DNA of 40,668 nucleotides, taken from assembly GCA_021296375.1 (NCBI GenBank), contig JAGWAQ010000001.1, positions 1 through 40,668 on the forward strand, read 5' to 3'. Every line of letters begins with the position of its first letter. Within the stretch, counting starts at the first letter, position 1. Positions 1 to 40,668 of this stretch are shown here, in pieces. The position numbers were made by a program, and so were the translations under genes. The notes under the pieces were generated by a model. That model worked only from the letters and a program-made list of their open reading frames with translations. It was not told the origin of the DNA and did not search any database. Origin of the DNA: Alphaproteobacteria bacterium. Its GTDB lineage: Bacteria > Pseudomonadota > Alphaproteobacteria > Puniceispirillales > UBA1172.

Positions 1-1
1 C

Positions 2-121
2 CCGATTTTCAAACGCAAATCCGTTCCCTTGATGCCGAAAGAAAACTTCCCCACCGGTGTGGCCACCATCCGCAAGGTTTCGATCCCCAGCATCAAGCGG
101 TCATGTAGAAAGACAGAATAG
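2..121 (+). CDS. 3' fragment of an ORF (PIFKRKSVPLMPKENFPTGVATIRKVSIPSIKRS...) running into the inferred phage left end; probable interrupted flanking gene
   Basis: Open frame from base 2 to TAG at 119-121; the last codons lie inside the predicted phage terminus (TGTAG at 104). Confidence 0.4.
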   Translation, partial: PIFKRKSVPLMPKENFPTGVATIRKVSIPSIKRSCRKTE

Positions 122-129
122 ATGCAAAC
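104..129 (+). repeat. Inferred left terminus and first end-binding-site-like repeat (L1): TGTAGAAAGACAGAATAGATGCAAAC
   Basis: Matches the reverse complement of the right end, TGTAGCCGGACAAAAGAGTTGCAAC (shared TGTAG-N3-GACA-AA-AG-TGCAAC). Confidence 0.75.
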
Positions 130-133
130 TCGG

Positions 134-169
134 TACAACCCGGTACAAACCCGATACAACGTGGTACAA
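134..169 (+). repeat. Four TACAA repeats spaced 10-11 bp (ggTACAAcccggTACAAacccgaTACAAcgtggTACAAg)
   Basis: TACAA at 134, 144, 155 and 165, directly inside the left end. Confidence 0.7.
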
Positions 170-257
170 GTGGCGGGGATCTGCGGGGTTGCGGGGTGGT
201 GATGGCTTCCGCTCCGACGAGGCTTGAAGTTGCAAGATTTTCCGTTTTCAGGCAATT

Positions 258-278
258 TTGGACAGAAGTCTTGCAAAC
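258..278 (+). repeat. Second left end-binding-site-like repeat (L2): TTGGACAGAAGTCTTGCAAAC
   Basis: Near match to the right-end repeat read in reverse complement (TTTGGACAGAAGAGTTGCACAA). Confidence 0.7.
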
Positions 279-368
279 TCTGCGATTTCTTCAAACGGCG
301 TTTAAGAGCGTTTAAATCCAGTTTAACCGCGGCTTTGCGGCCGCCGCCCCGCTGTCAATTCCCCCGCA

Positions 369-425
369 AAAACGGAAAGTGAGGTGAAAGCTAAGCTATC
401 ACCTGCTGATTTGACTTTCCGTTTT
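369..425. other. Nested inverted repeat AAAACGGAAAGT-g-AGGTGA...TCACCT...ACTTTCCGTTTT (possible bidirectional terminator or structured RNA)
   Basis: 12-bp outer arms (369-380/414-425) and 6-bp inner arms (382-387/399-404), all perfect complements; T-rich on both outer sides. Confidence 0.6.
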
Positions 426-559
426 CTTAATTCGTTTTTACTTTCAATAAGTTAAAAGATTTCAAGGGCTGAATTATAAGCTTTTGCTACTTTCACTTCT
501 GGGCAAAATCAAACGATCTGAAAAATTAAAATAAGATTAACAGAAAACTCTGAGATCAA

Positions 560-585
560 GGGGCGGGCAATGGAGAACCCGCCCC
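560..585 (-). terminator. Terminator-like hairpin for the leftward operon (GGGGCGGG...CCCGCCCC)
   Basis: Perfect 8-bp inverted repeat just downstream of the stop of the last leftward gene (606). Confidence 0.55.
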
Positions 586-605
586 CTGAAAAAGTGGACC
601 GGCGG

Positions 606-1379
606 CTATTCGCCCTCGGTGCTTTCGGTGGCTTCTTCGCCGTCTTCGTCGTCTTCAGCGGTTTCACCATTGATGACCGCCATTGCTGTGACGTGGGTGC
701 TGGCGTCAACCCCATAGGCCGCGGCATGTTCATCGAGATCGGCTTTCATCCGGGAAGCAATGCCCGGGCCGGTTTCAAAGAGCGTGTATGGCTCCTTCAA
801 ATCGGCATGCAGGAGATGCGGGTAGGCGATCTGCTGATAGCCCGTAATCCAAATTTGGAGGTAATTCAGCAAGCCTTGATTGACGGTGGCGGGTTCGCCT
901 TCAGCCGGGGCAGGTGTCGCTTGCCGCGCCAGCTCGACCATTTGGTCAAGCTTGTCCTGAATGTCACGCGCTTGCGTTTCCAGATCAAACAATTCTTGAG
1001 GAATGATCGTGGGGATGCGGGTTTGGTCAAACGGCAGCCCTTCGTTGAATTTGGCGACTTCATCATTGTATTCCTGACGTTCGCGACGATGGGTCACCAC
1101 ATTTTCAGCCGCCAGGCGGAAATGTTCAGCCACAACATTCATGCCCTTGTCAAAATCGACAAAGGCAAATGCCGTGCCGCCGCCTTCAAGCGCGGTAAAC
1201 GCGTTATTGTAGCGGGTGATCAGCGGGAAGAATTCAAGCCCGTTAAAGGGCCCTCCAACTTCAGCCAAGAGACCGGGATCAATGGGGCCCAACTGGCCAG
1301 CGGCCGTTACCACCCCCCGCCGTGCCTTTGGCCATGTGTCGTTTTCGTCTACAAAAAATGGTAGGGTGATGTGTGACAT
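606..1379 (-). CDS. Phage hypothetical protein (257 aa), last gene of the leftward structural-like module
   Basis: Full-length ORF in a compact same-strand operon; acidic C-terminus; no recognised family. Confidence 0.7.
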   Translation of the reverse strand: MSHITLPFFVDENDTWPKARRGVVTAAGQLGPIDPGLLAEVGGPFNGLEFFPLITRYNNAFTALEGGGTAFAFVDFDKGMNVVAEHFRLAAENVVTHRRERQEYNDEVAKFNEGLPFDQTRIPTIIPQELFDLETQARDIQDKLDQMVELARQATPAPAEGEPATVNQGLLNYLQIWITGYQQIAYPHLLHADLKEPYTLFETGPGIASRMKADLDEHAAAYGVDASTHVTAMAVINGETAEDDEDGEEATESTEGE

Positions 1380-1421
1380 ATGATTTTTCCTTTCATGTCA
1401 GGTTGCGGGCAGGATTGCCCG

Positions 1422-2174
1422 TTAAGCAGCAAGGGCCGCAATCCATGAGGATTGGTTCAAGCCCAAGCTGGTATAGGTTTCATTGTAAACAACACTGTCC
1501 AACAGATTGACACGCTCGGCATCATCATTGACCCAGATGCTGGAATTTGTCGGGTCGGGATAGCTGTCCACCACTAGGCTGAACGCTTCTGTCCCGTCAA
1601 CATCCAATGCGCCCTGCGCCGCCAGCTCAATCTTGATGATGCGGGTCAGGATGCTCAGGGTGGTGTCCTCGGCAATTTGCTTGATGCAGTACCAGGCCCC
1701 CTCAAGATATTTAATGCCTCGTTCAAGAACCGTGACGCCAAATGCCGCCAGCTCCCGCGCCCAGCGGATGAACTGCTGGCGGGTCTCGTGGCAAGCCTGT
1801 TGCAATCGCGCGATCAGCGGCGCGGCAGGGGTCAGGGCGGTGGTGGAAATGGTCTGCGCCGCTTCTGTTACGCCATCAGGCCAAATAGGATAAGCAGGAA
1901 TATTGCTGTTGGCCGCTGAATAGACGGTCTCTGTTTCATCCGGTGGGGATGCGCTGTTGTCAAAAATCGTCAGCGTCACGTCCCAAGCTCCGCCATCTTT
2001 GCGGTGCGCCACCAGCGGAAACCGGTTGGACAAATACGGTTCCGTTGGCAAAAGATGCTCAAGATCAACATCATGGCCATCGACCACCAACCGCCCGTCA
2101 GCTTTCACTTCAACATTGTCGGGGTTATTAGCGGGTGTCCCCCGCTGGTAACGAATTTTCAGATTGGTTGTCAT
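1422..2174 (-). CDS. Phage hypothetical protein (250 aa)
   Basis: ORF colinear with its neighbours, 1-bp gap to the upstream gene. Confidence 0.7.
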   Translation of the reverse strand: MTTNLKIRYQRGTPANNPDNVEVKADGRLVVDGHDVDLEHLLPTEPYLSNRFPLVAHRKDGGAWDVTLTIFDNSASPPDETETVYSAANSNIPAYPIWPDGVTEAAQTISTTALTPAAPLIARLQQACHETRQQFIRWARELAAFGVTVLERGIKYLEGAWYCIKQIAEDTTLSILTRIIKIELAAQGALDVDGTEAFSLVVDSYPDPTNSSIWVNDDAERVNLLDSVVYNETYTSLGLNQSSWIAALAA

Positions 2175-2175
2175 C

Positions 2176-3336
2176 TCAGGTTCTCCCCCAGATCATCAAG
2201 ACAAATTTCATATTAAATGCACTACCACTGCCGTCAGCTCTATGCCCCCGAATATTAATGCTCGTGTTGCTGTGGCTGGTAGCCTGTGTAGAAGACTGCG
2301 TTGAAGACTCAGGACTGACGAAAACCCCTCTGACATGATTGAATGAAACGCCTTCGGGCAGGACATAAACGACATTGATGGTCGTGTCAGGGTCATAATT
2401 TGATCGGGTTTCCGTCTGACAGAGCCAGATATTTGGCCCTATCTGCAAAAAATACCGATCTGAAGTCATAGAGATTTTGTAGGCTTCACCCGTTGAAGTA
2501 AATCCTGCCAGATCATAAGTATCCTCACGATCTGCATTCCCTAGATTGCTGTAAAAATCAGCCAGCAGATCACCGGTGTTAGCAATGTTAAGCTCATTGT
2601 CGGCATCATCCGTAAAGACCAGCTCGCCGTCAGCATTAACTTTAAGCGTGGCGGTGTAACCCGCCGTGGCCGCGACATTGACCGTCAGGGTTGGGGTCGT
2701 GCCACTATCAGCATCAGGAACGGTCCAGGTGATCGTGCCGCCGGTGACGGTGTCTACTGTCCTGAATTTGATGATGCTTGAGTTGGTCAAATCGCTGAAG
2801 GTGTGTTCCGTCGTCGTGAAGACGTAATCATCGCCGCCGCCATTTTCAGCGTCGACGGTCGCAATCGTAGTCCAGGTCGTGCCATTATCATGACTGAGCT
2901 GAAAATTGGAACCTGTAAGGACGCCGTCGGTTGTTCCCTCCAGCGTAAACTCCTGACCATCGGCAATCTTGATACTCAGGGCGCGGGCTGTGTTGGTGAT
3001 GGTATCATCGGTGGTGTCGTGGGTGAATATCTGCGCCGCAGACCCTGCCGCCACCGACCCGATAAATCCATCAGCTCCATCCCCCAGCGTCACCGTCAGG
3101 TTCGCCGCGGTGTCCGTGAAGGCCGTGTCATCGGCCGTGCGGGTGGTTCCGACGCTTTCGGTCGCGGGCGAGATCTGCCGCAAGGTCGTGGCCAGCTGAG
3201 CGAAGGTGATATCAACTTGTTCCTTTTCACCAAAAGCCGTGTAGCCGAAGACAAAAATCTGGTGAGAGTAGCTCAACGCGTCAGCGGAATCGAAATTTGT
3301 TCCGGGAAGAGGTGGATAATTATATTCTTCAGGCAT
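2176..3336 (-). CDS. Probable fibre/receptor-binding-like structural protein (386 aa)
   Basis: Thr/Ser/Asp/Gly-rich, beta-type composition, in an operon with lysis genes. Confidence 0.6.
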   Translation of the reverse strand: MPEEYNYPPLPGTNFDSADALSYSHQIFVFGYTAFGEKEQVDITFAQLATTLRQISPATESVGTTRTADDTAFTDTAANLTVTLGDGADGFIGSVAAGSAAQIFTHDTTDDTITNTARALSIKIADGQEFTLEGTTDGVLTGSNFQLSHDNGTTWTTIATVDAENGGGDDYVFTTTEHTFSDLTNSSIIKFRTVDTVTGGTITWTVPDADSGTTPTLTVNVAATAGYTATLKVNADGELVFTDDADNELNIANTGDLLADFYSNLGNADREDTYDLAGFTSTGEAYKISMTSDRYFLQIGPNIWLCQTETRSNYDPDTTINVVYVLPEGVSFNHVRGVFVSPESSTQSSTQATSHSNTSINIRGHRADGSGSAFNMKFVLMIWGRT

Positions 3337-3348
3337 GATTAATCTCCA

Positions 3349-4746
3349 TTAAATCGCGAGTGTGGGGACGTTGCGGATCCCTCTAGTAATCAGGGTGGGA
3401 ACGTGAGCAACCCCGTCAACATCCAGAATAGGAACATACTCTACGGGGTCTACGGCTCCGCCAGCACCGCCCGCGCCTTCCCCGCTTAAAGGCGGGACGG
3501 GGGTGAGCGGCGTTGCGCTGATTGCGTTGCCGGCTGAATCATAGGTGATTGTGACGAAATGCGTGTCGGCTTCAGTCTGTGTCTCGACCCAGCCGACGGG
3601 AGCATCGCCATTAAAGGTCAAGCGCGGATTGCCATCGGCGGCCACCACAATTCCGGCATCGGCGATGCTTTGACCTATTATTCCACCATCCGCTATCCAG
3701 GCGTCATAGGCCGTCTGCAGATCGATTCCGGTAATGGTGAGAACGTCATTAAAGCCGGTGGAATCAATGGCGGTGATGGTGCCGATCTGCATCGGGCCCG
3801 GCAATCGCTCAACAATAATCTCCCGCCCGACAGCGTAATCTGCCGGAAAATATTGAGCTGCAGGCCGCGTCAATGAAATGCTGTCTGAACCTACCGTTTG
3901 AGTGCCGACCCCGCCGCCGAAATTCATTAAATGGACGGTTGGAGTGCCGATAAGTGTAAGATTGGTCGTGTCGCCGTAAGACGCGTCGGACCAGACCAGC
4001 GGATTCAGCGCGGCTCCAAACGTTCTCATCCGCCGCATCGCCCAGTCATATTGGTGGGTGCTTCCGCTTGTTGCATTAACCCTAAGCCGACTTTGTACCG
4101 GTACTTCAAATTCTTCACGCCACCAGCCGCCTGCCGCGACGACTGTGCGCGTTGAGCCATCTGACAGAATCAGGTCATCATTGGCAAATTCACTGGCGGA
4201 ATACAGAGTGCCGTAAATCTGATCAAATTCAGTCCAGTCGTTTTCAACATCAGGGTCACCGTCTTCGTCAAGGCGATCAATCGCAACATAATTGTTTGAA
4301 TTTCCCCAGGTCGCGGAAGATCCAAATATTACTGTTTCAAAGGCCAAAGATGTAAGCCCCGCCGCCAAAGGAGATATTCGCACTTCGCTACGTTCAATAA
4401 TTTCAGCCAAGCTAGCCTGAAACGACGTTTCGGAATAAGCGCAGGCTGATCCGTTGTTTAAAGCGGGGCCGGTGTTTCCACTGTTTGTAGTCCCAGAATT
4501 GAGGAAATACCATTGTCCTCTAAATTGATTGCTTGGAGCTGATGGTACCGGCCGCCGAAATGGAATTTTCATCCAGCGGCTGAACGTATCTTGCGCGTCG
4601 CGCGTGGCTTGATTGTCGCCGACATTTGCCACCGCCGGAATTTGGAACCACGCGTTGGTCGACGGCACATAGAACGTCCGGGTTTGCACCGGCGCGGAAG
4701 CCGCGCCATTGACTGTCGGAAATAATGTCAGGCCGAGATCAAGCAT
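3349..4746 (-). CDS. Probable structural/fibre-associated protein (465 aa)
   Basis: Long ORF abutting its neighbours; C-terminal VPxL repeats (YVPILDVDGVAHVPTLITRGIRNVPTLAI). Confidence 0.6.
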   Translation of the reverse strand: MLDLGLTLFPTVNGAASAPVQTRTFYVPSTNAWFQIPAVANVGDNQATRDAQDTFSRWMKIPFRRPVPSAPSNQFRGQWYFLNSGTTNSGNTGPALNNGSACAYSETSFQASLAEIIERSEVRISPLAAGLTSLAFETVIFGSSATWGNSNNYVAIDRLDEDGDPDVENDWTEFDQIYGTLYSASEFANDDLILSDGSTRTVVAAGGWWREEFEVPVQSRLRVNATSGSTHQYDWAMRRMRTFGAALNPLVWSDASYGDTTNLTLIGTPTVHLMNFGGGVGTQTVGSDSISLTRPAAQYFPADYAVGREIIVERLPGPMQIGTITAIDSTGFNDVLTITGIDLQTAYDAWIADGGIIGQSIADAGIVVAADGNPRLTFNGDAPVGWVETQTEADTHFVTITYDSAGNAISATPLTPVPPLSGEGAGGAGGAVDPVEYVPILDVDGVAHVPTLITRGIRNVPTLAI

Positions 4747-5090
4747 CAGATGTTCGCGGGCTCACCTGCATTAACAATGCGCAGGGTCCCCGCGGCGCTG
4801 GCCTGAATGGCGGCGATGCGGAGGCCGCGAGGAATACTGTAAGGGTATTGCGAGTTCGCTGTCAGCAGCAGGTCATCGGTGTCGGCGGTGGGGCTGGCCC
4901 CCGCCGTGACATGGACATCCTGATCACACCACAGAATAACCAGCTGGTTTCTGTCTTCATTGATGGGGTCGGTGGTGGCGGCGCTGGCGGCGCCGGTCGC
5001 AAGGGTCGCGACCTGCCCGCCCAGGGTGAAGACCTGGGCAACGCCACCATCGGCGCCGGTCGGCAGTTTGTTTTCCATAAAGGCGGTCAT
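4746..5090 (-). CDS. Small phage protein (114 aa), possibly structural
   Basis: ORF overlapping its neighbours by a few bases, as in translationally coupled phage operons. Confidence 0.6.
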   Translation of the reverse strand: MTAFMENKLPTGADGGVAQVFTLGGQVATLATGAASAATTDPINEDRNQLVILWCDQDVHVTAGASPTADTDDLLLTANSQYPYSIPRGLRIAAIQASAAGTLRIVNAGEPANI

Positions 5091-5536
5091 GCGGCCTCTC
5101 CGTCAGTCAAAAGTTTCCATTCGATCCCCGTCCATTGCCGGCCATCCCAGCGCCGCGGGTCAATCAGCTCAATGTGGGGGCAATCTTCAAAGCCTGTCCA
5201 CATGCCGCCCCAGAGCATGCGGGTGCCGCGCTCGACCGCGGCGTGGTAGAAGGCGCAGCCGACCTCCATCATCAAGGCGCGGTCCCAGCCGGCCTTGCCG
5301 GTGGCGGGGTCAATGGCGGCAAAGTCAATCGCCAGCCCGTGCAGATGTTTTGAATTCGGGTCTTTGGATTTTCCGTTGGCCACCAGGGCGTTTTGTTCTT
5401 CCTTTGTCCGCAAGCCGGAAATGATGGCGAAATCGACCCGTGTCCATTGCAGGGCACGGTGGGCCAGTTCCTGCAAGTCAGGGTGGACCTTGTCGAGATT
5501 TTTGATGGACCGGGCGGAAAAGCTGAACTCGGGCAT
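5087..5536 (-). CDS. Endolysin, M15-type (D-Ala-D-Ala carboxypeptidase / L-Ala-D-Glu peptidase-like), 149 aa
   Basis: MPEFSFSARS..., SGLRTKEEQNALVANGKSKDPNSKHLHGLAIDF (SxHxxGxAxDF motif) and a distal H (CPHIEL); start ATG at 5536 preferred over the longer ORF start at 5767. Confidence 0.85.
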   Translation of the reverse strand: MPEFSFSARSIKNLDKVHPDLQELAHRALQWTRVDFAIISGLRTKEEQNALVANGKSKDPNSKHLHGLAIDFAAIDPATGKAGWDRALMMEVGCAFYHAAVERGTRMLWGGMWTGFEDCPHIELIDPRRWDGRQWTGIEWKLLTDGEAA

Positions 5537-5538
5537 GG

Positions 5539-5895
5539 TCACATCCTCATGTCTTTCATTGCCCAAAAGAAAACGCTGATGCCAATCAGGTGGATAAAGG
5601 CAAGAGCGCTGAAGACAAGGGCGATGATTTCCCAGCCGAGGATGAAATAAAAGAGCAGCGCGGCGCTGGCCAGCAAAAGCAGCGGCGCGAACAACCCGAA
5701 GCGATTCCAGAAACGGCTCAGGCGTTTGCGGTTGCCGCGGTTGCCGAGGACAAACCATCCCGCCCAAAAGGCGGCGGCAATCAGTGCGTAGGAAAAAACA
5801 CTTTCCACGGTTGCCAGAAGGGCCAGCGTCAGAATGGTGATGATGGTTGCGGCGATCCTGCCCATCAACGCGTAAAATTCATTCACGGTCCACAT
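5539..5895 (-). CDS. Small multi-TM membrane protein, candidate holin/spanin-associated (119 aa)
   Basis: MWTVNEFYALMGRIAATIITILTLALLATVESVFSYALIAAAFWAGWF...; GGAGG 6 nt upstream of ATG 5895; directly upstream of the endolysin. The longer ORF start at 5970 runs through the promoter element. Confidence 0.6.
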   Translation of the reverse strand: MWTVNEFYALMGRIAATIITILTLALLATVESVFSYALIAAAFWAGWFVLGNRGNRKRLSRFWNRFGLFAPLLLLASAALLFYFILGWEIIALVFSALAFIHLIGISVFFWAMKDMRM

Positions 5896-5925
5896 TGTCA
5901 TCCTCCATTTTTGATCAATATATGC

Positions 5926-5969
5926 AGAGTACCAAAAATAGAGGAGGTGATGGCGTGGCGATTTCGCCA
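5926..5969 (-). promoter_or_regulatory. Late-type operator-promoter element, copy 1 (TGGCGAAATCGCCA at 5969-5956; -10-like TACTCT at 5931-5926)
   Basis: Same 14-bp palindrome plus CGCCAYC and same spacing to a -10-like hexamer as copies at 20164 and 25965. Confidence 0.75.
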
Positions 5970-5974
5970 TAGAA

Positions 5975-6006
5975 AACCCCGCCGTGATGATGACCGCGGC
6001 GGGGTT
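5975..6006 (-). terminator. Terminator-like hairpin AACCCCGCC...GGCGGGGTT ending the leftward repressor transcript
   Basis: Perfect 9-bp arms followed on the minus strand by TTTTC, just before promoter copy 1. Confidence 0.6.
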
Positions 6007-6114
6007 GGGCAGGTGGTGGAATTATTTGGCTGGCGTCTTTATAAACGACACCACCTGTATATAGGCATTTTGTATTGCAATATCAAGGTCTGCAGAAATG
6101 GCTAAAGAATCGCT

Positions 6115-6588
6115 CTATTTGTTTGATGGTGTGGTGGGCTTAAGTGTTTCACTAAATTCTTTAAATTGACTGTAAAAACCGCCAGAATCATCAGCATTTA
6201 TTACGCTCTCTATAATTATTGAAATTTTTGGACAGTCTGCGACGCCATCATCACTGATGATCTTATATAAGAATGCCACTAATTTGGAAACCATCTCCGA
6301 TGTTGGAATTTTGTGATTCGCGGAATATTGATCGGTTACCCTAATCATTAATTTTGAAAGAAGATCAGGATTGATCTCATGTTCTGAAAAATCATGAGGG
6401 AGATCAAACACAACAGAAATATCCAGCTTGTCGGCTATTTCCAGAAATCTGTCTATTGATGGTTTTGTTCCTTCAACAATCGATTTGATGGCCAATCTGT
6501 TTATATTTATTTTTTCAGCGGCTTGAATCGGTGACATGTCCAGCTCTTTCAATCGTCGTTTAATGATTTTTCTATAATCAATAATCAT
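6115..6588 (-). CDS. HTH (XRE/Cro-type) repressor-like protein, paralogue B (157 aa)
   Basis: MIIDYRKIIKRRLKELDMSPIQAAEKININRLAIKSIVEGTKPSIDRFLEIADKLDI; similar throughout to the 6907..7428 product. Confidence 0.75.
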   Translation of the reverse strand: MIIDYRKIIKRRLKELDMSPIQAAEKININRLAIKSIVEGTKPSIDRFLEIADKLDISVVFDLPHDFSEHEINPDLLSKLMIRVTDQYSANHKIPTSEMVSKLVAFLYKIISDDGVADCPKISIIIESVINADDSGGFYSQFKEFSETLKPTTPSNK

Positions 6589-6604
6589 CAAACGATTCTC
6601 TTTA

Positions 6605-6907
6605 TTATTTGATGGAAGGCGTTTTCTTTTCGCTTTTTTTTGAAGCGAAACGTTCTTCGAGAATATAGATGATGCGCAAGAGCAGGACCACCGGTCCAAA
6701 TATAACAATAAACTCCAACCACATGAAAAGGATGCCGAATAGAATTGATTTGAACGTTATTGTTGAATTTAAGGGAAAGTGACCATTGATTATTATAGGG
6801 AGCATAGTTCGATTGACGTCAGGGTGAAACATAGCAAATGTCATCAATACCGCTATAAACAAAGCAATAGTCACAAATGCTTCGATGAGTTTTGCCCAAG
6901 TCTCCAT
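6605..6907 (-). CDS. Two-TM small membrane protein encoded between two repressor-like paralogues (100 aa)
   Basis: Hydrophobic segments LIEAFVTIALFIAVLMTFAMF and ILFGILFMWLEFIVIFGPVVLLLRIIYIL; start overlaps the upstream stop (TGATG). Confidence 0.65.
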   Translation of the reverse strand: METWAKLIEAFVTIALFIAVLMTFAMFHPDVNRTMLPIIINGHFPLNSTITFKSILFGILFMWLEFIVIFGPVVLLLRIIYILEERFASKKSEKKTPSIK

Positions 6908-7428
6908 CAGCTGTTTTCCTTCATTCTTATATTATCTAACTTTTTATTTTTGCCGGATCGTTCAAGAAACTGTTGAAATTGAAGACGATATTTATTGCCG
7001 ACAGAATCATCCATAATGTATTTATTGTTAGAGTCGTTTGAAACGATGCTTTGAATGATTTTATCAATTTTGGCGCAATCCGGTTTTCCATCCTTAACAA
7101 TAACTTCATACAGAAAAGACACTGTTGATGACAGCATTTCAGATGTTGGTATTTTATGCGCCATCGTATAGGCATGCATCACTTTATTTATAAGATGTTC
7201 GAGAACTTTTGGGTCGATAATAAATTTTTCAAAATCATAATTTAAAAATGCCACGGCTGGGTTTATGCCCAGCTTTTCCGCGATCTCAATGAACTTATCT
7301 ATACCCGGTTGGTGGCCTTCAAATATCCCTCGGATTGATTGCCTGGGCATTTTGAATTTTTCTGCCGCCTGAATGGGTGATAGCCCTAACTCATCAAGAC
7401 GGTCTTTTAAAATTTTTTTATAGTCCAA
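6907..7428 (-). CDS. HTH (XRE/Cro-type) repressor-like protein, paralogue A (173 aa)
   Basis: MDYKKILKDRLDELGLSPIQAAEKFKMPRQSIRGIFEGHQPGIDKFIEIAEKLGI; divergently transcribed from the early operon. Confidence 0.75.
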   Translation of the reverse strand: MDYKKILKDRLDELGLSPIQAAEKFKMPRQSIRGIFEGHQPGIDKFIEIAEKLGINPAVAFLNYDFEKFIIDPKVLEHLINKVMHAYTMAHKIPTSEMLSSTVSFLYEVIVKDGKPDCAKIDKIIQSIVSNDSNNKYIMDDSVGNKYRLQFQQFLERSGKNKKLDNIRMKENS

Positions 7429-7490
7429 TGTTGAGCCTATGTTTTTTTAAGTAACGCATAGTTTCATTAATTATACTTTTAGTGGTGTTG

Positions 7491-7537
7491 CAAGTTTTTT
7501 TAAAAAAGTTGTTTTTTTTGTACAAAAAGTTTGATAA
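7491..7537 (+). promoter_or_regulatory. Early rightward promoter with two palindromic operator candidates
   Basis: TTGTTT (7509-7514)-17 nt-TGATAA (7532-7537); 21-bp near-palindrome CAAGTTTTTTTAAAAAAGTTG (7491-7511) and perfect 14-bp TTTTTGTACAAAAA (7515-7528) in the spacer; leftward TATAAT (reverse complement of 7470-7475). Confidence 0.6.
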
Positions 7538-7547
7538 ATTATCCATC

Positions 7548-7787
7548 ATGAAAAATGACCTGATCACAATTTTTGAAATCTACGCTAGAGTTCGTCGATT
7601 CAAGCATTCGACGCTTGGCAAGAAAATCGCGCTGGCACCAGATTTTCACGCGCGGCTGAAAGTCGGGCGTGTGTCGATTCGCAAAGCCGAAGAGGTGATG
7701 CTGAAGCTGTCGGAAATCTGGCCCGAAGAAGTGCCTTGGCCGAAAGACATCCCTCGCCCGAAACCCCAAAACAAGGATGCCGCGTGA
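7548..7787 (+). CDS. Small basic early protein (79 aa), possible Ner/Cro-position regulator
   Basis: First gene of the early operon: MKNDLITIFEIYARVRRFKHSTLGKKIALAPDFHARLKVGRVSIRKAEE... Confidence 0.6.
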   Translation: MKNDLITIFEIYARVRRFKHSTLGKKIALAPDFHARLKVGRVSIRKAEEVMLKLSEIWPEEVPWPKDIPRPKPQNKDAA

Positions 7788-8035
7788 TGGATGCCCTCCT
7801 CAAAAAAAACGAAACGCCAACGGATGACTCCAAAAAAATCGTCGGCGCCACCAGCCTTTACGCTGCCATCGCGCGATGCACGGTGTGCGATTGGTGGATG
7901 GATAGTCAAACGGAGGCTCAGGCTGCGGCCATCAAACATTGTCAAGAGACCCACCACCGCGTCACTTTTGAAAGTGGCTACAGCTACATCATGGAAATTC
8001 CCTGGTGGAAAAAAAAGGACGAAGAGCATGGGTAA
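7787..8035 (+). CDS. Small protein with a CxxC...H/C...H zinc-binding-like pattern
   Basis: CTVCDWWMDSQTEAQAAAIKHCQETHH; TGATG coupling to the upstream gene. Confidence 0.6.
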   Translation: MDALLKKNETPTDDSKKIVGATSLYAAIARCTVCDWWMDSQTEAQAAAIKHCQETHHRVTFESGYSYIMEIPWWKKKDEEHG

Positions 8036-8408
8036 AATCCACGCCGCCACCATCCAGAAATCGCCGCGGCTTCAGCGTCTGCTCGCCGCGCTTGGTGATG
8101 GCGGCTGGCACACCACCCGTGAGCTGATGCTGAAGGCCAACGTCATGGCCGTCGGCACTTGCGTTTCGGAGCTGCGGGACAACGGGTTGACCGTCGAGTG
8201 CCGGTGCCGCGGCAAGGACAGCGCGACAGGCGCGATGATTTACGAATACCGGATTTCAAATTTCGGCAAGGGAGAGATCACACGCCCTGTGACCAGCACG
8301 GGAGGGCAGGCGAACTCATGCGCCGCTGGGCCGGATGTAAAGCCCTCCCCCATTATGCCCGGGCATGGCCCGGGGTTGTTGCAGGGCATGGGGATTTATG
8401 ATGGCTGA
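8028..8408 (+). CDS. Winged-helix-like small early protein
   Basis: SPRLQRLLAALGDGGWHTTRELMLKANVMAVGTCVSELRDNGLTVECRCRG.. resembles wHTH; start ATG 8028. Confidence 0.6.
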   Translation: MGKIHAATIQKSPRLQRLLAALGDGGWHTTRELMLKANVMAVGTCVSELRDNGLTVECRCRGKDSATGAMIYEYRISNFGKGEITRPVTSTGGQANSCAAGPDVKPSPIMPGHGPGLLQGMGIYDG

Positions 8409-8775
8409 GAGATGCATTATTTTCGGTGAGGAGCTGAGTGAGCTGGCGCGAGACGAACTGTTCAGCGCGCGGGATTACCATCTCGCCGTGCTGGATGACC
8501 CCGCCGCCCCGGCGCCGGTGCGCGAAGCCTCGCAGGCCTGGGTGCTGAAATACAACCATGCGCTGGCGCGGGATAACGACAGCTATGTTGATGAGCTTCG
8601 CGCCGGGCAGACCCGCGGCCAGACGCCGATTGTCTGGTGCGACGAGGGAGAGGTTCTGACGGAAGAATTGCCGCCATGTTCCACGGTATCACGCCCCAAA
8701 CCATCACGCCCCACGGTCTTAAGCCGGGTGATCGCGCATTTAAACCCAAACCCAAAAGCGGGGGGGCAAAAATGA
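8398..8775 (+). CDS. Hypothetical early protein
   Basis: ORF overlapping both neighbours. Confidence 0.5.
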   Translation: MMAERCIIFGEELSELARDELFSARDYHLAVLDDPAAPAPVREASQAWVLKYNHALARDNDSYVDELRAGQTRGQTPIVWCDEGEVLTEELPPCSTVSRPKPSRPTVLSRVIAHLNPNPKAGGQK

Positions 8776-9197
8776 CAGGCTTCGGGGCTTTTTTCAATCG
8801 ACCACTGCATGTGCACGAGCGTCAGGCGCGCCTGGGCAAGTTGCGGCGCCATGGCGGGGCGGCGGCGGAAGCCCCGCAACCTGACAACAAGGCTTATGCC
8901 GTGCGGCTGAAAACCGGCAGTTTTGACATCTTTATCGGCGTGTCGGCCAAAGCCCTGCTGCAGCGTTCGCACCAGGGCGCGGCGGGAATCGCGGTGACAA
9001 CCGCGCTGGCGATCAAGCAGCTGCGGGGGGAATGGCAGGGCATCCACAACGCTGATGTGGATGTGCGGCGGGTGCCGGAGCTGGACGGTCTGCTCTGCAA
9101 TGATCTCGATTACAATCACGAGGTGGCTTTCCGTGAAGGCATCGCCACCATCCCGCCGTCCACGCGCTGGGTTATGGATGACGAGGTGCTGGCATGA
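8772..9197 (+). CDS. Hypothetical early protein (141 aa)
   Basis: MTGFGAFFNRPLHVHERQARLGKLRRHGG...; coupled ATGA junctions. Confidence 0.6.
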   Translation: MTGFGAFFNRPLHVHERQARLGKLRRHGGAAAEAPQPDNKAYAVRLKTGSFDIFIGVSAKALLQRSHQGAAGIAVTTALAIKQLRGEWQGIHNADVDVRRVPELDGLLCNDLDYNHEVAFREGIATIPPSTRWVMDDEVLA

Positions 9198-10162
9198 GCG
9201 GCAAGATAGAACAGATTGCCATCACCTCGATCGAGATCGGCACGCGGATCCGCGGGCTTGGCCGCCATCAGGTCGAGGTGCTGAAGGAAACGATTGCGCG
9301 GCAAGGGATATTGCAACCGGTGACGATCCGCCGTCAACGTGGAGGCAATCGGCCGTTCCGGCTGATTTCCGGCTGGCACCGCATCGCCGCGGCGGAAGCG
9401 CTGGGGCATCAGGAGGTGCCGGCGGTGGTGGCGGATGTTACGGCGGCGCAAGCAGGGCTGATGGAGGTTGACGAGAATCTCGGCCAGGGGCAGATGTTTC
9501 CGATTGACAAGGCGGCGCTGGTTGCGGCAAGGTTGAGCCACTGGCAGGCGATCCATCCTGCCCGTCGAGGCGGAGATCGCAAATCTGCCGAGGCAAGAAA
9601 ATCAAAAGTGCCATCATGGCACTTTGATATTCCTGAACAAAATCAAGGATTTACCTCTGATAAAAAAATCAGGGCGGCGGCGGAGCAGGTTGCCGCTGAT
9701 TTCGGCGAAGCGACGGCGGCGGCCGTAGGCCTATCCCGCCGTCATGTTTATCGACTACTCGCGATTCACCGGCGGCTTCGCCCAAATATTCACGAGCTGA
9801 TCTACTCCACCCCCCCCAAAATCTACACCTCCATTAACCAGCTGTATCGGTTGAGCAAGGAAACCCCTGATATTCAGGCGCTGGTGCTGGCGGCGTGCCG
9901 CGACAAACAGCTGACGACGGTGTCGGCGGGGGTGCGGGTGGCCATGGGCAGGGCGGTGCCGAGGCCCGACCCAATGATGCGGTTTGAGACCTTATGGGCG
10001 TCGATGACGCGCAAGCAACGCGCCAAGGTGCTGGCGCGGCTGAAGCCGGAGTTTCTGGAATGGGAGAAAAACCCCAATAAGGCGGGGCTTGAAGTGGTGG
10101 TGGATAATGACGCGCCGCTTGAGGATGACACGCCGCGTGATGATGACGGGGTGCAAGGATGA
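9194..10162 (+). CDS. ParB/Spo0J-like nuclease-fold DNA-binding protein (322 aa)
   Basis: ITSIEIGTRIRGLGRHQVEVLKETIARQGILQPVTIRR...FRLISGWHRIAAAEALGHQEVPAVVAD; central HTH-like region. Confidence 0.8.
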   Translation: MSGKIEQIAITSIEIGTRIRGLGRHQVEVLKETIARQGILQPVTIRRQRGGNRPFRLISGWHRIAAAEALGHQEVPAVVADVTAAQAGLMEVDENLGQGQMFPIDKAALVAARLSHWQAIHPARRGGDRKSAEARKSKVPSWHFDIPEQNQGFTSDKKIRAAAEQVAADFGEATAAAVGLSRRHVYRLLAIHRRLRPNIHELIYSTPPKIYTSINQLYRLSKETPDIQALVLAACRDKQLTTVSAGVRVAMGRAVPRPDPMMRFETLWASMTRKQRAKVLARLKPEFLEWEKNPNKAGLEVVVDNDAPLEDDTPRDDDGVQG

Positions 10163-12000
10163 GCTGGATGAGCCTGAGCGAGATGCTGGCGCAACGCTGG
10201 CGCGGCTGGCCCCGCACCAGGGCGGGGGTCCGCGGCCGGTGCAAAACGCTCGGCTGGCCATCCCGCCAGCGCGGCAATAAAACGGAATTTAAATGCGATT
10301 TAACGTTGGTGCAAAAGCCGGTTAAGTCGTCATCAATGACCGCATCATCAATGGCCGCGCCGCTGGACCCGGCGGAACTGTGGCGGGGCTGGGAAGCGCG
10401 GGGTGAGCGTGACCGTGCGGTGAGCATGACGCGGGCTGACCTGCTTGACCTGCTGGATGAAATGCAGGCGCAGGGCGCGCCGCGAATGGCGGCACTGGAG
10501 GCGGTGGCGGCGCGCGGCGGTGTCAGCACGGCGAGTTTGCGCCGCTGGCGGAATCTGGTGGCCACCGTCCCGCGGGATTTATGGCCAGCGGTGCTGTTGC
10601 CTTGTCGCCGCGGGGGCCGCCCGCCGGAGATCACGACAGATCCTGCCGCCGTCGCCTTCATCAAATCTGATTATTTGCGGGCCTCGCAACCGAGCTGGTC
10701 GAGCTGCTATCAGCGGCTGATGCAGGTGGCGGAAACCCGCGGCTGGATCGTTGGCTTGCCGCGCACCCTGAAGCGGCAGGTGCTGGACAGCTTGCCGCAT
10801 GAGGTGGTGGTGGCGGCGCGCAAGGGCGAGGCTGAGCTGAAAACCATGTTTCCGCCGCAACGCCGCAAGCGCGCGCATCTCGGGGCCATGGGGGCCGTCA
10901 ACCTTGACGGCCATCTATGGGACGTGATGGTCGAGTGGGAGGACGGCACACGAAGCCGCCCGATGATGACCGCCGCCCAGGATGTCGGTTCCGGCAAGAT
11001 GCTGGCCTGGCGGCTGGCGCCGCAGGAAGACGCCTTGACGGTGCGCTTGATGCTGGCGGATATGTTCAAAAACCACGGGTTGCCGGAGAAAATTTACATG
11101 GATAACGGGCGGGCTTTTGCCGCCAAATCCATCAGCGGCGGGTCGGTCAATCGATTCCGCTTCAAATTCAAGCCCGAAGACCCCGTGGGAATCCTCAAGC
11201 TGCTGAATATCGAGGCGCATTTCACCAAGCCGTATTCCGGCCAGTCGAAGCCGATCGAGCGGGCGTTCCGGGATCTGGCGGATCATGTCGCCAAACACCC
11301 TGCCGCTGAAGGTGCTTATCTGGGCAACACCCCCGCCAATCGCCCCGACAAGGCGGGGCGTGCGGTGCCAATCGCGGAGTTCCGCAAGCTGGTCGATCAG
11401 GGCATGACCCTGCATAACGCCCGGCCGGGGCGGCAAACGGAAGCCTGCCGCGGGGTGCTGAGTTTCGATGACGCGTTTGCGGAGCTGGCGCGAGACATGC
11501 CGGTGCGGCGGGCGACGGCGGCGCAGTTGCGGCTGGCCTTGCTGGCGAGCCAGCCGGTGCGCGCCTCCCGCCAATCGGGGCTGATCGAGCTGATGGGCAA
11601 CCGGTATTGGTCGGGCTGGATGAATCAGGTGGCGGGGCAAAAAGTCGTGGTGCGGTTTGACCCTGAAGACCTCAAGCAGAATATCTATCTCTACAATCTT
11701 GAAGGCAAGTTCCTCGGCACGGCGGAGCTGTTCGCCGACGCCGGATTTGATGACATGGCGGCGGCAAAAGCCCATGAGAAAAAGCGGCGTCAGAAAACAA
11801 AATTGACGAGAGAGTTGCTGGATCTCGAACGGCGATTGTCCCCGCGCGAGGTGGCGGCGGCGATTCCTGATGTGGAATTGCCGAAGCCGGACAGCTGGCC
11901 GGTAGTCCGCATGACGCCATTGAATTTGCCGGAAGATGATGACGGCGACATCTCCGCCCGCGATCTGGCGGCGGGACTTGAAAAAATGGGAGGTCAGTAA
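10159..12000 (+). CDS. Mu A-like DDE transposase (613 aa)
   Basis: HTH N-terminus; GAVNLDGHLWDVMVEWEDGTRSRPMMTAAQDVGSGKML..IYMDNGRAF.. DDE core; followed by an ATPase gene as in Mu A-B. Confidence 0.9.
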   Translation: MSWMSLSEMLAQRWRGWPRTRAGVRGRCKTLGWPSRQRGNKTEFKCDLTLVQKPVKSSSMTASSMAAPLDPAELWRGWEARGERDRAVSMTRADLLDLLDEMQAQGAPRMAALEAVAARGGVSTASLRRWRNLVATVPRDLWPAVLLPCRRGGRPPEITTDPAAVAFIKSDYLRASQPSWSSCYQRLMQVAETRGWIVGLPRTLKRQVLDSLPHEVVVAARKGEAELKTMFPPQRRKRAHLGAMGAVNLDGHLWDVMVEWEDGTRSRPMMTAAQDVGSGKMLAWRLAPQEDALTVRLMLADMFKNHGLPEKIYMDNGRAFAAKSISGGSVNRFRFKFKPEDPVGILKLLNIEAHFTKPYSGQSKPIERAFRDLADHVAKHPAAEGAYLGNTPANRPDKAGRAVPIAEFRKLVDQGMTLHNARPGRQTEACRGVLSFDDAFAELARDMPVRRATAAQLRLALLASQPVRASRQSGLIELMGNRYWSGWMNQVAGQKVVVRFDPEDLKQNIYLYNLEGKFLGTAELFADAGFDDMAAAKAHEKKRRQKTKLTRELLDLERRLSPREVAAAIPDVELPKPDSWPVVRMTPLNLPEDDDGDISARDLAAGLEKMGGQ

Positions 12001-12978
12001 ATGACACAAAGTGCAGAAAAAAGTGCAGAACAGACAATCATCACCCGCAATGACGCGATCATCGATGCCGTCAAAAAGCAGATGGCGGCGGAGAAAACCT
12101 CGCAAGCGGATCTGGCGCGGGTGCTGGGGGTGTCCACCACCCTGATCAATCAGGTGCTGAAGGGAATTTACAAGGGCGACCTTGGCTCGATCCTGCTCAA
12201 GCTTGAGCAATGGAGCGCCGATCGCCGTGACGCGGCAGAGGCGCGGGCGCAGGCGGTGACGGCGCCGGATTTTATGGAAACGCCGACGGCGGTGGAGTTC
12301 ATGACGGCCCTGTCCGTCAGCCAGCAGCTGAAGAAATACATAATCATCACCGGCGCGCCGGGGGTGGGGAAGACCATGGCGGCGCGGGAATATTTCCGGC
12401 GCCACAGTGCCGTCACCATGGTGACGCTGTCGCCGGTGGTGAGCCGCCCGCTGAGCCTGCTCCAGCATCTTTCTGACGAGCTGAACATTTCAACCAGGGT
12501 GCAATCGCGGATGACCCGCAACCTGATCGACTATTGGAACGCTCGCCCCGGCGGCATGCTGATTGTTGATGAGGCGCAGCACCTCAGCACTCAGGCGCTG
12601 GATGAGCTGCGCTCGATCCATGATCAAAGCGCCGTCGGGATTGCCCTGCTGGGCAACGAGAATCTGATCGAGCGCCTAACTGGTGACAACACGGCGGTTG
12701 AATTTGGCCAGCTGCGGTCACGCTTCAGCATCCGCGTGCGGCGCCGCACGCCAATGCCGCAGGACATTGAGATGATGCTCAATGCCTGGGCGATCAGCTC
12801 AAAAGAAATGCGGGTGTTCCTCGTCAAGGTGGCCAGCAAGCTCGGGCATCTGCGAACCCTCAATAACGTGCTGGAAATGGCGGTCGCCCTTGCCCAAGGC
12901 AAGCAGGCGGCGCTTGAGCTGAAGCATCTGAAACAGGCCTATGTTTATCAATCGGGCCATCAACTCGAAGGAGCATAA
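12001..12978 (+). CDS. Mu B-like AAA ATPase with N-terminal HTH (325 aa)
   Basis: Walker A TGAPGVGKT, Walker B MLIVDEAQHL; N-terminal ADLARVLGVSTTLINQVLKG HTH. Confidence 0.9.
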   Translation: MTQSAEKSAEQTIITRNDAIIDAVKKQMAAEKTSQADLARVLGVSTTLINQVLKGIYKGDLGSILLKLEQWSADRRDAAEARAQAVTAPDFMETPTAVEFMTALSVSQQLKKYIIITGAPGVGKTMAAREYFRRHSAVTMVTLSPVVSRPLSLLQHLSDELNISTRVQSRMTRNLIDYWNARPGGMLIVDEAQHLSTQALDELRSIHDQSAVGIALLGNENLIERLTGDNTAVEFGQLRSRFSIRVRRRTPMPQDIEMMLNAWAISSKEMRVFLVKVASKLGHLRTLNNVLEMAVALAQGKQAALELKHLKQAYVYQSGHQLEGA

Positions 12979-12979
12979 G

Positions 12980-13684
12980 ATGACCAATCCTGAAATGAAT
13001 TCTATCGGCAATAATGAAGAGGTGTATGTCAAAAACGCCAAGGGTCACCTTGTGCCGGAGACGTCGGTCAAGCCCGCCGACCGGCTGATTGACCAGGCGG
13101 TCAAGACGATCTTTGATCAGTATGCGATTCCCCTCAATGCGGAAATCGCGCGGTTCCGCGGCCATTGCATTGATGACATTGCGACATTGCAGAACCTTCT
13201 GCGTGAGGATTACGGAATCAAAAAAGGCGGGGTCAAGGGCAATGTGACGCTGATGAGTTACGACGGTTGCCGCAAGATCGAGCTGCAGCAGGCGCAACAC
13301 ATGACCTTCGACACCCGCATTCAGATCGCCAAGGAGCTGATCGACGAGTGCCTGACGGAATGGGCTGATGCCGGCACCCATGTCAACATCAAGACGATCA
13401 TCATGGACGCGTTTGAAGTCAATCAGCAGGGCAAGATGAGCCGCGAAAAGCTGCTCGGCCTGCGCCGCCACAATTTCGACCACCCCAAGTGGCAGACGGC
13501 GATGACGGCGATTGCCGACAGCATCACTTTCACGGGCAAGAAAGCCTATGTGCGGTTCTACCACCGCCCCGATTGCCATGCCCCCTGGGAAGCCCTGACG
13601 ATTGATATTGCCAGCGCGGCGGATGTCACCAGCCCCGACGAGGTTGATGATGCAGATGAGGATGAGGTTGCTGATGACCGCTGA
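12980..13684 (+). CDS. DUF3164-family phage protein
   Basis: Conserved early protein of Mu-like phages downstream of A/B; ..KGHLVPE..VKPADRLIDQAVKTIFDQ.. Confidence 0.75.
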   Translation: MTNPEMNSIGNNEEVYVKNAKGHLVPETSVKPADRLIDQAVKTIFDQYAIPLNAEIARFRGHCIDDIATLQNLLREDYGIKKGGVKGNVTLMSYDGCRKIELQQAQHMTFDTRIQIAKELIDECLTEWADAGTHVNIKTIIMDAFEVNQQGKMSREKLLGLRRHNFDHPKWQTAMTAIADSITFTGKKAYVRFYHRPDCHAPWEALTIDIASAADVTSPDEVDDADEDEVADDR

Positions 13685-14453
13685 GATCGCCCCCATTCAC
13701 ACCCCGCAGAAAAGCTGGCTCAAAAAAAAGCTCATGCTGATGGGCAGGGTTCATCAGGCCGCCAAGACCTTCGGCCTGGATGACGACACCCGGCGGGATC
13801 TGATGGCGCGGGTGACGGGGGAGAGGTCCACCAAAAACATGAACCCGGGTCAGCTGGCGGCGGTGCTCGATGAGATCAACCGCATTTACCAGCCGGATCA
13901 TCCCGGGGTGCACTCGCGCTTTCCTGAAGAGAAAAAAGCGCGGGCCTTGTGGCATTCCGCCTATTACCTCGGCCTGATCGAGGATGACGGGATGCGGGCG
14001 TTCAACCGTTTTGTCACGCGCCAGACCGGGTGTCGCGACCGGCGGATGGTGCGCGGCGACTGGGACAAGGTGATCGAGGCGCTGAAGGTGATGCTGGAGC
14101 GTGACGGCGGCGTCAATTGGGCGCGGCACAAACTTGATATTGAGCCGGGCAACAAGAAGCGTTGCCCGCGGGCGGCGGTCATCCTCGCCCAATGGCGGGA
14201 GCTGGCGGAATACGCCATGGTGCCGCGCGGCAATGCCGCCATCCTTATGGCGTTCATCCAGAAAAAATACCAGCTGGCCAAGCCGCTTTCGCCTGATCAA
14301 CTGCCGGCGGAGCTGCAGGACACCATCATCCGCTATTTTGGCAAAATTCTGCGTGAGTGCCAGCGCGGCCCCGATCCAGCTGGCGGCCCCGATCCGGCTG
14401 GCGGGGGCGGCCATGACGGCGGGGGCAATGACGGAGGCGGCAATGCAGCCTGA
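13674..14453 (+). CDS. Mu gp16-like (DUF1018) protein with Gly/Asp-rich tail
   Basis: ..VHQAAKTFGLDDDTRRDLMARVTGERSTKNMNPGQLAAVLDEI... Confidence 0.75.
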   Translation: MTAEIAPIHTPQKSWLKKKLMLMGRVHQAAKTFGLDDDTRRDLMARVTGERSTKNMNPGQLAAVLDEINRIYQPDHPGVHSRFPEEKKARALWHSAYYLGLIEDDGMRAFNRFVTRQTGCRDRRMVRGDWDKVIEALKVMLERDGGVNWARHKLDIEPGNKKRCPRAAVILAQWRELAEYAMVPRGNAAILMAFIQKKYQLAKPLSPDQLPAELQDTIIRYFGKILRECQRGPDPAGGPDPAGGGGHDGGGNDGGGNAA

Positions 14454-14874
14454 CATAGCCCCTGTTTCCGCCCCTGTTTCAGGCAGATATATCCGCCCTC
14501 ATCTGCCGCATCCGCTCGGTATCATCGCGCAACACACCTCATTTGAAACGGCGCTGCGGGTGGCGGAAGTGCTGGGCGGCCGCCGGGTGCGCATCCCCGA
14601 CAATCACCACAAGCTGACCCTGACGACAGAAGGGGTGGTGCTGGCGCGGCTTGTTGGCGCGGCGGCGGCGGCGATTTGTGATGATGTTCATGCCAGCGCG
14701 AACCGATCCCGCGGGCTGGGCTGCACCTGGGAGATCCCCCACGCGCCGGAAGCCTGGGCCATCGCCCTGATCGAAGACGGGGTATCGATCCCTGAAGTCG
14801 CGCACCGACTGAAGAAATCGCAACGGGCGGTGCGGGATTACATCAATCGTCACCGAAAGGAGGGCGCGTCATGA
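14443..14874 (+). CDS. Mor/C-family-like transcription activator candidate (143 aa)
   Basis: FETALRVAEVLGGRRVRIP resembles the Mor dimerisation segment; C-terminal HTH WAIALIEDGVSIPEVAHRLKKSQRAVRDYINRHRK; position after gp16 matches Mu mor. Confidence 0.7.
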   Translation: MQPDIAPVSAPVSGRYIRPHLPHPLGIIAQHTSFETALRVAEVLGGRRVRIPDNHHKLTLTTEGVVLARLVGAAAAAICDDVHASANRSRGLGCTWEIPHAPEAWAIALIEDGVSIPEVAHRLKKSQRAVRDYINRHRKEGAS

Positions 14875-15842
14875 CCGTCACCCAAACACTCTACCATTAC
14901 CATGATTTTTCAACCGGCGATAAGGTCGCCATCAAGATTTCTATTGAGACCGCCACCGCGTGTGGGTTGACGGTGCCGGAAATATGTAGCCTGCCGCTAT
15001 TGATCAAGGGCGCGAGCAAGGAGCAGATTCATAAATACAATGGCTATAAATCCCGCAGCAGCACTTGGCGGCTCATCAAATCTGTTTACGAAAAACTGGG
15101 GGCTGAAAAACCTTCTGAAATTCCGCTGGCGGCGCTGGCCCGGGGGATTTATATCGTTGAGTTTATCCGTGCAGATGCCCCTGCGGGATCGAGGTTGGGC
15201 AGTCCAGATGCCCCTGAATTCGAGGCGGCCCCTCAATCCGAGGCGGCCAGCGCAGATGCCAGCCCGGCCCCTGAATCCGAGGCGGCGGCGGACATCACGC
15301 CGAACAAGAAAGCCTATAAGATTGACCTGCAGATGGTGACGGAGATCAAGGCGATTTGGGATCACTGCTCCAACCTCAGCATTGCCTCCGCGCTCATCGC
15401 CCCGCGCTATTTTCTGACTGGCAATATTCCGCGGCAGGTGATGAATTGCCGCGGCGAGAAGGGCTGGTTTCCGCAAGAAAAATGGATGGAGCTGATCAAG
15501 ATCAGCCGCACCTATCGCCGCCATCGCGAGCCGCCGCCGCCATTGACGGAAGATGAGCTGTCGGTATTGATTGATACCGCCTGCAGAAAAGCGATGGCCG
15601 ACAACCGCCGCAAGCAGACAGAGCTGGCGGAAGGACGCGCCGCCGCTCAATCCGCAGCTCAATCCAGAACCACCGCAAATCTGGACGCCGCGGGAGAGGT
15701 ACGGGAGCGGATAGAGCGTGAGGGGTTTGGCCAGGAAGCCCCGCCGGCGGCTGATGATCTGGGGCGGTGGCGCGGCCGTGCCACCACGCTGCCCACCGGC
15801 AGCACGGCGATCGGCGATATGTACGCCGGAACCGCGGAATAG
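14871..15842 (+). CDS. Hypothetical protein with Ala/Pro/Glu-rich repetitive linker (323 aa)
   Basis: Linker DAPAGSRLGSPDAPEFEAAPQSEAASADASPAPESEAA between two ordered-looking segments. Confidence 0.65.
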   Translation: MTVTQTLYHYHDFSTGDKVAIKISIETATACGLTVPEICSLPLLIKGASKEQIHKYNGYKSRSSTWRLIKSVYEKLGAEKPSEIPLAALARGIYIVEFIRADAPAGSRLGSPDAPEFEAAPQSEAASADASPAPESEAAADITPNKKAYKIDLQMVTEIKAIWDHCSNLSIASALIAPRYFLTGNIPRQVMNCRGEKGWFPQEKWMELIKISRTYRRHREPPPPLTEDELSVLIDTACRKAMADNRRKQTELAEGRAAAQSAAQSRTTANLDAAGEVRERIEREGFGQEAPPAADDLGRWRGRATTLPTGSTAIGDMYAGTAE

Positions 15843-15852
15843 GGGCGGTGTG

Positions 15853-16251
15853 ATGGGGGGGTACGGCCATGTTAAAGACCGGGTTGAGGTGCTGGAAACA
15901 AAGCTCGAGGTGCTGTCGGCGCAAGTCGAGGCGCTGAAGAACCAGCTGCGTTCGCCCGCCCCACCAAAAATGATGGTCAATGAGCTGGTGGCCGCCGCCG
16001 CCAGGGCGACGGGGTTTTCCCCCCGTGAGCTGAGCTCACCCCTGCGGGTCCGGAAACTGATGCTGGCGCGGATCGCGGCATGCCTGGCGGCGCGGCGCCA
16101 CCACTGGACCGTCAGCCAGATCGGCATGGCGTTTAATCGGGACCACACCAGCATCCAGTATTACATCAACCACAAAATGACGAAGGACCCCCATGTCATC
16201 AACACGTCACGGCGGATCGAAGCCGAATTGATCAAGAAGGAGATTTATTGA
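15853..16251 (+). CDS. DnaA domain IV-like DNA-binding protein with N-terminal coiled coil (132 aa)
   Basis: VNELVAAAARATGFSPRELSSPLRVRKLMLARIAACLAARRHHWTVSQIGMAFNRDHTSIQYYINHKM; RDHTSI matches the DnaA C-terminal signature. Confidence 0.75.
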   Translation: MGGYGHVKDRVEVLETKLEVLSAQVEALKNQLRSPAPPKMMVNELVAAAARATGFSPRELSSPLRVRKLMLARIAACLAARRHHWTVSQIGMAFNRDHTSIQYYINHKMTKDPHVINTSRRIEAELIKKEIY

Positions 16252-16460
16252 TGGCACGCACCACCACCCGCGCCTTATCACCGGCGCAAAAGATGCTGGC
16301 CAGCGCCGCTTTGGTCGGCGGGTTCTTGCAGGAAATGGGGGCGGCCGCACCCACGGCCCTGCTTCCACGGCCACGTCACGGCGGCAAAAGCCGCCACTGG
16401 CAACGCAACCCCGGCCATCAGGCGTGGAAGCGCAACCGCCGCTCGGGAAGGAGGGCGTGA
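16251..16460 (+). CDS. Small basic hypothetical protein
   Basis: Coupled ORF between the DnaA-like and DUF1643 genes. Confidence 0.4.
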   Translation: MARTTTRALSPAQKMLASAALVGGFLQEMGAAAPTALLPRPRHGGKSRHWQRNPGHQAWKRNRRSGRRA

Positions 16461-17005
16461 TGAAACGCTCAGCCACATTCAGCGATTGCGGAAAATATCG
16501 TTATCGCCTTGACCGCGACTGGAGCGATATGTTGACGGATAATCCCCGTCGCGCCTTGTGGATCATGCTGAACCCCAGCACCGCCGACGCCAGCGAGGAT
16601 GACCCTACCATTCGGAGGATTATCAATTTCAGCAAGCGCGAGGGCTGTTCTGCCTTGACGGTGCTGAACCTGTCGCCACGTATTGCAACAGACCCTGCTG
16701 AACTGGCGGGGCTGACCGACGACGAATTGATGGGAGATGCGGATCAATATTATTCTAAAATGGATGATGTGTTTGACCCTGAACTTTCACCCCTGATCAT
16801 CTGTGCCTGGGGCGCAACTGCTTACAACAAAAAAACGTTAAAACCATGGGCGAATAAAGGATACGGTATTCTCTTTTCTCATCTTTCACGCAAGGCCAGC
16901 CAAAAATTACTCTGTCTTGGCCATACTAAAGACGGCGCGCCGCGACATCCGCTTTATGTCGATGCGGAGCAGCCACTTCTTGAACTTGCAAGGAGGACAT
17001 CATGA
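16460..17005 (+). CDS. DUF1643-family protein (181 aa)
   Basis: CGKYRYRLDRDW...ALWIMLNPSTADASEDDPTIRRIINFSKREGC..; ATG overlaps upstream TGA. Confidence 0.8.
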   Translation: MKRSATFSDCGKYRYRLDRDWSDMLTDNPRRALWIMLNPSTADASEDDPTIRRIINFSKREGCSALTVLNLSPRIATDPAELAGLTDDELMGDADQYYSKMDDVFDPELSPLIICAWGATAYNKKTLKPWANKGYGILFSHLSRKASQKLLCLGHTKDGAPRHPLYVDAEQPLLELARRTS

Positions 17006-17136
17006 ATAAGCCGGTTTCCGTTGCTGATCGGCCCGACGCGCACCGCCCGGGCAAGAAACGGCGCAAATGGTCCGCCAAGCGGCGGGCAAAAGCCATGGCC
17101 GCCCGCGCCCGCCACAACCTGAAAGGAGCACGGTGA
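17002..17136 (+). CDS. Very basic 44-aa microprotein
   Basis: MNKPVSVADRPDAHRPGKKRRKWSAKRRAKAMAARARHNLKGAR*; RBS AGGAGG upstream; coupled to both neighbours. Confidence 0.5.
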   Translation: MNKPVSVADRPDAHRPGKKRRKWSAKRRAKAMAARARHNLKGAR

Positions 17137-17204
17137 TGCCCGAAGCTATTATGGTTCTTGTTTTTCTTCTTGGATTGATTGTCTTCATCATAAATTCCAG
17201 CTAG
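17136..17204 (+). CDS. 22-aa single-TM micropeptide
   Basis: MPEAIMVLVFLLGLIVFIINSS*; preceded by AAAGGAG and TGATG coupling. Confidence 0.4.
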   Translation: MPEAIMVLVFLLGLIVFIINSS

Positions 17205-17226
17205 ACATGATTAAGGCATCCAAGAA

Positions 17227-17577
17227 ATGACCACCCCAACGAAAGCCTGGCGAATCTGCTCGCGGCGCGGCGGGCGCGAATTATGTGTCTATATGCCCGC
17301 CGCCACCGCTGATGAGGCCAAGTTCAGCATCATGGGCATTGGAGATTCCAGGCGTCTTGCGAATTGGCTGTGGCAAGATGTCAATGACATCGCTGATATG
17401 GTGGCGGCGCGCTGCCCTGATCTTGACGGCCAGCTGACCGACGCGCCTTACATGAATTTGAAAACCGCCATCCGCGAGGGGCTGGTGTTGCGGCGGCTGG
17501 GGCGGGAGTATATCGGCTTCTGCTCGAGGGCGGCGGCGCGGCGGTTTACTGATCGCCGGAAATCGCGGCGAGCTTAG
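17227..17577 (+). CDS. Hypothetical protein (116 aa)
   Basis: Intact ORF in the operon. Confidence 0.55.
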   Translation: MTTPTKAWRICSRRGGRELCVYMPAATADEAKFSIMGIGDSRRLANWLWQDVNDIADMVAARCPDLDGQLTDAPYMNLKTAIREGLVLRRLGREYIGFCSRAAARRFTDRRKSRRA

Positions 17578-17591
17578 TAAAGGATAAAAAA

Positions 17592-17912
17592 ATGCGATAC
17601 TTTACAGCACATAACCTGAAATGGGTTGTAGGCTTGGATGATTGGTCACATCTAAGCGATATTGACGGCATTTTTGAGGAGGTGATCGATCGCACGGCCG
17701 CTCTCAACCCTGACGTCGCCCACAACCTGCACCAAAAACTGCGGGCCAATGGCGATGATCTGTATGAGTTTTTGTATACTGCTTCGAAAGATAACGCCCT
17801 GCGCGCCATCCTTGATGAAATCGAATCTGCGGCATGGAATATTGAAGAACAACGCTGGGCGAACCTTGAAGGTCACGGCGGCACTTGCTCGCTCAGAGCT
17901 GCTGGCAACTAG
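17592..17912 (+). CDS. Hypothetical protein (106 aa)
   Basis: Intact ORF with an upstream purine-rich stretch. Confidence 0.5.
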   Translation: MRYFTAHNLKWVVGLDDWSHLSDIDGIFEEVIDRTAALNPDVAHNLHQKLRANGDDLYEFLYTASKDNALRAILDEIESAAWNIEEQRWANLEGHGGTCSLRAAGN

Positions 17913-17939
17913 AGCGGCGGCGGCGCGATTCAGGCATCG

Positions 17940-18014
17940 AAAAAAAAGTGAAAAAAAGTGAAAAAAAATGACGTTTTGTTGTTGACGACAAGGTCAATTG
18001 ACCCTATATTATAG
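17940..18014 (+). promoter_or_regulatory. Strong sigma70-type promoter with phased A-tracts and operator palindrome
   Basis: A-tracts at 17940-47, 17951-57, 17961-68; TTGACG (17982-87)-17 nt-TATATT (18005-10); GGTCAATTGACC palindrome at 17992-18003 in the spacer. Confidence 0.8.
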
Positions 18015-18072
18015 TCATAGCCCAGAAAAAAGGGCACCAACCCCAAAGCCTACGGGCAACAGGAGCAAGACC

Positions 18073-18567
18073 ATGAAAACCATCATTCAAAACGCCGCTT
18101 TCCGCGCTGAAGAAAATGGCTTAAAGCCAGCTACCATCAAGCAAATCAACTACATTGCTTTTCTGGCGGACACCCGCGCTGATGCCATCAGCATCACCGG
18201 CGAACTCACCAACTCCACTTACATGCTGACGAGCCGCAAGGCTTCGGACATCATCGGCGATCTGCTCGATCTGCCCGAAAAAACCCTTGCTCAGGCGCAG
18301 GCCGATGAGCAAGCCAAAGCCGAAGCGCTGGCGATTACCGCCGCGCGCGGTGCCGCCAAAGCCGCCGCCAAAACTGAAATCCGCAATGCGGGCTTCAAAA
18401 AAGGCGATCGCGTCGAAATCCGCGACGGCGTAAAGCCAGATAGCGGTGAAGCAAATTGGGTCGAAGGCACTGTCGTCAAGGGTGGCGGCAAGCCAAAAGT
18501 TCGGATTGACGGCTATAATTCAGCTCATACAATCCGCAATATCGACGACATCCGCCACATCGGTTAA
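18073..18567 (+). CDS. Hypothetical cassette protein with C-terminal KOW/SH3-like segment (164 aa)
   Basis: MKTIIQNAAFRAEENG...FKKGDRVEIRDG..EGTVVKGGGKPKVRI; leader GGAGCAAGACC. Confidence 0.7.
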   Translation: MKTIIQNAAFRAEENGLKPATIKQINYIAFLADTRADAISITGELTNSTYMLTSRKASDIIGDLLDLPEKTLAQAQADEQAKAEALAITAARGAAKAAAKTEIRNAGFKKGDRVEIRDGVKPDSGEANWVEGTVVKGGGKPKVRIDGYNSAHTIRNIDDIRHIG

Positions 18568-18576
18568 TCCCTGCCT

Positions 18577-18606
18577 CACTCCACCGGCTCTCAAGCTGGT
18601 GGGGTG
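18577..18606 (+). other. 12-bp stem-loop (CACTCCACCGGC-TCTCAA-GCTGGTGGGGTG) after the first cassette gene
   Basis: Complementary arms including two G-T pairs, 6-nt loop, no T tract. Confidence 0.55.
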
Positions 18607-18621
18607 TAGCGGCGGTTACGT

Positions 18622-18675
18622 CAGGGTGGCGACCCTCGCCAGGGTGGCGACCCTCGCCAGGGTGGCGACCCTCGC
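18622..18675 (+). repeat. Three perfect 18-bp tandem repeats CAGGGTGGCGACCCTCGC, each with hairpin AGGGT-GGCG-ACCCT
   Basis: Direct reading: units 18622-18639, 18640-18657, 18658-18675. Confidence 0.9.
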
Positions 18676-18733
18676 CGACGGGCAATCCTGCCCTACAACC
18701 CAAGGCCCGCAGAGCGGGCAGAAGGAGAAGACC

Positions 18734-19318
18734 ATGAAGACCATTACATTTGAACTCACTAATGCTCAACTGCATCTGATGGCGGATCAATATTCCACGC
18801 ATTCCAAAAGCCGGATGTTGCAGGATATTCTGGCGGCGATGTCACCGGAAGCGGAGCAATACGCGCTTTTGGATGTGGATGAACACATGCCTCAAAAAAT
18901 CGTGACGGAATGCCACGCCGGTTATCAGCTCGTGGCTCATGACCTGCGTGAGGTCAGCGGTGAAATTTTCGACAAATACTGTCAGGATTATCCCGAAGAC
19001 CAGAGCGTCCATCGCTCTCATGAAGCCCGCAAATGGCGGGCGTCGTGGAAGCGCGCCGAGGTGCTGCTGGATCGTGCTGAACACGAGCTGAAGAAAACCG
19101 GCGCGGTCAGCATCGAAACCCTCGATGTTCTCGGCAAGGCCGCCGGGCTGGTCAAGAGCTTTGCTGTCCAGGATGGCGGATTCGCCAATGGCTGCCGGAC
19201 AAAAGCCGGGCCAATCTGGAAGCGCTATGAAAACCTGCGGCTGACCCACCCCGGCTATTCCACCGAGCCGGGGCGACATGGCTTTAACCGCATCGTCAAA
19301 ATCAAGACAGCGTCTTGA
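18734..19318 (+). CDS. Hypothetical cassette protein (194 aa)
   Basis: MKTITFELTNAQLHLMADQYSTHSKSRMLQ...; leader GGAGAAGACCATGAAGACCAT matches that of 18073. Confidence 0.7.
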   Translation: MKTITFELTNAQLHLMADQYSTHSKSRMLQDILAAMSPEAEQYALLDVDEHMPQKIVTECHAGYQLVAHDLREVSGEIFDKYCQDYPEDQSVHRSHEARKWRASWKRAEVLLDRAEHELKKTGAVSIETLDVLGKAAGLVKSFAVQDGGFANGCRTKAGPIWKRYENLRLTHPGYSTEPGRHGFNRIVKIKTAS

Positions 19319-19327
19319 CACTTTCGC

Positions 19328-19372
19328 ATCCTCACCGGCACCAAAACAGTGCCGGTGAGGATCGGTTTTTTT
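19328..19372 (+). terminator. Strong intrinsic terminator
   Basis: 14-bp perfect stem ATCCTCACCGGCAC/GTGCCGGTGAGGAT, 7-nt loop, CGG then TTTTTTT. Confidence 0.9.
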
Positions 19373-19384
19373 GATGGAGAACAA

Positions 19385-19729
19385 ATGATGACCAATTCCA
19401 ATTCAAAAATTCATGGGAATACTGGCAAACGTCATACTGCCGAAGCTCGCCGCAAAATAAGTGATTTTCAAAAAAGTAGAAAGCGCGAGCCTTTTTCTGT
19501 CGAAACCCGCCGCAGGATGAGTAAGGCTGCAAAAAACAAGCCCCAATCTCCTAAACATACTAGAAATATGGCGATTGGCGTTTCTTTTGCCGCCGCCTGG
19601 AAAAAGGCGGAGCATCTTGATGAGATTGAACACCTGATGTCGCTGGGTGTTGAAAATACGATTGCCAAATGGGATGTCACTCCTGACGAAATTTTGGCTC
19701 TCATTGCCAAAAAGAAAGCGAAATCATGA
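19385..19729 (+). CDS. NUMOD3-like DNA-binding-motif protein without an evident nuclease domain (114 aa)
   Basis: GNTGKRHTAEARRKISDFQKSRKREPFSVETRRRMSKAAKNK: two NUMOD3-like repeats. Confidence 0.6.
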   Translation: MMTNSNSKIHGNTGKRHTAEARRKISDFQKSRKREPFSVETRRRMSKAAKNKPQSPKHTRNMAIGVSFAAAWKKAEHLDEIEHLMSLGVENTIAKWDVTPDEILALIAKKKAKS

Positions 19730-20004
19730 AACTCACCCCTGAATTGCTCAAGCGATTTCGTTTGTATTCACCCCCCGCCCGTTTAAGCACTGCCGCCATG
19801 GCGGCGCTGGTGGGATTGAAATTCGGCCGCAACTGGGGCTATTTTGAATCGCCCGAAAGCGCGGCGACCCATCGCCGCCTGAACCCCTGCATGCGGCGCG
19901 CCGTCATCCTCATCTGGTGGTACGTCAAAACAACCGGCGCCCTGCCGGATTTCGACAAGCTCGAAGATGAAATGGTCAATGAGCTCGATCAACCCCCGAA
20001 ATAA
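19726..20004 (+). CDS. Hypothetical protein (92 aa)
   Basis: ATGA overlap with the upstream gene. Confidence 0.55.
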   Translation: MKLTPELLKRFRLYSPPARLSTAAMAALVGLKFGRNWGYFESPESAATHRRLNPCMRRAVILIWWYVKTTGALPDFDKLEDEMVNELDQPPK

Positions 20005-20084
20005 ACATCCCCGTCACGCCGCCACCAGCCGCCGCTGGGGGGCTGGCGGCACCCATCCCGCCAGATTTGATCTTGAGGGCAAAA

Positions 20085-20109
20085 TTAAACGCGTTTAAAC
20101 GGGGTTTAA
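20085..20109. repeat. Palindrome TTAAACGCGTTTAA followed by another GTTTAA
   Basis: Perfect 14-bp palindrome at 20085-20098; GTTTAA again at 20104. Confidence 0.6.
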
Positions 20110-20163
20110 GCGGGGTCTGTGCCTGAAGCTGCCCTGCCCCTGCAGCTCTCACCCGCTTCCATT

Positions 20164-20207
20164 TGGCGAAATCGCCACGCCACCCGCCCGCCGCCATGGG
20201 CTATGAT
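20164..20207 (+). promoter_or_regulatory. Late-type operator-promoter element, copy 2 (-10-like TATGAT at 20202-20207)
   Basis: TGGCGAAATCGCCACGCCACC at 20164; same spacing as copies 1 and 3. Confidence 0.8.
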
Positions 20208-20237
20208 GTCTTTGTTTGCATCAACCCGGAGGCGCAA

Positions 20238-20807
20238 GTGGACTGGACAAAAATCAAATCAGCAGTGGCGGCGGTGGCCCCGACATTGGGGGGGTTGATC
20301 ATCCCCGGGCCTGTCGGCGTTGGCGCCGGTGCCTTGATCGCCAATGCGCTCGGCACCCCCGATGACCCTGAAGAGGTCATCAACACCATCATGAGAAATC
20401 CCGCCGCCGCCACTGAAAAATTGCGGGGGCTGCAGATTCAGAAATCGGCAGAAATTTCCGCGCTTCAAATCGCCGCCGAGCGCGACATGGCGCTGGCCAT
20501 CAACCAGACCATGCGCGCCGAAGTCACCAGCGCCCATCCCTACGCCCGCAACTGGCGGCCCACCATCGGCTACATCGTGGCGTACATGCTCGCCAGCCTG
20601 TGGACAGGGCTGATCTATATCCTGTTCTTCAAACCGACGGAGGATTTTGTCGCGGCCGCCGCCGCCGCCGCCGAGCTCAACACCATCTTCGTGGCCGCGC
20701 TGGCGGTGCTTGGCATTAATATTGCCAACCGGTCCGGCGACAAGCGCGCCGCCATGGGCGCCCCGACGGCGATCGAGAGCCTGAAAAAACTGGTGCGGGA
20801 GAATTAG
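20238..20807 (+). CDS. 3-TM holin (GTA-type holin family-like); likely GTG start
   Basis: WTKIKSAVAAVAPTLGGLIIPGPVGVGAGALIA...; GGAGG 5 nt before GTG 20238; the longer ORF start (20163) runs through the promoter. Confidence 0.75.
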   Translation: MDWTKIKSAVAAVAPTLGGLIIPGPVGVGAGALIANALGTPDDPEEVINTIMRNPAAATEKLRGLQIQKSAEISALQIAAERDMALAINQTMRAEVTSAHPYARNWRPTIGYIVAYMLASLWTGLIYILFFKPTEDFVAAAAAAAELNTIFVAALAVLGINIANRSGDKRAAMGAPTAIESLKKLVREN

Positions 20808-20810
20808 ACC

Positions 20811-21107
20811 ATGACGGATTTGCTGCCCTGGCTGCAATGGTTGACGCCCCCAACCCTCGCCCTTGCTGTGTGGGCGATATGGGGGCGGGTGGAATTGCAG
20901 AAACAGATCGCCCTGCTCAAAGTCAAGGTCGATCACCTTGAACAAACCGCGAAGGACAGCCCGTCGCACGCCGATATTGAAAAGCTGGTCGGCACGCTCA
21001 AGACATTGACCGCCACGCTGGAAGGCCTGGAAAAGCGGTTCGTTCAGCAGCAAAGCCAGTTGACGCGCATCGAAAGCTTTCTGATGAATAACAAGGACAT
21101 AAAATGA
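20811..21107 (+). CDS. DUF2730-like membrane/coiled-coil protein
   Basis: N-terminal TM plus coiled coil, in Mu-like gene order. Confidence 0.7.
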   Translation: MTDLLPWLQWLTPPTLALAVWAIWGRVELQKQIALLKVKVDHLEQTAKDSPSHADIEKLVGTLKTLTATLEGLEKRFVQQQSQLTRIESFLMNNKDIK

Positions 21108-21406
21108 CTACCTACAAAAAACATCTTGCGGAACACCGCCGGCTGTCGATTCTGCGGGCGGCGTTGATGAACAATTTCAAAATCAACGAGAGCATCACCC
21201 AGACCGTGCTGGCGGAGTTCGGGCTGGTGGCGCCGCGCGAGGAAATCAGGGCAGAGTTCACCTGGCTGGCGGAGGCCGGGCTGGGCAAGACAGAAGAGCT
21301 GAGCCCGACGTTGATGGTCTTCACCATCAATCAGCGCGGCAAGGAAACGGCGAAGGGAATCAAGCTGGTGGATGGTGTAGCTGAACCCGGCCCCGAGATG
21401 GCCTGA
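21104..21406 (+). CDS. wHTH-like phage protein (VpaChn25_0724-type)
   Basis: RRLSILRAALMNNFKINESITQTVLAEFGLVAPREEIRAEFTWLAEAGL... Confidence 0.65.
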   Translation: MTTYKKHLAEHRRLSILRAALMNNFKINESITQTVLAEFGLVAPREEIRAEFTWLAEAGLGKTEELSPTLMVFTINQRGKETAKGIKLVDGVAEPGPEMA

Positions 21407-21409
21407 GCA

Positions 21410-21964
21410 ATGGGAAAGCGCGGGCCAAAATCATCTCTCACCACCTTGCCTCATGACGTCAAGGCGCAGGTCGACCAGATGCTCAATAGCGGGGTGACGA
21501 TCCGCGAGCTGGTGAGTTATCTGCGTGAGGCCGGTGAGGAGCGCAGCCATGGCGCGGTCCAGCGGTTCACCGCCCAGGAACGCGCGATCAGGAAACGCCT
21601 GCACCAGAGCCGCGAGATGGCGGCGCGGGTGGTCAGTGAGCTGGGGTCAGCGGCGGCTCAGGGCAAGCAGGGCCGCCTGCTGGTGGAGCTGGTGCAAAAC
21701 CTGACCAATGAATACATGCGCAACATCTATGATGGCGCGGAAATGACGCCCGATGACATCCAGAAACTGGCGCGCGGCATCAAGGAGATGGCGATCGCGC
21801 TGCGCCATAGCCAGGACTTTGAGGATCGCGACGCGGTGATGGCAAAGGCGGCGGCGGCGGCGGCGTCAATCATCAAGGATCGCGCTGAAGGTGGCGGCGC
21901 TAATGCCATTGAGAATGGTGAGGATCTGCTTGCCGCGATCCGCAGCGCCATGGAGGACGGCTGA
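21410..21964 (+). CDS. DUF3486-family (Mu gp27-like) small terminase-position protein
   Basis: GKRGPKSSLTTLPHDVKAQVDQMLNSGVTIRELVSYLRE.. Confidence 0.8.
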   Translation: MGKRGPKSSLTTLPHDVKAQVDQMLNSGVTIRELVSYLREAGEERSHGAVQRFTAQERAIRKRLHQSREMAARVVSELGSAAAQGKQGRLLVELVQNLTNEYMRNIYDGAEMTPDDIQKLARGIKEMAIALRHSQDFEDRDAVMAKAAAAAASIIKDRAEGGGANAIENGEDLLAAIRSAMEDG

Positions 21965-23547
21965 TGGCCAAATCCCCAAAGCCCCGCAAATCTGACATTG
22001 TCAAATGGGCCTTGCTGCCCTACCAATCCGCATGGGTCAAAGACAAATCCCCCGTCAAGGTCTGTGAGAAAGGCCGCCGCATCGGCATCAGCTGGGCGGA
22101 AGCCTATGACGACACGCTCTACGCCCTGGAAGGCGGCGGCAATGTCTACTACCAGACTTTCGCCGTTGATGCCGCCCGCGGCTTCATCAATGATTGCGAG
22201 TACTGGCTCAACGCTTTGCGGAACCTCAGCCTCACGGCGGTGGAGGTTGACCCGATCGATTATCTTCATGAAAACACCACCGCCGAAGAACAATTGAGCA
22301 TCAAGGCCTTCCGGATTGACCTGCCGAACGGGCGGGAGATCGTCGCCCTGACATCAAGCCCCCGCCAGTTCCGCTCCAAGGGTCGCCCCGGCGACCGCGC
22401 CGTGCTGGATGAAGCGGCGTTTATGAATGACATTGACGAGTCCATCAAGGCGGTGCTTGCCTTCACGATTTGGGGTGGCGGGGTGCGCGTGATTTCAACC
22501 CATGATGGCATTGACAACCCCTTTAATATTTTGATCGATGACATCAAACAGGGGTTAAAAAAATACAGCCACCACCGCATCCCCTTCTCGCAAGCCGAGG
22601 ATGACGGGCTGGTGGAGCGCGTCTGCCATGTCATTGAAAGCCATAAAACTGAAGCCGACCGCCGCCCTGTCGATGCCGCCATGATCGCCGCCAAATCGGA
22701 AGAGATCAGGGATATTTATGCCGACAACGCGGATGAGGAGCTGGAGTGCATCCCCCGCTCGCGCCTCGGCGCCTATTACGACGCCGTGCTGGTGCGGGCG
22801 GCGCGTCATCCTGATGCCGGCAACCCCGGGCTGGCGGATCCCGATTCGCTGGCCTGGGTCGGCATTGACCTGGCACGCAAACAGCACCAATGGGTTGCCT
22901 CTATTATTCAGGATCGTCAGGGCAAGACACGGCTGGTCGAAGAGGTCATCCTGCCCGACGCGCATATTGACGCGCAGGATCAGGCGGTGAGCGGCATCTT
23001 CACGCGCTATAATGTCGCGCAGGTTTTTGCGGATGAGATTGGACTCGGTGAAGGTTATATCGAAAACTGGAAGCGGATGCGCCCCGGCCAGCGCGTTAAT
23101 GAAGGCCGCGGCAATCAATGGGTGTCGTCGATTAACGGGCTGAAGATCACCGGCGTGCGCGCCCAGGGCGACCGGCGGTTTGAAATGGCGGATCGCCTGA
23201 AAGCCTATCTTGAAGCGGGGACGCTGGAGATCCCTGATGATCGCGAGCTGTTCAATGAGTTCAGCCTGTTCCGCACTGTCAAGTCACCGGCGGGATCGGT
23301 CACCCTGCAGACGCTGGAAAATCGCGCCGGTCACGGCGACCGCGTCTGGGCCTTGATCTTCGCGCTGGCCGCCAAGGACGACGGGCTGGTGGAAGCGGTG
23401 ATGGCATCAGGGCGGCTTGATTACGACGAGCTGATGGACCATAACCCTGACGCGGCGCGGGCCTTGATGATGGAGGCCTATAACAAACGCCGGATGACCC
23501 CCCAATTGCCGTATCAAAAACGATCCCGCGGAGGCGCGACATGGTAG
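21964..23547 (+). CDS. Large terminase subunit (Mu gp28-like)
   Basis: VKVCEKGRRIGISWAEAYDDTLYAL..; SSPRQFRSKGRPGDRAVLDEAAF; nuclease-like WVGIDLARKQHQW. Confidence 0.9.
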   Translation: MAKSPKPRKSDIVKWALLPYQSAWVKDKSPVKVCEKGRRIGISWAEAYDDTLYALEGGGNVYYQTFAVDAARGFINDCEYWLNALRNLSLTAVEVDPIDYLHENTTAEEQLSIKAFRIDLPNGREIVALTSSPRQFRSKGRPGDRAVLDEAAFMNDIDESIKAVLAFTIWGGGVRVISTHDGIDNPFNILIDDIKQGLKKYSHHRIPFSQAEDDGLVERVCHVIESHKTEADRRPVDAAMIAAKSEEIRDIYADNADEELECIPRSRLGAYYDAVLVRAARHPDAGNPGLADPDSLAWVGIDLARKQHQWVASIIQDRQGKTRLVEEVILPDAHIDAQDQAVSGIFTRYNVAQVFADEIGLGEGYIENWKRMRPGQRVNEGRGNQWVSSINGLKITGVRAQGDRRFEMADRLKAYLEAGTLEIPDDRELFNEFSLFRTVKSPAGSVTLQTLENRAGHGDRVWALIFALAAKDDGLVEAVMASGRLDYDELMDHNPDAARALMMEAYNKRRMTPQLPYQKRSRGGATW

Positions 23548-25046
23548 ATAAACCCCCCGTAACAAATTTGCCCGGAACAACCTTATCGGGGCTGGTCAGC
23601 CAGATGCCGCTCGACGATATCCTGCCTTCGACCAACACAAAAGCGGCGATCGCGGAAGCGGGTTACGGCAACCCCCGCTATGAACCCGGCTGGGCGCCGA
23701 TTGGCAGTGGCACGGGCGGCGGAAACTTCAGCCCGTTTTCAACCTCGCCTGCCCATATGCGGCGGATGGCGGAACACCTCTATCATTTCTCGCCGCTGGC
23801 ACGCGGCATGGTGGATGTCCCGCTCGCCTTCCAATTGGGGCGGCCGCTGCGCTGGCAGCATCCTGATGAAGACATGCTCGAGATGGTGGAGGCGTTCTGG
23901 ACGAGTGCCGGCAACAACATGGACATCCGCTTCCTTGAGTTGATGCGGCGGCTGGCGCTTGATGGTGAGCTGATCTTGACGCGGATCATCGATCCCATCA
24001 CCGGCATGGCGACCATCGGCACCCTGCCGCCCGACATGGTGACGGAAATCGAATGCGACCCGATGATGCCTGACCGTCCGGCGGTGCTGCACCGCAAGGG
24101 ATTCGGGCTTGAGCCGGACATGGCCTGGCGCGTCGCGGGCGAGGGCTGGTCGATCATGGCGCAAGCCCTGCGCGACGCGGCAACAGATGGTGAGGTGCAT
24201 TATTTCACCATCAACCGCACGCGCTCAACGCCGCGCGGCAGTGGTGATCTTGTGCCAATCATTGACTGGATCAGGGCTTATGAAAACGCCTTGTTCGAAG
24301 AGATTGAAAACTGGTCTGACCTCCGCAGTTTCATCTATTCTGTGCAGGTGGCGGGGGCTGATCAGGCGGAGCTGGACCAGTGGAAGAAGGCCATCGGCCG
24401 CCCCGACCCCGGCGAAATGCTGTTTCATAATGACCGCATCGAGCTGAAGGCCATCGCGCCGGCGCTCAATTCCTATGATTGGGCCAACGCGTCGCGGCAA
24501 TTCCGTAATCATATACTGACGCCGCGGGCCTTCCCCGAACACTGGTTCGGCGGCGGCGGTAATGTCAATCGCGCGACGGCGGCGGAGATGGACACGCCGG
24601 TTCTTAACATTCTGCAGGAACGGCGCAACACGATTATTGGAATCGCGAAGGAAGTGGTGATGGTGGAAATGCTGACGCGGCTTGAAGCGACGGGGATGAT
24701 GGCGGGGCGGCGCGCGGAATTGATGGAGGATCTGGCGGTCGACATGCAGCCCTTGACCCGGCCTGACGGCTCAAAGACGGCGGCGGCCTTTGCCTCCGGC
24801 GCGACGGCGGCGGCGCATCTTCATATGCAGGGGCTGCTGACCACCGATGGCGCGCTCAAGATCATTTCCTCTTACGCCGCCGACGCCGGGGTTGAGCTTG
24901 ACGCTGGCGAGGAATTGACGGCGGCGCTGGCCCGCGCTGAAGAAGAGCGGGCGGTGATGGCGGATGACGGGATGAGCGGCATCGGCGGCAGCCCTGATGA
25001 TGCCCGCACTGATGACAACAGGGGTGATGGTGATGCCGCGGCTTGA
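23541..25046 (+). CDS. Portal protein (501 aa)
   Basis: Position after the terminase; portal-like sequence ..LRRLALDGELILTRIIDP.., ..RAFPEHWFGGGGNVNRATAAEMDTPV... Confidence 0.85.
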   Translation: MVDKPPVTNLPGTTLSGLVSQMPLDDILPSTNTKAAIAEAGYGNPRYEPGWAPIGSGTGGGNFSPFSTSPAHMRRMAEHLYHFSPLARGMVDVPLAFQLGRPLRWQHPDEDMLEMVEAFWTSAGNNMDIRFLELMRRLALDGELILTRIIDPITGMATIGTLPPDMVTEIECDPMMPDRPAVLHRKGFGLEPDMAWRVAGEGWSIMAQALRDAATDGEVHYFTINRTRSTPRGSGDLVPIIDWIRAYENALFEEIENWSDLRSFIYSVQVAGADQAELDQWKKAIGRPDPGEMLFHNDRIELKAIAPALNSYDWANASRQFRNHILTPRAFPEHWFGGGGNVNRATAAEMDTPVLNILQERRNTIIGIAKEVVMVEMLTRLEATGMMAGRRAELMEDLAVDMQPLTRPDGSKTAAAFASGATAAAHLHMQGLLTTDGALKIISSYAADAGVELDAGEELTAALARAEEERAVMADDGMSGIGGSPDDARTDDNRGDGDAAA

Positions 25047-25932
25047 CCCCCGCGAACGGGCGTTTCGCCAGACCCGTGAGGCGCAATTGCGCCGCATTGC
25101 CCGGCTTGATCGCCTGGTGGCGCGCGACGTCAGGCAGGCGTTTGACGAGGCGCGGGTGCGTATCCGCTCCGCCCTCGCCGGTGAAGACCTGAGCGATTTT
25201 GCGCAGGCGCGGCTGACCGCCCTGTTGCCGGAGATCGATCGTCAGGCCGCCGCGCTGGCGGGGGCCATGGCGGATCTGGCGGATGAGGCGGTGGCCACCG
25301 GCGCTGTCCTGGGCGCGGATATGGCGCGGGTGCCGCTGATGGCGGCAGGGGTGAGCGGCATCAGCTCGAGCCTGACGGCGGTCAGCGCAACGCAAATCGC
25401 CGGCATCAGGAATTTCACGACGGGCAAGATCCGCAATATCTCGAACAACCTGGCGCGGGAAATCGGGGATGAGCTGGCGCTGGCCCTGACCGGCGCCGTC
25501 AATCGCCAGCAGGTGCTGGGGTTCATCACGGCGCGGGTCACCGGCGGGATGCGGCGGGCGCAGACGATTGTCAATACCGAGCTTGGCCGCGCCTATTCGA
25601 CGGCGGCGCAGGACCGCCTGGCGGCGGCGGCGGAAGATGTGCCGGGGCTGAAGAAGCAATGGCGGCGGTCGGGCAAGCTGCGCTCGCGGCCGTCCCATGA
25701 CCGCATCGACGGGCAGGTGGTGGGGGTTGATGAAAAATTCCGCCTGAAAGCCGGGCTGGTCAAGCTCAATTACCCCCGCGATCCCGCTGGCCCGGCGGCG
25801 GAAACCATCAATTGCGGCTGCACCAGCCTGCCGTTTGTCGAAGACTGGGAGATGGCGGCACCAGGCGCCCAGCCCCTGAGCGACGATGACATCGCGCGGC
25901 TGAATACCGCGGGCGGACGCTGGCGGGTGTGA
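25033..25932 (+). CDS. Mu F-like head morphogenesis protein
   Basis: GKLRSRPSHDRIDGQVVGVDEKF...NYPRDPAGPAAETINCGCTSLPF. Confidence 0.85.
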   Translation: MPRLDPRERAFRQTREAQLRRIARLDRLVARDVRQAFDEARVRIRSALAGEDLSDFAQARLTALLPEIDRQAAALAGAMADLADEAVATGAVLGADMARVPLMAAGVSGISSSLTAVSATQIAGIRNFTTGKIRNISNNLAREIGDELALALTGAVNRQQVLGFITARVTGGMRRAQTIVNTELGRAYSTAAQDRLAAAAEDVPGLKKQWRRSGKLRSRPSHDRIDGQVVGVDEKFRLKAGLVKLNYPRDPAGPAAETINCGCTSLPFVEDWEMAAPGAQPLSDDDIARLNTAGGRWRV

Positions 25933-25964
25933 CGCGAACAGAGCGGTGATGACATCTGAAATTT

Positions 25965-26008
25965 TGGCGAAATCGCCACGCCACCACCTGCCGTTTTTAT
26001 GGCAGGAT
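25965..26008 (+). promoter_or_regulatory. Late-type operator-promoter element, copy 3 (-10-like CAGGAT at 26003-26008)
   Basis: TGGCGAAATCGCCACGCCACCACC at 25965; located like Mu PI, before the protease/capsid genes. Confidence 0.75.
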
Positions 26009-26040
26009 GAGAAAAATCAGAAATCTCCGAGGGGAAAACC

Positions 26041-26382
26041 ATGTCGATTCCAAAGGCACAGATTGAGAAAATCACGGCGCATCTGGCGGCGGAAGGCACC
26101 ACCGTCCAACATTCCACCCCGATTGAAAAGAAAGGGAAGCATGGCCGCAAAATCGCCAAGATGCAGACCACCGACGACATCATCACCCCTGATGATGTGC
26201 TGGCGGCGAACGGTCATCCTGATGGCGGCTGGACGCTGGTGACGGTTGACGGGCAGAAATTCCATGTTGCTGAAGGCGAGCTGGTCACTGCCGCGCCACC
26301 GCCACCACCACCACCACCGCCACCACCACCGCCTAAGGCACCCAAGGCACCCAAGGCACCCAAAACCGGGGGCAATAAGTAA
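26041..26382 (+). CDS. Hypothetical protein with polyproline (P13) and (KAP)3 tail (113 aa)
   Basis: ..TAAPPPPPPPPPPPPPKAPKAPKAPKTGGNK; RBS GAGGGG. Confidence 0.7.
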   Translation: MSIPKAQIEKITAHLAAEGTTVQHSTPIEKKGKHGRKIAKMQTTDDIITPDDVLAANGHPDGGWTLVTVDGQKFHVAEGELVTAAPPPPPPPPPPPPPKAPKAPKAPKTGGNK

Positions 26383-28772
26383 TGAAAACCCTGCTGGAAA
26401 TGCTGATGGAATATTCCGACGGCGCGATCATCGGCCGTGACGCGCTGGCGGAAGCCTGGACCAGTGGTGATCTTGACCAGCTGCGTGACGCCTTGCGTGA
26501 CGCCATCAAGACAACCGAAGGGATGGGTGACGACAGCTGGGTGAACATCGAAGCGATCTTCAGCGATACCGTCATCTTCATCGATGACCTTGATTACATC
26601 CAGTACGACTGGTCCCAGGGCGCGGATGGCGCGATTGTCCTCAGCAACAAGACCAAGGTCATGAAGACCTGGTCTGAAGTGGCGGAAGCCGCGGCGGTGG
26701 ACGCCGGGTTGATTTGCGAAGCGGCGGAAAAGGATGATGCCCTCCATGTCCGCGTCATCAAGGCCGGGGCGTCAGCGGCGTCAGGGGTCTATTACCCCGC
26801 CGAAGAATTGAGGCGGCTGGCGGAAGCCAATGCCGGCAACACCTGGCCTGTCTACGCCGGGTCTGATGAGGACCACCGCAAACGCCCCGGCACCGGCGCT
26901 GACGTGCGCCAGACCATCGGCTGGATCGAAGGCATCAGCTATATCGCCGAGGCCGCGAAAGGCGGGCCTGCCGTTTTCGGGGTCATGCGCTTGCTGGAAC
27001 CCGCCGAAGGGCTGGGCAAAAAGATCATGACCGCTGTGTCCAAAGGCATGCCCGGGCTGTTCGGGCTCAGCATCACCGGGGCGGCGGGGCAGTTCAAGCC
27101 GCGTCACGAGCCCGGCCGCAAGCTGGCCGAAGCCCATAATATAAACATCCAATCCGTTGACATCGTCGCGCGGCCCACCGCCGGCGGGGCTATCCTTAAC
27201 CTGGCGGAAGCCGCCATGCCCGAAGGAGGGGCAGACCCTATGACCAAAGAACAGATCATCGCCGCGCTGGTGGAGAAAGGTTACGCCAAGGCGGCGATCG
27301 CCCATCTTGGTGAAGATGCCCTCACCACCATGCTGACCAACACCCCTGCCGCGGATCCCGCACCGGACGCACCGGTCGCACCGGCTGCCGATCCCGCACC
27401 GGCTGCCGATCCCGCACCGGCCGCGCCGGCTGCTGACGCGGCGGCTATTGCCGAAGCGGCGAAAAAGCAGGTCGCCGAAGCCATGGCACTTGCGGGCGCG
27501 CAGATGGCGGCCAATGATCGCGTCCACCGGTCGGATATTCCCGCCGCCACACGGGACCGCCTGCTTGAGCGGGTGAGCGGCATGACGGATCCGGCGCAGC
27601 TGACGGAAGCGGCGGTCACCAGCCTGATCGAGGCGGAGCGGAGCTACCTGGCGGAGGCCGGCGGCACCGCAGGTGGCATCCCCGATTTTAAACTGCCGTC
27701 GGTCAAGGTAACGGATAACGCCAACATGCTGACGGAAGCGGCGGTGGCCATGCTCGACCCCGGCCACAAGGACCATGGCCTCGCCATGCGTGAGCTGGGG
27801 GGGCTGAAGGGGCTTTACCTGAAAACCACTGGTGACAGATTGCTGAGCGGGTTCAGCCGCAAGCATATTGTTGAAGCGGCGGTCAGCTCCTCGACCTTTG
27901 ATCAGATCCTCGGGGACAGCATCCACCGCGTCTTGATGATGCGCTATGATTTCATGATGCAGACGACGCGCTGGAACGAGCTGGTGAGCAGCACCCGCGC
28001 GATCATGGATTTCAAGGATCACCGATTCAGTAATGTCGGTGGATACGGCACGATTCCTGATGTCAATGAAGGCGCCAGCTATAACGACCTGACCCACCCC
28101 ACGGAGTGGGAAGCCAACTTTGCCGTAAGCAAGCGCGGCGGCGTCATCCCCGTCACCTTCGAGATGATCCGTAACGATGACATGGCCCTGCTTCAGCGGC
28201 TGATCGAAAAGGCGGCGGAAGCCTGTGTCTTCACCCTCAATGATTTTGTTTTTGGTTTGGTGACGCAATCGAGCGGCAACATCTATGATGGCGCGGTGCT
28301 GTATTCCGCCACCCGTGGCAACCTTGGCACCACGGCGTTTTCCAAAGCGGCCTTCCGCACGGCGGATATCGCCCTGCGCAAGCAGCAGGAGTTGAGCAGC
28401 ACACGTCCGCTCAACATGCCGACCAAGAAAATTATCTGTTCCATTGACCTGGAGCCGACCATTCTGGACGCGCAACAGCGCGGCACGGAAAACGACCCTG
28501 ACACCGACACGTCACGGATGCGGGCGGTCGATGTCGTTCCTTGGGAGGGCATGACCGATGAAAATGACTGGTACCAGCTGGCCGACCCCATGCGATGCCC
28601 CGGGATTGAGGTCGGTTTCCTTGATGGCAAGAAGGAGCCAGAGGTGATCAACCGTGACAATGTCATGGAAGGCCCGGCGTTCACCAATGACCAAATGGAG
28701 TTCAAGCTGCGTCATATTTATGGCGGCACCGTTTCCGACTGGCGGTCAATGCGGGCCAACAGACCAGCTTAA
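26382..28772 (+). CDS. Fused prohead protease - scaffold - major capsid protein (796 aa)
   Basis: N-terminal protease-like region (..YYPAEELRRLAEANAGNTWPVYAGSDEDHRKRP...GLFGLSITGAAG..), Ala/Pro/Asp-rich central linker, C-terminal Mu-T/HK97-like capsid region. Confidence 0.8.
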   Translation: MKTLLEMLMEYSDGAIIGRDALAEAWTSGDLDQLRDALRDAIKTTEGMGDDSWVNIEAIFSDTVIFIDDLDYIQYDWSQGADGAIVLSNKTKVMKTWSEVAEAAAVDAGLICEAAEKDDALHVRVIKAGASAASGVYYPAEELRRLAEANAGNTWPVYAGSDEDHRKRPGTGADVRQTIGWIEGISYIAEAAKGGPAVFGVMRLLEPAEGLGKKIMTAVSKGMPGLFGLSITGAAGQFKPRHEPGRKLAEAHNINIQSVDIVARPTAGGAILNLAEAAMPEGGADPMTKEQIIAALVEKGYAKAAIAHLGEDALTTMLTNTPAADPAPDAPVAPAADPAPAADPAPAAPAADAAAIAEAAKKQVAEAMALAGAQMAANDRVHRSDIPAATRDRLLERVSGMTDPAQLTEAAVTSLIEAERSYLAEAGGTAGGIPDFKLPSVKVTDNANMLTEAAVAMLDPGHKDHGLAMRELGGLKGLYLKTTGDRLLSGFSRKHIVEAAVSSSTFDQILGDSIHRVLMMRYDFMMQTTRWNELVSSTRAIMDFKDHRFSNVGGYGTIPDVNEGASYNDLTHPTEWEANFAVSKRGGVIPVTFEMIRNDDMALLQRLIEKAAEACVFTLNDFVFGLVTQSSGNIYDGAVLYSATRGNLGTTAFSKAAFRTADIALRKQQELSSTRPLNMPTKKIICSIDLEPTILDAQQRGTENDPDTDTSRMRAVDVVPWEGMTDENDWYQLADPMRCPGIEVGFLDGKKEPEVINRDNVMEGPAFTNDQMEFKLRHIYGGTVSDWRSMRANRPA
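27240..28772 (+). CDS. Putative nested in-frame product (scaffold-capsid, 510 aa) from an internal start
   Basis: AAGGAGGGG (27223-27231), 8 nt, ATG 27240, in frame with the 26382 ORF (858 nt); MTKEQIIAALVEKGY... Confidence 0.55.
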   Translation: MTKEQIIAALVEKGYAKAAIAHLGEDALTTMLTNTPAADPAPDAPVAPAADPAPAADPAPAAPAADAAAIAEAAKKQVAEAMALAGAQMAANDRVHRSDIPAATRDRLLERVSGMTDPAQLTEAAVTSLIEAERSYLAEAGGTAGGIPDFKLPSVKVTDNANMLTEAAVAMLDPGHKDHGLAMRELGGLKGLYLKTTGDRLLSGFSRKHIVEAAVSSSTFDQILGDSIHRVLMMRYDFMMQTTRWNELVSSTRAIMDFKDHRFSNVGGYGTIPDVNEGASYNDLTHPTEWEANFAVSKRGGVIPVTFEMIRNDDMALLQRLIEKAAEACVFTLNDFVFGLVTQSSGNIYDGAVLYSATRGNLGTTAFSKAAFRTADIALRKQQELSSTRPLNMPTKKIICSIDLEPTILDAQQRGTENDPDTDTSRMRAVDVVPWEGMTDENDWYQLADPMRCPGIEVGFLDGKKEPEVINRDNVMEGPAFTNDQMEFKLRHIYGGTVSDWRSMRANRPA

Positions 28773-28795
28773 CGGGTTGCCCATAAGTTGGGTTG

Positions 28796-28860
28796 AAAGG
28801 GCCAGCATCTGCCCGGCTTCATCTTGATGAGGTCAACGACAGATGGCGGCCCTTTCTTTT
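28796..28860 (+). terminator. Nested stem-loop with T-rich tail downstream of the capsid gene
   Basis: AAAGGGCC (28796-28803)/GGCCCTTT (28848-28855), CATCTG/CAGATG, inner CTTCATC/GATGAGG, then CTTTTT. Confidence 0.75.
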
Positions 28861-28896
28861 TAACCGCCGCTTGAGGGATGATTAAGGATCGTTTGA

Positions 28897-29604
28897 ATGA
28901 GCTTTGCCACCTCCAAAACACAAGTGCTGCGCCGCACCGGATTCACCGGCGCCGATATCCCTGCCGATGACGTCATGGAAGCGGCGATCGCGGCGGCGGT
29001 GGATTTTTACAGCCAGCACAAGCCCCATATTGATTTTGCCGACATCACCGTGGTTGAGGGCGAAGAGCAGGCCTTGCCTGACGGCTGGGTCTACGGGGTC
29101 TGGCAACTCGTCACGGCGGAAAGCCACAACCCGTCTTCGGATTATGAGGGCGGCTGTGACTTGCCCGCCGCCACGGTCGAGCTGCGGGCGGAGGGGCCGG
29201 TGCTGATCCCTGACCCTGATGTTTACCTCGGCGTTGATGATGACCTGCGCATCACCTTTTCCCGCCCTCATGTTTTTGCCCCCGATGATTCTGAAGGCGA
29301 TGCCGAGGCCAACACCCTGCCCGTGACGGCAGAGGAAGGGGTGATCTGGTACGCCGGGTCTGTCCTGCTGGAATCGCGTGCCGCCGCTCTTTCCAACAAT
29401 CTGGACACGGCCCTGGCGACAGCCGGCAGTGTTGCCACCACCAGTCGGGCGACGGCCTATGCCAAGCGCGCCCAGAGGGCGCGGGAGCTGGCGCTGGAGG
29501 CCTGGCAGATCAAGAACAAAACGCCGGTGGCGGCGGCGCGGTCATCACGCGAAGATCGCCGTGACGTGTTCCGCTATCGCGGCAAGCGCGGGGGATGGGT
29601 ATGA
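28897..29604 (+). CDS. Head-tail connector-like/hypothetical structural protein (235 aa)
   Basis: Position between capsid and tail-completion genes. Confidence 0.6.
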   Translation: MSFATSKTQVLRRTGFTGADIPADDVMEAAIAAAVDFYSQHKPHIDFADITVVEGEEQALPDGWVYGVWQLVTAESHNPSSDYEGGCDLPAATVELRAEGPVLIPDPDVYLGVDDDLRITFSRPHVFAPDDSEGDAEANTLPVTAEEGVIWYAGSVLLESRAAALSNNLDTALATAGSVATTSRATAYAKRAQRARELALEAWQIKNKTPVAAARSSREDRRDVFRYRGKRGGWV

Positions 29605-30110
29605 CCAATATCCGCATTCATCATGACGAGCTGACGCGATTCAGCGACGCCCTTGAGCGCATGCCTGACCGGCTCACCGCCGAGATGGTGACCGGCGTTA
29701 ATGAGATGCTTTTGCTCGGCCAGCGCGAGACCCAGGAGCGGACGCCGACGGCGACAGGATTGACCCGCAATTCCATCATTGCCGACGCGCCGGTGGTCAC
29801 CACTGGTGGCGGGGTTGAGGGCCGCTGGGGATCCGCCGCCCCGCATATCGAGCCGCTGGAGGAAGGGTCGCGCCCCCACATGCCGCCGATCGCGCCGATC
29901 CAGCAATGGGTGGTGCAGAAGCTCGGCATCAGCGAGCCGACCCATGCCCGCGCGGTGGCCTGGGCAGTGGCCACCAAGATCAAGCGCGAGGGCACTCGCG
30001 GGCAGTTCATGTTCCGTGATGCCACCACGGCCATCAGCGCGGCGGTCCAGCGTCGGCTGGGGCTGGCGGTCGCCCGCACCATTCAGTTTATGGAGGCGCA
30101 GGATGGCTAA
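29601..30110 (+). CDS. HK97 gp10-like head-tail/tail completion protein
   Basis: MTNIRIHHDELTRFSDALERMPDRLTAEMVTGVNEMLLLGQRETQERTPTATGLTRNS... Confidence 0.65.
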   Translation: MTNIRIHHDELTRFSDALERMPDRLTAEMVTGVNEMLLLGQRETQERTPTATGLTRNSIIADAPVVTTGGGVEGRWGSAAPHIEPLEEGSRPHMPPIAPIQQWVVQKLGISEPTHARAVAWAVATKIKREGTRGQFMFRDATTAISAAVQRRLGLAVARTIQFMEAQDG

Positions 30111-30600
30111 TATCAACGCCATTGCCGAAGCGGTGGCGGCGCGGATCGCCACGGTGGATGACGCCGGCCAGTCCCTGCGCGCGGCGTTCATCAGCCGTGA
30201 TTACAACGCGATGATTAATGCCATGAAGACCGGCGATGAGCTGCGGGCCTGGCTTATTCAGGCGACGGGCATTCGCACCACCTCGTCCTCAACACGGCGG
30301 GCGCTGGTCGAGATCACCTGGACCTTGATGCACATCGCCCAGATCAATGCCGGTGATCCTGTCCAGTCCCGTGTTGATTTTGAGGCGCGGGTTGAGGCGG
30401 TGCGGCTGGCCTTCGCGGCGCAACCTGAGCTTGCCATGACGGAGGCGGATGGCCGCGTCACCGACATCACCCCTACCGGAGGCACGCCATGGGGAATGCA
30501 GGTGCTGCGGATGGAAGACGCACAATTCTACAATATCGACAGTCATGTTGCCGACTGTGTTTTAACCCCGCGGGTCATCGAAGACCTGCCGCCAGCTTGA
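30103..30600 (+). CDS. Tail completion/terminator-position protein
   Basis: MANINAIAEAVAARIATVDDAGQ...; overlaps the upstream gene. Confidence 0.55.
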   Translation: MANINAIAEAVAARIATVDDAGQSLRAAFISRDYNAMINAMKTGDELRAWLIQATGIRTTSSSTRRALVEITWTLMHIAQINAGDPVQSRVDFEARVEAVRLAFAAQPELAMTEADGRVTDITPTGGTPWGMQVLRMEDAQFYNIDSHVADCVLTPRVIEDLPPA

Positions 30601-30614
30601 TGGAGGACATACCG

Positions 30615-30803
30615 ATGCCGAAGACACCCACCCCCCCGACCAAACCAGCGGCGGCTAAGACAGACGATCCGCGCCCGGGCAAGGGCGGAAGCTATTATTT
30701 TGTAGACGGGAACATGACCCCCTCAGCTCGCCCAGAAACCACCCCCGCCAAAACCGACACCGGCAACACCGACCCCGCCACCACCGACAAAGGAGACGCG
30801 TAA
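30615..30803 (+). CDS. Small Pro/Thr/Lys-rich protein (62 aa)
   Basis: TGGAGGAC upstream of ATG; coupled to the tail tube gene. Confidence 0.55.
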   Translation: MPKTPTPPTKPAAAKTDDPRPGKGGSYYFVDGNMTPSARPETTPAKTDTGNTDPATTDKGDA

Positions 30804-31720
30804 TGGCACCCCCTATTATCTATCGGCTAGGGCTTGTCCTCGCCCGAATCGAAACCACGGAAGGTAATTTCCTGCAGCCGTCCAGCACCGACGCCGTGCT
30901 GTACCAGAACCTGACCATCGAGCCGGTCGCCGGAACATCCATCGATCGCCCCAACGAGCGCGGCGGGCTGGAGACCTATTCCAGCTCACCGGTTGGCACC
31001 CATTCTATTGTCAATTTCAGCGTTGAGCTGGCCGCCAGTGGCACCATCGACACGCCGCCGGCTTTTGCCAACCTGCTGCGTGGGTGCGGCATGTCGGAAA
31101 CCATCACCGCCAACACCCAGGTGCGCTATCGGCTGGCGGATGAGGATTTCGAGAGCCTGTCCCTCGAGCTTTATATTGACGGCATCCGCACCCGCCTGAG
31201 CGGCGCGCGGGGAACCTTCACCTGCTCGATGGACAACAACACCAACCCGATGCTGAATTTCACCTTCACGGGCAGAAAGACCACGCCGATCGACGCCGAC
31301 AATGTCATCACCGATGTCAGCGATTACCAGCGCCCGCTGGTCATCAATTATGACAACACGACCTTCACGCTTGATGGCACCAGCCCGTCATTGGCGGCGC
31401 TGACGATTGACCTCGGCAACACCGTCACCCACCGTGACATGGTCAATCGTGAAGACGTCATCATCACCGATCGTCAATGCGGCGGCTCCGTCACCTTCGA
31501 TATGCCGCCGGTCAGTGACGAGGATTACATCGAAAAATCGCAAGACGGGGATGAGATGGCCTTCAGCCTGAACCACGGCTCGTCCAATGGCGAGCGGGTG
31601 GAATGGACCTGCTCAACAACGCAACTGACTGGTGCCGCCATGCAGAACGGCGACGGCGTGCTGCAGCTGTCGGGCGGGTTGCGCTTCGTCGGCAATTCCC
31701 TGACCCTCACCTTCCGCTAG
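30803..31720 (+). CDS. Siphovirus tail tube protein (305 aa)
   Basis: Gene order and composition; LRGCGMSETITANTQVRYRL... typical of tail tube proteins. Confidence 0.8.
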   Translation: MAPPIIYRLGLVLARIETTEGNFLQPSSTDAVLYQNLTIEPVAGTSIDRPNERGGLETYSSSPVGTHSIVNFSVELAASGTIDTPPAFANLLRGCGMSETITANTQVRYRLADEDFESLSLELYIDGIRTRLSGARGTFTCSMDNNTNPMLNFTFTGRKTTPIDADNVITDVSDYQRPLVINYDNTTFTLDGTSPSLAALTIDLGNTVTHRDMVNREDVIITDRQCGGSVTFDMPPVSDEDYIEKSQDGDEMAFSLNHGSSNGERVEWTCSTTQLTGAAMQNGDGVLQLSGGLRFVGNSLTLTFR

Positions 31721-31735
31721 AAAAGGAGGCTACCC

Positions 31736-32122
31736 ATGCCATTCCAATTCACCGCCGACGCCACGTTCAAATGGCCCGTCACCATCATCAAGCCGGTGCC
31801 TGACCAGCCGGGCCAGACCACCAGCCATGAGTTCATCGGCGTCTTCAAGCAGCAAATGCAACATGCCCATGACGCGTTGAACGACAGCCTGAACGAGATT
31901 GACCCCCGTTCCCCCACCGCCCTGGAAGAAGCCGCGGCGATCAACCGCGAGTGGTACCGGCAGATCCTCGTCGACTGGGAGGATATCCTTGACGGCGAGG
32001 GCCAGCCCCTGCCCTTCAGCGCGGCAAATCTCGATCTGTTGCTGACGGACCCGGTGGTTGGGCTTTGCATTTCCAAAGCTTATAACGCGTCGCAGAAACA
32101 GGACGCCCAGAAAAAAAACTGA
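31736..32122 (+). CDS. Tail assembly chaperone, short form (G-like)
   Basis: Between tail tube and tape measure; ends ...QDAQKKN* at a slippery run. Confidence 0.8.
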   Translation: MPFQFTADATFKWPVTIIKPVPDQPGQTTSHEFIGVFKQQMQHAHDALNDSLNEIDPRSPTALEEAAAINREWYRQILVDWEDILDGEGQPLPFSAANLDLLLTDPVVGLCISKAYNASQKQDAQKKN

Positions 32123-32517
32123 TCGCGCTGGCGCGGCGATGGTTCACCCCATCCCCCGTCAGCAGTGCCGCCGACAGAGAGGATTTGCAAATGCAGGCCG
32201 AGGCCCTGGGCATTGACGCCGCGGCGTTCAAGCGGATGATGCCGCCGGAAGCTGGCGCCCCTGATGGCGCCCCTGATGGCACCCCGCCCGACGTGCTGGA
32301 GGTGCTGCCCGCCAACACCAACGCCGCGTGGCTGTTCCTGACCTGCTCGAGCCAATGGCGGGTGGCGGGCATGTCGGGCCAGCCCATGGGGCTGGACATG
32401 GGGGCGGTGGCCACCATCGCCCGGGCGCGCGACATCCCCCTTGACGCCGACACGCTCGACCGCCTACTGGTGATCGAGCGTGAGGCGCTGCGCTTGATGC
32501 AGAAGGCGGTGGCATGA
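31736..32517 (+). CDS. Tail assembly chaperone, -1 frameshift product (GT-like), join(31736..32119,32119..32517), about 260 aa
   Basis: Canonical heptamer A_AAA_AAC at 32113-32119 one codon before the 0-frame TGA; the -1 frame is open from there to 32517 (LIALARRWFTPSPVSSAADRED-LQMQAEALG...). Confidence 0.85.
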
Positions 32518-34730
32518 CCTACACCATCCAGACCACCATCACCGCCGACACACGGCCCTTTACCCGCGGCACCCGCCGCGCGGAACAGGCGGCGGACAAG
32601 TTCCGCAATCGGCTTGACCAGACCGACCGCAGTGCCCGCAAGGCGGCGGGCGGCATTGGCGCGACGGCGGGCGCGGCGGGGGCGCTGAAGACGGCGATCG
32701 CCGGGCTGAGCTTCGGCCTGCTCCTGCGCCAGACCACCCAGATTACGCGCGGCATCCTCAACACCCGAAAGCAGTTCGAGGATCTGCGCAACACCTTGAC
32801 GGTGCTGTCGGGGGGGGTTCAGCAGGCGGATCGTGACTTTGAATTGATCCGCGACTTTGCCAGCACCACGCAATTCTCAGTGCAGGAACTGGTCCAAGGG
32901 TTCAGCCTGCTCAGGGCGGTGGGGATTGACCCCACCACCGACAGCCTGAAAGGGCTGGGTGAGATCGCGTCAGCGTTTAGTCGTGAATTTGGTGATGTCG
33001 TGCTGGCGGCCATTTCCGGTGAGGCGGAAACCCTCAAAAAGCTCGGCATCACCCTGCGCCGAAATGGCGAAGAAGCTACGCTGATCTACAAGGGCGTCAG
33101 TCAAAACCTTGTTAATGACAATAAGGTGATTACTCAAGCCATTATTGATCTGGGAAATACGGCCTTGACGGGAAGCATCGCGCTTGCCGCCAACTCCATC
33201 AGCACGCTCGAATCAAATGTCGGTGACGCGCGCGAGGGTTTTGAAGAGATGATAGCCACCAGCCGCGGGATGGATGATGCCTGGAAAGAGTTGAATCGCA
33301 CGGTCATAGAATTATTCAATTCTAATGATGAGCTTGCCAAGGCCATTGGTGAAGACCTTGCCGATGCCCTGAATGCCATCACCGACATCCTGAAGTCAGG
33401 CGTTATTCAAAACAGTCTTGCCGAAATTTATGAAACATTGAGCAACATTGCCAGCATTGGCGGCGGCGCCCTAGCTGGCGGTATTCTGGGCAAGCTTTCA
33501 AAGTTTGCTGCGGGCGCGGCGACGGGCGGTGCCAGGGGATCGCGGCTGGGATGGTTGGGTGCCTTGATTGGCGGCACCATCGGGGGAATTTCATCATCTC
33601 GTGATGATGATGATGAATTGTTGCCGTTCGAGTTGCGCCGCATGCTGAAGGTTGCAGAGAAGCGCGCTGAAACACTCAGAGGAGATATTTCAAATGCCGA
33701 ACAACTGCAAGACGCCGGAATAAACCAGCCCAATCTTCCTTCGATGCGCAATCAATTGATGAATATGAATGATCACATCAATCGATTACAGCGTGAAATC
33801 AACATTAGGAGAGCCGCCGAACCTCCCGAACAGGATTATGTTGATCTGGGTTTTGTCAGCCCCCATGACACCGCGGTCGGCTTTGCGCCGCCTGGCATGG
33901 CCCTGCCGACGGAACGGAACATGCAGGAGATTATGGGCCGCAATTTCGGTTCCTATCTTGACGACATCCGCGAGGCCAACCGGCTGGAGCTGATGCGCGC
34001 GCAGGGGCTTGACCACCTGATCGAGCAGGAGGAGGCCATCAACCGCGTCCGCGCCGAGGCGCGTGAGCGCTATGGCGAGAACATCGAGCTGACGAAACTG
34101 CAGGAGGACGCCATCCGCAACCTCATTATCACCCAGCAGCAGCAGCTTGAGCAGATGGAGCTGGTCAGCGCCGGGGCCGACCGGTTTGGTGATGTCGCCA
34201 CACGCAGCTTTGACGCCCTGCTGGACAACACCAAGAGCTTCGCTGACGCCTTCAAATCAATTTTGCGGGACATCGTCCTCGACCTGATCCGCGCCCAGAT
34301 CAGGATGCAGGCGGTGCAGTTTTTCACCGGCCTGTTCGCCCCCGCCCCCGCCTTCACCGACATCGGGGCGGGCGCGGGCGGTGTTGGCGGCGGCTTCACC
34401 AGCATCAACCACTATGGCGGTATGCCCGGCCAGGCGGCCATGCGATACGATGAGGTGCCGACGGTGCTGCGGCGTGACGAAGAGGTGCTGAACACCTCCG
34501 ACCCCCGCCACCGCCGCAATCGCGGCATGAGCGGCGGCATGAGCGGTGGTGGCGCCACCTATAACCTTGACCTCGCCGTTTACGGGGAGGCCAGCGAAGC
34601 GCAGGTGGAGGGCGCCGTGGCCCGCGCCATGAGCGCGGCAGTGCCGGGCATCATTCGGGCATCGGCTGACATCACCCGTGGTGAGCTGATCGAGGACAGT
34701 ATCGACGGCAGCAACAACGGAGGGTTCTAA
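32514..34730 (+). CDS. Tape measure protein (738 aa)
   Basis: Long coiled-coil/hydrophobic tail protein; ATGA overlap with the chaperone extension; ..SFADAFKSILRDIVLDLIRAQIRMQAVQFFTGLF.. Confidence 0.9.
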   Translation: MTYTIQTTITADTRPFTRGTRRAEQAADKFRNRLDQTDRSARKAAGGIGATAGAAGALKTAIAGLSFGLLLRQTTQITRGILNTRKQFEDLRNTLTVLSGGVQQADRDFELIRDFASTTQFSVQELVQGFSLLRAVGIDPTTDSLKGLGEIASAFSREFGDVVLAAISGEAETLKKLGITLRRNGEEATLIYKGVSQNLVNDNKVITQAIIDLGNTALTGSIALAANSISTLESNVGDAREGFEEMIATSRGMDDAWKELNRTVIELFNSNDELAKAIGEDLADALNAITDILKSGVIQNSLAEIYETLSNIASIGGGALAGGILGKLSKFAAGAATGGARGSRLGWLGALIGGTIGGISSSRDDDDELLPFELRRMLKVAEKRAETLRGDISNAEQLQDAGINQPNLPSMRNQLMNMNDHINRLQREINIRRAAEPPEQDYVDLGFVSPHDTAVGFAPPGMALPTERNMQEIMGRNFGSYLDDIREANRLELMRAQGLDHLIEQEEAINRVRAEARERYGENIELTKLQEDAIRNLIITQQQQLEQMELVSAGADRFGDVATRSFDALLDNTKSFADAFKSILRDIVLDLIRAQIRMQAVQFFTGLFAPAPAFTDIGAGAGGVGGGFTSINHYGGMPGQAAMRYDEVPTVLRRDEEVLNTSDPRHRRNRGMSGGMSGGGATYNLDLAVYGEASEAQVEGAVARAMSAAVPGIIRASADITRGELIEDSIDGSNNGGF

Positions 34731-35338
34731 TGGCTAACATCACCTGGCCTTCTGAATTGCCGCCGCCGATGTCCATGGAGTTCCAGCCGGAGGTCAGCCG
34801 CGAGAGCTTCACCAGCCCCTTCACGGGGTCGGTGCAACGGCAGGAAAACTACCGCCGCTGGACCGCCCGCATGAGCTGGCCCCTCCTGACCGCCGCCGAA
34901 GCGCGGGTGATGGACGGGCTGATCGAGGACATCAGCGGGGACAACGCCCTGCTTCTGCCGTTGTTTCATCGCGACCAGCCGCAATCGGGCATCACCGCCC
35001 ATCCCGGCGGTATTGTGGACAGCTCCACCCGTTTGAACCTCGGGGGGTTGCCGCACAACCACGTCAGCGCCCTGACCCGCGGCGATTTCATCACCGTCGT
35101 CGATGGCGACAATTACCTCCTTAACCGCGTCGCCGCCAATGTCGATAGCGACGGGATTGGTGACGCCTTTGTCGACCTGACGCGGCCCCTGCGACTCAAT
35201 ATCGTCGGTGATACTATTTTAACGATCATCAACAGCCCGGTCTGCCGCATGCAGGTGGTGGACCGCAATGGCTACAAGATCACCACGCGCCTCGGCGGCG
35301 CGACCAGCGCCCAGCTGACATTGCGGGAGGTCTGGTGA
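34730..35338 (+). CDS. Minor/distal tail protein
   Basis: Position immediately after the tape measure gene. Confidence 0.65.
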   Translation: MANITWPSELPPPMSMEFQPEVSRESFTSPFTGSVQRQENYRRWTARMSWPLLTAAEARVMDGLIEDISGDNALLLPLFHRDQPQSGITAHPGGIVDSSTRLNLGGLPHNHVSALTRGDFITVVDGDNYLLNRVAANVDSDGIGDAFVDLTRPLRLNIVGDTILTIINSPVCRMQVVDRNGYKITTRLGGATSAQLTLREVW

Positions 35339-35904
35339 TGACCTTACCGGTGAGCGACAGCTTCAAGAACAGGGTGGCGGAGCCTGAAATCCAATCCTTC
35401 ATTGCCGTCTATCTCGATTTCGAAAGCGGCGGCGTATGGGTCAGCACCGCTTCACGCGAGATACACCTGCCCGCCGATGGCGACATCCCCGCCGTCACCC
35501 CCATCCCCCTGGGCAACGCCATGAGCGTCGGGCGGCTCAACAACAAGGGCGACGCCCTGACCCAGAAGGTCGCGCTGACGGTGGAAGGCGTGACGGGAAC
35601 CATGGTGGGGCTGGCCCTGACGGAAAACATCAAGGGCCGTTACGCCTATTTCCAGCAAGTGCTGATCAATCATCACGGGCTGCTGGCGCGCGGCGATCTG
35701 TTTGTCGGAGTGATGGAAACCATCCAGGTGATCGCCGGTGAGCAGGGCGCGGTGCGGATCAACATCGGCGACTGGCTGTCGGGGTTTGGCACCGCCAGCA
35801 ATCTGAGCTATTCCGACGCCGACCAGCAGGTGCTGCGGGCGGGTGACACCGTCTTCGCCGGGGCTGAGGACTTTGGCGACATGGCGGTGAATTGGGGGCG
35901 GTGA
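35338..35904 (+). CDS. Minor tail protein
   Basis: Tail-tip gene order; ..PLGNAMSVGRLNNKGDALTQKVALTVEGV... Confidence 0.6.
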   Translation: MTLPVSDSFKNRVAEPEIQSFIAVYLDFESGGVWVSTASREIHLPADGDIPAVTPIPLGNAMSVGRLNNKGDALTQKVALTVEGVTGTMVGLALTENIKGRYAYFQQVLINHHGLLARGDLFVGVMETIQVIAGEQGAVRINIGDWLSGFGTASNLSYSDADQQVLRAGDTVFAGAEDFGDMAVNWGR

Positions 35905-36371
35905 TGGACGTTAAAACGGCCCTTAAATGTTATGTGAAAGGCATTCAGGCGCAGCCTTATGAAGTGGGGCGGCACGACTGCCTGACCCTGATTGCCGGCT
36001 GGCTCAATTTTATTGAACCCGGGCGCGTCGACCTGCCGGCCTACGCGACGGTGGAAGAGGTCATGGCGGCGGCGGCGGCGCGCTATGACACCAAGCTGGC
36101 GCGGGTGATGCAGATGTGCTGGTGGGAGGACGTCACCTTTGGGATGACGCTTATCCAGCGCCTTGATGACGCCCGGCCCGGTGACGTCGCCCTTGTAAAA
36201 CTTGACGGGGTGAATCTTGACGGGGTCCAGATGGAGAGCCACCAGCCGCTTGATTACGTCACCGCCATCATGGCCTTCACCCCCCGCCACGCTTTTGTGA
36301 TGACCGATGGCGGCTTGAGCCAGATCGCCGTCACCTCCATCTTCAGGGGAAAGCGACCATATGGGCGGTAA
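35904..36371 (+). CDS. DUF6950 / NlpC-P60-like tail-associated protein
   Basis: VGRHDCLTLIAGWLNFIEPGR... with H at RHAFVMTDGG. Confidence 0.65.
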   Translation: MDVKTALKCYVKGIQAQPYEVGRHDCLTLIAGWLNFIEPGRVDLPAYATVEEVMAAAAARYDTKLARVMQMCWWEDVTFGMTLIQRLDDARPGDVALVKLDGVNLDGVQMESHQPLDYVTAIMAFTPRHAFVMTDGGLSQIAVTSIFRGKRPYGR

Positions 36372-39300
36372 TTTCAACACAAGGGCCATCCTGTCCATCG
36401 GCGTCGCCGTCGGCGTCGGCTACCTGACCGGCGGGCTGGGCATTGCCGCCGCTGGCTCATTCTGGGCGACCTCCGCGGGGGCGGCGGTGTTCTATGGCGG
36501 GCTGGCCACCGCCGCCGTCCTGCTGGCCCCGAAACTGCCGCAACCCCCCGCCTTTAATGACCCCGGGCGTGAGCTGGGGTTGAACTCCGGCGCGCAATAC
36601 CGCCGGATTGTCTATGGCCGCATGCGCGTGCCGCTGACCGCCACCTTCATCGACGCCGATGGTGCCAATAATTCCACCCTCGTCCAGGTCTTCCCCATCG
36701 CTGACGGCCCCATCGAGGGCGCGGCGATCTGGTTTGATGACGCGATTTATACGGAACATGACGGCACCGCCGACGTGCGCATCACCCGCGGGCGGTTCAA
36801 CGTGACGGCCGACACTGCCTTGACCGCCGCCAGCCGTGACATTGACTGGTCGGCGACGCGGATCGGCGCCGGTGTCGCCCTGGCCTTCATCGAACTGGAA
36901 TATGACCGTGATGATTTCGCGGGCGGCATCCCCCGCCTGACGGCGGTGGTTGACGGCGCGCTTTTGTGGGACCCCCGCGACACCGGCATCGTCATCACCG
37001 GCGCGAGCGGCAACGTCATCACCACCGCCACCCCCCATCTGCTGGCCGTCGGCGCCATCGTCTGGCTGTCGGGCCACGCCGATTGGGGGCGATATGAGGT
37101 CGTCGCCGTCGCCAGCCAAACAACGCTGGAGCTGATGGGGCTGGACGGCCAGCGCGTCCAGCCGGGGAGCGGCGCTATCTATTTAATGCACTGGAGCAAT
37201 AACGCCGCGATGTGCATCCTTGATCAGGTCATCCGCGCCGCCCGCGGCAAACCCGATTGGGTGATGCTCAGCAAAATGATCGACATTCCCAGCTTTGAGA
37301 CCGCCGCCGACATTTGTGATGAATACGTCACGCTTGCCGACACCACCCAGCAGCGCCGCTACACCGTCGATGGCGTCGTCAGCTCTGCCGAGGCCCCGGG
37401 GGAGGCCCTGCGCGACATGCTGGCGGCCTGCGGCGGCATGCTGGTGCGGCGGGCGGGCGCGCTGGCGCTGGTGGCAGGGGCGGGACGTGACGCCGAGGTG
37501 ACGATCACCGAAGACGACATCATCGGCGATGTCGCCGTCAACCGCTTTGTCCCGAAATCATCGCTTTTCAATGCCATCAACGGCACCATCTCGGCGGCGG
37601 AAAAGGACTGGGCCGCCACCGTCACCCCGCTGGTGGCAAACGCCACCTACGCCGCCGAGGACGGCGGGCAGATCATCTTCAAGCAGGACCTGCGATTCGT
37701 CACCGACATCACCCGCGCCCAGCGGCTCCACAAGATCGCCCTCGAAAAACACCGCCAGACCATCACCGTGCAACTGCCCGTTAAGCCCAAGCTCGGCTGG
37801 CTGACCCCCGGCGATGTCGTCAACCTGACGATCGACCGATTCACTTGGGACGCCAAGCCCTTTATGGTGACGGCGGTGGATTCGGGGCCGCATAATGAGG
37901 CCAAGCTGACCCTCACCGAACACACGGCGGCGGTCTATGACTGGAACGCCGGTGAGGAAACCACCATCGATCTGGCCCCGAACATTTCGATTCCGGACCC
38001 CACTATGACCTTGCCGGTAACAGGGCTGGTGGTAACGGCGGGTGATGACGAGATCGAACAATTCCAGGACGGCACCACCGTGCTGCGCATCAGGGCGTCA
38101 TGGGTGGTGCCGGCTGATGGCTACGTCGAGCGCATCGAAATCCAGTGGCAGGGCGCTGGTGAGACGAGCTGGAACAGCCGCATCGTCAGCGCGGCGGTGA
38201 CGGAAAGCTACATCACCAACCCAATCGCTGGCGCGGATTACGCCGTCAGGGTGCGGGCGATTAATGTCTTCGGCGCGGCGTCGGCATGGGTGCAGGCCAG
38301 CGTTAACGTCTTGAACGAGGCGGGGCCGCCTGACGCGCCCTCAGCCCTCACTGTCATTCGCCAGCGCGCCGACGGCGTCGACATCCTGATTGGCGGCACC
38401 ACCGCCCGCGACCTGAGCCACTACGAGCTGCGCTACACCGTCGCGCAATTGGGCGAGACCCCCGCCGCCATCACCAGTGAGGGGGACTGGACCGCCGCCG
38501 CCGTGCTGGAACGCCGCTCCGCCGTGCCGGTGATCGCAGGGCAGGACTGGGCCGCCACGGTTTTCCCGCCCGGGACGGGGAATTACCGCATTTACGCCCG
38601 CGCTGTCGACCGCACGGGCAACCTGAGCGCCATCAGCGCCAACGCCAGCGACACCACGGCATTTCTCGACCAATCGGGCATCGTCGCCTACCAGGCGCGC
38701 GGCAGGGGCGTCGGCTGGGACGGCGTCAGCTGGACCAACATGATCAACGGCGCCGACAACCTGCTGCTGCCGTTAGCTGGAATTATTGCAAGCAGCGTCG
38801 AGCAATCAAATCAGATTTTTGATGTCGACATCTGGAATGATTCTGATGACTGGCTGTTAACCCCGACTTTAAGTGAAAGTGTCGTCACGATGCCGGAAAT
38901 CGAGCTGGACAGCCAGATCGACGCGACATTACGGTTTGACACTGACCTCTTTTACCCTCCTGACCGGGCGGTGGCGATCGAACCGCTTATTCAGCGCCAG
39001 TTCCGCCAGCGTCATGACGGCACCTGGTCGGCCTGGGCGGACATGGCCCTGACCCAGGCGATTTGCGCCGACAGGGTGCAGGTCCGTGTTAAAATCCTCC
39101 ATGACACGGCGGGCGACCCCCGCCGCAGCTTCGGGCTGAGCCGCGCCTCGGCGGCCGTAACCGTCTTTACCACATCAACCCCGCCCGCCACCGCCACGGT
39201 GGCCGTGGCGGCCACAGGGGTGGTGATCACCTTCCCCCAAACATTTATTCAACCGCCACTCGTCACCGCCAATGTCACCAGCGTCGCTAGCGGCTCGATT

Positions 39301-39426
39301 GATGACTACGAGGTGGCGGGCCTCGGCACCGCCACCACCACCGGCGTGACGTTATACATCCGCCATAAATCCACCCAGACCCTGACCACCGGCTCATTGC
39401 AGTTCGAGGCAACGGGGCTGATCTAA
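36361..39426 (+). CDS. Central tail hub/host-specificity protein (lambda J-like, 1021 aa)
   Basis: N-terminal tail-assembly hydrophobic region, central phage-tail domain, FN3-like segments (TGLVVTAGDDEIEQF..., PDAPSALTVIRQ...). Confidence 0.85.
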   Translation: MGGNFNTRAILSIGVAVGVGYLTGGLGIAAAGSFWATSAGAAVFYGGLATAAVLLAPKLPQPPAFNDPGRELGLNSGAQYRRIVYGRMRVPLTATFIDADGANNSTLVQVFPIADGPIEGAAIWFDDAIYTEHDGTADVRITRGRFNVTADTALTAASRDIDWSATRIGAGVALAFIELEYDRDDFAGGIPRLTAVVDGALLWDPRDTGIVITGASGNVITTATPHLLAVGAIVWLSGHADWGRYEVVAVASQTTLELMGLDGQRVQPGSGAIYLMHWSNNAAMCILDQVIRAARGKPDWVMLSKMIDIPSFETAADICDEYVTLADTTQQRRYTVDGVVSSAEAPGEALRDMLAACGGMLVRRAGALALVAGAGRDAEVTITEDDIIGDVAVNRFVPKSSLFNAINGTISAAEKDWAATVTPLVANATYAAEDGGQIIFKQDLRFVTDITRAQRLHKIALEKHRQTITVQLPVKPKLGWLTPGDVVNLTIDRFTWDAKPFMVTAVDSGPHNEAKLTLTEHTAAVYDWNAGEETTIDLAPNISIPDPTMTLPVTGLVVTAGDDEIEQFQDGTTVLRIRASWVVPADGYVERIEIQWQGAGETSWNSRIVSAAVTESYITNPIAGADYAVRVRAINVFGAASAWVQASVNVLNEAGPPDAPSALTVIRQRADGVDILIGGTTARDLSHYELRYTVAQLGETPAAITSEGDWTAAAVLERRSAVPVIAGQDWAATVFPPGTGNYRIYARAVDRTGNLSAISANASDTTAFLDQSGIVAYQARGRGVGWDGVSWTNMINGADNLLLPLAGIIASSVEQSNQIFDVDIWNDSDDWLLTPTLSESVVTMPEIELDSQIDATLRFDTDLFYPPDRAVAIEPLIQRQFRQRHDGTWSAWADMALTQAICADRVQVRVKILHDTAGDPRRSFGLSRASAAVTVFTTSTPPATATVAVAATGVVITFPQTFIQPPLVTANVTSVASGSIDDYEVAGLGTATTTGVTLYIRHKSTQTLTTGSLQFEATGLI

Positions 39427-39440
39427 GAAAGGAAACCGTC

Positions 39441-40448
39441 ATGGCATTTAGCAATTTGATCCTCGGCCTGATCATCGAAAATCAGGGAAGTGCGAGTAAT
39501 ACATTTCCGGAAATTCACGCTTTGAGTGACCCCGCGTCAGACGTCGTCGAGGTGGCCACCGCCGTCCACGCCCTCTTCGATTTCATGAATCAGCACATGA
39601 CCAATAGCGCCTTTGATGAGGGGGTCTGGGACGGCGATCGATTCAGCATCACCACCACTGATCTTGACGACGCGCCGGTAGGTGTCGCCGGTTACGCAAC
39701 ATCGGCATCCAATACTCCTGTCAGCGGCGATGACGGGTTGGTCATCACCCACCACGCCGACGGCGCGTTACATCAATTCGCCCTTGCAGATAACGCCTGC
39801 CGAATGTTCTGGCGTTGCGCTGTTCACAGCAACCAGTCTTACGGTGACTGGATTGAAATTCCCCAGCCCGCCACCCAGGCACAGGCCGAGGCAGGAACCG
39901 CCGGTGACGGCGTTTACATGACCCCGCAACGGGTGGCGCAGGCCATCGCCGCGCTGGCCTATCGCGGGGAAACACGGTGGATCACCGCATCAGGAAATCA
40001 AACCGTAACCATCCCTGATGGTTGCACCGTCATTGAAATTGAGGCGTCCGGTGGCGGCGGCGGCGGCGGTGGTGATGGCGGCACCGGGGCGTTCAATGGC
40101 ACAACTGGCGGAACCACCACAGTCACTATTACGGGTCAAACAAACATTTCCGCGTTGGGGGGAAATCCGGGCATGGCGGTGGGGAACAACCACCATGGCC
40201 AAGGGCAAAGGGGCGGCTCAACTGGTGGAACCGTGATAGATCGCGGGGGCGCGCCAGGTGGCGGCGGCGCAGTGAATAGCGGGGTTACAAAAATGGACGG
40301 TGGAACCGCTGACCTTGTTGTCAAAAGGTTCAATCGCGGCAGCTTAGCCAGCTTTACTGTTTTTGTTGGTGCTGGCGGCGCTGGCGCGGCTTCGACTAAT
40401 GCGGGCGCGGCAGGAGCCAAGGGTTTCGTCAAAGTGACGTTCCTTTAA
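39441..40448 (+). CDS. Tail fibre with pyocin-knob-like and Gly-rich C-terminal domain (335 aa)
   Basis: GVAGYATSASNTP...CRMFWRCAVHSNQSYGDWIEI...; then IPDGCTVIEIEASGGGGGGGGDGGTG.... Confidence 0.8.
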   Translation: MAFSNLILGLIIENQGSASNTFPEIHALSDPASDVVEVATAVHALFDFMNQHMTNSAFDEGVWDGDRFSITTTDLDDAPVGVAGYATSASNTPVSGDDGLVITHHADGALHQFALADNACRMFWRCAVHSNQSYGDWIEIPQPATQAQAEAGTAGDGVYMTPQRVAQAIAALAYRGETRWITASGNQTVTIPDGCTVIEIEASGGGGGGGGDGGTGAFNGTTGGTTTVTITGQTNISALGGNPGMAVGNNHHGQGQRGGSTGGTVIDRGGAPGGGGAVNSGVTKMDGGTADLVVKRFNRGSLASFTVFVGAGGAGAASTNAGAAGAKGFVKVTFL

Positions 40449-40512
40449 TCTGCCATCAAACAGTGATTAATGAGGGTTTGACGAGGCGTTAAACAATGCC
40501 TAAAAAAAGGGT

Positions 40513-40536
40513 CACTTTTTGAAAAAGTGCGTTTTT
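40513..40536 (+). terminator. Terminator after the tail operon
   Basis: CACTTTTTGAAAAAGTG inverted repeat then CGTTTTTT. Confidence 0.7.
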
Positions 40537-40542
40537 TGAAAT

Positions 40543-40589
40543 TGTGCAACTCTTCTGTCCAAATGTTGCAACTCTTTTGTCCGGCTACA
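40543..40589 (-). repeat. Right-end binding-site-like repeats R2 (40543-40560) and R1 (40566-40582) and right terminus CTACA at 40585-40589
   Basis: TGTGCAACTCTTCTGTCC and GTTGCAACTCTTTTGTCC, 22 bp apart; inverted relative to L1/L2. Confidence 0.75.
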
Positions 40590-40668
40590 TGATGATATCG
40601 CCGCAGGCCGTGTTGGTGATGCCGCCACCGCCTTGCCCCCCACCCCGTTCCTGCCGGCAGGAATTTAC

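Follow-up and report, generated by a model that had tools for sequence, protein, structure and literature searches.

We identified a candidate cargo operon in the Mu-like temperate phage held by the window analysed here, a stretch of 40,668 nucleotides that makes up the entire contig C171 of a 2.0-Mb, 219-contig MAG. The operon carries two genes on the plus strand, gene A (18073–18567) and gene B (18734–19318), which encode orphan proteins of 164 and 194 aa, respectively. As judged from sequence features, A and B probably form an accessory operon with its own promoter. The fuller reading, in which the unit is a self-contained, possibly self-repressed, moron-like operon of the phage, stands in our view at about even chances.

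The Mu-like genes of the window encode a ParB-like protein, a MuA-type transposase, a MuB-type protein, DUF3164, GemA, a Mor-like activator, a GTA-type holin, TerS and TerL. The Mor-like gene (14443–14874) matched a PHROG late transcriptional activator (E 6e-8), and the gene in the ner position had a PHROG match of unknown function. Two HTH repressor-like genes were found on the minus strand. Judging by the closest phage relatives, the host is probably alphaproteobacterial. An inverted TCATGTAG...CTACATGA at 101–108 and 40585–40592 probably marks the phage ends. No 5-bp duplication was seen in the flanks of these candidate ends, so the two contig ends may derive from different insertion sites. 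The Mu-type protease/scaffold and the major capsid protein, each encoded by its own gene in the annotated relatives, seem to be fused in one 796-aa ORF (26382–28772).

Three A-tracts on the plus strand (17940–17968) lie 5' of the -35 element of the operon and resemble an UP element or bent DNA. They start at 17940 (A8), 17951 (A7) and 17961 (A8), with a spacing of 11 and 10 bp, and form a 3.1-copy 10-bp tandem repeat of AAAAAAAGTG. The sigma-70-type promoter TTGACG-17-TATATT (17982–18010, plus strand), with TTGACG at 17982–17987, a 17-bp spacer and TATATT at 18005–18010, agreed with the consensus at 10 of 12 positions. Both the phased tracts and the promoter had been named in a preliminary description of this DNA, and both were found. 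If these features were largely coincidental, A and B would depend on read-through transcripts of the early/accessory operon upstream, and the terminator behind B would be the sole real boundary. The genes from 7548 to 19318 all lie on the same strand, which is compatible with read-through, and promoter-like sites as a class occurred at chance level within 5500–22000 (9 versus 7.8 in shuffles). However, the phased A-tract triplet appeared in 0 of 300 first-order Markov simulations of the window, and it stands here together with one of the two best consensus matches within 5500–22000. The promoter is also correctly oriented, and the leader lies in an AT-rich intergenic stretch of 160 bp (46% GC). 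Read-through is therefore considered unlikely, and the operon has a predicted promoter of its own, as expected of a moron.

The perfect palindrome GGTCAATTGACC (17992–18003, plus strand) was confirmed within the promoter spacer, between -35 and -10, and is a candidate operator. TTGAC also occurs within the -35, which gives TTGAC-N6-GTCAA overlapping GTCAA-TTGAC. The 40.7 kb contain 25 perfect palindromes of at least 12 nt, GGTCAATTGACC among them, so by a post hoc estimate the chance of such a palindrome falling in a given 17-bp spacer is roughly 0.4%. The position of the palindrome within a strong promoter suggests a dimeric repressor, which when bound to GGTCAATTGACC would shut the promoter by blocking RNA polymerase. 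Matches to the candidate operator elsewhere in the window were at chance level only. The terms repressible and lysogen-expressed are used for the operon only in the sense that its sequence features suggest them.

An intrinsic terminator (19328–19372, plus strand) ends the unit. Its stem-loop (19328–19362) has 14 pairs and a 7-nt loop, is followed by CGG-T7 and gave a folding z-score of -4.85, which bears out the 14-bp-stem terminator described earlier. The operon would thus have its own 3' boundary, the second feature expected of a moron. A NUMOD3-motif protein is encoded at 19388–19729, directly 3' of the terminator, and no nuclease domain was found in it with Pfam.

The promoter might instead be a middle/lytic promoter of the phage, in which case A and B would be lytic accessory genes under the phage repressors or the Mor-like protein and not lysogen cargo. 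The location is consistent with this: the promoter follows shortly after the Mor-like gene and precedes the holin, in the same Mor-to-lysis interval as in relatives. However, activator-dependent Mu middle/late promoters have no near-consensus -35, whereas the -35 here is near-consensus, and the strong terminator would block the late genes. Moreover, no second copy of GGTCAATTGACC was found in the window, the c/ner control region included, and the holin is directly preceded by another palindrome that comes with repeats. We consider a middle/lytic promoter possible but rather unlikely. The palindrome before the holin, TTAAACGCGTTTAA (20085–20116), lies just 5' of the holin and late genes and is a candidate late-promoter control site. 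GCGTTTAA sites, found at 298–315 and 20085–20116, were above chance (5 versus 0.8).

The operon is located in a larger accessory block (14871–20004, plus strand), flanked by the Mor-like activator gene on one side and the holin/packaging genes on the other. The block comprises g14871, a DnaA-C-domain gene, DUF1643, g17227, g17592, A, B, the NUMOD3 gene and g19726. By tblastn, 27 window proteins were compared with ten comparator Mu-like (pro)phage loci, namely Sinorhizobium, Rhodovulum and Thiobacimonas phages, one IMG/VR contig and six class-level prophages. The backbone genes MuA, MuB, DUF3164, GemA, g21104 and TerL were recovered in the comparators, whereas A and B were found in 0 of 10. The DnaA-C, DUF1643, g17227, g17592, NUMOD3 and g19726 genes were likewise found in none of the ten. 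The interval from GemA to g21104 was 6.65 kb here and about 2.1–3.2 kb in the comparators where it was measurable or could be estimated. Since A and B were absent where the backbone was found, and since this interval is longer here, we conclude that A and B are accessory. They are not invariant core genes of all relatives, a possibility that the preliminary description had raised against its own reading. In the presence/absence comparison that it had proposed for exactly this block, A and B were missing from the ten comparators, but their direct neighbours are accessory genes as well, and a close relative of the phage did not turn up. The DnaA C-terminal DNA-binding domain (Pfam E 5e-9) belongs to a small gene at 15787–16251, which adjoins the DUF1643 gene.

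Both genes had been proposed at 18073 and 18734, and codon usage supported both as coding: A and B gave the best score among the six frames with the codon usage of the phage core. The GC content of the unit was 57.0%, compared with a phage average of 58.8%. GC3 differed only mildly, at 0.61–0.64 in A and B against 0.72–0.81 in core genes. The deviant base composition that is usual, though not obligatory, in morons was thus not found. The cassette is bounded by a promoter and a terminator as described, but it sits inside a longer accessory block. The term moron-like holds for its boundaries, its non-core genes and its orphan proteins, but not for its base composition, which is near the phage average. 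Overall, the label of a moron-like operon within a larger accessory block fits the predicted features of the A-B unit.

No significant homologue of A or B was found in Pfam, PHROGs, NCBIfam, PADLOC or PDB sequences. Relatives were also not found in phage and plasmid records, in IMG/VR (a search that covered close relatives only) or in about 480 same-class genomes, and nothing significant was found for B in GTDB contigs. The earlier statement that neither protein is of a recognised family therefore agrees with every library searched. Weak class-level matches were rejected as chance because of the ORFs in or opposite which they fall. Opposite the B match (G438), on the other strand, is a cold-shock-domain-type ORF, and the A matches (G164 and G215) are in ORFs whose translations read as uroporphyrinogen-synthase and pantothenate-synthetase types. 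For B, a match to DNA polymerase III psi (E 0.03) fell below the cut-off and was rejected. With no relatives detectable for either protein, the operon makes a good, if ordinary-looking, candidate for additional phage cargo.

Single-sequence structure models of A and B were weak (pLDDT 65 and 61). Protein A (pI 9.2) was predicted to have a helical N-terminus with an ATxKQ...LTxxxAS-type stretch, an Ala-rich helix and a basic, five-strand, SH3-like C-terminal barrel (pLDDT about 80). Foldseek matched the barrel to PWWP and other SH3-like domains (Tudor, KOW) with a probability of up to 1.0, over a span of only about 55 residues, and no structural match of A or B reached E 0.001. The modelled barrel suggests nucleic-acid or protein binding, without a specific function. 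Protein B was modelled with a strand at residues 4–7, helices at 10–19 and 25–36 and then further helices forming a bundle, with a pLDDT of about 50 for residues 1–50. This order fits strand-helix-helix at a confidence of about 50, without profile support, and the N-terminus of B resembles a ribbon-helix-helix domain as a lead only. CopG/Arc proteins are ribbon-helix-helix repressors, and B shares with them the predicted strand-helix-helix at residues 4–36 and an SKSxM stretch. In contrast to CopG/Arc, B had no profile match and is fused to a helical region of roughly 150 residues. No DNA-binding profile was found for B in Pfam, NCBIfam or PHROG; phrog_15564, of unknown function, alone covered its N-terminal region (E 0.0025, fragment query).

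The start regions of A and B are near-identical. The leader of gene A is GGAGCAAGACCATGAAAACCAT and that of gene B is GGAGAAGACCATGAAGACCAT, and the 17 nt common to both starts, AAGACCATGAA[A/G]ACCAT, match at 16 of 17 positions. The shared leader of the preliminary description thus stood, except that the B leader is one base shorter than was quoted. A reading of GAAGACCATGAA as a general host leader was not supported, with one exact copy in the MAG. The A-B intergenic region of 166 nt, which the preliminary description had passed over, folds far better than shuffles (z -4.74), and an Rfam search of the region gave no match. A 13-bp-stem hairpin without a U-run (18576–18609) directly follows the stop of A and may act as a 3'-end protector or attenuator. 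Three exact copies of the 18-bp CAGGGTGGCGACCCTCGC (18622–18676), able to form hairpins, and the GGCAATCCTGCC hairpin (18681–18692) upstream of B lie further along the same plus strand. Exact AGGGTGGCGACCCT was not found elsewhere in the MAG.

Two small genes with a palindrome in their promoter could also be a toxin-antitoxin-type addiction module autoregulated via that palindrome, and the possible ribbon-helix-helix domain of B recalls many antitoxins. However, neither A nor B matched a toxin or antitoxin family in Pfam, NCBIfam or PADLOC. A gap of 166 bp with strong hairpins separates the genes, which neither overlap nor abut, and both proteins are larger than those of typical toxin-antitoxin pairs. 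We regard an addiction module as very unlikely.

In the moron-like reading, transcription of the operon would not depend on the phage's early and late programmes and would probably take place in the lysogen too. The repressor acting on GGTCAATTGACC would most likely be B itself, via its ribbon-helix-helix-like N-terminus. B is the best internal candidate, and the phage repressors are the main alternative; autorepression by B is proposed tentatively. The hairpins after A would uncouple A from B and probably shift the ratio towards A, so that effector A would be in excess over regulator B. Of the two proteins, A would be the likely effector, with nucleic acid or a host nucleic-acid-binding machine as its target; an anti-defence or exclusion role of A is somewhat doubtful. 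Mu-like phages carry accessory genes, anti-CRISPRs included, at plastic sites (PMC4378225), so anti-defence is a fair guess and not a finding. If the operon works as proposed, it would add two new protein families to the phage cargo pool and provide a directly testable promoter-operator-repressor set.

The operon resembles the morons of lambdoid phages and the plastic-region genes of Pseudomonas Mu-like phages (PMC4378225) as a promoter/terminator-bounded extra among core genes, absent from relatives and of unknown function. It differs from these in having two genes and not one, in its phage-like composition, in its position inside a larger accessory block, and in belonging to a different phage with unrelated proteins. 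In Acr-Aca operons, an inverted repeat lies within the core promoter and an autorepressor gene downstream (PMC9410906). The A-B operon shares with acr-aca operons the strong core promoter with an inverted repeat, the small orphan first gene and a second gene that may be a regulator. In contrast, no HTH Aca-like protein was detected: A and B had no HTH match in Pfam, PHROG or NCBIfam, and no match to a known acr or aca was found. The A-B operon was therefore not filed as acr-aca despite the similar logic. It also differs from acr-aca operons in its strong intergenic hairpins and in the size of A and B, as most Acr proteins are smaller. The combined proposal of a new anti-defence or superinfection-exclusion operon, with a non-HTH autorepressor B (ribbon-helix-helix plus helical bundle) and an intergenic punctuation common with the C131 element, is quite unlikely as a whole.

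C131 is a small contig of the same MAG. The hairpins CACCGGC..GCTGGTGGGG and GGCAATCCYGCC of 18565–18733 recur there between genes (locus L002, at 600–720 and 1500–1560). GGCAATCCYGCC is enriched in the MAG, and the copies inspected, those on the minus strand in part, were mostly ordinary coding sequence. Among the copies inspected, the first hairpin and GGCAATCCYGCC occurred together in an intergenic context only on C131. Hairpins common to both contigs offer a way to look for more host cargo genes without protein homology. On C131 they adjoin an ankyrin-repeat-type gene and an orphan gene, and the N-terminus of the latter is weakly similar to g17592 (BLASTP E 5e-4 in a single comparison; score reached by 1 of 1000 shuffles). 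This hints at a cargo pool common to two mobile elements of the host.

Follow-up and report, generated by a model that had tools for sequence, protein, structure and literature searches.

In phage lambda and many other phages, G/GT frameshifting is established (PMC5009743), and 6-7% frameshifting has been measured for two genes in a tail-chaperone cluster similar to HK97 (PMC3711429). Slippery heptamers are not equally effective: A_AAA_AAG prompts far more shifting in E. coli than A_AAA_AAC does (PMC5009743), and efficient motifs there favour a ZZN that is all purine or all pyrimidine (PMC4066793). AAC-ending sites have been published for the Acinetobacter phage Loki pair gp12/gp13, where A_AAA_AAC adjoins the stop codon (PMC5313236), and for the pre-tape-measure chaperones of Caulobacter phages phiCbK and Colossus, with slippery AAAAAAC and GGGAAAC (PMC3556154). 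The same two heptamers also occur in haloarchaeal viruses (PMC5009743). Here we describe a G/T pair found in a stretch of 40,668 nucleotides (hereafter the window), and compare it with its relatives and with these systems.

Slip site, encoded proteins and gene neighbourhood

The last codons of the G reading frame are CAG AAA AAA AAC TGA, within which an A8 run (32111-32118) holds the heptamer in X_XXY_YYZ register with the G frame. The -1 codons from 32119 read CTG ATC GCG CTG GCG CGG CGA TGG and the frame stays open until a TGA at 32515-32517, so that translation from the heptamer in this frame gives LIALARRWFTPSPVSSAADREDLQMQAEALGID... and runs to 32517. A first-pass annotation had placed A_AAA_AAC directly before the stop of the ORF at 31736 and had described the -1 frame as open from there through 32517; positions, register and open frame were all confirmed from the sequence (Table 1). 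Taken by itself, a single heptamer at a stop codon is weak evidence, because some XXXYYYZ also precedes the stop at 4 of the 304 ends of window ORFs of at least 60 codons.

Table 1. Features of the G/T locus, in window coordinates
Feature	Position	Strand	Remarks
Tail tube protein gene (V-like)	30803..31720	+	PF18906 Phage_tube_2, E 5.5e-7; phrog_290 tail, E 1.1e-21
G-like tail assembly chaperone, zero-frame product	31736..32122	+	128 aa; phrog_569, 7e-7; phrog_313 tail assembly chaperone, 5e-5
Upstream SD-like AGGA	32100..32103	+	spacing inside E. coli-validated range
Slippery heptamer A_AAA_AAC	32113..32119	+	P-site AAA, A-site AAC
T segment in -1 frame after slip	32119..32517	+	132 codons + stop; DUF1799
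G stop TGA	32120..32122	+	directly abuts heptamer
Candidate downstream stimulatory hairpin	32124..32167	+	first pair after 4 unpaired nt
Possible T start, SD-like AGAGAGGA + ATG 32191 (TTG 32185)	32176..32193	+	
Tape measure protein (H-like)	32514..34730	+	phrog_1716, 8.5e-21; PF20155 TMP_3, 1.1e-5, under curated cut-off

Searched by itself, the G protein of the window matches no Pfam family at E<1. It does, however, align with 96 relatives, and PF08748 (Phage_TAC_4) is matched by 28 of the 70 that were scanned (best 1.8e-31), so that, by way of these aligned relatives, G appears to belong to a Phage_TAC_4-like chaperone family. T matches PF08809 (DUF1799) directly, with an E-value of 1.8e-9 and 38.1 bits, above the curated cut-off of 26, and also matches phrog_680 (1.4e-17). 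AlphaFold models of both proteins have high confidence (pLDDT 93.9 for G and 90.3 for T), and that of T has a confident helix at residues 2-9, just after the slip. The fold of G gave no match with E <= 0.001 in the PDB, and no solved tail-chaperone structure was matched; a PDB sequence search for G and a PDB fold search for T likewise found nothing. Viral predicted models do match the G fold, with E-values between 6e-7 and 7e-4; two carry the name 'tape measure chaperone', and models so named from Serratia phage Scapp (129 and 236 aa) are among the matches. The pre-tape-measure chaperone of Caulobacter phage CcrColossus is a weaker fold match (E 0.05).

As in lambda-type pairs, two ORFs (G and T) lie between the tail tube and tape measure genes, and the lambda-like order of tube, chaperone and tape measure that had been noted earlier is borne out by the family matches of the neighbours. 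The T stop and the tape-measure ATG share the sequence ATGA (32514-32517), so ribosomes in the -1 frame would terminate exactly at the tape-measure start, and GT and tape measure might be translationally coupled.

The element that hosts the pair is a Mu-like transposable siphophage prophage, with MuA, MuB, terminase and head protease/major head protein. Genes for a MuA-type transposase (PF02914, 3e-45) and, after it, a MuB-type ATPase occupy 10159-12978, and a ParB-like gene precedes them (9194-10162); a lambda-like tail module and Mu-like transposition genes are thus combined in one element. Elsewhere in it, a single 796-aa ORF (26382-28772) matches the 'major head and protease' families phrog_4523 and phrog_133; this ORF appears to be a fusion of the head maturation protease with the major head protein via an Ala/Pro/Asp-rich linker. 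Immediately upstream, a small ORF (26041-26382) contains a run of 13 prolines and then KAPKAPKAPK.

Conservation of the heptamer and of the frame behind it

Loci of relatives were drawn from viral contigs, genomes and phage records, distant relatives being obtained with an alignment of T, and at 60% identity the T proteins fell into 98 clusters. Other routes were less productive: no relatives emerged when viral contigs were scanned with the G protein alone, a two-sequence alignment run against genome contigs yielded just 4 loci, and in 136 genomes of the same order the window itself was the sole match.

An in-register heptamer is present at the G end in 97 of the 98 clusters, between which T is less than 60% identical. 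It is A_AAA_AAC in 68, G_GGA_AAC in 22, A_AAA_AAG in 6 and A_AAA_AAT in 1. The stop codon directly abuts the heptamer in 82 of 98 clusters (TGA 59, TAA 18, TAG 5), whereas among the 680 other long-ORF ends of these loci just 3 have an XXXYYYZ (nominal binomial p about 6e-176, a value that ignores residual relatedness), and 15 of 8551 in-register positions upstream within G do. The window's heptamer owes its significance to this conservation at the homologous position. Divergent phages share its location and the open -1 frame behind it: Synechococcus phage S-CBS1 (A_AAA_AAC-TGA), Rhodobacter phage RcWaterboi (G_GGA_AAC-TGA) and KMI8 (A_AAA_AAC-TAA). Furthermore, when G_GGA_AAC is treated as a label on the tree of G and T, 11 changes are needed, at least 6 of them forced by well-supported branches. 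Since Lys and Gly codons are swapped (A_AAA_AAC for G_GGA_AAC) while the slip rule is kept, it is the slippery property that is selected, rather than the encoded peptide.

The sole exception is the cluster of Enterobacter phage ATCEA85 (L209, 1458-1809), in which G ends ...CAAAAGCC TTAA and has no in-register heptamer; this exception remains, and could reflect a sequencing error or another shift mechanism. A clade of five loci (L116, L126, L127, L143 and L187) carries A_AAA_AAG 5-6 codons before the G stop in place of the abutting X_XXA_AAC, and is a natural contrast for the role of the adjacent stop.

The same survey bears on whether the fusion might be made by transcriptional slippage, in which one A added to the A8 run would lead into the same -1 frame as a ribosomal shift. 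The window does have the A8, but runs of this length are rare among the 97 heptamer clusters (A8 in 3, A7 in 21, A6 in 51), the 22 clusters with G_GGA_AAC offer no homopolymer to slip on, and the conserved element follows the tandem-tRNA slip rule with downstream structure. We therefore consider slippage by the polymerase very improbable as the source of the fusion.

If ribosomes enter the T frame at the heptamer, the codons that follow should be maintained as protein even where no start codon precedes them. In the window, the T frame from its upstream stop (32083-32085) to 32185 contains no ATG, GTG or TTG. Straight after the slip, residues conform across the family to a conserved L-x-x-A-[AV]-[R]-x-W pattern, in which the leading L is uninformative because it is forced by the C of the heptamer with the TG or TA of the stop. 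Within 12 codons after the slip, the -1 frame has a stop in 0 of 97 clusters, compared with 20 and 25 clusters for the other two frames. Among 25 independent close pairs, counting only codons before the first ATG, GTG or TTG, substitutions at codon positions 1, 2 and 3 number 27, 24 and 162, which shows, as judged from these comparisons, that the -1 frame, from the slip site up to the first start codon, is under purifying selection at the protein level. Similarly, tblastn with a related T finds phages that match from the first T residue after the slip. We regard this conservation of the -1 frame ahead of any start as the decisive evidence that T would normally be joined to G. Thus, as for lambda-type pairs, a frameshift signal conserved in relatives is accompanied by selection on the part of the -1 frame that precedes all start codons.

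The first-pass annotation had the T ORF starting only at TTG, which is wrong: an in-frame ATG (32191) lies two codons after the TTG (32185), and AGAGAGGA at about 32176-32183, some 7 nt before this ATG, is a reasonable Shine-Dalgarno sequence. With such a start available, and with public annotations usually giving the downstream ORF as a gene of its own, T could be solely a separate protein initiated at ATG 32191 (or TTG 32185), and the heptamer incidental. Initiation at 32191 alone would, however, lose a conserved part of the protein, because the 24 residues before this ATG hold the protein-selected L-x-x-A-x-R-x-W segment. Nor is the start conserved in the family: no ATG lies 15 or more codons before the core motif in 50 of 97 clusters, and 77 of 97 have no SD-preceded start well before it, while the heptamer is conserved. 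Exclusively separate production of T is accordingly, in our judgement, highly unlikely.

A weaker version, in which both products are made (gpGT by frameshifting and, as an extra specific to the window, a short free T from ATG 32191), would account for the good SD and ATG there. Against it, this start is not conserved in the family, and the free T would lack the conserved first helix. We consider it unlikely on balance, though much less so than a T that is exclusively separate.

With respect to annotation, T has been left out, shortened, or had its pieces named 'tail length tape measure protein' in loci L200, L205, L198, L199 and L209; it is apparently mis-annotated because it has no proper start codon.

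Candidate stimulators and a proposed mechanism

A small stem (ATCGC...GCGAT) had been put forward as following the heptamer, but on its own these 26 nt fold no better than shuffled sequence (z -0.35), and the larger hairpin listed in Table 1 is the likelier candidate. As a 66-nt segment, the latter is moderately stable (-25.2 kcal/mol, z -1.45, 200 shuffles), and the 60 nt downstream in the window give a folding z of -2.6 (60 shuffles). Across the family, the mean folding z at +7 to +67 after the heptamer is -1.62, compared with -0.42, +0.03 and -0.22 in control windows. A strict IS3-type hairpin rule is satisfied in 29 of 97 clusters, and in 3-8 when control offsets are taken, but not by the hairpin of the window itself. 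A consistent hairpin in one close cluster starts 5 nt beyond the heptamer; 4 of its pairs show at least one double change, although covariation of the hairpin within this cluster is weak overall (covariation term -0.9).

Upstream, SD-like stimulators have been validated in E. coli at a spacing of 6-17 nt (PMC4066793). An SD-like sequence is found in 39 of 96 family members, about twofold above the control mean of 16.6, but since one control position also reaches 39, we treat a conserved SD-like stimulator as suggestive only.

Minority -1 slippage on A_AAA_AAC, giving gpG and a gpGT fusion chaperone, is very probably the best explanation of the locus. The earlier proposal of a G/GT-like pair made by a -1 frameshift is thus supported by heptamer conservation, selection on the -1 frame, downstream folding and family membership. 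We predict that most ribosomes would stop at TGA 32120 and yield the 128-aa gpG, with an efficiency of slippage such that a minority shift back by one base on the heptamer. This slip may be aided by a pause at the abutting stop, and probably also by the downstream hairpin and the upstream AGGA, each in a predicted role. Slipped ribosomes would read the DUF1799 segment to 32517 and produce a gpGT fusion some 260 aa long. The predicted chaperone function, by analogy with lambda, would be for the G part to coat the tape measure protein and for the T part to recruit the tube protein, and the ratio of G to GT would matter in tail assembly.

The family's near-exclusive use of X_XXA_AAC abutting the stop is the one point of mechanistic interest, because A_AAA_AAC works much less well in E. 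coli than A_AAA_AAG does, and this preference conflicts with the E. coli rules for efficient -1 motifs. It is possible, and we suggest it tentatively, that the frameshift signal of the very large DUF1799 family has two parts, X_XXA_AAC and the abutting stop; once in the A site, the stop codon would cause a pause or permit slippage of the P-site Asn-tRNA, and so enable a heptamer that is otherwise poorly used. The stop abuts 80 of 90 X_XXA_AAC sites versus 1 of 6 A_AAA_AAG sites, a correlation that amounts to roughly a single contrast because five of the six AAG sites belong to one clade. Through this preference, the family allows one to test directly whether bacterial -1 slippage is driven by an A-site stop codon.

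Comparison with described systems

DUF1799 is most likely the frameshift-made C-terminal domain of a Phage_TAC_4-like chaperone in hundreds of phages; it is otherwise usually annotated as a separate hypothetical ORF or mis-called 'tape measure'. In the open literature searched, we found no paper linking DUF1799 to frameshifting. The near-exclusive use of a "mammalian-like" X_XXA_AAC at the stop is mildly unusual, single cases of it having been published already.

The nearest counterparts are RcWaterboi gp47/gp48 and S-CBS1 gp13/gp14, which consist of a homologous G and a DUF1799 T and, as in the window, have the heptamer directly before TGA and an open -1 frame. Their proteins are about 25-31% identical to those of the window, and they are annotated as separate genes without a frameshift. 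The resemblance of the Colossus chaperone to the window's G is a weak structural match only. HK97 gp13/gp14 is, like the window's pair, a tail chaperone pair with an annotated -1 frameshift, but unlike the window's G, the last 20 codons of gp13 contain no in-register XXXYYYZ.

With lambda, the window shares the order V-G-T-H, a short chaperone with a -1 extension, and a heptamer near the end of G. In lambda, however, the heptamer is G_GGA_AAG, placed 5 codons ahead of the G stop, whereas the AAC-ending heptamer of the window abuts the stop. The window's proteins are Phage_TAC_4-like and DUF1799, and the likeness to lambda described here is one of gene order and frameshift layout. The locus is real, functional-looking and ordinary in kind: it belongs to the G/GT class of -1 frameshifts, a well-known phage strategy, and brings a Mu-like transposable prophage into the set of G/GT systems.
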